Assembly: GCF_900129025.1 (NCBI RefSeq) | Contig: NZ_FQUM01000013.1 | Location: forward strand, 1 to 64,000 | Source: Mariniphaga anaerophila | Lineage (GTDB): Bacteria; Bacteroidota; Bacteroidia; Bacteroidales; Prolixibacteraceae | Reading direction: 5' to 3' | Length of the DNA stretch: 64,000 bases | In this document: positions 1-64,000 of the stretch, in pieces | Layout: every line of letters starts with the position of its first letter | Position numbering within the stretch: position 1 is the first letter of the stretch | Position numbers and translations under genes: made by a program | The notes under the pieces: model-generated | The model's database searches: none | The model's input: only the letters and a program-made list of their open reading frames with translations | What the model was told of the DNA's origin: nothing

Positions 1-606
1 AAAGGGGTTGGGCGTATTCCCAAAGGAGATGGCAAAAAGAAAGGTGGGCTAAAAGTCCACACGCTTATCGATGTAGTGCAATCTGTAGGTCGGTTCGTAA
101 AAATAACGGCAGCAAAAGTACTCTGTGACGCGGTTATTGAACTCACCTATCATCCCGAAGATGAGAATGGGGAAAGACAATTGAAGGTTTTCAAAAAAAT
201 CCGTTTGCGTAAGGTTTGCTACCAAGATGAAAAGAACAGGTACTTTGAATTTTTGACCAATAATTTTGAGATTAGTGCAGAAGAAGTAGCCTTTCTTTAT
301 AAAAAACGTTGGGGTATAGAATTGCTTTTCAATAAAATGAAGCAAAACTTCCAGTTGCATTATTTCTATGAAGAAAACGAAAATGTAATACGCTCACAGG
401 TTCGGTGTACATTAATTGCTCAATTATTAATGACTGTTATTCAAAAAATAGCACAAACCAAGAAGGCATTTTCAGTAGTAGCTTCATTAGTAAGGATACA
501 CCCGATAAGTATGCTCGATATGGTAGAAATGCTTAGAAGTACCAACCGGGCATATAAAGTTCAGGTTGGCGAACCTCCGGGTCAACTGCAATTAAAGTTA
601 ATATAA
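1..606 (+). pseudogene. IS4-family transposase, C-terminal part (cut by window edge)
   Basis: The reading frame is open from the first base, so the N-terminal part lies outside the window; whether the full gene is intact cannot be seen. The visible 200 or so residues contain the IS4 signature Y-x2-R-x3-E-x6-K (tyrosine of YKKRWGIE through the lysine of NKMK, around nucleotides 298-342), which carries the catalytic glutamate of the DDE triad. The region just upstream (KVHTLIDVVQSVGRFVKIT) looks like the insertion domain region of IS4 transposases. It sits directly before the first carbohydrate-active gene, so it marks the left border of the locus. No terminal inverted repeat could be defined because only one end is visible. 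Confidence 0.8.
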
Positions 607-637
607 ATGGGGTCTGTTTCGAGAATGAAATAAAAGT

Positions 638-656
638 GCCTATTAAATAGGCTTTT
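638..656 (+). terminator. Short hairpin with T-run after the IS4 transposase
   Basis: A GCCTA/TAGGC stem with an AT-rich loop is followed by TTTT. It lies between the transposase stop and the next start codon and could end IS transcription. The stem is short, so this is tentative. Confidence 0.35.
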
Positions 657-677
657 GAAACAATAAAAATTAATAAA

Positions 678-2780
678 ATGAAATACTTAAAATTTGTAGT
701 GATTTGTGTATTAGGCATGATATTTTGGAGAGCTGAGGCACAAAACGATATTGATTCTAAGACGAAAAGTGCTCCTCCCAAAACTTATTTAAAAGATAAG
801 CGAGAATCTCCTATATTGGTAAACCAGATGGGATATAATCTCGGCGAAGGTAAACGGTTTGTAATGTGGGGTATTCCGGATGGTACTGATTTTGGTATCT
901 ATCTTGCCAATGATTCAGTTAATAATTCTGCAAATCCGTTATTTACAGGAAAAACTTCTGAATTTTCTGGAGACTTTAGTGATTTTAATCCTTCTCCATC
1001 GGCGCACGAATACATTATAAAGATTGCGGGTAAAGGCTATTCTGTACCATTCTGGATAGCAGACAAATTGTTCGAGACCAGGTCATCTAAGTTGGCTTAT
1101 GAATATTTTATTGATGCAAGAGGAGGTGAGGATCCCAAAATGAGTCCTGCTTGCATTACCGGAGGTGGTCCATCTCGAGATGGTGGAGGCCAAACACTTG
1201 AAGCATTATTTGAGGTATTATTGTATTCTGCCAATCCTGCATTGTTTAATAAGTGGACGACAGAATTGAGAGGAATGGATACACCGGATTTAATTGATTT
1301 AATCCTGTGGCACGGAGAATTTGCTTATAATGCTGTATTTCACCGGGGAGGTTCCAGCAGTCACCACGTTAAACACAGAGATTATAACACGGTTCGTGTC
1401 TTTGGCTATGAAGGAGAGGAGGTTCAGGAGTTCGATTATCAGAATTATCTGGATCAGCTTGCTGCTATTTGTGCTGCTTATAATCCTTTTTTAAAGCCCT
1501 ATTTGGACGAAGATACTTATAGTAAATACCGGAATCTATGCTTGGAGCGCTGGGAAACATTTGACAGGCATAAAGAGGTAAGGTATTGGGTTGTAAGTAA
1601 GAAATGGATTGATAAAGGAAGAAATGAGTTTAACGAACAGGGAAGTGCTTTTGGGCAAGGATTGTTTCGAAATACGATGATGTATTTATGCGAGAAGAAT
1701 GAACCCAATGGTCACCCAGAAAGATTTTTTAAATATGCTCAGAACTGTGCCCAGGATATCATAGAAAATTGGGATTTTAATAATGAATGGCATATGTGGG
1801 CATTAAGGAATGCCGAACATATCACGCCGCAGGCTTTAGGTTATTTCGTTTTAGTGTCTCCAACAGAGGTGCCAGGCGCTATTGAAAAATTAGATGAATA
1901 TAGAAAATATGTGCTTACCAGAACAGATAATCCCTGGAAATACCGAACACATAATGATAAAGAATGGGCTCATCCTAAAAGTAAAGAATTAGGAACAGTA
2001 CCAGGTTTAGCGGGGTCATTCTTTGTTACGGGGCATTTGTTAAACGATCAATTTATGAGAGGTTTAGGATGGGCACAAATAGATTTTATATTTGGATTAA
2101 ATCCTGCTGGTGCACATTTAAGTCATAAAGATAAAGTTAGAGTAAGTAGGAACGGTTATTGGCCGGGGGTAGAAAATGGATGGCCTTTTCATCAAGCACA
2201 TGGTACGGGAGAATTAGGAAACGTAAGAGGTTGTTTAGATGGCTCTCCGCACAATGGATGTTTCCCATATAATCCGGAAGCATTATATGATAAGAGCGTA
2301 AATACATGGTATCATACAGAAGGTTGGCCAGTTTCAAACCGACCAGTTTTATCGGCAATTGCTTTTGCTGAATTGGGTTCAACTCAATTAAAAATATTTG
2401 ATAATGGTTATGAAAAAGAAATTGAGAAAGTTTCAGTAGAAAAAATGCTTGGCGATTTAGGACCGGGTGTTACAGAAAAGGAATGGATTGATAAAGTAAA
2501 TGTTGGTGATATTGTCACTATCGAATTGCAAGCTCCTTTGAATGTTGATTGGAATAAAAGAGATGCAGGGTGGGTAGATGTGAAGGTTAATCAATCTGCG
2601 CCGTTTAAAGTTCAGGTGTTCGAAACAGGTGTAAATACGGGAATATTCACAGGTAAGCTAAAGCTTGATTATCCTAAGAAATCAAAAATAACAGTATCAT
2701 ATGGATATTTAGGATTTGAAAAAGAGCGTATACTAAAGCTACCTGCCAAAAGGGTCAAAGATGATTTCGACATTTTCTAA
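678..2780 (+). CDS. GH9-like secreted protein with cellulase N-terminal Ig-like domain
   Basis: The 700-residue product begins with a cleavable signal peptide (through about residue 22, ending AEAQ). Residues about 45-130 resemble the N-terminal Ig-like domain of GH9 cellulases, beginning ILVNQMGYN. The middle is rich in Trp and His, as expected for an (alpha/alpha)6 barrel. A C-terminal GLNPAG segment near residue 475 matches the GH9 GxNP region. Glu548 in WYHTEGW aligns with the GH9 general acid in its NE motif. The usual DAGD aspartate pair is not recognisable in the expected place, so the mechanism or substrate may differ from a classical endoglucanase. Residues about 600-690 form a further beta-rich domain. 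It precedes a GH-A enzyme and sulfatases and probably works on the same glycan. An unassigned six-hairpin family is the main alternative. Confidence 0.6.
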   Translation: MKYLKFVVICVLGMIFWRAEAQNDIDSKTKSAPPKTYLKDKRESPILVNQMGYNLGEGKRFVMWGIPDGTDFGIYLANDSVNNSANPLFTGKTSEFSGDFSDFNPSPSAHEYIIKIAGKGYSVPFWIADKLFETRSSKLAYEYFIDARGGEDPKMSPACITGGGPSRDGGGQTLEALFEVLLYSANPALFNKWTTELRGMDTPDLIDLILWHGEFAYNAVFHRGGSSSHHVKHRDYNTVRVFGYEGEEVQEFDYQNYLDQLAAICAAYNPFLKPYLDEDTYSKYRNLCLERWETFDRHKEVRYWVVSKKWIDKGRNEFNEQGSAFGQGLFRNTMMYLCEKNEPNGHPERFFKYAQNCAQDIIENWDFNNEWHMWALRNAEHITPQALGYFVLVSPTEVPGAIEKLDEYRKYVLTRTDNPWKYRTHNDKEWAHPKSKELGTVPGLAGSFFVTGHLLNDQFMRGLGWAQIDFIFGLNPAGAHLSHKDKVRVSRNGYWPGVENGWPFHQAHGTGELGNVRGCLDGSPHNGCFPYNPEALYDKSVNTWYHTEGWPVSNRPVLSAIAFAELGSTQLKIFDNGYEKEIEKVSVEKMLGDLGPGVTEKEWIDKVNVGDIVTIELQAPLNVDWNKRDAGWVDVKVNQSAPFKVQVFETGVNTGIFTGKLKLDYPKKSKITVSYGYLGFEKERILKLPAKRVKDDFDIF

Positions 2781-2994
2781 TTATATTGGTATTGTTCCTT
2801 TTAACAAAGCTTGTTCATGGCAATTGCCTTTATAACAAATTAATATCTTTTAAGGCTAACTCTCTTTGAATTTGAACACGACAAGGTGAATGTATGGCAA
2901 CCTGCCTTTTTTGCCAATTGGCGTAAAGCCGATGCTCAGGATAGTCGAGCAGATACGATTAATTCCGATACTATAAAAACAATAAAACTACAAA

Positions 2995-5313
2995 ATGAAA
3001 AACTTAAGAACCAAACTTATAACCACATTTTTTATAATGGTTACCGCGATTCCCCTTTCTTTTTGTCAGGAGATTACCATAAACATCGACGAAAAACAAC
3101 AGCAATTTTACGGTGGTGGTGGAACGTTTGACAACTGGAATTACCTGTGGCTAAGTATGAGTCCGGATAACCGGGATAAAGCAGCCAAAATGATTGCAGG
3201 CGATCTAAATATAGACTACGCCAAAATCTATATTAACGGCACTCCTGAAACCGTTGAGAAATCGTACGACGATTTTGTTAGCATTGTTAACGATGTGAAG
3301 ACGTACAAGCCAAATATTAAAATTCAAGTGAGTTGTAATGACTTTCCGGATAATCTGGAAGAACAGGATAATGAAGGGCAACCTCAAAAAGGGAAATACG
3401 ACCCAAATATTGCCAATATTTACCAGAAAATTGCAGATTACTATTTTGCGATTTTGAAAGGATTTTCGGACCGGGGCCTGGTTGTTGATGAACTGGATTT
3501 ATTAAATGAAGCCGGGGGGATTAGCAATGATAATGCCATTTACTACGGCAGATTATTTTCCGAGGCTATTCCACTGTTAAAGGAAAAGTTGAATGATGCC
3601 ATTCAAAATCCCTCTGGTATTATAATGCCTAAGGTTGCAGGGATAAGTAACTGGAGCGTTGGTGGAACAGTAAAATGGTTTAACGAATGGAAAACAAAAC
3701 TTCCGGGAGCTTATGAAAACCTTGATATTGTAACAACGCATGGTTACAGTCTTGGGTGGATTGAGGATGAGTACACAGCGATTTACGATTATATTGAGGG
3801 CAAGCCTTTTCAGAATAATGAGCAGACCGGAAAATTGCAGGATGGTGATGGATTAAAAGAAATATTCGGGAACGAGGAGCCTGATTATATAGGAGATGTA
3901 TCGATAGCTTTGCGAATTAGCGATGCGGTTAATGGCGGTGTAAACCACTTTTTTTGTTTCAATATGAATAATAGCTCGGGGAACAATGCTGCATTGCTTG
4001 GAACTCCTAATGGTGGTCAGCCGTTTAAATCAAAAATATACGATGGCTATAAACAGCTCACTTCCCTGCAACCCGATTCGTCGTTTGTGGTCGGAAAAAA
4101 ATTAAGCGCAACATTTGGTAATCGGGTATTATGTTTACGAAAGGAAACGCAAGATACCGTTTACCTGCACTATACAAACATTACAGCGACACCAGAGTTG
4201 GTAACAATTGATGTTGCTGGTGCTCCAGCAACAAATGGTATAAAAAGTTTTGATGTCTGGGTAAGCAACGAAAAGCATGATGGTGAAAATACTTTAAGGC
4301 AGACCTACAATAAAGCTGTTGAGCAAATTAAGTTTAATGCTTCTCCATTCAGCGTGAATTCGTTAAAAATTGCCATACACGAAGAGGGAAGTGAAACTAC
4401 ATTGGCCGATCAAACCATTGATTTTTCCTCTATTCCAGACCAGGAAGTGGGTGCAGAACTGGTCTTAACTGCCTTTTCAAGTTCAGGTTTGCCAGTTGAG
4501 TTTTTTGTTAGTTCCGGGCAGGCAAGTATCGAGAATAATACCTTAAGTATTGATGGTGCCGGCGAAATAACGGTTGTTGCCCAACAAGCAGGAAATAACG
4601 AATACTTTGCGGCAAAGGATGTTTACCAAACCTTTTCATCAAAAAGTATATCAAAAAATATTGCATTGAATAAAACAGTTACGGTAAGTTCAATTTATAA
4701 AACCGATACGGGTTACACAGGCGATAAAGCGGTTGATGGGGATAAAACAAGCAACTCAAGCCGATGGTTATCCGATAAAAACGGAGATTATCCACATTGG
4801 ATTGAAGTTGATTTTGGTGAAGAGTATGCAATCAATTCCATGGCCTTTTTTGTGGGGCATAGTGGTTATAACAAACCTATAGCGAATTTTGAGTTTCAAC
4901 GTTGGGATGGCTCGGAATGGGTGAAAATCTTTGATGAAACCGGCAATGAACAAGCAGAATATAGCAAAACTTACGAACCGATAAAAACTTCGAAAGTGCG
5001 TTTGTACATGACAGCAGGAAATAACCCGGTGCGGATGTTTGAAATAGAGGTTTATGGTTCAGAGGTGGTGACCGGGATTCATGAACATCGATTCGAGCGT
5101 TCATTTAAAGTTTTCCCTAATCCGGCAAGTGATCAATTAAATGTTGAACTCGAGCAATTTAAATCTGTCTCGGTTTATTCGCTGTCAGGATTAGAACTGA
5201 TAACTTCCGAGGTTAAAACAATTAATTTGGCCGGTTTTAGTAAGGGCGTTTATATTGTGAAGGTGCGAAATAATAAAGGAGAAGTTTTTCAACAAAAAAT
5301 AAATTTACTATAA
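2995..5313 (+). CDS. GH30-like/clan GH-A glycosidase with discoidin module and T9SS sorting tail
   Basis: Signal peptide at residues 1-25 (ending LSFCQ). Residues about 26-460 resemble a GH30-type (beta/alpha)8 barrel plus beta-sandwich, opening with QQFYGGGGTFDNW, which recalls the GFGG start of GH30. Glu172 in LDLLNEAG is the likely acid/base after beta-strand 4; the nucleophile is not assigned with confidence. Residues about 470-550 form an Ig-like linker. Residues about 555-690 are an F5/8 type C (discoidin, CBM32-like) module, with NIALNKTVTVSS at its start. Residues about 700-772 (VFPNPASDQLNVEL through KINLL) are a type A T9SS sorting domain, so the protein should be exported by type IX secretion and surface-attached or released. 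The next gene starts one base after its stop. The exact GH family is uncertain. Confidence 0.65.
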   Translation: MKNLRTKLITTFFIMVTAIPLSFCQEITINIDEKQQQFYGGGGTFDNWNYLWLSMSPDNRDKAAKMIAGDLNIDYAKIYINGTPETVEKSYDDFVSIVNDVKTYKPNIKIQVSCNDFPDNLEEQDNEGQPQKGKYDPNIANIYQKIADYYFAILKGFSDRGLVVDELDLLNEAGGISNDNAIYYGRLFSEAIPLLKEKLNDAIQNPSGIIMPKVAGISNWSVGGTVKWFNEWKTKLPGAYENLDIVTTHGYSLGWIEDEYTAIYDYIEGKPFQNNEQTGKLQDGDGLKEIFGNEEPDYIGDVSIALRISDAVNGGVNHFFCFNMNNSSGNNAALLGTPNGGQPFKSKIYDGYKQLTSLQPDSSFVVGKKLSATFGNRVLCLRKETQDTVYLHYTNITATPELVTIDVAGAPATNGIKSFDVWVSNEKHDGENTLRQTYNKAVEQIKFNASPFSVNSLKIAIHEEGSETTLADQTIDFSSIPDQEVGAELVLTAFSSSGLPVEFFVSSGQASIENNTLSIDGAGEITVVAQQAGNNEYFAAKDVYQTFSSKSISKNIALNKTVTVSSIYKTDTGYTGDKAVDGDKTSNSSRWLSDKNGDYPHWIEVDFGEEYAINSMAFFVGHSGYNKPIANFEFQRWDGSEWVKIFDETGNEQAEYSKTYEPIKTSKVRLYMTAGNNPVRMFEIEVYGSEVVTGIHEHRFERSFKVFPNPASDQLNVELEQFKSVSVYSLSGLELITSEVKTINLAGFSKGVYIVKVRNNKGEVFQQKINLL

Positions 5314-5314
5314 A

Positions 5315-6862
5315 ATGAAACGTGTAATATATTTAAATTTACTGGTTTTAATTATTTTGCTTACAGCTTGTACTTCAAGGACAAAAATTGAAAAGCCCAA
5401 CATCATAGTAATTCTTGTTGACGATATGGGCTATTCTGACCTTGGATGTACAGGTTCGGAGATAGAAACCCCAAATCTTGATAAAATGGCCTCGGAGGGT
5501 GTATTGTTTACCAACTTTTACAATGCCTCTCGTTGCTGCCCAACAAGAGCAAGTATACTTACCGGACAATACCAGTGGGACGCAGGAATGGGACATATGG
5601 ATTACACCAGGTCAACGATTCCCGAATACCAGGGGTATTTAAATAAACAAAGTGTAACCATTGCCGAGGTGCTAAAAGATAATGGCTACCAAACCTTTAT
5701 GAGTGGCAAATGGCATGTTGGTCATGAACAGCGTGATTGGTGGCCCGATCGCCGCGGCTTTGAACAGTTTTACGGAACACCGGCTGGGGGTGGTATTTAC
5801 TTTTATCCATCAAAGTTTTACGACAGGCCCGTGTTTTGGAATGGAGAACAGCAACATCCCGATTCAACATGGTATTCAACCGATGCCTTTACCGACTATT
5901 CCATCGATTACATTAAAAACCGTCGTGAAAAGGATAAACCTTTTTTTATGTACTTAGCATACATTGCCCCGCATTTCCCTCTTCAGGCCAAAAAGGAAGA
6001 TATAGAAAAATACCGTGAAACCTATAAGGTGGGGTATGATGTAATTCGTAAAGCACGCTTCGAAAAACAAAAAAAAATGGGGATTGTACATGACGATTTA
6101 CCGGCCTCTGAACCGGTCTATCCTGACTGGGATTCAGTAGAAAATAAAGATGTCGAAGCGATGGAAATGGCAGTTTACGCTGCTATGGTGGATTGTCTTG
6201 ATCAAAACATTGGGAAATTATTCAATAGCCTCAAGGAAGAAAGTATAGATGAAAATACTGTGGTGATGTTCTTATCGGACAACGGTGCTTGTCAAACTGC
6301 CTGGAACAAAACACCCGATGCAGAACTGGGGAGCCGCAATTGTAATGCCGGATATGGTATTTGGTACAACGTAAGCAATACACCTTACCGTATGCGCAAA
6401 TCGCAAGAACATGAAGGCGGAAACATTACCCCGCTTATTATGCGCTGGCCGGCAGGATTGGACAAAAAAGGTGAATACATCAGGGAGCACGCCCATATCA
6501 CCGATATTATGCCTGCCTGTTTGGAGCTTGCTGGAGCAGATTATCCCAAAACTTACAACGGGCAGGAACTGGATAAGCCTGATGGTAAATCTTTTCTTCC
6601 TTTATTAAGCGGGCAAGAACAAGATGATTCACGTGCCTTTTTCTGGGAACATGAGGGCAATACAGCGGTTAGGGTAGGCGATTGGAAACTGGTAAGCTTG
6701 CACAAAAAAGACTGGGAACTTTATAATTTGGCAGATGATCCTTATGAATTGAATGATTTGGTAGCGCAATACCCTGACAAAGCTGAAAAATTATTGGGAA
6801 AATATCAAGATTGGGCGAATAAACATGGCGTGCAGGCATGGCCTTTGAAAAAGAAAAAATAG
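5315..6862 (+). CDS. S1-family sulfatase (lipoprotein, S1_4-like)
   Basis: A 515-residue type I sulfatase. A lipobox ending LLTAC gives Cys19 as the lipidated residue, so it should be membrane-anchored. The metal-binding start NIIVILVDDMGYSDLG is followed by the signature CCPTR, with Cys74 as the residue converted to formylglycine. Further typical elements are SGKWHVG and LSDNGA near residue 320. The RCCPTRAS form of the motif is common in subfamily S1_4, but the subfamily call is from memory of motifs only. It is transcriptionally coupled to the upstream GH-A gene (one-base gap) and followed after about 25 bases by a second sulfatase. It should remove sulfate esters from the target glycan. 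No maturase is encoded in the window, so activation must occur in trans. Confidence 0.9.
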   Translation: MKRVIYLNLLVLIILLTACTSRTKIEKPNIIVILVDDMGYSDLGCTGSEIETPNLDKMASEGVLFTNFYNASRCCPTRASILTGQYQWDAGMGHMDYTRSTIPEYQGYLNKQSVTIAEVLKDNGYQTFMSGKWHVGHEQRDWWPDRRGFEQFYGTPAGGGIYFYPSKFYDRPVFWNGEQQHPDSTWYSTDAFTDYSIDYIKNRREKDKPFFMYLAYIAPHFPLQAKKEDIEKYRETYKVGYDVIRKARFEKQKKMGIVHDDLPASEPVYPDWDSVENKDVEAMEMAVYAAMVDCLDQNIGKLFNSLKEESIDENTVVMFLSDNGACQTAWNKTPDAELGSRNCNAGYGIWYNVSNTPYRMRKSQEHEGGNITPLIMRWPAGLDKKGEYIREHAHITDIMPACLELAGADYPKTYNGQELDKPDGKSFLPLLSGQEQDDSRAFFWEHEGNTAVRVGDWKLVSLHKKDWELYNLADDPYELNDLVAQYPDKAEKLLGKYQDWANKHGVQAWPLKKKK

Positions 6863-6887
6863 ATATTCAATTATAAAAAATTATACT

Positions 6888-8330
6888 ATGAAACGATATA
6901 AAATGATATTCGTTCTTATCGCAATATTTTGTTTTGCACAAACAAATGCACAAACAAATTTCGAACCAGAATCTAAAAAGAAACCCAATATTCTCTTGAT
7001 TTTAACCGATGATATGGGCTATGCTGATTTAAGTGTGAACGGCTCTAAACAAGTGGCCACACCTAGCATTGACAGAATTGCCGATGCGGGGGTAACTTTT
7101 ACACAGGCTTATGTTACTGGCCCGGTTTGTGGCCCGTCGCGTTGCGGCTTGTTAAGCGGAATGTACCAAAACCGCTTTGGTGCCGAACACAATTGGAACG
7201 ATTTTCCGGAGCATTACAAAGAAGAGTATGTTGGCATAGACCCAACGCTTAATATTATGAGCGATTATATAAAAGGGAACGGTTATTCCACAGCAATGAT
7301 TGGTAAATGGCATGTTGGTGAAACAAAAGACATGATGCCCAATGCCCGTGGTTTCGATTATTCATTTTGGATGGGCGGGCACCATTCGTATTTCCCCAAA
7401 GCTGATAAGAATAAGCTCCATAGAAACGACGGCCCCGTAACCGAAATAAAAGTTCCATACCTTACCGATTGGTTTACCGAAGAAGCCATTGATTGGATAA
7501 ACAAAAACCATGAAACGAATCCGTGGTTTGTTTATTTGGCATATAATACGCCGCATACACCACTTCAGGCAAAGGAAGAAGACCTCGCAAAATATGCCCA
7601 TATCAAAGACAAAAAGAGACAGACTTATTTGGCCATGCAGGATTGCTTAAATCAAAGTATTGGACGCATTTTTGAAACGTTGGAATCTACCGGCCAATTA
7701 GACAATACAATCATCATTTTTACTAACGATAACGGAGGGCCGTGTGGGGCAAATGCATCAATCAATGCACCGTACCGTGGAGAGAAGTCGACTTATCTGG
7801 AAGGAGGAGTAAGGGTTCCTCTTTTCATATCGTGGCCAGGAAAAATAAAGCCCGGTTCGAAATATGAAGTGCCAGTTACCTTAATGGATTTAACACCAAC
7901 ACTGCTCGCAGCCATCGAATCTACAGAAGAACCGGAAACATATGAGATTGAGAGAACCTACCCTGATGGTGTTTTTGATGGAGTGAATCTTTTCCCATTT
8001 ATTTATGGAAATAAACCTGAAAAGGCCCGACCGCACCAAACATTATATTGGCGAACAGCATTTCGTGGAAAAGCCATTCGCGATGGAGATTGGAAACTGA
8101 TCGTAACACCCCACGATTTGCCGATGCTTTACAACCTGGCAGAAGACGTACAGGAAATGAACAATCTGACTTTAACCATGCCTGAAAAAGCCCGTGAATT
8201 AAAATCAAAGCTAGCAAATTGGGAAGCATCGTTGGAGTCATCCCCCCGGTTTTTCACAAAAAACCATTGGCTTAAAGAAAAGTATAAGCAATACGAAAAG
8301 GATTATATTCTGATACAACCAGAAAGATAA
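6888..8330 (+). CDS. S1-family sulfatase (periplasmic, S1_16-like)
   Basis: A 480-residue type I sulfatase with a cleavable signal peptide (through about residue 22) rather than a lipobox. It has NILLILTDDMGYADL for calcium binding and the signature CGPSR, in which Cys81 is the predicted formylglycine site. IGKWHVG and FTNDNGGP carry further active-site residues, and the C-terminal subdomain is typical (RDGDWKLI). It is clearly different in sequence from the preceding sulfatase, so the pair probably removes sulfate from different positions or sugars. The CxPSR form and overall pattern resemble N-acetylgalactosamine-6-sulfatase-like S1_16 members, although substrate cannot be read from sequence. 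It ends the first transcription block; the next gene is a sigma factor about 175 bases away. Confidence 0.9.
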   Translation: MKRYKMIFVLIAIFCFAQTNAQTNFEPESKKKPNILLILTDDMGYADLSVNGSKQVATPSIDRIADAGVTFTQAYVTGPVCGPSRCGLLSGMYQNRFGAEHNWNDFPEHYKEEYVGIDPTLNIMSDYIKGNGYSTAMIGKWHVGETKDMMPNARGFDYSFWMGGHHSYFPKADKNKLHRNDGPVTEIKVPYLTDWFTEEAIDWINKNHETNPWFVYLAYNTPHTPLQAKEEDLAKYAHIKDKKRQTYLAMQDCLNQSIGRIFETLESTGQLDNTIIIFTNDNGGPCGANASINAPYRGEKSTYLEGGVRVPLFISWPGKIKPGSKYEVPVTLMDLTPTLLAAIESTEEPETYEIERTYPDGVFDGVNLFPFIYGNKPEKARPHQTLYWRTAFRGKAIRDGDWKLIVTPHDLPMLYNLAEDVQEMNNLTLTMPEKARELKSKLANWEASLESSPRFFTKNHWLKEKYKQYEKDYILIQPER

Positions 8331-8505
8331 ATTCAATTGACTATATTTTGGGATTATGATTCCCCAAAAACCTACAAACTGTTTTTTAAAATTACTGGTT
8401 AATATTTAGGATAACACATGAATTAAGCGGTTGCTAATTCATAATAGTTGGTTCGACACAAGTTTAAAGTAGTTGAGGTAAAACATTCTGAGAAGATTGA
8501 TTTGA

Positions 8506-9042
8506 ATGAAGATAAATAGTATAGAAAGAGAAACATCTGGACGTCTGCATAATACATTCGATTTATTATATAAAAAGTATTATGCAGAGCTATCTTACTT
8601 TGTCACTAGCATATTGAGAAGTGGAGAGCAAGCCGAGGATGTTGTACAAGAAATATTTTTAACAATATGGTTAAAAGGAGACATGGGATTTTTGAAGGGA
8701 TCGATAAAAAACTACTTGTATTCTTCTGCAAGGAATCGGAGTATTGATTTCTTGAAACATCAAAAAGTACGGGAGAAATATATGAATTATTCTTTTGAAA
8801 TCGTATCAAATGCTACTCCGGAGAATTGGGTTTACAAAGGTGAAATTGACGATATATTGAAAGAGTCACTTCATTGTATGTCTCCTCGTTGTAGAGAAGT
8901 GTTTGAATTGAGTCGGATTAAAGGAATGAAAAATCAAGAAATTGCAGAGGGGCTTGGTTTATCAAGAAGAACCGTTGAGCACCATATATCATCAGCCCTG
9001 AAAAGTATAAGAAATAATCTCGCGTTATACATAAATAATTGA
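8506..9042 (+). CDS. ECF RNA polymerase sigma factor (Bacteroidetes expansion family)
   Basis: A 178-residue sigma-70 family protein. Residues about 20-85 form region 2 (LLYKKYYAELSYFV through RNRSIDFLKH), with the conserved AEDVVQEIFLTIW. Residues about 115-170 form region 4 (MSPRCREVFELSRIKG, then NQEIAEGLGLSRRTVEHHI), a helix-turn-helix that recognises the -35-type element. In Bacteroidetes such factors are normally paired with a FecR-like anti-sigma protein and drive a SusC/D operon. Here no anti-sigma gene follows; the next feature is an insertion-sequence remnant. It may control the downstream SusC operon, either constitutively or with a partner encoded elsewhere. Confidence 0.9.
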   Translation: MKINSIERETSGRLHNTFDLLYKKYYAELSYFVTSILRSGEQAEDVVQEIFLTIWLKGDMGFLKGSIKNYLYSSARNRSIDFLKHQKVREKYMNYSFEIVSNATPENWVYKGEIDDILKESLHCMSPRCREVFELSRIKGMKNQEIAEGLGLSRRTVEHHISSALKSIRNNLALYINN

Positions 9043-9087
9043 TCAGAGATGTTACGTTTTGTTGAACTCACTAATTAGTATCATTAT

Positions 9088-9435
9088 CACAAGATATTTG
9101 GGAAACTAATTGGTGACAAAGGTTACATCTCTGAAACATTGTTTGACGAACTTTTTATCGATGGTATCCACCTAATTACCAAAATCAGAAAAAACATGAA
9201 GAATTCTTTGATGCTGACCCAGGATAAAATATTGTTACGGAAAAGGGCCTTGATTGAATCGGTAAACGATGAATTAAAAAACATGTGTCAGATAGAACAT
9301 ACAAGGCATCGTTGCTTCGGAAACTTCCTAACCAACCTGCTCTCAGGATTGATCGCCTATTCGTACATGCCCAAAAAACCTACCTTGAATCTGGATGAAA
9401 ATGTTGAAAACAACAAAATTTGTACTTTCGCTTAA
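9088..9435 (+). pseudogene. IS982-family transposase remnant (C-terminal fragment)
   Basis: The frame open from about 9088 encodes [14 protein letters not shown], then [23 protein letters not shown] and [14 protein letters not shown]. These are C-terminal landmarks of IS982 transposases, including the last catalytic residues and the ending that runs [10 protein letters not shown]. About two thirds of the protein is missing and the fragment has no proper start, so it is non-functional. It lies between the sigma factor and the membrane regulator, exactly where an anti-sigma gene would be expected. GAACTCAC, a possible IS end motif, occurs on both sides of it (9064 and 9439). Confidence 0.85.
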
Positions 9436-9446
9436 GCCGAACTCAC

Positions 9447-9482
<36 letters not shown>

Positions 9483-9521
9483 GACTTTAACTTTATCATT
9501 TTTAGTATATAATTTCTGTCA

Positions 9522-12032
9522 ATGAGTGCCCATAAAGTTTTGTTATCTGTTTTTTTACTAGCAATAATTCTCGTATATACCAACGAGGTATATAGTAACG
9601 ATGAAAAAGTTAGAGGATTAAGATTTTATTCACAGGAAAAACCTGTTGAGGAACGTACATCTTTAGTTCTGTTTCCGGAACCTATCAATATAAAACAGAA
9701 ATTAGAGCTGGAATTTGAGTTCAAGATATATAACAAAAATAAGTTTGGATATATTTTTAGTATTCAAGGAGGACATAGTAAAAAAAGAATGGAGCCATTG
9801 GCGCAGTTTGTTTTTCATCCAGAATCAAGCTCAGGAGAAGGTGGTTATATTTTTAATTTTAATGGAAAAACACAGCCAATAATATTTTCGATGGAAAAAG
9901 AAAACAAGAATTGGATAAAATGCAACCTTAAAATAAATCAGGACACTGGACTTGGCCAAATTTCTGTTTCGGGACAGAATTATCAGTTTCAATATAACAA
10001 CCAAAATATAAAGTTTCTTAGTATAAAGTTTGGACAGCTTGACTTCTTAAATGGAGACGTAGCAGCATTTGATATTCGTGACATAAAGTGTTCTATTGGA
10101 AATAGGAAAAGGTATTATTGGCTATTAGAGCAGGATTCAGGGACTGAGGCTATAGATAGTATTAACGGAAAAAAGGCATTCGTCAATAATCCATTTTGGT
10201 TGATTCATAAGCACTTTTTGTGGGAAGAAGTTCACTCTGGTTGCTATGATAAGATGAATGGTGTCAGTTTTGATTCCTTAAATCAAGATATTTTATTAGT
10301 AAACAAGGATTCACTAAGTCGTTTTAATACTAACAAGAATCACCTGAAAATAGAACATTATACACATTCGCGTCCATTTTACACAGATCAAAACTTTTCC
10401 CTTTATAATCAAAAAATAGAAGAGCTCATTTCATTCGATTTTCATTTTTTTAAAAGCAATGGTCAGAAGGCATTTTCATCTTATATCCCAGATGATAAAA
10501 AATGGACGGCAATAGAAAAGGTTTCTGAAGTTGAAGAGAATTACAATGCACTTTTATTATGGAATAGAGATGCTACTCGCCTTATTAAATTCGGGGGGTA
10601 TGCCCACTACAAATACTTTAATAAACTACAGTTATTTAATTTTGATAGTTTAAAATGGGAAGATTTGAGCTTAAAAGGAGATTTCGTTAGTCCCCGAACA
10701 TATGCTAGTGGTGGTTTATTCCCGAAAACAAATAAACTATTTATTTATGGGGGAATGGGAAATGAATCTGGATTACAAGCCTTAGGTATCCGCAAATTTT
10801 ATGATTTGTATGAGATTAATTTAGACACGAAGACTGTTGTGAAGAAATGGGAAATAACAGATGATGAATTTGATTTTTTACCAGGTTCTGAAATGATAAT
10901 AAATCCTGATGACAGTTGCGCTTATATTTTAGGTGTTGATTCCAAAAGTGATTTAATTCTTTATCGTTTCTCATTGGTTGACGGTAGATATGATGTGGTA
11001 AGTAATGCCTTACCTGTGAAGGCAGAAGGACTAGAAGGAGACAGTTATCTATTTTACGATTCTAAAGAGCAAGCATTATTTGCAGTAGTTAGAGAATCCT
11101 TTGAGAAGGAAACATATTCAAAAATATCTATTTTTCGATTGAACTATCCACCAATTGGAGTCTTAACCAAATGTAAGCAAGATAAAAAGTTATCGTTATT
11201 TCAAGAAATTATTTGGTTGGCTTTATGTGCTGGTGCGGTGTTAATTGTATTTTTTATTGTAATAAGAAGACAGAGGGCGAAAAATATTCAACCTGATGTT
11301 AAAGAACCAACAAGAATAAGAAAACAGAATTCTGTACTTTTAATTGGTGGTTTCCATGTGTTTGATAAGAACGGAACGGAAATCACCTATCGCTTTTCAA
11401 ATAAACTGAGACAATTATTTTGTACAATATATTTGCATAACTTTTTTGATGTTGATATTACAAATGATAAATTGGCATCCATCTTTTGGCAAGGAATGGA
11501 TAAACAAAAAATCACAAATAACCGTGGTGTAAGTTTTAATCATCTTCGAAATATTTTTAAAGAATTGGATGGTCTATCTCTAATTCGGAAAGGAGATCAA
11601 TTGATAATTGATGTTGGGGAATCTCTTTATATCGACATGGAATCTCTTTATTCCAACCTAAAAAACTCTCATTATAATCACCCTGAAAATATACTTAGTT
11701 TTTATCAATTGGGAAATTTATTAGCTAATGAAAGCTTTCCAGGGATTGATATATTTAAGGAAAATTTCGAGTCGAAAGCAATCGAAACAATACTGCAAAT
11801 AGGTAGGAACTATTATTCCCAAAGAAAACATCTTTCGGTAATTGAGACAATGGATATTATACTTAACCAGTTCGATACTATTAATGAAAAGGCATTAAAA
11901 GTAAAGATAAAATCTCTATATAAACTGAAACAATATAAAAAGGCTAAAAGCGAGTACGTAAGATTTTGCAATGAATATTCTGAAATAATGAATTCTGAAT
12001 ATCCGAAACAATTCTCTGAATTATTAAAGTAG
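9522..12032 (+). CDS. Membrane-spanning regulator: LamG/kelch-like sensor plus SARP-like winged helix
   Basis: An 836-residue protein of unusual architecture. Residues 1-25 are a signal peptide. Residues about 35-190 look like a concanavalin/LamG-type beta-sandwich. Residues about 320-540 contain kelch-type blades (SPRTYASGGLFPKTNKLFIYGG, then LYEINLDTKTVVKKW), suggesting a galactose-oxidase-like propeller. One transmembrane helix lies at about 562-584, followed by basic residues (RRQR) that start the cytoplasmic side. Residues about 605-690 (SVLLIGGFHVFDKNG, then FSNKLRQLFCTIYL and NNRGVSFNHLRNIF) resemble the winged helix of SARP/OmpR-type activators. The remaining 140 residues are helical and TPR/BTAD-like. 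I infer a one-component transmembrane regulator sensing a periplasmic glycan and controlling the SusC operon that follows. Confidence 0.7.
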   Translation: MSAHKVLLSVFLLAIILVYTNEVYSNDEKVRGLRFYSQEKPVEERTSLVLFPEPINIKQKLELEFEFKIYNKNKFGYIFSIQGGHSKKRMEPLAQFVFHPESSSGEGGYIFNFNGKTQPIIFSMEKENKNWIKCNLKINQDTGLGQISVSGQNYQFQYNNQNIKFLSIKFGQLDFLNGDVAAFDIRDIKCSIGNRKRYYWLLEQDSGTEAIDSINGKKAFVNNPFWLIHKHFLWEEVHSGCYDKMNGVSFDSLNQDILLVNKDSLSRFNTNKNHLKIEHYTHSRPFYTDQNFSLYNQKIEELISFDFHFFKSNGQKAFSSYIPDDKKWTAIEKVSEVEENYNALLLWNRDATRLIKFGGYAHYKYFNKLQLFNFDSLKWEDLSLKGDFVSPRTYASGGLFPKTNKLFIYGGMGNESGLQALGIRKFYDLYEINLDTKTVVKKWEITDDEFDFLPGSEMIINPDDSCAYILGVDSKSDLILYRFSLVDGRYDVVSNALPVKAEGLEGDSYLFYDSKEQALFAVVRESFEKETYSKISIFRLNYPPIGVLTKCKQDKKLSLFQEIIWLALCAGAVLIVFFIVIRRQRAKNIQPDVKEPTRIRKQNSVLLIGGFHVFDKNGTEITYRFSNKLRQLFCTIYLHNFFDVDITNDKLASIFWQGMDKQKITNNRGVSFNHLRNIFKELDGLSLIRKGDQLIIDVGESLYIDMESLYSNLKNSHYNHPENILSFYQLGNLLANESFPGIDIFKENFESKAIETILQIGRNYYSQRKHLSVIETMDIILNQFDTINEKALKVKIKSLYKLKQYKKAKSEYVRFCNEYSEIMNSEYPKQFSELLK

Positions 12033-12304
12033 GATTGTAAGTTCCCTCTAAATATAGTTTTATATCGTAATTGACCTAACTTTTCAATCTTGAATATAAC
12101 ACACATCCTTTTTTAGAACTAAATCGCAATGTGTTGATTATCTGGGCCTAAATTCCTGTTAATAAAAAATAGATAGTCATTAATAGCTTTATTAAGTAAT
12201 TAATTAGCACCGTCAAATATATGTTTGCCATAGATTTTTAGTATGGTTTAAAACCTGAAAAAATCTGCCGGCAAAATATTTTTTAACTGATTAAATTAAA
12301 CTTT

Positions 12305-15300
12305 ATGAACAAAAAATTACTGATTCTTTATGTCCTGCTTATTGCAAGTACCAGTTTATTTGGACAGAATCATTTAGTAAGAGGAATTGTCTTTGATTCC
12401 GATTCTTTACCAATGGTTGGTGTAAGCATATTGGAAAAGGGGACCTTAAACGGGACAGTGACCGATGTGGACGGGAACTATGAATTAGCCGTTTCTTCGA
12501 AGGATGCTGTTATCACTTTTTCATTTATTGGTTTTCAAAAGACAGAGAAGAACCTGAATGGAAATTCCATCTTAAATGTAAAACTTTTTGAAGCGGTTAT
12601 TGGTTTAGATGAACTTGTTGTTGTTGGGTATGGAACTCAGAAAAAGGAGAGTCTTACAGGCGCCATTTCCACAGTAAAGGGACAAGAGATGGCAAAAACT
12701 ACAGCTATGGATGTAAGCAATACGCTTACCGGTAGAGCTGCTGGTGTAAGGGTGGTACAATTGTCGAGTGAGCCAGGGGCTTATGATACTCAAATAGATA
12801 TTCGTGGTTTTGGTGACCCACTATTTATTATTGACGGTGTAGAGCAAGATAAAGCTGTATTTAGTCGCCTTAATCCCAATGAAATTGAGAGTGTTAGTGT
12901 TTTAAAAGACGGTTCGGCTGCTATTTATGGAGTACAAGCTGCAAATGGTGTAATTTTAGTGGAAACCAAAAGAGGAGAAGAAGGAAGCATTAAGGTAGGG
13001 TATTCCGGTAAATTTGGGATGAACACAATAACCCAGTATCCCAGACTCTCTAATGCCTATCAATATTCAGTTTTAAAGACTGAGTCGCAGGTTAATCAAA
13101 AAATAAGCGCACATCAACTTGATAACATTACTACCACATATACTCCCGAAGAAGTGGAAATGTACAGAACGGGAGAACTACCAAGTACCAATTATTTAGA
13201 CCTTATTCTAGATGACCGGGCGAAACAGCAAAATCACAATATGTCGATACGAGGTGGCTCTAAAGATATAAAGTATTTCAGCTCTTTTGGTTTTTTTACA
13301 GAAGATGGTTTGTGGAGTAGTGGGGATCTAAGCGCCCAGAAGATTAACTATAGATCCAATATTGACGCAAAATTATCTAGAAGTCTGACTTTAACGGCTA
13401 ATCTTGGATATATAAATTCCAGAAGTGATAAGCAACGACACAGCAACATGGATATATTAAGGTCAGCATGGAGAATGAATCCAGCCGAAAATGCCTACGC
13501 AAATAATAATGAAGCTTACATTGCAGAGTACAAGCATATGCCTGGGCGTACCAATCCTGTTTCTTTGATATATTCTGAAAATACTGGATTTGTAAAGACC
13601 GAAAATCAATATATTCAATCGAAATTTGATTTGAGGTATGTAGTTCCGGGAATAAAAGGATTATCCTCAAAGTTCACCTACGCATACAACTTAAGTAGTT
13701 CTAGAAATAGGGTATTCACAAAAACCTGGGATCAATATCTTTTTGATGAGAATACTGAAAATTATGTACCTTATGTTCATGGAGGACCAAATTCCTTTAG
13801 TGAAGCAAGAGCACGTGAAGCAAAAGAAGGCCTTAGATTCGCAATAAATTACAAACGCAATTTTAAAGGACATGATTTAAATGCTTTGCTTGTTGCAGAA
13901 CAACAAAAAACGAAGTATGATTATATTAGTGGCTCAACCCAGTTAATACTTGTTTCTCCCGATTTAAATTCAGGAGAAGCCAAGAAGGAAGATGTTTCTT
14001 CCAGATTCTCAGACAGAAGAAGAAGAGCTTTAGTAGGACGACTAAATTATGTTTTTAAGAGTAAGTATTTGGCTGAGTTTAGTTTCCGATATGATGGTTC
14101 TTCCAGATTCCCTGAAGGTAGTAGATGGGGGTTCTTCCCGGGGATATCTGCAGGATGGGTAATTTCGGAAGAAAACTTTATCGATAAGGAATCCTCAGTA
14201 TTAAGTTTTTTGAAGCTAAGAGCATCATACGGTAAATTGGGAGATGATGGAGCAGTGCAGGATTTTGCATACTTACAGGGCTATAGATATCCCAGTGGTG
14301 GTTATTATTTTGGAGACAGTCATTATGCAGGAGTGGGAATTCAAAACTCAGTAAATGAAGATTTAACCTGGTATGTATCAAGAACATACAATATTGGATT
14401 AGATGCACGGCTATGGAGAAATTTGTTGAGTGTTGAACTTGATGTATTTAGAAAAGACCGAAGAGGTCTTTTAAAAACACGTAATGCCACTTTACCTGCA
14501 ACATACGGAATTACATTGCCCCAGGAGAATCTGGAATCAGATCGATATAAAGGATTTGAAATCGTATTGGGGCATCATAATAAAATAGGAAAAGCCAGGT
14601 ATAACATTTCAGGTAATATTTCTTATACACGATCGGAGTACAATTACATTGAAGAAAATCCTCCGGGAAATTCGTGGGACGATTATTATTATAGTAAGAC
14701 GGGACGTTACAAAGGAGTTGTATTGGGCTATGTCTCCGACGGTCAGTTTCAGAACTTCGAAGAAATTTATGCTGCGCCTGTTATTGATGGAGCTGGTAAC
14801 AAATCGTTACTACCCGGAGATATTCGATATAAAGACTTAAATAATGATGGTATTATAAACGAATACGATAGAAAGGTTATAGCAATTGACAGAGGAAAAC
14901 CAACAATTTATTTTGGTTGTAATTTCGATTTTAATTGGAAGAACATTGATTTTTCGATGTTGTTTCAAGGAGCAACAATGCATCGAATGAAATATCCTGA
15001 GCAACTGAGTCAACCTCTTTTCTGGGGTGATGCAAATCCAATTACCGAGTTTTGGGATAGATGGCACAGGGAAGATGTTTTTGACCCTAATAGTGCCTGG
15101 ATTAAAGGTAGATACCCATCTACCGGGGAACGGTACAATTATGCCAATTCCGATTATTGGTGGAGGGACGTTACCTATGTGCGACTTAAAAGTGTAGAAA
15201 TTGGTTATACTTTCCCGAAATCAATATTGCAAAAGGTTGGAGTTGAGAAGCTCAGAGTTTTTGCAAATGGTTACAACCTTTTTACTATTACCAATGGTCT

Positions 15301-15394
15301 TGATTTTGTTGATCCTGAGCTAAATAGCCGTGATTATGGATATAATTATCCAATTACAATGAACACAAACCTTGGGGTACAACTTGAATTTTAA
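12305..15394 (+). CDS. SusC-like TonB-dependent outer-membrane receptor (first PUL)
   Basis: A 1029-residue protein with a signal peptide (through SLFGQ) and a carboxypeptidase-regulatory-like domain at residues about 23-100 (VRGIVFDSDSLPMVGVSI, then GTVTDVDGNYELAV). A plug domain follows, beginning with LDELVVVGYGTQKK and including IDGVEQDKAVFSRLNPNEIESV. The rest is the beta-barrel, with the C-terminal strand ending in an aromatic residue (LGVQLEF). It imports oligosaccharides through the outer membrane using TonB energy and partners with the SusD lipoprotein encoded 19 bases downstream. It starts a long same-strand run of PUL genes, so the 270-base gap upstream likely holds the main promoter. 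Confidence 0.95.
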   Translation: MNKKLLILYVLLIASTSLFGQNHLVRGIVFDSDSLPMVGVSILEKGTLNGTVTDVDGNYELAVSSKDAVITFSFIGFQKTEKNLNGNSILNVKLFEAVIGLDELVVVGYGTQKKESLTGAISTVKGQEMAKTTAMDVSNTLTGRAAGVRVVQLSSEPGAYDTQIDIRGFGDPLFIIDGVEQDKAVFSRLNPNEIESVSVLKDGSAAIYGVQAANGVILVETKRGEEGSIKVGYSGKFGMNTITQYPRLSNAYQYSVLKTESQVNQKISAHQLDNITTTYTPEEVEMYRTGELPSTNYLDLILDDRAKQQNHNMSIRGGSKDIKYFSSFGFFTEDGLWSSGDLSAQKINYRSNIDAKLSRSLTLTANLGYINSRSDKQRHSNMDILRSAWRMNPAENAYANNNEAYIAEYKHMPGRTNPVSLIYSENTGFVKTENQYIQSKFDLRYVVPGIKGLSSKFTYAYNLSSSRNRVFTKTWDQYLFDENTENYVPYVHGGPNSFSEARAREAKEGLRFAINYKRNFKGHDLNALLVAEQQKTKYDYISGSTQLILVSPDLNSGEAKKEDVSSRFSDRRRRALVGRLNYVFKSKYLAEFSFRYDGSSRFPEGSRWGFFPGISAGWVISEENFIDKESSVLSFLKLRASYGKLGDDGAVQDFAYLQGYRYPSGGYYFGDSHYAGVGIQNSVNEDLTWYVSRTYNIGLDARLWRNLLSVELDVFRKDRRGLLKTRNATLPATYGITLPQENLESDRYKGFEIVLGHHNKIGKARYNISGNISYTRSEYNYIEENPPGNSWDDYYYSKTGRYKGVVLGYVSDGQFQNFEEIYAAPVIDGAGNKSLLPGDIRYKDLNNDGIINEYDRKVIAIDRGKPTIYFGCNFDFNWKNIDFSMLFQGATMHRMKYPEQLSQPLFWGDANPITEFWDRWHREDVFDPNSAWIKGRYPSTGERYNYANSDYWWRDVTYVRLKSVEIGYTFPKSILQKVGVEKLRVFANGYNLFTITNGLDFVDPELNSRDYGYNYPITMNTNLGVQLEF

Positions 15395-15413
15395 TCTGAT
15401 AAAATAAAAATTT

Positions 15414-17216
15414 ATGAAACGATATATATGTTTACTCATACTTTTGGTGGTCGGGGTGAGTGCTTGTAACGATAATTTTCTCAATACTGAACCAACCGAC
15501 ATGCTTTCAACAGAGCAGCTGGTAAAAGATCCTAACGCCGTAAAAGCATATTTTGCCACATTATATGATTTAATGCCTATTGAAGACTTTAATTTCTGCA
15601 ATGGAAGATTCAATCAGTTTCCCGGTGATGGATTTGGATATCTGTCAAATTATGTGGATGAAACAATTACATCCAATAAATATTATGGATCGGAATTTGG
15701 AGAGAACTGGAAAGAGATTTACAAATTGATAAGAAATGTAAATGATTTTATTGTAGAAATTAATAAAGTTGAGGAGATTCTTGCACCTGATGTATTAAAT
15801 ACATACTTGGGCGAAGCTCGTTTTATCCGAGCTTATGCATACTTTTCGCTTGTTAAAAGATTTGGAGGTGTGCCAGTTCTTTTGGAACCCCAAGTTGTTG
15901 TTGACGGAGATGTAGAGAAACTGAACATTCCCAGAAATACTGAAGATGAAGTATGGATGGCTATTCGTGACGACTTTGAATTTGCTGTTCAGAATATGAC
16001 CGGTGCTTCTGAGTATGGAAGGGCAAATAAATATGTGGCAGCGGCTTATCTTTCAAGGGCGATGCTTTACGCAGGTTCAATAGCCAAATATGGCAAGCTT
16101 GAATACGATGGTTTGGTTGGAGTTCCTGCATCAAAAGCCAATGAATATTTTCAAACAAGTTTTAATGCCGCAAAACTTGTGTATGAAGAAGGTGGCTATG
16201 AGCTGTTTAATAAAGTACAAGATAAATCTAAGAACTTTTCAGAGTTATTTTTAGAATATGAATCAAATCCGGAGATAATTTTGGCTAAAGGTTTTGATTA
16301 CGATGCTACAAAAAGCACACACTCTTATGATATTCTATGCACTCCTGTGTATTTTATTCCTGGTGGTTATGCTGGGAGACAAGCACCTACTGTGGATATT
16401 CTTGAGAAGTTTGAATATTTGGATGGAACTGTGGGACCAATTTTAACATTGAATGATGATGGAACCAGGAAATTATATGAACATCCATTGGACCTGTTTA
16501 GGGATAGGGATCCGCGATTGTTAGGTTCTGTTATTGCACCATTTTCTCAATTTAGGGGTGAAGAAATATCAATCCAAAAGGGGATTCATGTCGATGGTTC
16601 TTTTAAGAAAGGGAATTATTATAATCAATATTATCATTCCGATACAAAAGAAATTAATACAACGATAAGCTCGGTTAGGGCAACAGGAAAGTATGGCGGT
16701 TCATTTAGGTCATGCTTATCAGGCGTTTATATGAGAAAATATATTGATCCGAACACAGATCCAAAATTACTAGGAGTATGGAAGTCCCGGACTCATTGGA
16801 TTGACATGCGTTTTGCTGAAATTTTATTAAATATGGCGGAAGCAGCTCAAGAACTTGGAACCGATAGAACTTTGGCTTTAACTGCAATAAATATGGTAAG
16901 AGAAAGGGCTGGTATAAGATTATTGGATGATGAAGAACTAACAATTGAAAGAATCCGACATGAACGAGAAGTGGAGTTAGCATTTGAAGGGCATTTGTTC
17001 TGGGACTTAAAGAGAACCAGAAACCTGGTAGAAAGATTTCAGATTTGGCAACCTCGAAGAATGGATTTATACTATTCTTTAGATTTTAATGGCTATTTCG
17101 TCAGTTTTAGTATTACGGATGGCCCTAAAACATACGAGAACAAGCAATATTATAATAGAATTCCACAGGATGAGATAAATATTAATCCACTGTTGAAACA
17201 AAATCCTGGTTATTAA
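15414..17216 (+). CDS. SusD/RagB-family glycan-binding lipoprotein (first PUL)
   Basis: A 600-residue lipoprotein with a lipobox ending GVSAC (Cys18) and the SusD-type start DNFLNTEPTD. Helical TPR-type segments follow (LGEARFIRAYAYFSLVKRFGGVPV), and the C-terminal region has the family motif RIRHEREVELAFEGHLFWDLKR. It should cap the SusC barrel at the cell surface and deliver oligosaccharides to it. It lies between its SusC partner and a DUF3823 lipoprotein with spacings under 20 bases, consistent with one operon. Confidence 0.95.
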   Translation: MKRYICLLILLVVGVSACNDNFLNTEPTDMLSTEQLVKDPNAVKAYFATLYDLMPIEDFNFCNGRFNQFPGDGFGYLSNYVDETITSNKYYGSEFGENWKEIYKLIRNVNDFIVEINKVEEILAPDVLNTYLGEARFIRAYAYFSLVKRFGGVPVLLEPQVVVDGDVEKLNIPRNTEDEVWMAIRDDFEFAVQNMTGASEYGRANKYVAAAYLSRAMLYAGSIAKYGKLEYDGLVGVPASKANEYFQTSFNAAKLVYEEGGYELFNKVQDKSKNFSELFLEYESNPEIILAKGFDYDATKSTHSYDILCTPVYFIPGGYAGRQAPTVDILEKFEYLDGTVGPILTLNDDGTRKLYEHPLDLFRDRDPRLLGSVIAPFSQFRGEEISIQKGIHVDGSFKKGNYYNQYYHSDTKEINTTISSVRATGKYGGSFRSCLSGVYMRKYIDPNTDPKLLGVWKSRTHWIDMRFAEILLNMAEAAQELGTDRTLALTAINMVRERAGIRLLDDEELTIERIRHEREVELAFEGHLFWDLKRTRNLVERFQIWQPRRMDLYYSLDFNGYFVSFSITDGPKTYENKQYYNRIPQDEININPLLKQNPGY

Positions 17217-17233
17217 TCATAAAAAAGATTGAG

Positions 17234-18739
17234 ATGAAAAAGTTAATATTTATATACATTGTTTGCTTGCTGACTTTAAACTCATGTCTGAATGACAACT
17301 ATGAACAGCCTGATCAAACTATTTATGGTAACCTAATTGATCCTCTTACAGGAGAAAATGTGCAATCGAAAAGTAAAGGTCAATTGGTTATTCGATTACT
17401 GGAGCAGATACCAGATAATCCCAATCCAGAACCATTGGACATACAGGTACAGAAAGATGGAACATTTCGTTCCGATAGAATATTCACAGGAACTTATAAG
17501 GCGTTTCCTTATCGTGGTGCATTTGTTTACACAGGAGATACCGTTGAAATAAATACCGCAATTAACGGGGGAAGGATAGATTTTGAATTAACTCCTCTTA
17601 TACGAATTGATGTTAGTGTTCGGAACCGGGATATTACATACAAGTTGAATGCAACAGAGGCAACGGGAGACCTAGCATTAAAAGGTGTTGCTGCTATGTA
17701 TAATTCTTATGATGAGGTAGACGAGACTTCTTGTTCTGCCAGTCGTACAGGGTCATATAATAGTCTTACCTCGCAAAGCCAGATTGGTGTTGAGAATACG
17801 GTTACTTTATCGAAGATGCCAGTAGGTGAAAATTATATTAGGGTTGGTGCGCGACTATCTGATACCTGGAATTACAGCAAAATAATAAAAGCAGTAATTA
17901 CAGAAAAAGACTCTTTACCTCCTGCTGTAAAATTTGTTGGAAATAATAATTTTAGCCCTGCAAATGATTCTGCTTCGTTTATAGTAGCGGTATTTCAGGG
18001 AGAGCCTCCTTTTGATTTAGTGTATTCGGATGGTGAAAAAGAATATACAAAAGAAAATATCAATACTAAAAGAGATACTCTATTTGTAAAACCAGAATAT
18101 ACAACATCTTACTTTCCTGTATCTGTCTCAAATTTTGTTGGGAATGGTGAAGTTTCGTCGGAGTTGGCAACAGTAAATGTTTTTGCAATAAAAGATGAAT
18201 TTGCCAACAGTTTTGATGCATATATCCATGAACACAACTCTTCAAGTATTTATGATACAGAACCTGTTGTCGCTTTTAAGAGTTCTACTGATGGATATCA
18301 ACGAAGAGCGTTTATTGCTTTTGACCTCACAAATTCTGATTTGAACGATTCTTCTGAAGATGAGTTCTTTATTTCATATTCATTGGTTTATTCACACCAT
18401 GACCTGGCCAATTCTTTTGTTTTGGAAGGTACTGAAGAGCTAGTGGATAATTCATTATGCTGGAAGAACCAACCTGCTGAAGAATCTTACAGTCATATTC
18501 ACACAACGATAAATCAGGCTTATGGTATAGATAAAGATGAAAATACTCTTATCAGGAAGTTTGATATAAATGCAACAGATTTCGTAAAAGAGTTGCTTGA
18601 CAAGGGTGTGAAAAAGTTTTCATTGAGACTGACTTGTCTGGAAAAGAATGCTTACTATGTTAAAATTGGTTCAATGAGGCATGATAACGAAGATTTCAGA
18701 CCTAAGTTGATGATAAAAGGGCAAGTTTATAAGGAATAG
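17234..18739 (+). CDS. DUF3823 surface lipoprotein with DNRLRE/CBM96-like C-terminal domain
   Basis: A 501-residue lipoprotein (lipobox LTLNSC, Cys18). Residues about 25-130 match the DUF3823 pattern: DNYEQPDQTIYGNLID, then QVQKDGTFRSDRIFTGTYK and the Gly-Gly turn before FELTP. Such domains are common in the SusE/F position and probably help bind surface glycan. Residues about 230-310 look Ig-like. Residues about 320-495 resemble a DNRLRE domain (DAYIHEHNSSSIYD, then RRAFIAFDL and a closing RPKLMIKG), related to the CBM96-type modules. Binding specificity cannot be predicted. It closes the tight susCD block; a 226-base gap containing a long inverted repeat follows. Confidence 0.75.
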   Translation: MKKLIFIYIVCLLTLNSCLNDNYEQPDQTIYGNLIDPLTGENVQSKSKGQLVIRLLEQIPDNPNPEPLDIQVQKDGTFRSDRIFTGTYKAFPYRGAFVYTGDTVEINTAINGGRIDFELTPLIRIDVSVRNRDITYKLNATEATGDLALKGVAAMYNSYDEVDETSCSASRTGSYNSLTSQSQIGVENTVTLSKMPVGENYIRVGARLSDTWNYSKIIKAVITEKDSLPPAVKFVGNNNFSPANDSASFIVAVFQGEPPFDLVYSDGEKEYTKENINTKRDTLFVKPEYTTSYFPVSVSNFVGNGEVSSELATVNVFAIKDEFANSFDAYIHEHNSSSIYDTEPVVAFKSSTDGYQRRAFIAFDLTNSDLNDSSEDEFFISYSLVYSHHDLANSFVLEGTEELVDNSLCWKNQPAEESYSHIHTTINQAYGIDKDENTLIRKFDINATDFVKELLDKGVKKFSLRLTCLEKNAYYVKIGSMRHDNEDFRPKLMIKGQVYKE

Positions 18740-18804
18740 AATGCTAACAGTATGAATAATACAGTATAAGATGATATCTGAAAAATAGATTACTCTGATA
18801 AAAT

Positions 18805-18870
18805 AAGTAAAGTCACAGACGCGATTTTTAGAATTGCATCGAAGTTGTTCTATTGTTTGTGACTTTACTT
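18805..18870. repeat. Perfect 13-bp inverted repeat with 40-base loop
   Basis: AAGTAAAGTCACA at 18805-18817 is exactly mirrored by TGTGACTTTACTT at 18858-18870. It sits between the susCD/DUF3823 genes and the first enzyme gene. No T-run follows directly, so it is not a classical terminator. It could stabilise the upstream mRNA end or act as a protein-binding site. Confidence 0.75.
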
Positions 18871-18965
18871 CTTAACTGCAATATTTCAATCCATAATTAT
18901 TAATCGGCTTACCTATGTTTTAGAAAGAAATACAGGTCGGTTGCGTAGTAAAATTAAAATTTCAA

Positions 18966-24139
<5,174 letters not shown>

Positions 24140-24227
24140 ATAAAAGTCATTATGAACTTTATCATTAAGCATATATTAGTTAATTCTTCAATAATTTAAA
24201 ATTTCATAATTTTAAAAAAAAGACAAA

Positions 24228-26858
24228 ATGCATAGAAAAGTACTACTGCTTATCATAGTTATGCAGGCTTTAATTGGTTCAAATGAAGCTTCACCATTAG
24301 GTCGAAATAGTTTTACAATAGTTTCTCCATCGGAAAATTGTGAAATCTACATAAATAAGAAAGAAGCAAAGGTTGTTCAAATTGCCGCTGAACTTCTGGT
24401 CAAAGATATTTATCGAATTACTGGGAGTGAAGTTTCTATACTTAATAACGACTCATTTAGCAGTGAACTTCCAGTTATTGCAGGGACAATAGGTAACAGT
24501 GAATGGATAAATCAGCTGGTTGACAAGAATGAACTTGATATTTCTGATATAGTAGGAAGATGGGAGTCCTATTCAATTCAGCTCGTTGAAAGACCTATCG
24601 AAGGGGTGGATAAAGCACTTGTCATTCTGGGAAGTGATCGTAGAGGAACAGCATATGGAATTATGGAATTATCTCGAATGATTGGTGTATCTCCTTGGGA
24701 ATGGTGGGCTGATGTAAAACCTGAGAAGAAAGATAATATTGAGTTATATATTCAGAAAAGAATATATGGTTCTCCTACAGTGAAATACCGAGGAATTTTT
24801 TTGAATGATGAGGACTGGGGGCTGGAACGTTGGGCTACTCTAAATTTTGAACCAGAAACCGGCAGTATTGGACCAAAAACTTATTCAAAGATTTTTGAGC
24901 TGATGCTACGCTTAAGAGCTAATACCATATGGCCAGCAATGCATTCTTGTACAAAGGCATTTTATTCATTTTCAGATAACAAAAAAGTAGCCGATGATTA
25001 CGCAATCATTATTGGGACCTCGCATTGTGAACCAGTGCTTTGCAATGTTAATGCTGAGTGGGATAAAAAAACGATGGGAGAGTGGAGATATGATACCAAT
25101 TCAGCTAACATAAAAGCATTTTTTAAGGAGAGAGTTGAAGAAAGTAATGGGTTTGAAAGTATCTATACCGTTGGAATGCGTGGTGAACATGATTCTCCCA
25201 TGAATACAGGAGGTGCAGATATAAATGCTCAGATTAACTTACTTGAAGATGTAATTAATGCTCAGAGACATATTCTTGAATCTGTTACAAAGAAGAATAA
25301 AGAAGATATTCCTCAGGTATTTATTCCTTATAAAGAAGTTTTGACGGCATATACAAATGGATTGACTTTGCCTGAAGATATAAGTTTAATGTGGACGGAT
25401 GACAATTATGGATACATTCGTCAATTATGCAAACCAGATGAGCAAAAAAGAAAAGGAGGCTCAGGTATCTATTATCATACATCTTATTGGGGCAAACCAC
25501 ACGATTATCTATGGTTGAATTCTACAAATCCGGTTTTAATGTGGGAAGAAATGTTTAAGGCATATCAATTTAATTCAAGACAATATTGGATATTAAATGT
25601 AGGGGATATAAAACCTCATGAATACAATACCGAGTTATTCATGGATATGGCCTGGAATATGGACAGCTTTCAGTCAGATAAGGACGTGAAGAACCATATG
25701 TTGATGTGGGCAGAAAGGGAATTTGGTAAAACCGTAGCGAAATTGGTTGTAGAATTGATGTACGAATATAATCGACTTGCATTTATACGGCGACCCGAGT
25801 TTATGGCATGGACCCGAGTTGAGCCGGTTACTCAGGTGGGTGAAACAGAGTTATTTATCAATGAGAGTGTGGATGAGATCCAGAAGAGAATAGAAGAATA
25901 TGAAAACCTGGTACAAAAGGTTGAAGTTGTTGCTAAAGGAATTGATAATTATCGTAAAGATGCATTTTATGAATTAGTATACTATCCGGTAATTGGAACA
26001 GCTAATTTGAACTACAAGTGGTTGTATTTCTTTAAATATAAAACCACCTTAAAGAATGACGGGGTGGATATGGAGTATTATGCCCGAAAATCAAATGAAG
26101 CATATCAAAGACTAAGAAAGGAAACCATTTATTACAATAAAGAACTATGCAATGGTAAGTGGGATCAAATAATGAATATGCGACCTCGCCACCTGCCGGT
26201 TTTTCTGGAACCAAAATTTAGTTTGGCCCGTTCGAAATCGGATACTCTTATAAAAAGTAATAATGAGACTTGTGCTGAAGAATCCATAGAAGGTAATATT
26301 TCAAAAGAATATCGGAAGTTTAAAGGATTTGTTGAACAAAATCATATTGTATCAATAAATGCAGAGAATTATACCAGAAAGTTCGATGGAAAGGAAGCTG
26401 ATTGGAAAGTTATTGAAGGAATTGGTTATACTGGTAAAGTTGTTTCATCTTTTCCTTTTAAAGCTAAGCTACGTACCAGTATAGAAGATATTGTTGAAAA
26501 TAGTCCAGTCTTAGAATATGAATTTTATTCTAACTCCATTGGAGACTGCGAAATCAACCTTCAGGCAATACCAACTCATCCTTTTTTTAAAGGGAGAGGA
26601 GTTCGATGTGCAGTTGCTATAGATGATAACCAACCAGTAATACTTGATTTTGTGACCGAAGGAAGAAGTGAAGAATGGAAACAAAATGTATTAAAGAATG
26701 CAACGTATAAATCAGCCAAACAGGATGTATATGCAAAAGGTGTTCATCAGTTAAAATTATGGATGGTTGACCCCGGAGTTATGGTAGATCGAATATTGCT
26801 TGATTTTGGAGGACATAAAGGGAGTTATACGTTTCCTGTAGAAACCGTAAAAAAATAA
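24228..26858 (+). CDS. GH115 alpha-glucuronidase
   Basis: An 876-residue protein with a signal peptide (through about residue 22). It carries an N-terminal domain beginning FTIVSPSENCEIYI and the GH115 core: VILGSDRRGTAYGIMELSRMIGVSPW, then WWADV, KYRGIFLNDEDWGLERWA, and TIWPAMH. TVGMRGEHDSPM lies near residue 315. All are typical of the family, whose known members cleave alpha-1,2-linked glucuronic acid or 4-O-methylglucuronic acid from xylan or arabinogalactan. A C-terminal beta-rich domain completes the protein (about 690-870, with NHIVSINAENYTRKFDG). Next to GH51 and GH2 genes, arabinogalactan side chains are a reasonable target, though glucuronoarabinoxylan cannot be excluded. Confidence 0.93.
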   Translation: MHRKVLLLIIVMQALIGSNEASPLGRNSFTIVSPSENCEIYINKKEAKVVQIAAELLVKDIYRITGSEVSILNNDSFSSELPVIAGTIGNSEWINQLVDKNELDISDIVGRWESYSIQLVERPIEGVDKALVILGSDRRGTAYGIMELSRMIGVSPWEWWADVKPEKKDNIELYIQKRIYGSPTVKYRGIFLNDEDWGLERWATLNFEPETGSIGPKTYSKIFELMLRLRANTIWPAMHSCTKAFYSFSDNKKVADDYAIIIGTSHCEPVLCNVNAEWDKKTMGEWRYDTNSANIKAFFKERVEESNGFESIYTVGMRGEHDSPMNTGGADINAQINLLEDVINAQRHILESVTKKNKEDIPQVFIPYKEVLTAYTNGLTLPEDISLMWTDDNYGYIRQLCKPDEQKRKGGSGIYYHTSYWGKPHDYLWLNSTNPVLMWEEMFKAYQFNSRQYWILNVGDIKPHEYNTELFMDMAWNMDSFQSDKDVKNHMLMWAEREFGKTVAKLVVELMYEYNRLAFIRRPEFMAWTRVEPVTQVGETELFINESVDEIQKRIEEYENLVQKVEVVAKGIDNYRKDAFYELVYYPVIGTANLNYKWLYFFKYKTTLKNDGVDMEYYARKSNEAYQRLRKETIYYNKELCNGKWDQIMNMRPRHLPVFLEPKFSLARSKSDTLIKSNNETCAEESIEGNISKEYRKFKGFVEQNHIVSINAENYTRKFDGKEADWKVIEGIGYTGKVVSSFPFKAKLRTSIEDIVENSPVLEYEFYSNSIGDCEINLQAIPTHPFFKGRGVRCAVAIDDNQPVILDFVTEGRSEEWKQNVLKNATYKSAKQDVYAKGVHQLKLWMVDPGVMVDRILLDFGGHKGSYTFPVETVKK

Positions 26859-26871
26859 TAGGAGGATTCTA

Positions 26872-29181
26872 ATGATTAAATTTCAATTAAAGAATAGTAA
26901 GACATTTGTTAAATGCATTTTTATAGGGAGCATATTAGTGAGTTTGTATCTGGTTGTAAACAAAACTTTATATAGAGGCAATCAGCCCATTGATTATGTC
27001 AATCCTTATATGGGGAATATTAGTCATTTATTAGTTCCTACTTTTCCAACAATTCATTTACCGAATAGCATGTTGCGTGTAATACCTGCAAGAGAGGATT
27101 ATACAACCGATCATTTAAATGGTTTGCCCATCGTAACCACCAGTCATCGCGGGAGTTCGGCTTTTAATTTAAGCCCTTACCAAGGACCCAAATCAAAGAT
27201 GAATCCTGTTGTTAATTATAGTTACGATCACGAGAGTATAAAACCCTATTGTTACGAAGTATATCTGGATGATGCTGAAATACAGGTTAGGTATGGAGTT
27301 TCGCATCAAGCGGGTATGTACCGGATTGATTTTACCAAGAACGAGCCCCCTTACCTTTTAATAAATAATAGAAAAGGAGAGATTAAAATTAGTAATGGGG
27401 TAGTTAGTGGTTATCAAACAATTTCCAATAACATACGCAAAAAAGAACAAACAAATATTTTTGTATACTTTGAAACAGACCAAGAACCCATTGAAACAGG
27501 ATTACTTCACGATGGCGAGTTAATAAAGAGCCAGTCTGGTGAAGGAAAGAACCAATGTGCTGTTCTTAAATTTGCTGATAACATAAAACAGGTTAATATT
27601 CGTTATGGTATCTCTTTTATTAGCGAAGAGCAGGCTCAGAATAATTTGTATCGGGAGATTGAAGGCTTTAATATGGAGGCTGTTCTAGAAAAAGGTGAGC
27701 AAAGCTGGAACAAGGCTTTGAATAAGATCAAAGTTAAAGGAGGAAGTGAAGACGAAAAAACTGTTTTTTATACTTCAGTCTACCGCACATACGAACGCCC
27801 AGTCTGCATTTCAGAAGATGGAAGATATTTCAGTGCGTTTGATGGAATGGTTCATGAAGATAATGGTGCTCCTTTTTATACGGATGATTGGATCTGGGAC
27901 ACTTATCGTGCAACTCATCCACTGCGTGTGCTAACCGAAAAAAAGATGGAAACCGATATTATAAAATCATTTATTCGGATGGCTGAACAAATGCCAGATT
28001 TTTGGATGCCAACATTTCCCGAAATTACAGGAGATAGCCGACGGATGAATTCGAATCATGGAGTCGCTACCGTTCTAGATGCTTATGTAAAAGGTATAGA
28101 GGATTTTGATTTGGGGAATGCATATTTAGCTTGTAAAAATGCAATAACGGAAAAAACTCTTGCTCCGTGGTCAGGTGAACCTGTTGGAGACTTAGATGAA
28201 TTTTATCGGACCTTTGGATATTTCCCAGCGCTACGAGAAGACCAGAAAGAATATTCTCCATTGATTCATAGTTTTGAAAACCGTCAACCAGTTGCTGTAA
28301 CACTGGGAACTGTATATGACGAATGGTGCTTATCTGAGATTGCTAAAATTCTGGGTAAAGAAGAAGAGCATAAGTATTTTTTCGCACGTTCATACAATTA
28401 TCGTAAAATTTATAATTCAGATACAGGATTTTTTCATCCAAAAGATGATAGACAAGAGTTTATTTACCCATTTGACTATAAGTTTTCAGGAGGAATGGGA
28501 GCTAGAAAATATTATGGCGAAAATAATGGATGGATTTATCGTTGGGATGTCCCACACAATCCAGCCGACTTAATTCAGCTAATGGGAGGACGTAATACCT
28601 TCATTTGTAATCTGGATCAAACATTTAACGAATCATTAGGAAGAAACAAATTTAGTTTTTATGCCCAATTACCTGATCATACGGGTAATGTGGGGCAGTT
28701 CTCAATGGCTAACGAACCATCCTTACACATTCCTTATTTGTATAATTACGCAGGGCAACCATGGAAAACACAAAAGCGAATAAAATCACTTATAAATATG
28801 TGGTTCCGTAACGATTTGATGGGAGTGCCGGGTGATGAAGACGGAGGTGGAATGTCTGCTTTTGTTGTTTTTTCACAAATGGGATTTTATCCTGTAACTC
28901 CAGGTTCGCCAACTTATAATATAGGTAGTCCGTTTTTTGAAAGAACTACAATTGATTTAGGCGACGGGAAGGTGTTTGAAATAATTGCAAATAATTTAAG
29001 CGAAAAGAATAAATACATACAATCAGCAACTCTTAATGGTGAAGATTTGAATAAACCGTGGTTTTATCATAGCGATATTATGAATGGAGGAATATTAAAA
29101 CTTGAAATGGGACCAAAAGCTAATAAGATATGGGGTAGTAGTGAGGAAGCTGCTCCCCCGTCTGCAAAAAACATTTTTTAA
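26872..29181 (+). CDS. GH92-family alpha-mannosidase-like protein
   Basis: A 769-residue protein starting 13 bases after the GH115 stop and preceded by GGAGG, an unusually good Shine-Dalgarno for this phylum. A hydrophobic N-terminal segment (about 12-30) is a signal or anchor. DYVNPYMGNISHLLVPTFP opens the N-terminal beta-sandwich. The (alpha/alpha)6 domain contains TDDWIWDTYRATHPL and the family hallmark GDEDGGGMSAFVVFSQMGFY from about residue 654. GH92 enzymes are calcium-dependent exo-alpha-mannosidases that invert configuration. The usual hallmark reads GNEDxGQMSAW; the Asn-to-Asp, Gln-to-Gly and Trp-to-Phe changes, and the N-terminal PTFPT in place of the common G.PFG-type loop, suggest altered specificity. 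Confidence 0.85.
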   Translation: MIKFQLKNSKTFVKCIFIGSILVSLYLVVNKTLYRGNQPIDYVNPYMGNISHLLVPTFPTIHLPNSMLRVIPAREDYTTDHLNGLPIVTTSHRGSSAFNLSPYQGPKSKMNPVVNYSYDHESIKPYCYEVYLDDAEIQVRYGVSHQAGMYRIDFTKNEPPYLLINNRKGEIKISNGVVSGYQTISNNIRKKEQTNIFVYFETDQEPIETGLLHDGELIKSQSGEGKNQCAVLKFADNIKQVNIRYGISFISEEQAQNNLYREIEGFNMEAVLEKGEQSWNKALNKIKVKGGSEDEKTVFYTSVYRTYERPVCISEDGRYFSAFDGMVHEDNGAPFYTDDWIWDTYRATHPLRVLTEKKMETDIIKSFIRMAEQMPDFWMPTFPEITGDSRRMNSNHGVATVLDAYVKGIEDFDLGNAYLACKNAITEKTLAPWSGEPVGDLDEFYRTFGYFPALREDQKEYSPLIHSFENRQPVAVTLGTVYDEWCLSEIAKILGKEEEHKYFFARSYNYRKIYNSDTGFFHPKDDRQEFIYPFDYKFSGGMGARKYYGENNGWIYRWDVPHNPADLIQLMGGRNTFICNLDQTFNESLGRNKFSFYAQLPDHTGNVGQFSMANEPSLHIPYLYNYAGQPWKTQKRIKSLINMWFRNDLMGVPGDEDGGGMSAFVVFSQMGFYPVTPGSPTYNIGSPFFERTTIDLGDGKVFEIIANNLSEKNKYIQSATLNGEDLNKPWFYHSDIMNGGILKLEMGPKANKIWGSSEEAAPPSAKNIF

Positions 29182-29477
29182 CATTGGTTAGATGTTAAGT
29201 GTCTAAACGGTTGTTTTAGTGATGATTGAAATAACAGAAGAGTACATAGAATTTAAAAATCCAGAAAGAATAGAGTGTAATACTGATTTTGATACAAGCG
29301 GAGTATGTTTCTTTAAAAGCATCTAGCCACAGAAAAGATTCAATACGAAGAACATTATAGGGATCGAAGAGTATATAATGGAAGTTAATTATAAAATGGT
29401 GGTATAGTTGTTTGTAGCTCCAAGTGACTTTAAGTAATTATTTCCAATAAAACCTACAAGACTACATAAAAATTATA
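29182..29477. other. Intergenic region before the second GH2 gene
   Basis: About 300 AT-rich bases break the otherwise tight run of enzyme genes. A 34-codon open frame (29222-29326, beginning MIEITEEYIEF) is present, but nothing supports it as a gene. The region may hold a secondary promoter; no convincing Bacteroidetes -7/-33 pair was found. Confidence 0.5.
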
Positions 29478-32400
29478 ATGAAGAAAAGATTATTACTAAT
29501 AGCATTAACACTATCGACGAGCGTATTTTCGCAAACTACTTTTAATCGAGATTTTGCACCACAAGAGGGATTAGTGAAGAAAGTAGAAAAACCATTTAAA
29601 GATGAAATATGCTTAAATGGAAGTTGGCAGTTTATGCCAATTGAGGTTGCTGACGATATTACATTAGATGAAATAAAAACTCCTGAATTACCTGATATTG
29701 AAGGTTGGGAAACAACACCCTATAAAGTGCCATCTCCATGGAATGTAAATGGTTTTACCAATGGTAAAGGAGGCGATTTTGTGGCTTTCCCCAGTTATCC
29801 CAGGGAATGGAATGATGTTAAAGCAGGTTGGCTTAAGAAAACTCTAACCGTGCCATCCTCTTGGACAGGCAACAGGTTTATTTTGCATTTTGAAGCAGTT
29901 GCAGGATATGCCAAAGTATTTGTAAATGGAAATGAAGTGGGTGAACATTTTGATTCATTTCTACCATTTAACTTTGATGTTACTAAGTTTGTAGAAGCCG
30001 GTGAAGAATTGGAAGTATTGGTGTGGATTGCTCATGGTAGCTTATTGAATGATCCTGGAAAGTACGGAAGAAGAAATTATGTGGCCGGTTCCTTTTGGGG
30101 AATTTATATTGCAGGGATCTGGCAGGATGTTTTTTTGCAAAAAGTTCCGAATGTATACGTGACAGATACGTATGTTAAACCTTGGGTTAGTAGGGATGAG
30201 TTGGAGCTCGAAATAACCGTCAAAAACACAACCACGGAAAGGATTAAATTTGATATTAATGCGGTTGTAAAACGATGGATTAATAAAAGTGGAAGATCCA
30301 TCCTTGAAACTCCAGAGTTAAAATGGACTTTGGGAGAAACATTACTCGAATTGGATCAGTCAAAACATACTATTGAGCCTAATTCTGAATATACATATAC
30401 GTTAAAAACCAAGGTAAAAGGGGCCTTAGACCTTTGGTCTCCTGAAAGTCCTAATTTATATGGATTAGTGGTTTCGTTAAAACAAAGGAAAGAGGTAATT
30501 GAAAAAGATTATACCCGTTTTGGATGGCGTCAATTTGATATTAAAGGAGACGTCCTTACCCTAAATGGAGAACCGTTTGTAGTAAAAGGAGACTCCTGGC
30601 ACTTTATGGGTGTTCCTCAAATGACACGTCGCTATGCCTATGCCTGGTACCAGATGTTATTAGATGGAAATGCTAACGGGTTACGTCTGCACGCACAAAT
30701 ATTTCCACGTTTTTATTTGGAAATGGCTGATGAAATGGGAATTTGCGTATTGGACGAAACAGCAATCTGGTCGAGTGATGGTGGACCGAAAATTGACTCG
30801 GAACTGTATTGGAAAGCATGTAAAGAGCATGTAAAGGGTTTGGTATTAAGGGATAGGAATTATCCTTCAGTGTTTGGATGGAGTGTTTGTAACGAAACAT
30901 TGCCGGTAACTCAACATGTTTTTCATGCCCCTCAAGATTTAATTGACAGGAATGTACAAGAAATAAATAATTGGGTAGCCATTACTCGTGAGTTTGATCC
31001 TACCCGTACCTGGATTTCGGGAGATGGAGAAACGCAGGCAGAGACAGATTTACCTACAGTTATCGGTCACTATGGTGGCAACGGTGCCATGGATAAATGG
31101 TCGCAGGAAGGAAAACCATGGGGAATAGGAGAAACCGGAATGGCTTATTATGGAACTCCGCTTCAGGTCTCTAAAATAAATGGTGACAAAGCATTTGAGT
31201 CTCAATTGGGGAGAATGGAAGGGTTAGCGGGAGAAGCTTTTGATAACATCTCGCGACAACGTAGTTTGAATGCTTCATATACAAGTGTCTTTAATTTGGC
31301 TTGGTATGGACACAAACCACTTCCAATTGGATTATCAGATGTTTCGAGAGCAGCAAGGTTAACAGATGGGGTATTCTTTGAAAAATTCGTTGAAGGAAAG
31401 CCTGGTTACCAGCCCGAAAGGCTCGGCCCATATACTTCAACATTTAACCCCGGATACGATCCAGCACTTCCATTGTATGAACCATGGCCATTATTTGAAG
31501 CAGTAAAAGCGGCTTTCGGCCCTAATTATTCTTCACTGGTTAATCGATGGAAGAATAAATTGAATAACACTGTCTTTTGTAATGTTGGGAAAATTAAAGA
31601 AAGCATAGCATGGTTATCTGCACAGGAAAACGACTCTTTAAAAGTTAAGTTCGAGGACTTGGGAGTTAAATTTGATATGCTAAATGATAATCAAATACAG
31701 TTGATATTAATTGATGGAGTTAATCCTCCTGAAATTACGAATGATTTAATTAAGAAGATTAGGTTAGGGGTACGAAAAGGAAGTTCTGTTCTGATATGGG
31801 GAGCATGTCTCAAGTCTGAAGAACTTATTGAGCGTCTCACAAAGAATGAAGTCTCTTTTTATGAAAGAACGGCAACAAGTTATCTCTTAAAGGATAATCA
31901 TCCATTATTAAATGGTCAAAGTAATAGAAGTCTCTACTTCTCAGAGATGACAAAGAACAAAATCTCCACACTATCAATTGGAGGTGAATGGGTACAAAAC
32001 TCGAGAGTGCTTTTAGAAGCATGCAATACCGAGTGGCAGGAGTGGAACTACCAGGGTGAAGATGTTAAAACAGCGCAGGTCATACGTAATGAACGGGAAG
32101 CCAAAAATCCTTCAAGTGTAATTGTCTTTGATAGAATAGGGAATGGAGAAATAATTGTCTCAACAATCGATTTCTTTATGCTTGGAAATCAGGCACGGAA
32201 TCTTGTGCGAAATGTTTTGAGTAATCTTGGTGGCGACTTTAAAGGATTGGGAAATAATATCAATGCACATGCATTAAATAATGAATATATTCTTGAAAAT
32301 GCATTATTCTGTGGTTCCTTTGCTTCTGCAAGCGAAAACATTCTCCATGTATTTGAGCGTTCACCAATATCAGAAAAAGAATTTATAAAGGTAAAAATAG

Positions 32401-32828
32401 GGACAAAAACGGGTAGTAACTTTTGGGACATGGCCTCTGCTTCAGAAAATGGTATATGGGATTTTAAAGGAATGAACTTGATGCATAAAGAAAATGCAGT
32501 TGTTTATTTAAGCTTTTGGTTGTATAGCCCACGTTCTCTTACCGATTTGCTTATTGAACCCAACATACCGCGACTCGATTTGCATTTTGGCGTTGATGAT
32601 GCTTTGGCATTTAGCGTGAATGGAAAGGTGATTAAAGAATATCTGCGCTTGGGAGGAATGCAGGAAGACCAGTTTGTTTATGAGGGTGTTCCTTTGGAAA
32701 AAGGATGGAACCATATGCTAATTAAAGTAGGTCAGGGTAGTGCAGATTGGAAAACAAAGATTCGTTTTTCTTGCACAGATGTTGAGTTTTTAAAACAAAT
32801 AGAAAGTAAAGTAAATAAGCAAGACTAA
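29478..32828 (+). CDS. GH2-family glycoside hydrolase (large, divergent)
   Basis: A 1116-residue secreted protein (signal peptide through VFSQ). Residues about 45-225 form the GH2 sugar-binding domain (LNGSWQFMPIE, then WNVNGFTNGKGGD and FEAVAGYAKVFVNGNEVGEHFDS), followed by an Ig-like domain and a TIM barrel. Glu473 in VFGWSVCNETLP is the likely acid/base and Glu552 in WGIGETGMAYYG the likely nucleophile. Residues about 690-980 include a glutamine-amidotransferase/trehalose-utilisation-like fold pattern (IQLILIDGVNPPEI, then GSSVLIWGACL), and the last 120 residues are beta-rich. It is quite different from the LacZ-like enzyme upstream; beta-galactosidase, beta-glucuronidase and arabinopyranosidase activities are all possible. 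Its stop lies one base before the next start. Confidence 0.85.
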   Translation: MKKRLLLIALTLSTSVFSQTTFNRDFAPQEGLVKKVEKPFKDEICLNGSWQFMPIEVADDITLDEIKTPELPDIEGWETTPYKVPSPWNVNGFTNGKGGDFVAFPSYPREWNDVKAGWLKKTLTVPSSWTGNRFILHFEAVAGYAKVFVNGNEVGEHFDSFLPFNFDVTKFVEAGEELEVLVWIAHGSLLNDPGKYGRRNYVAGSFWGIYIAGIWQDVFLQKVPNVYVTDTYVKPWVSRDELELEITVKNTTTERIKFDINAVVKRWINKSGRSILETPELKWTLGETLLELDQSKHTIEPNSEYTYTLKTKVKGALDLWSPESPNLYGLVVSLKQRKEVIEKDYTRFGWRQFDIKGDVLTLNGEPFVVKGDSWHFMGVPQMTRRYAYAWYQMLLDGNANGLRLHAQIFPRFYLEMADEMGICVLDETAIWSSDGGPKIDSELYWKACKEHVKGLVLRDRNYPSVFGWSVCNETLPVTQHVFHAPQDLIDRNVQEINNWVAITREFDPTRTWISGDGETQAETDLPTVIGHYGGNGAMDKWSQEGKPWGIGETGMAYYGTPLQVSKINGDKAFESQLGRMEGLAGEAFDNISRQRSLNASYTSVFNLAWYGHKPLPIGLSDVSRAARLTDGVFFEKFVEGKPGYQPERLGPYTSTFNPGYDPALPLYEPWPLFEAVKAAFGPNYSSLVNRWKNKLNNTVFCNVGKIKESIAWLSAQENDSLKVKFEDLGVKFDMLNDNQIQLILIDGVNPPEITNDLIKKIRLGVRKGSSVLIWGACLKSEELIERLTKNEVSFYERTATSYLLKDNHPLLNGQSNRSLYFSEMTKNKISTLSIGGEWVQNSRVLLEACNTEWQEWNYQGEDVKTAQVIRNEREAKNPSSVIVFDRIGNGEIIVSTIDFFMLGNQARNLVRNVLSNLGGDFKGLGNNINAHALNNEYILENALFCGSFASASENILHVFERSPISEKEFIKVKIGTKTGSNFWDMASASENGIWDFKGMNLMHKENAVVYLSFWLYSPRSLTDLLIEPNIPRLDLHFGVDDALAFSVNGKVIKEYLRLGGMQEDQFVYEGVPLEKGWNHMLIKVGQGSADWKTKIRFSCTDVEFLKQIESKVNKQD

Positions 32829-32829
32829 G

Positions 32830-34143
32830 ATGAAACAAATGTATAAAAATAGAAAAGTGATAAAGGGAATTATTATCCTGAATCTAATTCTGGTTATTGC
32901 AATGAGCAATGGGATGGCGCAAGATGATGTCTTATATAAATCATATAAAGGGCTTGTAATGTGTGGCTATCAAGGTTGGTTTCGTGCAATAGGTGATAAC
33001 GCAAATGTAGGTTGGGGACATTTTGGAAATAAAGGAAAGTTCGATCCTGAACATTTAACAATTGATATTTACCCTGATATGTCGGAATATGAGAAAACTT
33101 ATTCAACAGCGTTCGTAAATAAAGATGGAAGTACAGCTCATATTTTTAGCTCGGTAGATGAAAGTACTACAGACCTGCATTTTAAATGGATGAAAGAATA
33201 TGGAATCGATGGTGTCTTTATGCAACGTTTCTTTGACTATACAAGAAATAAGGATTCAAGAAAGATTCCTGATTTAGTCTTAAAAAATGCACAAACTGCA
33301 TCTCAAAAATACGAAAGAGCATTTGCGGTAATGTACGACCTTTCGGGACTGAATCCCGATACAGATGATTGCTCCACAATAATTGAAGATTGGAAGCATC
33401 TTGTTGACCAATTACAGATAACAAATTTTGGAGAGAAGAATAATTATTTACATCATAATGAAAAACCTCTGGTGGCCATTTGGGGGATTGGATTTCCTGA
33501 TCGCCCATACAATATACGTAATATTAAATTGGAAAGACTAATCGACTTTTTGAAACATGACCCCGTTTATGGTGGATGTAGTATTATGTTGGGTGTTCCG
33601 ACATACTTTAGGCAATTGGATTCAGATTGTGTAAGTGATGATTATTTGCACTATTTAATTCGTAAAGCTGATATCGTTATGCCTTGGATGGTAGGACGAT
33701 TTACTTTAGATGTTTTTTCAGGAATGAATTTTTACAGGGCACATGTTAAAAAAGATTTAAAATGGAGTAAGGAAAATGGTGTTGATTATGTACCCTGTGT
33801 CTATCCTGGATTTAGTTGGGGTAATTTAAGCAGAGTGGAATTTGATGGGAAATTTGATTACGAGCAAATTCCGCGTTATGGAGGTAAATTTTTCTGGAAC
33901 CAAATATATAATGTATTAGACGCAGGAGCAAAAATGATTTATGTTGCCATGTTTGACGAAGTAGATGAAGCAACAGCGATCTTTAAATGCACGGACTCTC
34001 CTCCGGTTAATGCCAGATTTATTAACATGGATGGTTTCCCTTCCGATCATTACTTAAAACTAACAGGTAAGGCAAGCAAGATTTTGAAAGAAAAGCAGCT
34101 TTTAAAAAAGAATATTGAGGAATTGAATAAACCCTGTAATTAA
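32830..34143 (+). CDS. GH71/99-like glycoside hydrolase
   Basis: A 437-residue protein with an N-terminal hydrophobic signal (about residues 12-30, ending NGMAQ). It opens with YKGLVMCGYQGWFRAIGDN, typical of the GH99-like family in Bacteroidetes. Glu377 and Glu380 in MFDEVDEATAIF have the same spacing as the two catalytic glutamates of GH99 endo-alpha-mannosidases (Exx-E). Other landmarks are DGVFMQRFFDY and RYGGKFFWNQIYN. Known GH99 enzymes act on alpha-mannosides through an epoxide-type mechanism, but this more distant group is widely found in arabinan and xylan loci, so substrate is open. It is coupled to the upstream GH2 gene and is the last intact gene before a frameshifted lipoprotein gene and terminator. 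Confidence 0.75.
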   Translation: MKQMYKNRKVIKGIIILNLILVIAMSNGMAQDDVLYKSYKGLVMCGYQGWFRAIGDNANVGWGHFGNKGKFDPEHLTIDIYPDMSEYEKTYSTAFVNKDGSTAHIFSSVDESTTDLHFKWMKEYGIDGVFMQRFFDYTRNKDSRKIPDLVLKNAQTASQKYERAFAVMYDLSGLNPDTDDCSTIIEDWKHLVDQLQITNFGEKNNYLHHNEKPLVAIWGIGFPDRPYNIRNIKLERLIDFLKHDPVYGGCSIMLGVPTYFRQLDSDCVSDDYLHYLIRKADIVMPWMVGRFTLDVFSGMNFYRAHVKKDLKWSKENGVDYVPCVYPGFSWGNLSRVEFDGKFDYEQIPRYGGKFFWNQIYNVLDAGAKMIYVAMFDEVDEATAIFKCTDSPPVNARFINMDGFPSDHYLKLTGKASKILKEKQLLKKNIEELNKPCN

Positions 34144-34166
34144 ATATAACGTTGAAAAGAAGCTGT

Positions 34167-34578
34167 ATGAAAACTAGGGCGTTATTGATGCTTGTATCGG
34201 TTGTATTAATTGCTGGGGCTTGCGAGAAGGATAAAGAAATAGAAACGGATAAAAAGTATTGTTCTATAAACATTAATATTATTCCGGAGGACGGTGGCAA
34301 TGTTGTAGTCTTAAATTGTTGCTGATAATTCAACTATTGTAGAGCTTGACTCAATAGAAAAAGGCACAAGAGTCAAACTATTACATAAGGTTAAAGATGG
34401 ATTTTACCATCTGGAATTTTGGGAAAGTGGAATTCATCTTAAGGATAAAAATCCAATCTTAGCTATTGAAAGAGATAATTTCGTTGATGCTGTTTTCAGA
34501 ATGAAAGACCCCAATCTAAACGTTACAATCTCGAACTTACATTGGTCTTTCGGATTTCGATTCTTTCGCATATTATAG
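34167..34578 (+). pseudogene. Frameshifted small lipoprotein with InlB-type B-repeat-like domain
   Basis: A 52-codon frame starts at 34167 with a lipoprotein signal (VVLIAGAC, Cys19) and stops at 34325. Moving by one base near 34317, the next frame continues without a stop to 34578 (VADNSTIVELDSIEKGTRVKL, then GFYHLEFWES and DNFVDAVFRM). Joined, they read as one protein of about 137 residues whose second part has the Gly-Thr-x-Val-x-Leu, Gly-Phe/Tyr-x-x-x-x-Trp pattern of divergent InlB B-repeat domains. The single shift looks like a recent inactivation or a sequencing error. It follows the GH71/99-like gene by 23 bases and would be its operon end. Confidence 0.7.
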
Positions 34579-34588
34579 TTTAGTTTGT

Positions 34589-34630
34589 AAGGGTATCTCT
34601 TTTTTTGGGAGATGCCCTTTTGTTTTTTCT
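34589..34630 (+). terminator. Rho-independent terminator at the end of the first PUL
   Basis: AAGGGTATCTC pairs with GAGATGCCCTT (one G-T pair) around a T-rich loop and is followed by TTGTTTTTTC. It ends the transcription unit that begins with the first susC. Confidence 0.85.
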
Positions 34631-34815
34631 AACAAAAATGGAGGTGGGCTAATTGCTTTGTTGCGATATTTTCATTGTCTACACCTATATTCTTTAAGGA
34701 TATACTATTTTATGGTTTAAATTGCTATTTGTTTGCTTAGAACTAGTAATTATAATACTAACCACTATATGCAAAAGTATTTCGATACATTTATATGCAG
34801 AGCCTGACATTATGT

Positions 34816-34823
34816 GTTTCATC
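34816..34823. repeat. Left 8-bp target duplication of the outer IS66
   Basis: GTTTCATC immediately precedes the GTAAGC terminus and is repeated exactly after the far end at 39985-39992. IS66 elements make 8-bp duplications. Confidence 0.95.
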
Positions 34824-34888
34824 GTAAGCATTCGGCCTGATACATATTGCTTCCCTTTTTCTTGCGAGCTATTTTTGAGGCAAAAACA

Positions 34889-35091
34889 ATGCAAATAATT
34901 GAATCCAGTTTTCGCGAGTTGTATCAGGAATATTTATCATCAGGTTTAACGGTCCGTGATTTTTGTGCCAACCAGGATTTTGCCGTATCAACTTTTTATC
35001 GCTGGCAAAAGATTTTAAGGGAAAAGGAGGCTCCCAAAGAGTTTGTTCCCTTATTGATCGGCAAGCAACCGGTTACAAACACAGATAACCA
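34889..35091 (+). pseudogene. Outer IS66 tnpA, 5' half (split by nested IS66)
   Basis: Codes for MQIIESSFRELYQEYLSSG and the helix-turn-helix-like segment LTVRDFCANQDFAVSTFYRW typical of IS66 TnpA. The inner IS66 is inserted after codon 67. The rest of the gene resumes in the same frame at 37682, so the two parts rejoin into a protein of 113 residues when the insert and one duplication copy are removed. As the sequence stands the frame runs into a stop at 35093-35095 inside the inner element. Confidence 0.9.
35084..35091. repeat. Left 8-bp target duplication of the inner IS66
   Basis: GATAACCA lies just before the GTAAGC terminus of the inner element and is repeated exactly at 37674-37681. 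Confidence 0.95.
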
Positions 35092-35169
35092 GTAAGCAAT
35101 CGGTAAAACCCGTTCCCAAATTTTTATCGCGTTAGCTAAGTTTGCTTTTTAATTTCAAAAACAAACTAT

Positions 35170-35523
35170 ATGCTTAACGCGAATAAATTCCGTACCATTT
35201 ATGACGATTTTCTGGCCTCGGGCTTAACAGTCCGCGATTTTTGCAGTAACCAGAACATGCACGAGGCAAAGTTTTACTATTGGCAAAATAAGTTGAAAGG
35301 GATTTTACCCCCTAAAAAAGGGTTTGTTCCTGTGGTTTTCGAAAACAGCCAACCACTGGGCGAAACAACCGGAGTTGAGAGGCTCCAACATTCAAGCGGT
35401 GACGGCAGTGCCATTCCCTGCGAAATTACTTACCCCAATGGTGTTTGTTTAAAACTGGAAAAAATGCCAGGGCTTGATGTGCTGCAGTCGCTGTTGTTAT
35501 TAAATCCCGGCCAGCATGTTTAG
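35170..35523 (+). CDS. tnpA: IS66 accessory protein TnpA (inner element)
   Basis: A 117-residue protein with an N-terminal helix-turn-helix-like region (FLASGLTVRDFCSNQNMHEAKFYYWQ) and the C-terminal TYPNGVCLKLEKM strand common in IS66 TnpA/OrfA proteins. It is clearly homologous to the split outer copy. Its end overlaps the start of tnpB by eight bases, suggesting translational coupling. Thought to help DNA binding during transposition. Confidence 0.9.
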   Translation: MLNANKFRTIYDDFLASGLTVRDFCSNQNMHEAKFYYWQNKLKGILPPKKGFVPVVFENSQPLGETTGVERLQHSSGDGSAIPCEITYPNGVCLKLEKMPGLDVLQSLLLLNPGQHV

Positions 35524-35866
35524 CCTCACACCATCAATGCGGTATTACCTGTATTCCCATCCTACCGATATGCGCCGCAGTTTCTATACCCTTAGCGGGA
35601 TGGTGACCAACCAGATGGGACGCGATATCCAGGATGGCGATGTATATATTTTTATCAACCGGGGGCTGACCATTATGAAAATCCTTCACATGGAATGCGG
35701 GGGATTGGTCATTTATCACATGAAGCTGGAATCGGGCCATTTTCATTTGCCTGTTTTGGCCCCTGATAATAACACTTTTCAAACAAGTTGGCAGGAACTG
35801 GTAACAATGGTACAAGGTGTTTGTTCAGATAAAAAAGCGAACAAAAAAGTTGGAAAAAACCTTTAA
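35516..35866 (+). CDS. tnpB: IS66 accessory protein TnpB (inner element)
   Basis: A 116-residue protein with the conserved TnpB/OrfB core: PTDMRRSFYTLSGMV, then GDVYIFINRGLTIMKIL and GGLVIYHMKLE. The family pattern is usually CxDMRKGFDxLxxxV...GxxFxFxxRxxxxxKxL, which it fits. Required with TnpA and TnpC for IS66 transposition. It overlaps tnpA and precedes tnpC by 78 bases. Confidence 0.92.
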   Translation: MFSLTPSMRYYLYSHPTDMRRSFYTLSGMVTNQMGRDIQDGDVYIFINRGLTIMKILHMECGGLVIYHMKLESGHFHLPVLAPDNNTFQTSWQELVTMVQGVCSDKKANKKVGKNL

Positions 35867-35944
35867 AACAGCCGTAAATAAAGGGTTTCGGCTTTGGTTT
35901 TCTGGCAAATAATTACTTTCTTTATGTAAAGAACGTAAGCAAAA

Positions 35945-37582
35945 ATGACCAAAGAAGAGGAGCTTTTCATACAACAAATACTGGAAGAACGCGACCAGCT
36001 ATACCGCGAAACGTCCAAGCTCCGTACCCAGTTGTCAGGGTACCAGGATTTCGCCTCAGAGAGGGCTTCTTTTCAACAAAAGCTTAACGATAAAGACAAT
36101 ACAATAAACAAGCTGAAACAACAAATAGAGGCATTGCAGCGGAAAATATGGGGCAAATCGAGCGAACGTTATATAAAAGAAGACCCCATGCAACGCAGTT
36201 TTGATTTTGACGGGCTTGACCTGCTTGAAGAAGAAAAAAAGCTGGCAACCAGTGCCAAAGAAGAAATAGAACAATACAAAACCAAACGGGTAGTTGTAAA
36301 AGAACGAAAACACCCGGTACGCAAGCCATTACCTGAAAACCTTCCACGCGAGGAACACCACATTTACCCACAAAACATTGATACAGAAAACTGGACAGAA
36401 CTCGCCCCGGAAATTACAGAGGTGTTGGAACGCGACCCCGCCAGATGGTATGTACGCCGGATTATCCGCCACAAATATGTACAAAAGGATCAAAAACAGG
36501 ATATAGAAAAGCCAATTATAACAGCGCCAATGCCAGCTTTGCCCATTGCCAGGAGTTATGCAGGAGCTAGTTTGTTAGCCGATATTACTATAAACAAATA
36601 CGTTGACCATCTTCCGTTTTACCGCCAGGTACAAATGTTTAAGCAGCAGGGAATATCCATTCCCCCTACTACCATAAACGATTGGTTTAAAGATATAGCC
36701 GACCTTATGCGGCCTACATGGTACAGGTTAAAAGAATTGGTACTGGAATCGGATTACGTTCAGTGCGACGAAACCACCATCCCGATTATTAATAGCGAAA
36801 AGCATAAAACAATAAAAGGGTACCTCTGGATGGTACGAGCGGTTATGCCCGGCCTGGTCTTTTTTCATTACGACCAGGGTTCACGGGCACAAAAAGTAGC
36901 ATTGCAATTATTTAAACATTACCAAGGGGTACTACAAACCGATGGTTACGCGGTATACGATATTTACGAAAACAAAAAAGGTGTGTTGCCCCTTGGATGC
37001 TGGGCCCATGCCCGGCGCAAATTCGACGAAGCTTTAAAGGAAGACAAGACCAGGGCAGAATACGCACTGGAGCAAATTGGCCTGCTTTACGATGTAGAAC
37101 GCCAGGCCGACCAGGAAAACCTTTCTTATGAACAACGTGCAGAGTTGCGCTCACGTTTGTCGTATCCCATAATGGTAGCTTTTGAAAAATGGCTGCTTGC
37201 CGAGTACCCCAAGGTATTGGCCAAAGGAAGGATTGGAAAAGCCATACGGTATACTTACAATATTTTCCATAAGCTAACCCGCTACCATTTAGATGGACGA
37301 TGGAAAATGGACAATAACCTGGCCGAAAATGAAATCCGCCCAATAGCTCTTGGAAGAAAAAACTGGTTGTTTTGCGGAAACCACGAGGCTGCCGAAAATG
37401 CTGCGATTATTTATTCTATGTTGGGCTGTTGCAAAGCCTGCGGGGTAAACTTCCGCGAATGGATGACTTTCTTCCTGGAAAATATCCACAACTACGACAA
37501 CGATTACAGCAAAGATCTGGCAGAACTGTTACCACATAATTTTAAACAGCAGAATACAAGTGGGCACACAGAAATCTCTTAG
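35945..37582 (+). CDS. tnpC: IS66 transposase TnpC (inner element)
   Basis: A 545-residue DDE transposase. It starts with a coiled-coil/leucine-zipper-like stretch (residues about 5-60) and a DUF-type segment (KIWGKSSERY). The catalytic core has YVQCDETTIPI (first Asp), LQTDGYAVYD (second Asp), GCWAHARRKFDEA, and NLAENEIRPIALGRKNWLF, which supplies the Glu. GCCKACGVNFREW near the end is the usual IS66 C-terminal segment. It appears complete and likely active. Confidence 0.95.
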   Translation: MTKEEELFIQQILEERDQLYRETSKLRTQLSGYQDFASERASFQQKLNDKDNTINKLKQQIEALQRKIWGKSSERYIKEDPMQRSFDFDGLDLLEEEKKLATSAKEEIEQYKTKRVVVKERKHPVRKPLPENLPREEHHIYPQNIDTENWTELAPEITEVLERDPARWYVRRIIRHKYVQKDQKQDIEKPIITAPMPALPIARSYAGASLLADITINKYVDHLPFYRQVQMFKQQGISIPPTTINDWFKDIADLMRPTWYRLKELVLESDYVQCDETTIPIINSEKHKTIKGYLWMVRAVMPGLVFFHYDQGSRAQKVALQLFKHYQGVLQTDGYAVYDIYENKKGVLPLGCWAHARRKFDEALKEDKTRAEYALEQIGLLYDVERQADQENLSYEQRAELRSRLSYPIMVAFEKWLLAEYPKVLAKGRIGKAIRYTYNIFHKLTRYHLDGRWKMDNNLAENEIRPIALGRKNWLFCGNHEAAENAAIIYSMLGCCKACGVNFREWMTFFLENIHNYDNDYSKDLAELLPHNFKQQNTSGHTEIS

Positions 37583-37673
37583 AACAATAAAAATTCTCCG
37601 AATAATTTAGAGAAACTTTGATAAATACATTATTCTTATCAAGTATTCAATACGGAGTTGACCGAATGCTTAC

Positions 37674-37681
37674 GATAACCA
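37674..37681. repeat. Right 8-bp target duplication of the inner IS66
   Basis: GATAACCA directly follows the GCTTAC terminus and is identical to 35084-35091. Confidence 0.95.
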
Positions 37682-37820
37682 TGCGGTTGTTCCAACAGAA
37701 AGGGACAAGTTCACATCAGAAGAAAAGGGACTTGAGTTTATTTTCCCCAACGGCACACGGTTGCAGGTCAAAGGGCATGTTGATCCGGCTTTTCTAAAGA
37801 CCATCGTTCATTTATATTGA
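37682..37820 (+). pseudogene. Outer IS66 tnpA, 3' half
   Basis: The continuation of the gene split at 35091. Joined, the codon interrupted at CA completes as CAT (His) and the frame reads AVVPTERDKF, then LEFIFPNGTRLQVKGHVDP and a stop after IVHLY. The FPNGTRLQV strand matches the C-terminal region of TnpA. It has no start of its own. Confidence 0.9.
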
Positions 37821-37829
37821 CTATAGCCT

Positions 37830-38180
37830 ATGTTTCATTTACATGGGAAGTTACGGTACTTCCTTTACCCGGCCCCGGTCGATATGCGTAAAAGTTTCTA
37901 TACCCTAAGTGGCATTGTAACTTCAGTAATGAAGCGCAATGTGCAGGATGGGGAGGTGTTTATTTTTATCAACCGCAACCTGACCATTATGAAGGTACTC
38001 CACCTGGAACATGGTGGTTTGGTTATTTATCACAAAAAGCTTGAGAATGGTGTTTTTAAGCTGCCAACCTTTGATGAAACCATTACGTCGCAGCCCATAT
38101 CCTGGCAAGATCTGATGGCGATTGTAAGCAATGTAAAACCGATAAACAGGCGTTTGAAAAAACGTCGGAAAAGCACTTAA
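37830..38180 (+). CDS. tnpB: IS66 accessory protein TnpB (outer element)
   Basis: A 116-residue paralogue of the inner TnpB, with PVDMRKSFYTLSGIV, then GEVFIFINRNLTIMKVL and GGLVIYHKKLE. It is intact, but its element lacks a functional tnpA, so transposition would need TnpA supplied in trans, perhaps from the inner element. Confidence 0.92.
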   Translation: MFHLHGKLRYFLYPAPVDMRKSFYTLSGIVTSVMKRNVQDGEVFIFINRNLTIMKVLHLEHGGLVIYHKKLENGVFKLPTFDETITSQPISWQDLMAIVSNVKPINRRLKKRRKST

Positions 38181-38249
38181 AACCAAAGGTGTATTTTTGG
38201 CTAAAACCCTTGATTTTAGTATCTTTGAGATATATTCAGAAGGGGATAG

Positions 38250-39887
38250 ATGAGCCAAAATACCGATAACGAAAAACTGATCCAACAGCTGCTTCAGGAG
38301 CGTGATGAGATGTACTGTGAACTATCTCGTTTACGACAGGCCGATGATGGTTACCTGGAGGTTCTTAAGGCTCAAAATACGGAACAAGAAGCACTCATCA
38401 ATAAACAGAAAGCGAGGCTCCAAAAACAGGAAGAGCAACTTAATAAAATGGCAGATCAGCTAGCTTGGTACCGTCGCCGTTTCTGGAAAGCATCAAGTGA
38501 GCGATATATCCCTTCCGACCCCAATCAGCGAAAGATAGACTTTGATGGCCTGGATTTGTTGCCCGAAGAAGAAAACCTGGCACAGGATGCAGACAAGGAG
38601 CTGTTGGCCTACAAACGCAAACAGCCGCAAAAACAAAAAAAGAAACCGGTCCGCTTACCATTGCCCGAGGACCTCCGCCGTGAAGAAGAAACCATCGAGC
38701 CGGAAGGTATCGATGACAACTGGACGCGCATTGGAGAAGAAGTAACCGAAGTATTGGAGCATAAACCCGGCGAGTTATACGTCCGGCGTATCATCCGGCC
38801 CAAATATGCAGCAAAGCCAACGCAGCAGGAGCAGGAAGTGCCAGCCGTGCAAATAGCATCACTGCCTCCATTGCCATTACCGCGCAGCAATGCGGGGGCT
38901 TCGCTTTTAGCAGAACTGTTAATTAATAAATACCAACACCATTTACCTTTTCATCGTCAAATAACCATATTTAAACAGATTGGTGTAAGCCTACCGGCTT
39001 CAACCATCAACGGTTGGTTCCAGGGGAGTTGCGATCTGCTCCGGGCTTTATACTTCCGGTTGCGGGAGGTCGTGATAAAATCGGATTACATCCAGGTAGA
39101 TGAAAGCACTGTCCCGGTTGTGAACAACGAAAAAAACAAAACAGTAAAGGCTTATCTGTGGATGGTGCGGTCGGTAATGAAAAACCTGGTCTTCTTTCAT
39201 TACGACAAAGGCTCACGGGCACAAAAAGTAGTGGTAGGACTGCTGCACGGTTTCCAGGGGGCCATTCAAACCGACGGTTACGAAGCTTACTCCATTTACG
39301 AGCAAAAGAAAGGTGTTTTGCTGCTGGGATGCTGGGCGCACGCACGCCGTAAATTTGAAGAAAGCCTTGCAGAAGATAAAGCCGGGGCCGGCTATGCTTT
39401 GGCACAAATTGCCAAACTCTACCAGGTAGAAACCATGGCCACCGAACAGGATATGGACAATATGCAAAGGGCCGAGCTGCGCAAACGCCTGGCTTACCCG
39501 ATTATGGTGGCCTTTGAAAAATGGATTGTAAACTATTACCCCAAGGTATTGCCCAAAAGCAAGATGGGCAGGGCGCTGTCGTACACCTACTCACTTTTCC
39601 ATCGTTTATCGCGGTACCATCTTGATGGACGATATAAAATAGATAACAACCTGGCCGAAAATGCCATAAGGCCGTTAGCGCTTGGACGAAAGAATTACCT
39701 GTTTTGCGGAAATCACGATGCAGCTGAAAATGCAGCTGTTATTTATTCTTTGCTTGGCTGTTGTAAAGCTGCCGATGTCAACCCCAGGGAATGGCTAACC
39801 GATGTGCTAACAAAGATTCCGGTTTACAATAACGACTACTCATTAGATTTGGCCGACCTTTTACCACACAACTGGAAGAACTCTTAG
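38250..39887 (+). CDS. tnpC: IS66 transposase TnpC (outer element)
   Basis: A 545-residue DDE transposase, the same length as the inner copy but diverged in sequence, so the two elements are different IS66 members and not a duplication. It has an N-terminal coiled coil (residues about 5-75), then WKASSERYIPSDPNQRKIDF, YIQVDESTVPVV, IQTDGYEAYS, GCWAHARRKFEES and NLAENAIRPLALGRKNYLF. The catalytic residues are all in place. The right inverted repeat begins about 80 bases after the stop. Confidence 0.95.
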   Translation: MSQNTDNEKLIQQLLQERDEMYCELSRLRQADDGYLEVLKAQNTEQEALINKQKARLQKQEEQLNKMADQLAWYRRRFWKASSERYIPSDPNQRKIDFDGLDLLPEEENLAQDADKELLAYKRKQPQKQKKKPVRLPLPEDLRREEETIEPEGIDDNWTRIGEEVTEVLEHKPGELYVRRIIRPKYAAKPTQQEQEVPAVQIASLPPLPLPRSNAGASLLAELLINKYQHHLPFHRQITIFKQIGVSLPASTINGWFQGSCDLLRALYFRLREVVIKSDYIQVDESTVPVVNNEKNKTVKAYLWMVRSVMKNLVFFHYDKGSRAQKVVVGLLHGFQGAIQTDGYEAYSIYEQKKGVLLLGCWAHARRKFEESLAEDKAGAGYALAQIAKLYQVETMATEQDMDNMQRAELRKRLAYPIMVAFEKWIVNYYPKVLPKSKMGRALSYTYSLFHRLSRYHLDGRYKIDNNLAENAIRPLALGRKNYLFCGNHDAAENAAVIYSLLGCCKAADVNPREWLTDVLTKIPVYNNDYSLDLADLLPHNWKNS

Positions 39888-39984
39888 AATAGTGGGAATT
39901 GTCCATGGATTCTATGTGAAGTGGGAATGTCTCGCTTCGATGAAAATCATTGAACTTTTATGGCGTGCAAGGCCGAATGCTTAC

Positions 39985-39992
39985 GTTTCATC
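39985..39992. repeat. Right 8-bp target duplication of the outer IS66
   Basis: GTTTCATC, identical to 34816-34823, immediately after the GCTTAC terminus. Confidence 0.95.
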
Positions 39993-40668
39993 CCTAGATG
40001 GTGAAAACCATCGGCTACGTTAAACTATTTTTGTATTTGATGATTCTTATGAATGGATGATAATAATTGTTATGCAACCTAGTGTCATTGTGTAAACTTT
40101 GTACTTTTCGTTAGGTCTTGAAAACTGGTAGTTTATTCCTGAAAAAGTGATGGAGCGAACGGTATTTCCAAACTGTTTGTTTTCTAGTCTATCTCCGTCA
40201 TTGGGCATATAATTCATAATGTTGTTCTATCGGGACATACAATAATTAGCTGGGGAGCCAATGAAAAATATAGAAATAAGCTATAAGGAAAAAACGGAAC
40301 AAAGACAATTATTTTTTCTATAAATAATAATTCAATCAGGATATTAAATAAAACATGATTGTCAAGTATACTTGAAAAGGGTGTTCTGATAAAAATAAAA
40401 TAAGCTCAGAACCTCTTATTTGCAAAATGCATCCATTTAAACCCATTTTTATTGCGCATGATTTGGTTATTGACTTTTTATTAAGGGAACTAGTTTTGAG
40501 GTTAATACAGTCATACTATATCATTGTTGTTTCATAATCTATGAAATATGTAAAAAAAACAACTTTCAACATTTGTACAAGTCTTAAGAACATCTGTAGT
40601 GTCGTCTTAGCATAAAAGAATAGAAATTTGAAGCCATATTAAATTTTTGAATTAAAGACGAAATATCA
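39993..40668. other. Long AT-rich intergenic region after the IS66 pair
   Basis: About 680 bases without a convincing gene on either strand. It begins with a GATGGT-GAAA-ACCATC hairpin (39997-40012), which may be a remnant or attractive target structure next to the IS insertion. A palindrome TTGTACAA lies at 40573-40580, about 90 bases before the next start codon. Otherwise nothing recognisable; it should contain the promoter of the LamG/GH146-like gene. Confidence 0.6.
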
Positions 40669-43600
40669 ATGAATAAGCTATTGTCAAGAATTATGCAGAT
40701 ACAGGTGGTTCAGACTAAAATCTATAGTTTAGACTCTTCACAGATATATAAGATTCTAAAGCAAACAAAGATAAATAAACTGATGCTTTTTATTGTCGCA
40801 ATTTTCTTTATTTGGACTCCAACTTTAGTTTTTGCCCAAAACGGAGATCAGATATTAGATGGTATTGGAGAAACTGCGTTGATCTGTCGGTATAAGTTTG
40901 ATGGAAATACGAAAGATTGGTCGCGTAATAATTTGCATGGAAGTGTAAAGGGCGATTTCGAATTTGTAGCCGACAACCAGTTTGGGAAGGTTCTTTCTCT
41001 GCCAGGAAATATAGATTCATATGTTTCAATCCCTGCGGAGACATTGAGAGAGTTAGAAACGATGAGTATTAGTGGTTGGATTTATCTGCGTTCACAGGAA
41101 AGAGGACAGGTCCTTTTGGATTTCGGCAAGAATGATCAACAACATTTTTGGATTGCGCCCAATGGTACGAAAGAAACTCGAAGTTTCTTAGCTCAAATAA
41201 CAGCACCGGTACGCAATTATCAAACAAGTAATACGGCATTGGCTCCGTACGTTTGGAGTCACCTGGCTGTTGTTATTGATATTCATGGAAAAAGCTTGCG
41301 TACATATGTTAATGGTACACTTGTAAGCGAAACGAATAATGTGGAGATGGAGCTTAATAATTTATTCGATAACACTTCAATTAAAAACAATAAGCTATAT
41401 ATAGGGAAATCAATATCAGCTGAAAGTTCGTATTTAAATGCCAAATTACATGATCTTCGTATTTACAGAATTGCCTTAACCCAAAATCAGGTTTCAGGAA
41501 TATACAATAATGCACTAAGAATTGAAGATACTTCAGTTAGAACAAGGATTGAACCCGAACGTGGTGTATCAAAATTTTCGGAAGATACTCCACAGTTATA
41601 CACTACTTTGTTATCTGAGGTGCCAGATATTGAGGTAGAAACAGTTGTAGGTGTACTTCCGCGTTTACCCCGTTTTGTGCAAGGAATTTACAAGAACAAT
41701 TTTAAAGGACCTGAAGTAAGGGTTGTTTGGCCGGCACCTAAGGATAACAGTGCTGTATTAAGCCCAGGAAAGTATATTCTATCAGGTCGGATTTCAGGTA
41801 CGGACATTCAGCCAAATGCTATTGTTACTGTTAAGAATGCAAAACAAAAGAGGGCGCCTGAGCGTACTTTGGAAATATTTGACCTAAATCAGGTTACATT
41901 AGAACCTGATTGTGATAACCACAAAACAAAGTTTATAGAAAATCGTGATAAGTTTATTCTTGGTCTTTCTAAAACCAATCCTGACGATTTCCTCTACATG
42001 TTTCGAAATACCTTTGGACAAAAACAACCCGAGGGGGCAGAACCTTTAGGCGTATGGGATAGCCAGGAAACAAAACTACGTGGTCATGCAACTGGCCATT
42101 ATTTGAGTGGTATTGCCCAAGCGTATGCAAGTACCGGTTATGATACCGTTCTTCGGGCTAATTTTGGCAATAAGATGGAATATATGGTGAATACTTTGTA
42201 CGAATTAGCACAACTGTCTGGGCAGCCTAAAATGACCGGTGGCGAATCAATAGCTGATCCTGTGGCAGTACCTCCGGGGCCAGGTAAAACAGGCTTTAAT
42301 TCGGATTTAAGTGAAGAAGGTATTCGCACAGATTACTGGAACTGGGGTAATGGTTATATAAGCGCTTATCCTCCAGACCAGTTTATTATGCTGGAAGGAG
42401 GGGCAAAATACGGAACAGATAACGATAAAGTATGGGCTCCTTATTATACCCTACATAAAATTTTAGCAGGATTAATGGATATTTATGAAGTAAGTGACAA
42501 TAAAAAAGCACTTGACATATCTTCTGGCATGGGTGACTGGGTGCATGCTCGATTGAGTCAGCTTCCTACTCAAACCCTAATAAACATGTGGAACAGTTAC
42601 ATTGCTGGGGAGTTTGGAGGCATGAACGAAGCTATGGCCAGACTTTCTCGTTTAAGTGGTAAAGCTAAATATATGGAAACTGCAAGGTTGTTTGATAATA
42701 TCCAAATGTTTTATGGAGATGCAGAACATTCTCATGGTCTCGTGAAAAATGTTGATATGTTTCGCGGATTGCATGCGAACCAGCATATTCCACAAATAAT
42801 TGGTGCACTTGAAGTTTATCGTGATTTAAAAACCCCAGAATACTATCATATTGCCGATAATTTTTGGGATATGACCACCAATGATTATATGTACAGTATT
42901 GGTGGTGTGGCCGGAGCTTCACACCCGGCCAATGCAGAATGTTTTACCAGTCAGCCATCAACACTATTTGAGAATGGTTTTTCCGCCGGAGGCCAAAATG
43001 AAACTTGTGCTACCTATAATATGCTTAAATTGACTCGAAATCTATTTCTTTTTGACCATCGTGCTGATTTTATGGATTACTACGAACGAGGGCTTTATAA
43101 TCATATTCTGGCTTCAGTAGCTGAAGATTCTCCAGCAAATACTTATCATGTTCCTTTGAATCCAGGGGCAATAAAACATTTTGGCAATGCCCATATGGAT
43201 GGATTTACTTGTTGTAATGGTACCGCATTGGAGAGCAGCACAAAACTTCAAAATTCCATTTATTTTAAAAGTGCTGACAATAAGGCTTTGTATATAAATT
43301 TGTACATACCATCAACTTTAAACTGGACAGAAAAGAATATATCAGTATCTCAAAAAACAGCTTATCCAAAACAAGACTTCACCGTATTAACCATTAAAGG
43401 GAATGCGAAGTTTGCCATGAAAGTACGTGTGCCCAAATGGGCAACCAAGGGTTTCTTTGTAAAGATTAACGGGATAGAGGAAGATGTAATTGTGGAACCT
43501 GGAAGTTATCTTACCTTAAAACGAAAATGGAAAGATGGGGATACCGTTGAGTTACGTATGCCGTTTTCTTTTTATTTAGAGCCTGTGATGGATCAGCAAA

Positions 43601-43818
43601 ATATTGCCAGTTTGTTTTATGGTCCTGTTTTGTTGGCAGCACAGGAAGAAGGACCACGAAAAGATTGGCGTAAGGTAACATTATATGCCAACGATATCAG
43701 CAAATCGATATCTGGGAATCCTGAAAAGTTGATGTTCAATATTGACGGCGTTGTTTTTAAACCTTTTTATGAAACATATGGACGTCATTCCGTTTATCTT
43801 GATGTTACTCTAAAATAG
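40669..43818 (+). CDS. GH146/GH127-like beta-L-arabinofuranosidase with LamG domain
   Basis: A 1049-residue protein whose annotated start gives a long leader. A hydrophobic segment at about 37-55 (LMLFIVAIFFIWTPTLVFAQ) is the signal, so a start at a later Met may be used. Residues about 65-280 are a LamG/concanavalin-like module. Residues about 395-1040 form the (alpha/alpha)6 barrel plus beta-sandwiches of the DUF1680 group (RGHATGHYLSGIAQAYAST, then NETCATYNML and TCCNGTALESS). Glu778, Cys780, Cys848 and Cys849 match the zinc-site residues of GH127 HypBA1 (one Glu, three Cys), one of the cysteines being the nucleophile. The CCNGTALES form fits GH146. Such enzymes remove beta-L-arabinofuranose from plant cell-wall glycans or hydroxyproline-rich glycoproteins. 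Confidence 0.82.
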   Translation: MNKLLSRIMQIQVVQTKIYSLDSSQIYKILKQTKINKLMLFIVAIFFIWTPTLVFAQNGDQILDGIGETALICRYKFDGNTKDWSRNNLHGSVKGDFEFVADNQFGKVLSLPGNIDSYVSIPAETLRELETMSISGWIYLRSQERGQVLLDFGKNDQQHFWIAPNGTKETRSFLAQITAPVRNYQTSNTALAPYVWSHLAVVIDIHGKSLRTYVNGTLVSETNNVEMELNNLFDNTSIKNNKLYIGKSISAESSYLNAKLHDLRIYRIALTQNQVSGIYNNALRIEDTSVRTRIEPERGVSKFSEDTPQLYTTLLSEVPDIEVETVVGVLPRLPRFVQGIYKNNFKGPEVRVVWPAPKDNSAVLSPGKYILSGRISGTDIQPNAIVTVKNAKQKRAPERTLEIFDLNQVTLEPDCDNHKTKFIENRDKFILGLSKTNPDDFLYMFRNTFGQKQPEGAEPLGVWDSQETKLRGHATGHYLSGIAQAYASTGYDTVLRANFGNKMEYMVNTLYELAQLSGQPKMTGGESIADPVAVPPGPGKTGFNSDLSEEGIRTDYWNWGNGYISAYPPDQFIMLEGGAKYGTDNDKVWAPYYTLHKILAGLMDIYEVSDNKKALDISSGMGDWVHARLSQLPTQTLINMWNSYIAGEFGGMNEAMARLSRLSGKAKYMETARLFDNIQMFYGDAEHSHGLVKNVDMFRGLHANQHIPQIIGALEVYRDLKTPEYYHIADNFWDMTTNDYMYSIGGVAGASHPANAECFTSQPSTLFENGFSAGGQNETCATYNMLKLTRNLFLFDHRADFMDYYERGLYNHILASVAEDSPANTYHVPLNPGAIKHFGNAHMDGFTCCNGTALESSTKLQNSIYFKSADNKALYINLYIPSTLNWTEKNISVSQKTAYPKQDFTVLTIKGNAKFAMKVRVPKWATKGFFVKINGIEEDVIVEPGSYLTLKRKWKDGDTVELRMPFSFYLEPVMDQQNIASLFYGPVLLAAQEEGPRKDWRKVTLYANDISKSISGNPEKLMFNIDGVVFKPFYETYGRHSVYLDVTLK

Positions 43819-43857
43819 TGTTGTGTGTGATTTTAAAAGAAATCATTATAATAAATA

Positions 43858-45840
43858 ATGAACAGCATGAAACGGATAGTGATAATAATCTGCGTAAATT
43901 TATTACCGTATATAGGTTGGGCTGATACAATAAAGCTGTTTTCGCCAGATAAGAAAACGAAAGTTGAGATTCATTGCAATAAAGAAATATATTATTCCAT
44001 CTACCATTTAGATAGAGAAATATTGGATAATTCAAAAATTGGCTTAGTCGGATTTAGAGAAAGTTTAAATGGTGATAGTCTAGATTTTTTAACCAGAAAG
44101 AATGATATAAATGAGCAAATAGACTCTCCCTTTTACAGGTTTGCATCATACAAGGTAAGTTATAATGAATTGCAATTAACATTCAAACAAAACTATTTAC
44201 TGCAATTTCGAGTTTATAACGGAGGAGGAGTTGCCTATAGGTTTGTATTAAACAGAAATAGAAATGCCATCGTTAAAAATGAAATTGCAGAATTCAATTT
44301 TGATAATGATTACAAGGTCTATGCTGCTCATACAACCGGAAAAAACGATCCTTTTGCTACTTCATTTCAAAATACCTATCAGGTTAGTGAAATCTCACGT
44401 ATGGATACAAGTTTAATTTTTTTGCCTGTAGTCGTCGATATTGAAGATGAGTGGAAAGTAACAATCACCGAATCGGATTTAGAGGATTACCCTGGAATGT
44501 TTCTAAAATTAACTGAAAGTAAAAAAGGATTTAATGGAGTTTATGCACCTTATCCCGCAAAAGTGGATTGCTACCCTTGGCGAAAGCAGGAATATGTAAC
44601 AAAGCGTGAGCCATATATCGCAAAAGTGAATAAAAAGCAGCGACTTCCATGGCGAATTATTACTATCTCAGAAAAAGATACAGAGATGCCTGTCAATAAT
44701 ATGGTTTATGCTTTGGCTTCTCCAAACCGAATAGGAGATTATAGTTGGGCAAAGCCGGGAAAATCAGCCTGGGAATGGTGGAATGATTGGGGAATTCACA
44801 GTGTGGATTTTATGGCTGGCATAAACATGGATACGTACAAGTATTATATTGATTTTGCTTCCAAATATGGTTTGGAATATGTCATTCTTGATGAAGGTTG
44901 GTATGACGGTAAAAAAGGTAATTTATTTCAGGTTATTCCTGAATTAGATCTGCAAGAATTAGTGAGTTATGCAAAAGACAGGAATATTGGAGTAATTCTT
45001 TGGGCTGTTTTTAATGTTCTGGATAGTCAGCTTGATGAAGCATGCAAGTATTATTCTGAAATGGGAATAAAAGGATTTAAAGTGGATTTCCTTGATCGTG
45101 ATGATCAGGAAGCTGTAAAAATGGTATATAGAATAGCTGAAACTACAGCCAAATACAAATTGATATTGGATTTGCACGGAATCTATAAACCAACGGGACT
45201 AAATAGAACCTACCCGCATATTATGAATTTTGAAGGAGTATTTGGTTTGGAAGAAATGAAATGGAGTACCCCAGAAGTTAATATGCCGGAATATAATGTG
45301 ACTTTTCCATTTATTCGACTTATGGCGGGACCTGTGGATTATACCCCAGGTGCTATGAGAAATGCTTCAAAGAAAGACTTTCAACCAATTTACAGTAATC
45401 CTTTAAGCCAAGGTACAAGATGTCATCAGTTGGCAACATATGTAGTGTTTGATTCTCCGTTAACAATGCTATGCGACGCACCAACATATTATGAAAAGGA
45501 ACAAGAATTTACAAACTTTTTGGCATCAATCCCTGTAATTCCAGACGAAACTAAGATCCTTCAGGGACAGCTTGGTGAGTTCATAGTTACAGCAAAGCGA
45601 TTTGATACGGATTGGTACATTGGGGGATTAAGCAACTGGAATGAGAGAGAGTTGAACTTAGACTTGTCTTTCTTAGAAAATGATGTAGAATATCAAGCTG
45701 TTATCTACAACGATGGGATTAATTCAAATAAGCAGGCTTCAGATTATGTTGTAGAAAGAAGAGAAGTAAATGCCAACACAAAATTAAAACTTCATTGTGC
45801 TTCTGGAGGTGGAGTTGTGATCAAGCTTTCTCAAAAGTAG
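43858..45840 (+). CDS. GH97 glycoside hydrolase, probably retaining alpha-galactosidase type
   Basis: A 660-residue secreted enzyme (signal peptide through GWADT; an internal Met at residue 4 is an alternative start). The N-terminal beta-supersandwich is followed by a TIM barrel beginning PGKSAWEWWNDWG and containing YVILDEGWYDG. The nucleophile candidate is Asp410 in GFKVDFLDRDDQ, as in the retaining branch of GH97 (the inverting branch uses glutamates elsewhere). LDLHGIYKPTGLNRTYPH and NFEGVFGLEEM are strong family markers. The closing beta-domain ends HCASGGGVVIKL. Known retaining members are alpha-galactosidases; beta-L-arabinopyranosidase activity is known in the family too and would suit this locus. 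It lies 39 bases after the GH146-like gene. Confidence 0.93.
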   Translation: MNSMKRIVIIICVNLLPYIGWADTIKLFSPDKKTKVEIHCNKEIYYSIYHLDREILDNSKIGLVGFRESLNGDSLDFLTRKNDINEQIDSPFYRFASYKVSYNELQLTFKQNYLLQFRVYNGGGVAYRFVLNRNRNAIVKNEIAEFNFDNDYKVYAAHTTGKNDPFATSFQNTYQVSEISRMDTSLIFLPVVVDIEDEWKVTITESDLEDYPGMFLKLTESKKGFNGVYAPYPAKVDCYPWRKQEYVTKREPYIAKVNKKQRLPWRIITISEKDTEMPVNNMVYALASPNRIGDYSWAKPGKSAWEWWNDWGIHSVDFMAGINMDTYKYYIDFASKYGLEYVILDEGWYDGKKGNLFQVIPELDLQELVSYAKDRNIGVILWAVFNVLDSQLDEACKYYSEMGIKGFKVDFLDRDDQEAVKMVYRIAETTAKYKLILDLHGIYKPTGLNRTYPHIMNFEGVFGLEEMKWSTPEVNMPEYNVTFPFIRLMAGPVDYTPGAMRNASKKDFQPIYSNPLSQGTRCHQLATYVVFDSPLTMLCDAPTYYEKEQEFTNFLASIPVIPDETKILQGQLGEFIVTAKRFDTDWYIGGLSNWNERELNLDLSFLENDVEYQAVIYNDGINSNKQASDYVVERREVNANTKLKLHCASGGGVVIKLSQK

Positions 45841-45884
45841 ACTCCTACTAAAACACATTCCAAAATTCTGCTTTTTAAACAACA

Positions 45885-45947
45885 GTACAATTGTTGTACA
45901 CATTTGTTATAGTATAATTTGTAAAGTACATTAGATTTGTAATCTAA
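45885..45947. promoter_or_regulatory. Two perfect palindromes upstream of the hybrid sensor gene
   Basis: GTACAA-TTG-TTGTAC (45885-45899) and TTAGATT-TGT-AATCTAA (45931-45947) are both perfect inverted repeats with three-base spacers, in the 126-base gap before the sensor start. They are candidate operators or autoregulatory sites. Function is inferred from symmetry and position only. Confidence 0.4.
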
Positions 45948-45966
45948 GTCTTAATACTTAAACGAC

Positions 45967-48900
45967 ATGATTAAGTTACTTTTATTCTTTTGTATATTTC
46001 TCTTCTCAATTAATTCATGGTCAAATTCTGATCGCATTAATTTCTTTCATTATACGAATGAAAATGGACTCCCATCATCGTACGCAAAAGATATCACGCA
46101 AGATTATTTAGGTTTTATATGGGTAGCAACCCGAAACACAATTTCGCGCTTTGACGGAAAGCACTTTAAAAACTTTACAGCCGTAGATTACCAAGGTAAT
46201 ATAAGTAAAATATGGGGCATGAGATTCGTTTACTCAAACGACACATCGTTAATTATTGAGACTACAAATAATGATTTCTATGCATTTAATTTTGAACTCG
46301 AACAGTTTGAACCTTATAACATTTTAAATGAATTACAACCAGGAATTAATGTTCAGGATTCAGATCAAGGATTGTGGATTACAAAAAACAGTTCTATTTC
46401 TCATTTTGATATTGTAGGTCAAAAATTTCTAATGTTTAAAGAGAGGATTGAATTTGCAGACATTCCCGAAGAAGTGGTTCTAATGCACGTTCGAGAAAAG
46501 AATAACCTCATAGTTGCTTTAACATCCACTCAACATATAATGGTTTTCGATACAGAGCGTAGCCTACAAAGGCAATTTGAGTTGCCAAAGGATATCGTAC
46601 AAGGAGATATTGGGATCTTATTTCTTGATAAAAACAATAATGCCTGGCTTGGCGAATATGGTAACGGGTTATACCGAATTAACCTTACCAATGGACAAAT
46701 AAGCCGGTTCTCTTCTGAAGTAAAGGGGAATAGATATATTTTGCATAATATGGTTCATGATATTTGTGAAGATGAGCTGGGGCGAACTTGGATAGGAACA
46801 GAAAATGGATTATGTATCTGGTCTCCTTATACAGAGTCATTCTCATACCATCAATATGATATTAACAATCCCCAAGGATTAAATACCAATCCCATTTATA
46901 ATATTTTTTGTGATAGGGAAGGGAATATGTGGTTAGGGACCTACTTTGGTGGAATAAATTTCTGGGGAAGTAATACAACCTTCTTTAAGTATTGGGAAGC
47001 AGGTCAAGCTGCTCATCATATTAGTGGGAATGCGGTTAGCTGTATTACAGAAGATAATAAGGGTAATGTTTGGATAGGGATGGAAGACGCAGGTATAAAT
47101 TGCATCGATCCTGAGAAAGAAATTATTACAAGAGTGATAGATGAGAGTGTTGGATTATCATACAATAATGTACACGATATTCTCTTCGATACAGAAAATC
47201 GAATGTGGATTGCAACATATAGTGGTGGAGTTAATATATTAGATATGTCAACGAACAGGTTTGATTATATTAACACGGTTAATAATCCAGTACTACCTGC
47301 AGATAATATTTATAGCCTGCAACAAATGGGCGATTCAATCTTTATTTCAACATCTGCTGGTGTTGCAGTTTACAATTTGAATTCTAAAAACATTTCTCTA
47401 TTTAATGATGAAGTTTTTGATAACATCCAAGTTGAATCAATGCATAAAGATAAGGACCGAATGTGGTTTTCATCAGCAGTTGGGATTTATTTTACTGACA
47501 GAGATGCCATTAATGTGAAAATGTTTGATAAGTTCCCGGATTTGAAGAACATAAATTTTGTAAAAGTTGATTCCAAAGGACGTATCTGGACGGGTGATTA
47601 CCGCGAAGGTTTGTGGGGGTACGATTATTCAAAGGATACAGTATATCATTATAATGAGAGAAATGGTTTTCCTTTTACATGGATTTTTAGTATGGAAGAA
47701 GGGATTGATGGTACTTTTTGGGTAAGTGGAGATAAGGGATTGGTGAAATTTAATCCGGAAATCAATAAGATAAATTGGTTTAACAAAGAGTCGGGCTTGC
47801 CTTTTGAGCAGTTTAATTACAGAGCTTCGTTTAGGGATAAAAGCGGCATGATATATTTTGGAGGTAACAATGGCATGGTCTCCTTTAATGAGAAGTGGGA
47901 ACAGGAAGAAAAGAAGGAAATGAATGTAGTTTTTAGAGGGATGCAATTATTTAATCAGGAACTTAAACCTGGTCAAACTTCAGCTTTAAAAATTTCATTA
48001 AATGAACATCCTGAAATCAACCTAAAGTATAAAGAGAATGTTTTCACAATTGAATATTCAGCTCTTAATTTCCAAAACAAAGGGAATTGTCATTATGCTT
48101 ATTATCTGGAAGGATTTGAGAATGATTGGAATCTTGTAGGTAATCGCGATTTTGCTACTTATACTAATTTGAATCCGGGCACTTATTATTTTCATGTTAA
48201 AGCATCAGTCGATAATAACCAATGGGATAATCAATTTAATACGGTGAAAGTTGTTATTGAGCCACCATTTTGGCTCTCATGTTGGGGTTTTGTTATTTAT
48301 TTTTTATTAATGGTGCTAGCTCTGAGCATCTTTATTGCAGTCTCTAGAAAAATCAGAAAGTCGAGGTTGCAAGTAGAGATTGAACGTCGCGAAAAGATGT
48401 ACCTAACTGACCTCAATAATTTTAAGCTCGAATTTTTCACCAACGTTTCGCACGAACTGAGAACACCCCTAACATTAATTATTGGTCCTTTGACTAGGAT
48501 AATTAATGAAGAGAAGCTTACTCCAGCTCTTAACAATAAGATGAAAGGCATTAAGAATAATGCATCTCGTTTATTATTCTTAATTAATCAACTACTTGAT
48601 TTCAGGAAAACTGAGATTGGTAAAGAAAAACTAACGGTAAGTCAGCAGGAGATAGGCAAATTGATAAAGCAGATAGAAGAATATTTTAGCAATGCGGCAA
48701 AAGATAAAGGAATTGAGTTAGAGTTCGTCTATGATAAGTTGAATTCGAAGGTTTGGATTGATAGCAAGAAAATTGAAACTATATTAGTAAATATTATTTC
48801 AAATGCTTTAAAATATACAAATGAAGGAGGAACAGTTTCAGTTTATTCAGAATTAGTCTCTGATAATGACGAGGATAGTGTGAATGCTTTTATGTGTACT

Positions 48901-49992
48901 GTTAAAGATAATGGGGTTGGTATTGAAATTTCTAAGCTGAATAAGATATTTGAGCGTTTTTATCGTGACGATTTGGTAAGTAGTGGCAGAAATGATGAAG
49001 GAGGTTCAGGAATAGGTCTAGCACTGGCAAATAATTTGGTGAAGCTGCATAAAGGTAGTATTAACGTAACTAGCGAGAAAGGTAAAGGTTCTGTATTTAC
49101 AATAAAGATTCCAGTTGCCAGAAAAGAATATAAGGATGATGAAATTATCCTTGCAGAAAAGCAGTATAATATTCAGACGTTAAGTAGGGATAAGGTAACA
49201 ACAATTTTATCCACAGATAAGGAATTACATAAGATTAGTAAAAAAAGCAATATCTTGGTAATTGATGACAATCGGGAATTGCTGGACTTTATTACTGAAA
49301 CTTTGGTGAATGATTATTCAGTAACCACAGCAGTTGATGGTGCGCAGGGGATTGAAAAAGTAGGAAATACTAACTTTGACATAATAATAAGTGATGTAAT
49401 GATGCCATATATCGATGGTTTTGAACTTACCAGAAAGCTAAAAAGTGACATACAGACTTCTCATATTCCAATCATATTATTGACTGCTAAAAGTGGGGAT
49501 GAAAGTAAATTTGAAGGTTTGCAAACTGGTGCGGATTATTACATCGAAAAGCCGTTTCTTCCACATATTCTTAAACAGCTTATTGAGAATGTCCTTAAAA
49601 CCAGGCAAAATCTTTTCAAACGTTTTAAATCTGACCTAACTATGTTGCCCAAAGATGTGGCAGTTGTTGATTCGGATATAGAACTGATCGAAAAGATTAC
49701 AAAACTGGTAGAGGATAATATTGATATTCCCAACCTCGATGTTCAGTTTATTATTGATGAAATTGGAATAAGTCGATCATTGCTACATTTAAAGTTAAAG
49801 AAATTGACAGATTGTTCGGCTACTGAATTTGTTCGTTCAATTCGACTTCGAGAGGCCGCCAGATTAATTGCTGAAAGAAAATGTAATATTTCGGAAGCTG
49901 CTTACCGAACTGGTTTTTCAACCCCGGCCTATTTCTCTCGTCGTTTTAAAGAATACTTTGGAAAGTCTCCAAAGGATTATTTTAATAATTAA
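45967..49992 (+). CDS. Hybrid two-component system sensor/regulator (HTCS)
   Basis: A 1341-residue one-polypeptide two-component system. A signal peptide or anchor (1-20) is followed by two seven-bladed propellers of the Reg_prop type (about 25-665, with repeats such as EDELGRTWIGTENGLCIW and DNKGNVWIGMEDAGI). A Y_Y_Y domain (about 690-760) and a transmembrane helix (about 770-792) follow. The HisKA domain has His829 in NVSHELRTPLT; the HATPase domain has DNGVGIEISKLNKIFERFYR and GSGIGLAL. A receiver domain holds Asp1143 in IISDVMMP. An AraC-type DNA-binding domain occupies about 1230-1341 (FIIDEIGISRSLLHLKLKKL, then AAYRTGFSTPAYFSRRFKEYFG). Such proteins sense oligosaccharides in the periplasm and activate the PUL; this one probably controls the second susCD operon and the two enzyme genes before it. 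Confidence 0.96.
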   Translation: MIKLLLFFCIFLFSINSWSNSDRINFFHYTNENGLPSSYAKDITQDYLGFIWVATRNTISRFDGKHFKNFTAVDYQGNISKIWGMRFVYSNDTSLIIETTNNDFYAFNFELEQFEPYNILNELQPGINVQDSDQGLWITKNSSISHFDIVGQKFLMFKERIEFADIPEEVVLMHVREKNNLIVALTSTQHIMVFDTERSLQRQFELPKDIVQGDIGILFLDKNNNAWLGEYGNGLYRINLTNGQISRFSSEVKGNRYILHNMVHDICEDELGRTWIGTENGLCIWSPYTESFSYHQYDINNPQGLNTNPIYNIFCDREGNMWLGTYFGGINFWGSNTTFFKYWEAGQAAHHISGNAVSCITEDNKGNVWIGMEDAGINCIDPEKEIITRVIDESVGLSYNNVHDILFDTENRMWIATYSGGVNILDMSTNRFDYINTVNNPVLPADNIYSLQQMGDSIFISTSAGVAVYNLNSKNISLFNDEVFDNIQVESMHKDKDRMWFSSAVGIYFTDRDAINVKMFDKFPDLKNINFVKVDSKGRIWTGDYREGLWGYDYSKDTVYHYNERNGFPFTWIFSMEEGIDGTFWVSGDKGLVKFNPEINKINWFNKESGLPFEQFNYRASFRDKSGMIYFGGNNGMVSFNEKWEQEEKKEMNVVFRGMQLFNQELKPGQTSALKISLNEHPEINLKYKENVFTIEYSALNFQNKGNCHYAYYLEGFENDWNLVGNRDFATYTNLNPGTYYFHVKASVDNNQWDNQFNTVKVVIEPPFWLSCWGFVIYFLLMVLALSIFIAVSRKIRKSRLQVEIERREKMYLTDLNNFKLEFFTNVSHELRTPLTLIIGPLTRIINEEKLTPALNNKMKGIKNNASRLLFLINQLLDFRKTEIGKEKLTVSQQEIGKLIKQIEEYFSNAAKDKGIELEFVYDKLNSKVWIDSKKIETILVNIISNALKYTNEGGTVSVYSELVSDNDEDSVNAFMCTVKDNGVGIEISKLNKIFERFYRDDLVSSGRNDEGGSGIGLALANNLVKLHKGSINVTSEKGKGSVFTIKIPVARKEYKDDEIILAEKQYNIQTLSRDKVTTILSTDKELHKISKKSNILVIDDNRELLDFITETLVNDYSVTTAVDGAQGIEKVGNTNFDIIISDVMMPYIDGFELTRKLKSDIQTSHIPIILLTAKSGDESKFEGLQTGADYYIEKPFLPHILKQLIENVLKTRQNLFKRFKSDLTMLPKDVAVVDSDIELIEKITKLVEDNIDIPNLDVQFIIDEIGISRSLLHLKLKKLTDCSATEFVRSIRLREAARLIAERKCNISEAAYRTGFSTPAYFSRRFKEYFGKSPKDYFNN

Positions 49993-50056
49993 TTTTTCTT
50001 CATTTCCAGTGGCAGGTAAAAGTTAACTGTGCCCATTTGTCGAGTGGTTCTTTTAC

Positions 50057-50061
50057 GATTT
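50057..50061. repeat. Left flank repeat of the IS5-type element (GATTT)
   Basis: GATTT precedes the left terminus and is repeated at 51306-51310. The true duplication may be shorter, as many IS5 groups make 2-4 bp duplications. Confidence 0.7.
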
Positions 50062-51305
50062 AAGACCGTTGCACGGCATAATTTTAAAATAATTGATTTA
50101 TTACATTGATATACAGCAATATATGAGTATATTTATTTATGAATAAGAACACTCAACCTACTTTAGCAGACAGTATTTGCGATTTACGGAGTCGAAAGAT
50201 AAAATCCACCTTTTTTCATCAAATAAATGAATTACTTGACTGGGAATCGCTAACAGCTATCATCAACGCTCATTACACTAAGGGTACTAGTGCCACAGGA
50301 ACGCCTGCTTATGATGGTTTATTATTGTTTAAAGTTTGTTTACTTCAGACTTGGTATGGTCTGAGTGATTATGAAGTTGAGGATAGAATAAACGATAGTA
50401 TTTCTTTTTCATACTTCTGCGGAATGCATATTGATCAAGTTTCTCCAGACCATAGTACGATTAGTCGTTTCAGGACATTGATGACCAAAAAAAAGCCTAT
50501 GAAAAACTTTTCAAAGAAATCAATAGGCAATTAGAACAACACGAAATTATCGTAAAGACGGGGGCAATCATTGATGCGAGTGTTATTGACACACCACTTC
50601 GTCCAAAGGGTAAAAACAACTACAAAGTAACTGAAGATAGAGAGGATGAAAAAGAAGTTGAAGTCACAAAGGAATATTCTTCCAATGTAGATAAAGAGGC
50701 TAGTTGGTTAAAGAAACGGGGGAAATTCCATTTTGGTTATAAGAAACATCATGTTACCGATGAAGAAGGATTGGTGTTAGGAGTGGTAACAACAAAAGCA
50801 AGTGTTAATGAAATTGCAAATTTAGCGGAGGTTTTGGATGCCGCAGATTTACCCGAAGATATTCCATTGAAAGCAGATAAAGGTTACCAATCGGAGAAGA
50901 ATGCACAAATTCTAAAGTCAAGAAAACTTAAAAATCATATTTTGAAAAAGGCAAAAAAGAATAAGCCTTTAACCCAATGGGAGAAGCGGTTTAATAAACT
51001 AATTGGGAAAACTCGATTTAAAGTAGAACGAACTTTTGGAGGGATAAAGAGATGGTTTTCAGGTGGAGTTGCAAGATACAGGGGAATCGAGAAAATGCAC
51101 TCTCAAAATTTAATGGAGGCATTGTGCTACAATTTGTATCGATCTCCTGGGATAGTTGCGTCTAATTGCAAAAACTAAAGAAAAAGGAAGCTAGAAATAG
51201 GTGCGAAAACATAAAATCGCCACCAATTCTAACAATATTTAGATCAAAAATTTTGGGAGCCGTATAGAATAGAATAGTCGCTGATTGCACTTTTGCAACG
51301 GTCTT
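50062..51305 (+). mobile_element. IS5-family insertion sequence
   Basis: A 1244-bp element with 12-bp perfect inverted ends (AAGACCGTTGCA at 50062-50073 and TGCAACGGTCTT at 51294-51305) and flanking GATTT direct repeats. It encodes one transposase in two overlapping frames. It lies between the hybrid sensor gene and the second susC, so it interrupts the regulatory region of the second PUL. Confidence 0.9.
50139..51178 (+). CDS. IS5-family transposase in two frames joined at an A8 tract
   Basis: The first frame (50139-50534) carries the DUF772-type N-terminal domain (AYDGLLLFKVCLLQTWYGLSD, then SFSYFCGMHID and PDHSTISRFR). At the run of eight A residues (50487-50494) the -1 frame continues as KKKAYEKLFKEINRQLEQ without a stop to 51178. 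The second part holds the DDE core: IIDASVIDTP, FHFGYKKHHVTDE, LKADKGYQSEKN and KVERTFGGIKRWF. Joined length is about 346 residues, normal for the family. The AAAAAAAAG run could support programmed -1 frameshifting, as in some IS5 relatives, or it could be an inactivating homopolymer change; sequence alone does not decide. Confidence 0.85.
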
Positions 51306-51310
51306 GATTT
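51306..51310. repeat. Right flank repeat of the IS5-type element (GATTT)
   Basis: Direct copy of the five bases before the left end. Confidence 0.7.
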
Positions 51311-51438
51311 AGTAGCATTCTCCAAAACATACACTGAAGTTTATCTCTGTTTTTAAGCTTAATATTCAGAAAAGAAATGGAACCGAAGGTAAAGTGCTAA
51401 AGGATTGCATGTGTGTCTGTTGCGTGTGTTTTTTCCAT

Positions 51439-51480
51439 GCGTAATTACAATTAATTACACGCCTCTTTGTAATTATACAC
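51439..51480. promoter_or_regulatory. Repeated TAATTAC-type motifs upstream of the second susC
   Basis: GCGTAATTACAA and TTAATTACACGC form an imperfect palindrome, and a third related copy (GTAATTATACAC) follows. They lie about 100-140 bases before the susC start and are candidate binding sites for the AraC-type domain of the neighbouring hybrid sensor. The surrounding 270 bases show nothing else. Confidence 0.35.
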
Positions 51481-51580
51481 ATTTATACATGTTTTTTAGG
51501 CATATGTGATAGTTAATATTTCCTTTTATCCCCAGTTTTGACCTCAGATATATACAAATAATCTAATCAAAATTGAAAGT

Positions 51581-54541
51581 ATGAAAAAACTTAAAACATT
51601 AAGAAGAGGTTTAAGTAAGGCTCTTAACAGCCTGTTTACAATCTCATTTTTATTAATTCTGTTATGTACTTCAACCATCGCCTTTTCTCAGGTAAACGTT
51701 GAAGGGACTATTTTAGATGAAACAGATACTCCCTTACCAGGTGTTTCTGTTTTTATTAAGGGAACCACAAATGGCACAGTGACCAGTACATCTGGGAACT
51801 TTAGTTTGAATGCAGACGAAAATGATGTTGTGATAATGTCATTTGTAGGTTATACAACAGAAGAAATTACGGTGACTCTAGGAATGCAAAAATTAGCTAT
51901 CTCAATGAAACCAGATTTTATTGGTCTGGATGAGGTTGTTGCAATTGGTTATGGAACGCAGAAAAAGGGAGATGTTACCAGTTCGATTGCGAGTGTAAAA
52001 GAAAAAGATTTTACACAAGGTGTAATGAGTGATGCTGGAGGATTAATAAAAGGCAAAGTTGCCGGTTTAACAATTAATAATTCATCGGGTGCACCAGGGT
52101 CTGGTTCCGAAATTATCCTACGAGGAACTTCTTCAATATTAGGGAGCTCATCACCTTTAGTATTAGTTAATGGTATTCCAGGCGATCTAAATGTTATTGC
52201 TCCTGACGATATCGCATCTTTTGATGTTTTAAAAGATGCTTCCGCTTCGGCTATTTATGGAACAAGAGGAGCTAATGGAGTTATATTAATTACCACCAAA
52301 AAAGCCAAAGGCGATGGCAAAGCAACAATTACCTACTCAGGGTATGCATCTGTTTCGCAGTTCCAGAAGAAAGCTGATTTCCTGGATGCTTGGGACTATA
52401 AAGTTCTAGGTGGAATTGGAGAAGATTTACCATACCCAGATAGGAGACATGATACCAATTGGTTAGACGAAATAACCCGTACACCGTTTACTCAAAATCA
52501 TAATATCGCACTACGAGGCGGAACTCAGAAGTTTCAGTATTCGGTAACAGCCAACTATTCTGAGGAAAATGGAATGTTTGAAAGTTCAACCAATGAAGAA
52601 CAAAAGTACACGGTTGACCTAAGCCAGAAAATGTTTGATGATAAGCTAACGGTTAATTTTAATTTGATTAAAGGGTTAACAAGTGGTGTTGGCTTTAATT
52701 CTTACATATACAGACAAGCACTGATACGAAATCCAACAGAACCAATTTACGATGAAAACGGAGACTATTATGACCCCAATATTTTCCAGTATTTAAATCC
52801 GGTTGGAATGTTAAAAGAGAAAACTGAAGGTGGAGAAGGCGAATGGACATGGGTAACCGGAGGATTAACCTTAAATCCTGTTAAGGGACTTTTTCTTAAA
52901 GGAACTGCTACAACAAAAAGATGGAGTTCTCAAAATGGATATTACGAAAATTCAACATACCCAATCGCCACGCATAATGGTTATGCTTCAAGAGGGGCCT
53001 CTTACTCAAAAACAAATTTGTTGGACTTAACCTCCACATATTCAGCAAATATTGAAAAGCATAGAATTTCTGGAGTAGTAGGTTATAACTACGAGGACAA
53101 TCTTTCGGAAGGATTTAATGCCAACAACGCTGGTTTTCCAACAGATGTTTATACTTATAATAATCTTGGAGAAGGAACCTTCCTGAAAGAAGGTAAGGCA
53201 GGTATGAGTAGTTATAAAAACAGCTCAAAACTAATTGCCTTTTTGGGACGTGTTAGTTATGGGTTTGATGACAGGTTTAATCTACTTGCCAGTTTACGTT
53301 ACGAAGGTTCTTCAAAATTTGGGGTAAATAACAAGTGGGGAGCTTTCCCATCTGTTTCCTTGGGATGGAACTTGCACAAGGAAAGTTTTATGCAAGATGC
53401 CTCTATGGTTAATAATTTAAAATTAAGACTTGGTTATGGTGTTACTGGTATTACACCAAATTCATCATACCAATCACTTACCTTGTATAATTATTCAGGT
53501 TATTTCAATGATAATGGACGCTGGGTTCCCGGCTTAACTCCTTCAAGTAATCCAAATCCCGATTTACGCTGGGAAAGAACAACGGAATACAATTTAGGTA
53601 TTGATTTCGGATTATGGGATGGAGTATTATCAGGTAGTATTGACGTGTATGACAGATTAACAGCTGATCTGCTTTATAATTATCAGGTTCCTACTCCTCC
53701 TTATTTGTTTGGAAGTCTGCTCACCAATGTTGGAGACATGTCCAATAAAGGAATTGAAGTGGCATTAAATTCAAACATTATAAACAAGACTAATTTTAAA
53801 TGGACAACAAGCCTGAATTTCTCTTATAATAAAAACGAATTAACCCGCATTTCTAATGAAAAGTTTGAAGTGAAAGATAATCGATTCTTCGCCGGATACA
53901 CTGGTGATCCAATTCAGAATTCAACTCATATTGTGGAAGAAGGTCAGCCCATAGGAAATATGTGGACCTGGAAAACCGTTGATATTGGCAGAAATGGAGA
54001 ATGGATTATTGAAACACCAGAAGGTGAACAAAAATACATTTCGGAAGCAACAGAAGATGATAAAATGGTTCTTGGTAATGGTGTTCCAAACTACACAATG
54101 GGGTGGGTAAATAACGTTCAGTATAAAAATTTTGATTTGAACTTTGTATTTACAGGAGCATTCGATTACCAGATAATCAACTTTCAGCGTATGTTTTATG
54201 AAAATCCTACGATTACGTACAATATGTTAAGTAGTGCTTTTGATAAGGTATATGGGAAAACACGTTTGGATTATACTCAAGAGTATCTAAGTTATTATAT
54301 CGAAGATGGCGACTATGTTAAATTGCAAAACGTAACATTGGGATATAACTTTAATGTTAGTTCGGTTGATTTTATTCAGTCGGCAAGAATCTATGTGGCA
54401 GGAAACAACTTGTTTACCATTACCAAATATAAGGGAATGGATCCTGAAGTAAACAGAACAGGTTTAACTCCTGGTACGGATAACAGAGATAAATATCCAA
54501 CAGTTAGGACTTTCACGTTTGGTTTAAATTTTACTTTCTAG
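51581..54541 (+). CDS. SusC-like TonB-dependent outer-membrane receptor (second PUL)
   Basis: A 986-residue protein with a long signal region (through AFSQ at about residue 36). A carboxypeptidase-regulatory-like domain (about 38-115: VEGTILDETDTPLPGVSVFI, then GTVTSTSGNFSL) and a plug follow (LDEVVAIGYGTQKKGDVTSSI, then PLVLVNGIPGDLNVIAPDDI). The barrel ends FTFGLNFTF with a terminal Phe. It is distinct in sequence from the SusC at 12305 and therefore probably imports a different fragment. Its SusD partner follows after 30 bases. Confidence 0.95.
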   Translation: MKKLKTLRRGLSKALNSLFTISFLLILLCTSTIAFSQVNVEGTILDETDTPLPGVSVFIKGTTNGTVTSTSGNFSLNADENDVVIMSFVGYTTEEITVTLGMQKLAISMKPDFIGLDEVVAIGYGTQKKGDVTSSIASVKEKDFTQGVMSDAGGLIKGKVAGLTINNSSGAPGSGSEIILRGTSSILGSSSPLVLVNGIPGDLNVIAPDDIASFDVLKDASASAIYGTRGANGVILITTKKAKGDGKATITYSGYASVSQFQKKADFLDAWDYKVLGGIGEDLPYPDRRHDTNWLDEITRTPFTQNHNIALRGGTQKFQYSVTANYSEENGMFESSTNEEQKYTVDLSQKMFDDKLTVNFNLIKGLTSGVGFNSYIYRQALIRNPTEPIYDENGDYYDPNIFQYLNPVGMLKEKTEGGEGEWTWVTGGLTLNPVKGLFLKGTATTKRWSSQNGYYENSTYPIATHNGYASRGASYSKTNLLDLTSTYSANIEKHRISGVVGYNYEDNLSEGFNANNAGFPTDVYTYNNLGEGTFLKEGKAGMSSYKNSSKLIAFLGRVSYGFDDRFNLLASLRYEGSSKFGVNNKWGAFPSVSLGWNLHKESFMQDASMVNNLKLRLGYGVTGITPNSSYQSLTLYNYSGYFNDNGRWVPGLTPSSNPNPDLRWERTTEYNLGIDFGLWDGVLSGSIDVYDRLTADLLYNYQVPTPPYLFGSLLTNVGDMSNKGIEVALNSNIINKTNFKWTTSLNFSYNKNELTRISNEKFEVKDNRFFAGYTGDPIQNSTHIVEEGQPIGNMWTWKTVDIGRNGEWIIETPEGEQKYISEATEDDKMVLGNGVPNYTMGWVNNVQYKNFDLNFVFTGAFDYQIINFQRMFYENPTITYNMLSSAFDKVYGKTRLDYTQEYLSYYIEDGDYVKLQNVTLGYNFNVSSVDFIQSARIYVAGNNLFTITKYKGMDPEVNRTGLTPGTDNRDKYPTVRTFTFGLNFTF

Positions 54542-54571
54542 TTTTTGTAGAACAACTTAAAAATTGTAATC

Positions 54572-56167
54572 ATGATTTTAAAACATTATAAAACACTGCT
54601 TTGCATCTTACTAATAACCATCTTCAGCTCTTGTACTGATTTATCTGAAGATGTTTACGATAGAATTATTGCTGAAGAAACAGAACTAACAGCTAAGGAT
54701 TTAAATAGTATAATTGCTCCGGTATATATTTCATTAAGAAATCAGTATTTTGGCTGGCATGGTTTTTTTGATTCACAGGAGGAATGTGCCGACCTTATTG
54801 TAACCCCTGCTCGACCAGCTGGTTGGGTTGATGGGGGCGTTTATCAAAGAGAACATTTACATACATGGGATTTTAGTCAATCTCATCCTGCAAGAATTTG
54901 GTCTTCGTGTTTTTCTGGCATTAGTAATGTAAATAGGGCATTGTTTCAGTTAGAAGGGATTGAGCTTGATAATAAGGAGAGTTATATCGCAGAGCTTCGT
55001 GGTATGCGTGCACTTTTTTATTATATATTATGTGACAATATTGGTAATGTGCCTATTGAAACCAAATATGAAGTTCCAGAGGGATATTTACCAACTCAAA
55101 ATACAAGGCAAGAAGTGTTTGACTTTGTCATTTCAGAAATAAACGAAATTCTTGATGTTTTGCCTCAAGGAGTGGACCAATCAACTTATGGTAGATTTAC
55201 CAAGTGGACAGGGCTTATGCTTTTAGGTAAAATGTATTTGAATGCCGAGGTATATACAGGTACTGCGCAATGGGACAAATGCCTCAATGTGGTTGACGAA
55301 ATAATTGAATCCGATTTGTTTAGTCTTGAAAGCAGCTACAAAAACAACTTCAAAACCAAAAACGACGGTTCTGCAGAACAGATATTTTCCATTCCATTTG
55401 ATGAAATTTATGCGGGTTGGTTCCATTATCACTTAAAAACATTACATCCGGTTAGTCAGGATACATATGGGTTGGAAGCCCAACCATGGGGAGGAAGCTG
55501 TGCAATCCCTCAGTTTATAGATACTTATGACCCGGATGATTCCAGACTTAAAGATACTTGGATTGCAGGACCTCAATTAACAATTTCGGGCGAACCTTTA
55601 ATGCTTTCATCGGGTGTGCAGTTAGATTATACTAAATATGTTAACAGTGTATTTGAAACAGAAGAGAATGAGGGTTACCGTTTCGGTAAATACGAAATTG
55701 CCATTGGAGCTCTTGGACAGTTAAGTAACGATGTACCGTTTTTTAGGTATGCCGATGCCTTAATGATGAAGGCAGAATGTCTGTTACGTACAGGTGATGC
55801 ACATGGCGCTGCAACTATAGTTACTCAGGTACGCCAACGTAATTTTGCTTCAAATCCATCCAAAGCGATTGTAAATGGGGCTCAGCTTACCGCTGGGAGT
55901 TCATACAACTATGGAGTTAACGAAGGAGGTGTAATGATTACTGAGCAAGGAGGAGACGATATTGAATTTGGTGGCTTTTACGATGAGTTGGCATGGGAAT
56001 TCGTTGGGGAACACCATCGTCGTCAAGATATGATTCGTTTTGGAACATTTACTACCAAACAGTGGTTCTCACACACTGAAAGCGATGATTTTAGGACATT
56101 GTTCCCTGTTCCAAAAACACAAATGGATAAAAACTTAAACCTGGTTCAGAACCCAGGGTATGAATAG
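54572..56167 (+). CDS. SusD/RagB-family glycan-binding lipoprotein (second PUL)
   Basis: A 531-residue lipoprotein (lipobox IFSSC, Cys21). SusD-type features include the segment IAELRGMRALFYYILCDNIGNVPI, FFRYADALMMKAECLLRTGD, and the closing ELAWEFVGEHHRRQDMIRFG with FPVPKTQMDKNLNLVQNPGY. It should bind the incoming oligosaccharide on the SusC lid. A strong terminator lies just downstream. Confidence 0.95.
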   Translation: MILKHYKTLLCILLITIFSSCTDLSEDVYDRIIAEETELTAKDLNSIIAPVYISLRNQYFGWHGFFDSQEECADLIVTPARPAGWVDGGVYQREHLHTWDFSQSHPARIWSSCFSGISNVNRALFQLEGIELDNKESYIAELRGMRALFYYILCDNIGNVPIETKYEVPEGYLPTQNTRQEVFDFVISEINEILDVLPQGVDQSTYGRFTKWTGLMLLGKMYLNAEVYTGTAQWDKCLNVVDEIIESDLFSLESSYKNNFKTKNDGSAEQIFSIPFDEIYAGWFHYHLKTLHPVSQDTYGLEAQPWGGSCAIPQFIDTYDPDDSRLKDTWIAGPQLTISGEPLMLSSGVQLDYTKYVNSVFETEENEGYRFGKYEIAIGALGQLSNDVPFFRYADALMMKAECLLRTGDAHGAATIVTQVRQRNFASNPSKAIVNGAQLTAGSSYNYGVNEGGVMITEQGGDDIEFGGFYDELAWEFVGEHHRRQDMIRFGTFTTKQWFSHTESDDFRTLFPVPKTQMDKNLNLVQNPGYE

Positions 56168-56190
56168 TGATGGTTTAGTTAGTTAGATTT

Positions 56191-56248
56191 CAATTGAAAG
56201 AGAGGCAGTTTCTGGAATATAGGAGCCTCTCTTCTCAATTGTTTTTTT
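56191..56248 (+). terminator. Strong rho-independent terminator after the second susD
   Basis: CAATTGA-AA-GAGAGGC pairs with GCCTCTC-TTC-TCAATTG across an 18-base loop and is followed by seven T residues. It separates susCD from the peptidase gene, which must have its own promoter or depend on read-through. Confidence 0.9.
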
Positions 56249-56331
56249 GATTAAACAATTAAACGCTCTTAGTTCTAGGTCGTTTTTACAATCCTATATG
56301 AAGTTTTGATTCTCATAAATAAACACTTAAT

Positions 56332-59300
56332 ATGTTAATATTAAATCTAATTATTGTAGTTAAGAATAAGTGTGAAGTTGTTTCTGGTCATTTCTATGCA
56401 TTTATCCTTGCTTTCTTTCTTCTATTTTGTGGAATAAGTTCTACTTTATCAGGACAACAAAATATTGCAGTGAAAGCTGATGGAGTTTATACTTCACATG
56501 TTTCACCATGGGAAACGTTGGATGCAGTTAATGATGGATTCGAACCATCAGGTTCTGGTGATAAAACTCATGGAGCTTATGGAAATTGGACTGGAAATAT
56601 AGGCGTATGGAATTGGGTTGAATACAATTGGGAGGACTATTATGTAATCTCTCAATCTGAGGTTTATTGGTGGACCGATGGTGGCGGAATTCAAATTCCA
56701 GATTCATCTTTTATTGAATACTGGGATGTTGCAGATAATACTTGGCTTGAAGTACCCAACCACAACGGATATAAACATCTTGAAAATGAATATAGTGTTG
56801 TTGCTTTCGATGAAATATATACGAATAAAATTAGACTTCATTGTAAAAGTAATACAGAGGCTACAGGTATACTAGAGTGGAAAGTTGTAGGAGATATGGC
56901 GGAAAAATTGCCCGGTCATGTTGATTTAGACATTAGTAATGAGTTAGCTCTTTCAACCACATCAACTGTAACTCTCAGCCTAAAGGATAATGTCGGGAAT
57001 GCAGTTACAGGATATAACTTTGTATATGATGTTATCATTACCAATAGCTTGAAAAATGTTAATGAAAGTTTTCAGGTAAATGGAGTTAATTATTCTGAAT
57101 CAGCAGGCAAAGTGAGATTGTTGGAAACAGATGATAATGGTAAAATATCATTTGATATTGTACTGCCTGCCTCTATCGATCCAGGTGATGGAATAAGCAT
57201 TGAGCTCTTTTATAATAATGGATTGGTTAAAGCTGGATCTGAATTCTCATTTTACCAGCCTGCTATGGATAGTCCTATGATAGTTGCTGACAATACAAAC
57301 AATTCAGTTGATTTTGATATTGAATTAACATTTGTGGATAACCCGGATTGGAGAAAACAAATATATGAGGTAACAATTAATAACCAGACTTTAGATACAA
57401 CAGCTTATGACCTTACTAGTGGAAAAATATCGTTAAAACCATCGAGCCTAAATCCCGCTTTAACTGGAATGGGGCTAAAAACGGTAAAGATATTTGCTTA
57501 TGGGTATGGAACCGTTTCTATTGAGCAACAAATTAATGCAGGTGAACTTTCAACAGAAAGAACCAAAGTGGGAACCTACTTGGTACTCACTAAGAATCAA
57601 TTTACACAAATATTTTGCGAGGCAAATGACCAATATAACAATCCAATTCCGGGGCTAAAATTTTTATATGATATTGAAATTACGAATAGTAATTCAACAA
57701 GTCAGGAACAATACGTTATCAATGGGAGAACTTCTTCGGTCAACTCTTCCGCAAATCAAATGGGGGAAAGCTCTGATGAAGGGTATGCTGAGATGGATAT
57801 TCAAATGCCCAGTGAAATAGATATTAATGATGGAATAGTCATAAAGGTAAAAACTGAAGAAGGCCAATTAGTTGGACAGGTTAATTATGAAGCTAGTAGT
57901 TCTGAAAAAAGCGTGTATGTGCAACGTGCAGTAAGAAATCATCCCGATTTTAGCTGGGAAAGAACTGCCCAATCTGAAAACTTTATTTTGTATTGGGGGT
58001 CTAAAATAGAGGGCGATCCGATTAGCGAGAGTAACGGTAATCTGAAGTTTGATCCTGTTGTTATATTAAATGCATTGGAAACTGTTATGTCCTATTGGAC
58101 AGATAGCATCAATTTTATTGATAACCCAGATGAAGGAAATATGGCTAAGTACAAATTCGAAGCTGTACTAAATGAAACTTGGTCCAGTGGATTTGGAGGT
58201 TGGGCTTTTGGTGGTTCTGCAGATGACGTGATAGGTAGTATGTGGATTCATCCGCAAGCAGCTTCAGGCGGTGTTGGTGCTCTTGCTCATGAATTTGGAC
58301 ATATGTGTCAGGCAATGATACTAATTCAAAACCCGGGATATGGGCTTAAAACACCTTGGGCTGGATTCTTTTGGGAATCTCATACCTGCTTTATGGATTG
58401 GTTTTATAAAGACTATGGTTTTGATATTGGAATGTCAAGATACATCATGACATCTTCCATGCAATATAGTACAACACGAAGACATTATCAGAATGTATTA
58501 TTCCTTCAGTATTTATATGATAAATATGGACTGCAGACTATAAATGACATATGGAAAAATGCAAATCCAGAAATGAGTCACCCTCTTACATCATTGCGCG
58601 ATTCTGTTTTAGGATATACTCAATCAGACTTAAACGATGATTTTGGACATCATGCCATGCGCAATGTCACATGGGATTATTCGAACAAAGATCTATTTGA
58701 AAAATATGTAAACAAAGTTGACCAATCAACTATAAACCGTAGATATACGATTCTTGAAAGAATCAAGAATATGGACGATTGGTATATTGTACCAAGGGAA
58801 ATGGCTCCTGCCGATTATGGTTTTAATATTATACCATTTTATCCTGATAGCTCAGTTTCTCAGATAAGCATCGATTTTTACGGATATGAAAATGAACCTG
58901 CTGGTGGTGCCGGATGGAGATATGGGATTGTTGAAGTAGATAATAGTGGAACTCCAACATATGGTGAATTGCAGAAATCTAAAGAGGGAACTTTAACGTA
59001 TTCAGTAGCAAATACTGATAATGAATTCTATTTTGTTGTATCTGGAGCACCAGCGGAACATCATAACTATTTTTGGGAACCTGGGTTTCCAAAGATTTAT
59101 AGATATCCTTATAAAGTACGATTTAATGGGGCTAAGCCTGCAGGGCATAAGGTCGGTTACAATCGTAGAATTGAAGAGAACTCTGGGACCACCCATGTTA
59201 ATGGAGGAGGTTGGGTAGCATCAACAGCAAATGTTGAATCTTCTGTTTATGTTGGCCCAAATGCACAAGTACTGGGAAATGCTTTGGTACGTGGTAATGT

Positions 59301-60267
59301 GAGGATTGAAGATTATGCCATTGTTAAAGATGATGCCCAGGTTAGTGGTAATGCTATTATAAAGGATTGGGCTCTTGTGGGGAAAAATGCAGTTGTTAAA
59401 GATAATGTAATTGTTGAAAAACGCTCAAGGGTATATACAAACTGTGAAATAAGCGAAAACGCTCTGGTAACTGGAAGTGCCATCGTGTATTATGGAAGTA
59501 AAGTAAAAGGAGATGCTGTTGCGAAAGATTTAGCATTTCTTTTTAATCTCACTCTTTCGGGGACAGCTGTGCTTGGTGGAGATGGAGAGGAGTTCCAAAC
59601 CGTCTCAGAGGGCATTTATCTGCAGGTACAAAATGCTGCAGGTGCGAACAGAAATGGAGTCGATGGACTAGATTTTCATCTGTCTAATGTTGATATAAAT
59701 CCAACTATTTCCGATTACTTCTGTCCTAACGGAGATTACCCGACTGGGTCGTTTAATTTGAAAGCCGAGAATATTCAGGATAAAAGTGTGGCCCTAAAGT
59801 GGGATACGCCCGAAAGTAAATATGGAATTAAAAAGTATTATGTTCTTCAAGAAGATAACGTTAAAGAAATAACCACATCAAATGCGGTTAGCTTTTCTAA
59901 TCTAATCTCAAATTACAATTATACTTTCAGGGTAGTTGGAATTGATAGTCTAGGAAATTATACACCATATAGTAATTCTGTAACCTTTCAAACGCTTGTT
60001 ACTTCAATATCTTCTGAAATTCAAGAGCACGATAATTTTAAAATAAGCAATTTATATCCGCAACAACGCATTTGTGTTATTGCTCCAGATATTAATAGAA
60101 AGAACATTTTAGAGATATATACAATCTCTGGTCAGTTGGTTTATAAAAAATCATTTGTTGCTGAAACATCTGTTAATCATTCGGCAATTGGCGGAAGTGG
60201 AATATATCTAGTTAAAGTAAATAATGGAGAAATAAGAGAAAACAGTAAAGTTTATTTGAATAACTAA
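56332..60267 (+). CDS. Svx/AvrXca-like secreted metallopeptidase with binding module, beta-helix, FN3 and T9SS tail
   Basis: A 1311-residue multidomain protein. A signal (about 1-42) is followed by a discoidin-like module (about 45-190, beginning AVKADGVYTSHVSPWETLDA), two homologous Ig-like domains (about 194-320 and 404-525) separated by a DUF1533-like segment, and a gluzincin-type peptidase domain (about 540-830). The zinc motif is HEFGH (His653, Glu654, His657), with Glu682 in FFWESHTCFMDW as probable third ligand. This core matches the Svx/AvrXca family (DUF6055). About residues 965-1085 are left-handed beta-helix hexapeptide-type repeats (GNALVRGNVRIEDYAIV). An FN3 domain (about 1140-1225) and a T9SS-type sorting tail complete it. 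Svx proteins from plant pathogens are reported to attack plant glycoproteins; here it may cleave the protein part of an arabinogalactan-protein or extensin. Confidence 0.8.
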   Translation: MLILNLIIVVKNKCEVVSGHFYAFILAFFLLFCGISSTLSGQQNIAVKADGVYTSHVSPWETLDAVNDGFEPSGSGDKTHGAYGNWTGNIGVWNWVEYNWEDYYVISQSEVYWWTDGGGIQIPDSSFIEYWDVADNTWLEVPNHNGYKHLENEYSVVAFDEIYTNKIRLHCKSNTEATGILEWKVVGDMAEKLPGHVDLDISNELALSTTSTVTLSLKDNVGNAVTGYNFVYDVIITNSLKNVNESFQVNGVNYSESAGKVRLLETDDNGKISFDIVLPASIDPGDGISIELFYNNGLVKAGSEFSFYQPAMDSPMIVADNTNNSVDFDIELTFVDNPDWRKQIYEVTINNQTLDTTAYDLTSGKISLKPSSLNPALTGMGLKTVKIFAYGYGTVSIEQQINAGELSTERTKVGTYLVLTKNQFTQIFCEANDQYNNPIPGLKFLYDIEITNSNSTSQEQYVINGRTSSVNSSANQMGESSDEGYAEMDIQMPSEIDINDGIVIKVKTEEGQLVGQVNYEASSSEKSVYVQRAVRNHPDFSWERTAQSENFILYWGSKIEGDPISESNGNLKFDPVVILNALETVMSYWTDSINFIDNPDEGNMAKYKFEAVLNETWSSGFGGWAFGGSADDVIGSMWIHPQAASGGVGALAHEFGHMCQAMILIQNPGYGLKTPWAGFFWESHTCFMDWFYKDYGFDIGMSRYIMTSSMQYSTTRRHYQNVLFLQYLYDKYGLQTINDIWKNANPEMSHPLTSLRDSVLGYTQSDLNDDFGHHAMRNVTWDYSNKDLFEKYVNKVDQSTINRRYTILERIKNMDDWYIVPREMAPADYGFNIIPFYPDSSVSQISIDFYGYENEPAGGAGWRYGIVEVDNSGTPTYGELQKSKEGTLTYSVANTDNEFYFVVSGAPAEHHNYFWEPGFPKIYRYPYKVRFNGAKPAGHKVGYNRRIEENSGTTHVNGGGWVASTANVESSVYVGPNAQVLGNALVRGNVRIEDYAIVKDDAQVSGNAIIKDWALVGKNAVVKDNVIVEKRSRVYTNCEISENALVTGSAIVYYGSKVKGDAVAKDLAFLFNLTLSGTAVLGGDGEEFQTVSEGIYLQVQNAAGANRNGVDGLDFHLSNVDINPTISDYFCPNGDYPTGSFNLKAENIQDKSVALKWDTPESKYGIKKYYVLQEDNVKEITTSNAVSFSNLISNYNYTFRVVGIDSLGNYTPYSNSVTFQTLVTSISSEIQEHDNFKISNLYPQQRICVIAPDINRKNILEIYTISGQLVYKKSFVAETSVNHSAIGGSGIYLVKVNNGEIRENSKVYLNN

Positions 60268-60289
60268 TATCTAAAAAAAAAGAAAAATT

Positions 60290-61393
60290 ATGAAAAATCT
60301 TAGAACTTATTTGTTAGCATTAGTAGTAATATTGGGCATTGCTATTGTATCCTGTACCGAAGAGAAGGTAGAGTATATTGATTTAATGCCCCCGGAGATA
60401 ACAACTACGTCTCCTGGAGCAAATGCCAGCATATTGCTGGGTGAACCATTAGAGATTAAAAGTCAGTTTGTTGATAATGATTTCCTTTCATCTTATGGAA
60501 TAAGTGTATCAGGAACAGAGGGGCAGTCGTGGTCTTACTCGACTACAGAGAACTTTGAATCTGACAAATATGATGTAACTGTTGAATTAACCATTGAAAC
60601 TCCTGGTGAAGACGATGTTGCAAGTGCTGGAGTTTATGAGTTGATTGTTTGGGCTGTTGATCTGCAGGGGAATGCTGACTCCTCAATTACCAGTTTTACG
60701 CTTGCAGAATTACCACCTCCTGCCTTTACCGATGACTTTAGCACAGCTATTGATTTCACTACCGATGACTTGAGCAATACCATATGGGATGGTTTTTTAA
60801 TTAATTCAGGAGTGGGTGTTCCACAAAACGCTGTATTGATGATGGCTAATACTACCGAGAATGAGGGTGCTCTTACAGTTGTGACCAATGAAACTGGTTG
60901 GGAAAATGGTCACGACGATGGCTTTGTTTTGTATAAAAATGTTCCTGGGGGAACAGATTTTGAAGTTTCAGTGCAAATGGTAGGTGGAGACTTCGCTTCG
61001 CTAGGTGGTGGAATCGTAAATTATCTAACAGCTGGAGTAATAATTAAGCCTACAGCATCCACTGATTATTGGGTCGGAGCTAATGCTTTCGATCGTCCAG
61101 AATGGGCTGTTGTTGTTGGAATGAGAGATATTTATGATGGAAATCAAGAGGATACTTGGTCAGGGGAGAATAAAACTGCACTTAGTGAAACACCATGGCT
61201 TAAACTGGTGAAAATTGGCAAAGTTGTTACGGCATATATTTCTGTTGATGGTGTTATTTGGTTAGAAATGGGCACAACTGAGCATGATGAGTATGCTGTA
61301 GATGATTTACAGGTTGGTCTTTCTCATGCAACTTTTACCGGAGAAACAGGTGCAGCAGTATATGACAACTTCAATTTAACTTATTTGAATTAA
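60290..61393 (+). CDS. DUF4625-like lipoprotein with concanavalin-like C-terminal domain
   Basis: A 367-residue lipoprotein (lipobox IAIVSC, Cys22). Residues about 30-140 resemble DUF4625 or a PKD/Ig-like domain (PPEITTTSPGANASILLGE, then FVDNDFLSSYGISVSG). Residues about 150-367 form a DUF1349/LamG-like beta-sandwich (TIWDGFLINSG, then GFVLYKNVPGGTDFEVSVQM and AAVYDNFNLTY). In this position it is likely an outer-surface glycan-binding protein that serves the second SusC/D pair or tethers substrate for the peptidase. It starts 22 bases after the peptidase gene, so the two are probably cotranscribed. Confidence 0.7.
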   Translation: MKNLRTYLLALVVILGIAIVSCTEEKVEYIDLMPPEITTTSPGANASILLGEPLEIKSQFVDNDFLSSYGISVSGTEGQSWSYSTTENFESDKYDVTVELTIETPGEDDVASAGVYELIVWAVDLQGNADSSITSFTLAELPPPAFTDDFSTAIDFTTDDLSNTIWDGFLINSGVGVPQNAVLMMANTTENEGALTVVTNETGWENGHDDGFVLYKNVPGGTDFEVSVQMVGGDFASLGGGIVNYLTAGVIIKPTASTDYWVGANAFDRPEWAVVVGMRDIYDGNQEDTWSGENKTALSETPWLKLVKIGKVVTAYISVDGVIWLEMGTTEHDEYAVDDLQVGLSHATFTGETGAAVYDNFNLTYLN

Positions 61394-61411
61394 TACTTAA
61401 TATCTTTTTTG

Positions 61412-61439
61412 AAGGAGGGGTAATTACCCCTCCTTTTTC
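61412..61439 (+). terminator. Palindromic hairpin with T-run before the GH127 gene
   Basis: AAGGAGGGGTAA is exactly mirrored by TTACCCCTCCTT, followed by TTTTTC. It is a strong intrinsic terminator between the lipoprotein and GH127 genes, only about 20 bases before the GTG start. Confidence 0.9.
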
Positions 61440-61459
61440 AAGAACTAAAATAGTGTCGA

Positions 61460-64000
61460 GTGAACCTAAAACTGATTAAACCGCCAATTGCTGTCCTTTA
61501 TCTATTACTTATTGGACTAAGCGCACATGCACAATATTCGGCATATCCTTTGCAACCTGTCCCATTCACAGAAGTTAAGTTTACCGACCAATTTTGGTAT
61601 CCAAAGTTGGAAACAATTAATCGTATTACCATTCCTTTTGCTTTTTCGCAAACCAAGGAAAGAATGTTAAACTTTAAAGAGGCAGCAGAACTTACTGAAG
61701 AATCAGTTATAGCATTTAATGGTAGCTGGCAAGTCGGTAATGATGGCAAGGTGAACTCTTTGTATCCCTTCGACGATTCTGATATGTTTAAAATAATTGA
61801 AGCGGCAAGTTACTCGTTACAACAGTTTCCCAACAATGAATTAGAAGAGTATCTTGACTCAATTATTACCGTTGTAGGTAAGGCACAAGAAGAAGATGGG
61901 TATTTGTATACATTTAGAACCATTGCAAATAAATACAACAGCCCATTACATGAGTGGCTTGGAAATAATCGTTGGCAACATGTAGAAGAATTAAGCCATG
62001 AGTTATATAATTTGGGGCATTTATTTGAAGCTGCAGTTGGACATCATGAAGCTACAGGCAAAACAAACTTACTTAATATCGCAGTTAAAGCAGCCGATTT
62101 ATTGTATGATACTTTTGGGTGGGGTAAATTGGAAAAATATCCGGGACACCAGGAAGTTGAAAAAGGATTAATAAGACTATCACTTTGTGTTAATGACGCA
62201 AGGTATTTGGAGTTAGCAAAGTTCTTTCTTGATGCAAGAGGTGGCGGACCCGAATATTGTCAGGCACATAAACCGGTTACCCAACAAACAAAAGCTGTTG
62301 GGCATTCGGTTCGTGCAACCTATATGTATATAGCTATGGCAGATATTGCGGCACTTACTGGCCAGTATGATTATCAGCATGCCATCGATGAAATTTGGAA
62401 AGACATAGTAGAAAAGAAAATTTATATAACCGGAGGAATAGGTGCTTCCGGAGGTAACGAAGGATTTAATGAACCATATCATTTACCTAATTCAAGTGCT
62501 TACTGCGAAACATGTGCATCTATTGGAAATATCTATTTTAATCACCGAATGTTTTTGCGGCACAAGGAGAGTAAATACATTGACGTACTTGAGCAATCGC
62601 TTTACAACGGCATGCTGTCAGGCATTTCATTAAGTGGTGACCGTTTTTTTTATCCAAATCCGCTTGAAACAAATGGTGCTGACCGGCACAAATGGTTTGG
62701 TTGTTCCTGTTGCCCAACAAATATTGCTCGAATGATTCCATCTATACCCGGTTATATGTATGCCCATAATAAGGATACCTTATACGTGAATTTATTTGCT
62801 CAAAGCGAAGCCAGTTTACAGTTTGGGAATACGAATGTTAACATTGTGCAGAAAAGCGCATATCCGTGGGATGGAGATATTAAGTTGATTCTGAACCCAG
62901 AAGTATCTTCGGAATTTACATTGATGATTCGCATTCCGGGATGGGCAAGAAATCAAGTTTTTGAGGGAGATTTATATTCTTTTCATGAAAAGTACGATAC
63001 TCAAACTCATATTAATGGGGAAAGTGTTGGGAACAAGTTGATAGATGGTTATTTCCCAATAACACGAAATTGGAGTGAAGGTGATGAGGTTAATATTCAC
63101 TTTGAAATGCCGGTTCGAAAGATTATATCTAAAGAGCAGGTGGTAGGTAATCATGAAAGATTTACTATTCAACGAGGACCAATTGTTTATTGTGCTGAAG
63201 GAGTTGATAATGAAATTACAAATGTTTTAACTCAAAAATATGAGTTAGATGCTCATACAGAAGCTTCGTTTTCGGAAGAATTGCTTGGTGGGGTGGAGGT
63301 AATTGAGATTGAACCACGTGATTATGAAAATATAGATAATAGCATAAAACTGATTCCCTACTTTGCTCGTAGCAACAGGCAAACATGTCCAATGCAGGTC
63401 TGGTTGTCGTATCAACAACCTCGAGAAATGCCGGATTCATTAATAATTGTTGACGAGAGTAAAGGGGACTACGCTACTTCCAACCATGTTTCTCCATGGG
63501 AGAGTCTTGCGGCTATATATGACATTTATGGAGCAGCACCTGTTTCATCTTCCGACAAAGGTTCAAGTGCCTTTGGAAACTGGAACTGGGGAGAGTCTGT
63601 TGGTAAATGGAATTGGGTGCAATATAATTTTCATAAAGTTTATCGGATAAGTACATCACAGGTATATTGGTGGGACGATAATGCAGGAATTACCTTGCCC
63701 GATTCTACATTTCTTTCTTATTGGGATGAGAACGAGAGTTTGTTTGTTCCAATAGATAAAACTTTTAGCACACAGGAACAGGGCACTATCAAGTGGGATA
63801 TCTTTAATACAATCTCATTCGAGCCTGTAACGACAAATAAAATACGTCTTAATTTTTATGGAAACCAAAAAGCTCAGGGAATACTTGAGTGGCACGTATA
63901 TACTCCATCTCTTATTAGTTCTCTTGCAAACGATATGGTTCAAACAAGTTCTCTTTTCAATGTTATCAGACAAGGCAATATCATACAACTGAGGGTTTTA
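61460..64000 (+). CDS. GH127 beta-L-arabinofuranosidase with discoidin-like module (cut by window end)
   Basis: The frame is open from a TAG at 61451 to the window end. The best start is GTG at 61460, giving the signal peptide NLKLIKPPIAVLYLLLIGL through SAHAQ; no closer ATG precedes it. The (alpha/alpha)6 barrel and beta-sandwiches of GH127 occupy residues about 30-600 (VKFTDQFWYPKLETINRI, then LYNLGHLFEAAVGHH and MFLRHKESKYIDVLEQSLYN). The HypBA1-type active site is complete: Glu334 as acid/base candidate, Glu350, Cys352, Cys417 and Cys418 (CETC and CSCCPTN) for zinc and nucleophile. Around residues 665-815 is a module like that at the N-terminus of the peptidase (GDYATSNHVSPWESLAAIYD). The enzyme should remove beta-1,2-linked L-arabinofuranose, as found on extensin-type glycoproteins. 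Confidence 0.93.
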   Translation, partial: MNLKLIKPPIAVLYLLLIGLSAHAQYSAYPLQPVPFTEVKFTDQFWYPKLETINRITIPFAFSQTKERMLNFKEAAELTEESVIAFNGSWQVGNDGKVNSLYPFDDSDMFKIIEAASYSLQQFPNNELEEYLDSIITVVGKAQEEDGYLYTFRTIANKYNSPLHEWLGNNRWQHVEELSHELYNLGHLFEAAVGHHEATGKTNLLNIAVKAADLLYDTFGWGKLEKYPGHQEVEKGLIRLSLCVNDARYLELAKFFLDARGGGPEYCQAHKPVTQQTKAVGHSVRATYMYIAMADIAALTGQYDYQHAIDEIWKDIVEKKIYITGGIGASGGNEGFNEPYHLPNSSAYCETCASIGNIYFNHRMFLRHKESKYIDVLEQSLYNGMLSGISLSGDRFFYPNPLETNGADRHKWFGCSCCPTNIARMIPSIPGYMYAHNKDTLYVNLFAQSEASLQFGNTNVNIVQKSAYPWDGDIKLILNPEVSSEFTLMIRIPGWARNQVFEGDLYSFHEKYDTQTHINGESVGNKLIDGYFPITRNWSEGDEVNIHFEMPVRKIISKEQVVGNHERFTIQRGPIVYCAEGVDNEITNVLTQKYELDAHTEASFSEELLGGVEVIEIEPRDYENIDNSIKLIPYFARSNRQTCPMQVWLSYQQPREMPDSLIIVDESKGDYATSNHVSPWESLAAIYDIYGAAPVSSSDKGSSAFGNWNWGESVGKWNWVQYNFHKVYRISTSQVYWWDDNAGITLPDSTFLSYWDENESLFVPIDKTFSTQEQGTIKWDIFNTISFEPVTTNKIRLNFYGNQKAQGILEWHVYTPSLISSLANDMVQTSSLFNVIRQGNIIQLRVL

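What the first reader, a model, noticed from the sequence alone, without database searches (positions are those of the whole stretch)
56332..60267. Giant T9SS-exported Svx-like gluzincin inside a glycan utilisation locus
Seen: HEFGH with a Glu 25 residues later, flanked by a discoidin-like module, Ig repeats, a hexapeptide beta-helix, FN3 and a sorting tail, and encoded just after a susCD pair and two genes before a GH127. Known: Svx/AvrXca proteins are secreted peptidases of plant pathogens, reported to act on plant glycoproteins. Inference: the locus breaks down a glycoprotein (arabinogalactan-protein or extensin type), with the peptidase opening the backbone and GH127/GH146 trimming its arabinose. 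Coupling of a glycoprotein peptidase to SusC/D uptake of the freed glycans seems little described.
Basis: partly seen in the sequence, partly recalled or inferred. Interest (0 to 1): 0.85.

Follow-up and report, generated by a model that had tools for sequence, protein, structure and literature searches.

The report
Svx-like glycoprotein peptidase in uptake locus
A bacterium carries a relative of a plant-pathogen enzyme that cuts sugar-coated cell-wall proteins, placed in a sugar-uptake gene cluster together with other protein- and arabinose-cutting enzymes, which suggests that the cluster feeds on such wall glycoproteins.

Summary
Window 56332-60267 encodes a 1311-aa protein with a full DUF6055 domain, HEFGH (653-657) plus Glu682, a left-handed beta-helix (LbH), FN3 and a T9SS tail, just after susC/susD. 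It matches NCBIfam Svx/AvrXca over both domains (E 1.7e-72) but far below the equivalog cut-off (245 against 625 bits): Svx-like, not a certified Svx. Its modelled peptidase domain aligns best with gluzincins (lugdulysin, Z 14). A peptidase-domain tree puts it on the LbH/Svx side (100/100). The gene run continues past the window with three GH127 genes in all, two further putative HExxH metallopeptidases and a DPP-IV-like S9 peptidase; four of its proteins share one discoidin-like module. DUF6055 loci lie near GH127 more often than chance (12 of 31, 2.3 expected) or other SusD loci (6 of 8 against 5 of 144). A Svx gene over the cut-off, on a Novosphingobium plasmid, has a related S9 gene one gene away. 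Best reading: a utilisation locus for arabinosylated, hydroxyproline-rich glycoproteins of extensin type. Substrate and activity are inferred. PUL-linked glycoprotein peptidases are known for mucin; this would be a plant/algal counterpart.

The parts
56332..60267 (+). P0001, Svx-like DUF6055 metallopeptidase, 1311 aa
56464..56901 (+). N-terminal discoidin-like module (residues 45-190), shared by four proteins of the run
57283..57537 (+). Ig-like Shr-like_HID domain (residues 318-402)
57913..59142 (+). DUF6055 peptidase domain (residues 528-937)
   Evidence: models; fold
58288..58302 (+). HEFGH zinc motif (residues 653-657)
58375..58377 (+). Glu682, presumed third zinc ligand
   Evidence: invariant; on the helix after the HExxH helix
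59185..59592 (+). Left-handed beta-helix, the 'acyltransferase-like' domain of Svx (about residues 952-1087)
59743..59988 (+). FN3 (residues 1138-1219)
60085..60252 (+). T9SS type A sorting tail (residues 1252-1307)
   Evidence: TIGR04183 29.4 bits, cut-off 23
51581..54541 (+). SusC-like TonB-dependent transporter
54572..56167 (+). SusD-like protein
60290..61393 (+). DUF4625 protein with a sub-cut-off DUF1349 match; possible surface glycan-binding protein (inference)
   Evidence: a relative lies next to the orthologue (before it) in L078, L079, L080
61460..64000 (+). GH127a (runs to 64171 on the contig) with the shared module near its C-terminus
43858..45840 (+). GH97 retaining alpha-galactosidase (associated by position only; transposase pieces lie between it and susC)
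   Evidence: (NF053844 863 bits, cut-off 800)
40669..43818 (+). LamG-Big_4-GH146-like protein
45967..49992 (+). Hybrid two-component regulator
50139..51178 (+). Transposase pieces between regulator and susC (first ORF has Pfam DUF772; the second was judged by eye)

Best explanation
The protein is a secreted, T9SS-exported zinc endopeptidase of the DUF6055 superfamily, of the two-domain (peptidase plus beta-helix) Svx type. It works inside a utilisation locus for arabinosylated, hydroxyproline-rich glycoproteins (extensin type, of plants or green algae). Proposed order of events, all inferred: the LbH and the discoidin-like module dock the glycoprotein; the peptidase cuts the rod-like backbone; SusC/SusD import glycopeptides or arabino-oligosaccharides; GH127 enzymes remove beta-L-arabinofuranose; a GH97 alpha-galactosidase may remove Ser-linked alpha-galactose; the DPP-IV-like S9 peptidase and two further putative metallopeptidases finish the peptide. 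Shown by computation: family, domain order, fold class of the models, gene order, and association with GH127, with an S9 subfamily and with a SusC/D clade. Not shown: any activity, substrate, regulation or localisation.
For: Two-domain match to the Svx/AvrXca model, 579-1062 against 65-566 of 601. The peptidase-domain tree of 48 chosen rows separates 20 LbH from 28 LbH-less proteins by one branch, 100/100, with P0001 on the LbH side. Second-look alignment of the modelled peptidase ranks lugdulysin (M30) first, Z 14.0 over 276 residues, then aminopeptidases, thermolysin-type enzymes and a collagenase. Svx cleaves carrot extensin and needs its LbH for it (PMC13164431, results and part of the discussion read). 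The contig run after it: DUF4625, GH127, phosphoesterase, GH127, HEGIH protein, S9, HEFAH protein, CRP-type regulator, GH127. Association: 12 of 31 DUF6055 loci have GH127 within 20 kb, 2.3 expected; 6 of 8 against 5 of 144 SusD controls, Fisher p 8e-7. Of six named orthologues (51-56% in the best segment), five have GH127/GH146 relatives nearby and two have S9 immediately downstream. The S9 is 58% identical to that in L083; a related S9 (30%) lies two genes before a Novosphingobium protein that passes the Svx cut-off (835 against 625 bits). GH97 is of the retaining alpha-galactosidase type. GH43 proteins recur in LbH-less DUF6055 loci (6 of the 30 loci L031-L060 at 1e-147 or better).
Against: No activity data. 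GH127a and b are closest to 6ex6; a paper passage ties the Bacteroides GH127 BT3674 to larch arabinogalactan (that 6ex6 is BT3674 is recalled). Of the 20 other SusD matches below E 1e-100, only 5 lie beside a full-length DUF6055 and 1 beside a partial one; 3 more are on short contigs and 11 have none in the DNA fetched. Next to LbH-type orthologues the SusC/D clade was seen only in the window, L080 and the short contig L092; several contigs end nearby. Of five loci from unnamed families f124 and f143 with LbH proteins, one has a GH146-like neighbour and one another SusC/D-like pair. 19 of 31 DUF6055 loci lack GH127 within 20 kb. GH97 occurs in only 5 of the 30 loci L031-L060, 2 of them over the alpha-galactosidase cut-off. 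Isolate names of several orthologues suggest springs, soda-lake sediment or vents, not plants (reading of the names is recalled). GH97 and regulator are separated from susC by transposase pieces.
Confidence: 0.6

Rival explanations
1. The locus targets arabinogalactan-proteins: the peptidase opens AGP backbones and GH127 trims beta-arabinofuranose ends, with the galactan removed by enzymes elsewhere.
For: GH127a and b are closest to 6ex6, and a paper passage links BT3674 with larch arabinogalactan. GH2, GH115 and alpha-L-arabinofuranosidase genes lie upstream in the window.
Against: The Pfam scans of the genes from susC to the last GH127 list no galactanase family; three GH127 fit short beta-arabinosides better (inference); the characterised relative Svx cuts extensin.
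Confidence: 0.2
2. The peptidase is a general protease that happens to sit in an arabinan or mixed plant-polysaccharide PUL and releases any wall protein.
For: Svx also digests azocasein. Many DUF6055 loci lack GH127 or SusC/D in the DNA fetched.
Against: Shared module on the peptidase and GH127, linkage to GH127 in both DUF6055 lineages, a dedicated S9 partner, and two extra putative peptidases in the run.
Confidence: 0.15
3. The domain is no longer a protease but a binding or structural protein.
For: No direct assay; model confidence is moderate (mean pLDDT 76.9 and 77.5).
Against: HExxH and the Glu are invariant in 13 distant members and a WE-x-H segment in 11; the relative Svx is an active peptidase that loses activity when its motif glutamates are changed.
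Confidence: 0.05

Closest known systems
Svx peptidases of Pectobacterium and Dickeya (NCBIfam NF040510)
   Same: DUF6055-type gluzincin plus LbH; HEXXH...E; two-domain profile match
   Different: 245 bits against a cut-off of 625; 29% identity over 509 columns to a Novosphingobium protein that passes the cut-off; extra module, Ig, FN3 and T9SS tail; in a SusC/D locus, whereas Svx is a T2SS-exported virulence factor
Mucin PUL BT4240-50 of Bacteroides thetaiotaomicron with M60-like peptidase BT4244 (PMC11992087)
   Same: By its abstract and section headings: surface glycoprotein peptidase, SusD-like protein, glycosidases and carbohydrate-binding modules in one PUL; the closest in how it would work
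   Different: M60-like peptidase acting on mucin; P0001 has no Pfam M60 match at E 0.01; here beta-L-arabinofuranosidases
HypBA1/HypBA2/HypAA systems of Bifidobacterium and Xanthomonas euvesicatoria (PMC6085000)
   Same: beta-L-arabinofuranosidases acting on extensin-type Hyp-arabinosides
   Different: In the passages seen no dedicated peptidase; proteases are only expected to act afterwards. No GH121 annotation turned up in this run, but I did not check that the libraries hold a GH121 model
LbH-less DUF6055 proteins of Bacteroidota PULs
   Same: Same superfamily; in several loci the same SusC/D clade and GH127, sometimes S9 and GH97
   Different: Separate lineage without LbH, several with DUF4859 neighbours; the word DUF6055 occurs in one paper of the library only, on a fungus

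Membership tests
Pfam DUF6055 (PF19527) | Score over curated cut-off (27 bits) | tested here: met
   352.3 bits, 9-416 of 417
Svx/AvrXca (NF040510, equivalog) | Score over curated cut-off (625 bits) | tested here: not met
   244.9 bits; a Novosphingobium protein reaches 834.9
Svx/AvrXca | Peptidase followed by left-handed beta-helix | tested here: met
   profile match over both, model and fold
Svx/AvrXca | HEXXHX(8,28)E | tested here: met
   HEFGH-X24-E; Svx has X22
Svx/AvrXca | Cleaves extensin, LbH required | not testable with these tools
   needs protein; known for Svx
Gluzincin zinc metallopeptidases | Metallopeptidase fold with HExxH on one helix and Glu on a following helix | tested here: met
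   helices 126-144 and 155-169; all 50 listed rows are peptidases known as metalloenzymes (by title, some recalled), best Z 14.0, rmsd 4.4, 276 aligned. Foldseek's own list was weak and mixed. No coordinates were available to measure the site
M60-like glycopeptidase | Pfam M60 match | tested here: not met
   not among families at E<=0.01; fold relation not excluded
Polysaccharide utilisation locus | Adjacent SusC and SusD with glycoside hydrolases | tested here: met
T9SS cargo | C-terminal sorting domain and T9SS in genome | tested here: met
   TIGR04183 29.4 over 23; SprA 2747.6 bits; Pfam's tail model below its cut-off; other T9SS parts and signal peptide not tested
MEROPS family | MEROPS assignment | not tested
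   no MEROPS library; one paper passage places a fungal DUF6055 protein in M106

The most novel reading that the evidence does not exclude
A dedicated glycoprotein-degradation unit (Svx-type endopeptidase, its own DPP-IV-like peptidase, beta-L-arabinofuranosidases) is shared across phyla. In Bacteroidota it is a SusC/D nutrient locus for extensin-type glycoproteins, joined to the same transporter clade by two separate DUF6055 lineages; the plant-pathogen virulence factor Svx is one branch of this feeding machinery.
Probability: 0.35. Interest if true: 0.75.

Novelty: new variant of a known kind. Interest (0 to 1): 0.6.

Why it matters
Extensin-type glycoproteins are tough wall proteins, and I found little in print on how bacteria outside plant disease use their protein part. 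If right, the finding gives a defined enzyme set for it, recasts a virulence factor as part of a wider feeding strategy, and offers the plant or algal counterpart of mucin-glycoprotein PULs.

Tried and rejected
Direct comparison with Pectobacterium Svx: its sequence was not fetched; the NCBIfam model and a Novosphingobium relative on a plasmid stood in.

Foldseek with the two-domain model returned many beta-helix enzymes and mixed others, so the peptidase domain was modelled alone. Foldseek with that model gave weak, mixed hits; the gluzincin result rests on the second-look alignment, which can only re-rank Foldseek's own candidates.

PepM2 (P0002) against DUF6055: profile comparison gave probability 41%, pair E 0.00027, aligning HEGIH with HEFGH: suggestive, not settled. 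PepM3 (P0005): no family of its own; a homologous part of L037 has a sub-cut-off ATLF match.

A viral-contig scan with the core: the 79 loci kept (of 277 relatives) match query residues 386-581 only, that is the beta-helix region, so it added nothing on the peptidase.

By titles and abstract starts no listed paper ties Svx or DUF6055 to SusC/D or to Bacteroidota; most full texts were not opened. The library lacks preprints and most subscription journals.

Dropped before counts: 32 of the 52 genomes with any DUF6055 match (weak or partial) were left out of the association test; DUF6055 sites on very short contigs count as misses; the 144 SusD controls come from the 150 rows shown of 164 matches, less 6 within 20 kb of DUF6055. 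The tree uses 48 rows that I chose: near-duplicates, split genes and short fragments among the fetched loci (such as L046, L049, L053, L054, L055, L057, L059, L060, L065, L066, L068, L069, L076, L085, L091) were left out.
Full report
WHAT IS THERE. The ORF at 56332-60267 (+) encodes 1311 residues. Pfam finds DUF6055 at 528-937 (E 4.9e-105), an Ig-like domain, hexapeptide repeats and FN3; NCBIfam finds a T9SS type A tail over its cut-off, Pfam's tail model stays below its own. HEFGH lies at 653-657 and Glu682 follows 25 residues after the second His. In 13 divergent family members HExxH and this Glu are invariant. The genome has SprA, so T9SS export is plausible.

FAMILY. NCBIfam's Svx/AvrXca model matches 579-1062 over 65-566 of 601 positions, that is the peptidase and the beta-helix, at E 1.7e-72, but at 244.9 bits against a cut-off of 625. 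Of the relatives scanned only a Novosphingobium plasmid protein passes (834.9 bits); it is 29% identical to P0001 over 509 columns. Other LbH proteins reach 124 to 275 bits, four LbH-less DUF6055 proteins 49 to 70. A tree of the peptidase domain of 48 chosen proteins puts the 20 LbH proteins on one side of a 100/100 branch and the 28 without on the other. Rows were cut 300 residues after HExxH, so a few may hold the first LbH residues; columns filled in under half of the rows were dropped, which removes columns present in the 20 LbH rows alone. The tool warns that the Novosphingobium row is a long branch. So P0001 is Svx-like, not a filed Svx.

FOLD. AlphaFold2 of the two-domain core gave mean pLDDT 76.9, pTM 0.75. 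The beta-helix aligns with LpxA, LpxD and GlmU at Z 17-19. The peptidase alone gave 77.5 and 0.79; second-look alignment ranks M30 lugdulysin first (Z 14.0, rmsd 4.4, 276 residues), then aminopeptidases of the M1 type, thermolysin-type enzymes and a collagenase, while Foldseek's own list was weak and mixed. HExxH sits on helix 126-144 and the Glu on helix 155-169 of the model. Zinc geometry was not measured.

NEIGHBOURHOOD. SusC 51581-54541 and SusD 54572-56167 precede it; a DUF4625 protein and GH127 follow. The contig is 80,902 bases long and the run goes on past the window, coordinates continuing: GH127a to 64171; P0004 64213-67074 with phosphoesterase domains and a T9SS tail; GH127b 67365-69764; P0002 69819-72443 with HEGIH and a T9SS tail; S9 72620-74869 (DPPIV_N plus Peptidase_S9); P0005 74891-75706 with HEFAH; a CRP-type regulator 75720-76445; GH127c 76559-78955. 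P0001, GH127a, P0004 and P0002 share one module (40-49% identity to that of P0001), which aligns at 25-26% with the F5/8-type-C-like tails of GH127b and c. GH127a and b are nearest to GH127 structures, the upstream 40669-43818 protein to 5opj and other structures that I take for GH146 (family of 5opj recalled). GH97 43858-45840 is a retaining alpha-galactosidase by NCBIfam (863 bits, cut-off 800) and by PDB match, but transposase pieces lie between it and susC.

CONSERVATION. In 393 genomes of the order, 52 had any DUF6055 match and 24 one over the cut-off. I followed 20 genomes with strong matches: 12 of their 31 loci (the window's included) have GH127 within 20 kb, 2.3 expected from GH127 density. 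In five of them, 6 of 8 DUF6055 loci but 5 of 144 listed SusD genes elsewhere have GH127 that near (Fisher p 8e-7). The control matters because glycosidases cluster in PULs. Six named orthologues, 50-56% identical over the core, keep the beta-helix; five have GH127/GH146 relatives close by; L080 has SusC, SusD, DUF4625, the orthologue and GH127 with the module, though with DUF4625 before instead of after the peptidase; L081 and L083 have S9 directly downstream. Of the 20 LbH proteins of the tree, 9 of the 19 examined have a GH127/GH146 relative in the DNA fetched; some contigs are short, and the Novosphingobium one was not searched for it. S9 recurs in LbH-less loci L031, L037 and L056 and, 30% identical, before the Novosphingobium Svx with a DUF5695 gene between; the window genome's best other S9 gene scores half as much (156 against 330 bits; different programs, so a rough comparison). 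GH43 proteins recur in 6 of the 30 loci L031-L060, GH97 in 5, of which 2 pass the alpha-galactosidase cut-off.

AGAINST. The SusD clade also occurs without DUF6055: of 20 further matches below 1e-100, 5 lie beside full-length and 1 beside partial DUF6055, 3 sit on contigs too short to tell, and 11 have none in the DNA fetched; 6 of those 11 still have a GH127/GH146 relative, one of them weak. Of five loci with LbH proteins from unnamed families f124 and f143, one has a GH146-like neighbour and one another SusC/D-like pair. 19 of the 31 DUF6055 loci lack GH127 within 20 kb. No activity is known.

MECHANISM. Svx of Pectobacterium atrosepticum cleaves carrot extensin, not mucin or concanavalin A, and loses this when the beta-helix is deleted while azocasein is still cut (PMC13164431, results and part of the discussion read); changing either motif glutamate lowers its activity about threefold (PMC9266454, part of results read). 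Extensin carries alpha-galactosyl serine and short arabinofuranosides on hydroxyproline (PMC6085000 passages). A Svx-like peptidase, several GH127, an alpha-galactosidase and a DPP-IV-like peptidase are the tools such a substrate asks for. This fit is an inference; confidence 0.6.

COMPARISON. What it works like: mucin PUL BT4240-50, with M60-like peptidase, SusD-like protein and glycosidases (abstract and section list seen). What it belongs to: DUF6055 (met); Svx equivalog (not met). The 2022 Svx survey names only genera that it files under Gamma-, Alpha- and Deltaproteobacteria in the passage read. Latescibacteria were proposed to use HRGPs by GH127 and peptidases held to be mostly non-specific (PMC4454575, passages). 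In nine searches no listed title or abstract start joins Svx or DUF6055 with SusC/D.

Noticed in passing
L037:10974-13694: GH97 retaining alpha-galactosidase fused to a PepM3-like domain with a sub-cut-off ATLF match, the gene after a DUF6055 peptidase.
   Followed up: partly
L093:5396-7447 and L094:6773-8836: A HELGH protein lies between a GH146-like gene and a SusD about 50% identical to the window's; the L093 copy has no Pfam match: the same transporter clade with a different putative metallopeptidase.
   Followed up: partly
L081:9421-12228, L083:5594-8362, L191:5054-7813: DUF5695 proteins of unknown function close to Svx-type peptidases and S9 genes in Bacteroidota MAGs and Novosphingobium.
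   Followed up: no
L031, L032, L033, L034, L045, L046, L055, L057; also L078, L080: CotH-kinase-type genes recur near DUF6055 peptidases: one cluster of eight loci, of which the L031 member was scanned, and two larger proteins.
   Followed up: no
C37:64213-67074 (L061:10214-13075): Phosphoesterase protein carrying the same discoidin-like module and a T9SS tail, in the middle of the run.
   Followed up: partly
L112-L190: Viral contigs encode the NGGG-type beta-helix region without a peptidase match.
   Followed up: no
window 12305-34143: Second SusC/D locus with alpha-L-arabinofuranosidase, GH2 and GH115 genes; two IS66 transposases at 35945-39887 lie between it and the finding.
   Followed up: no
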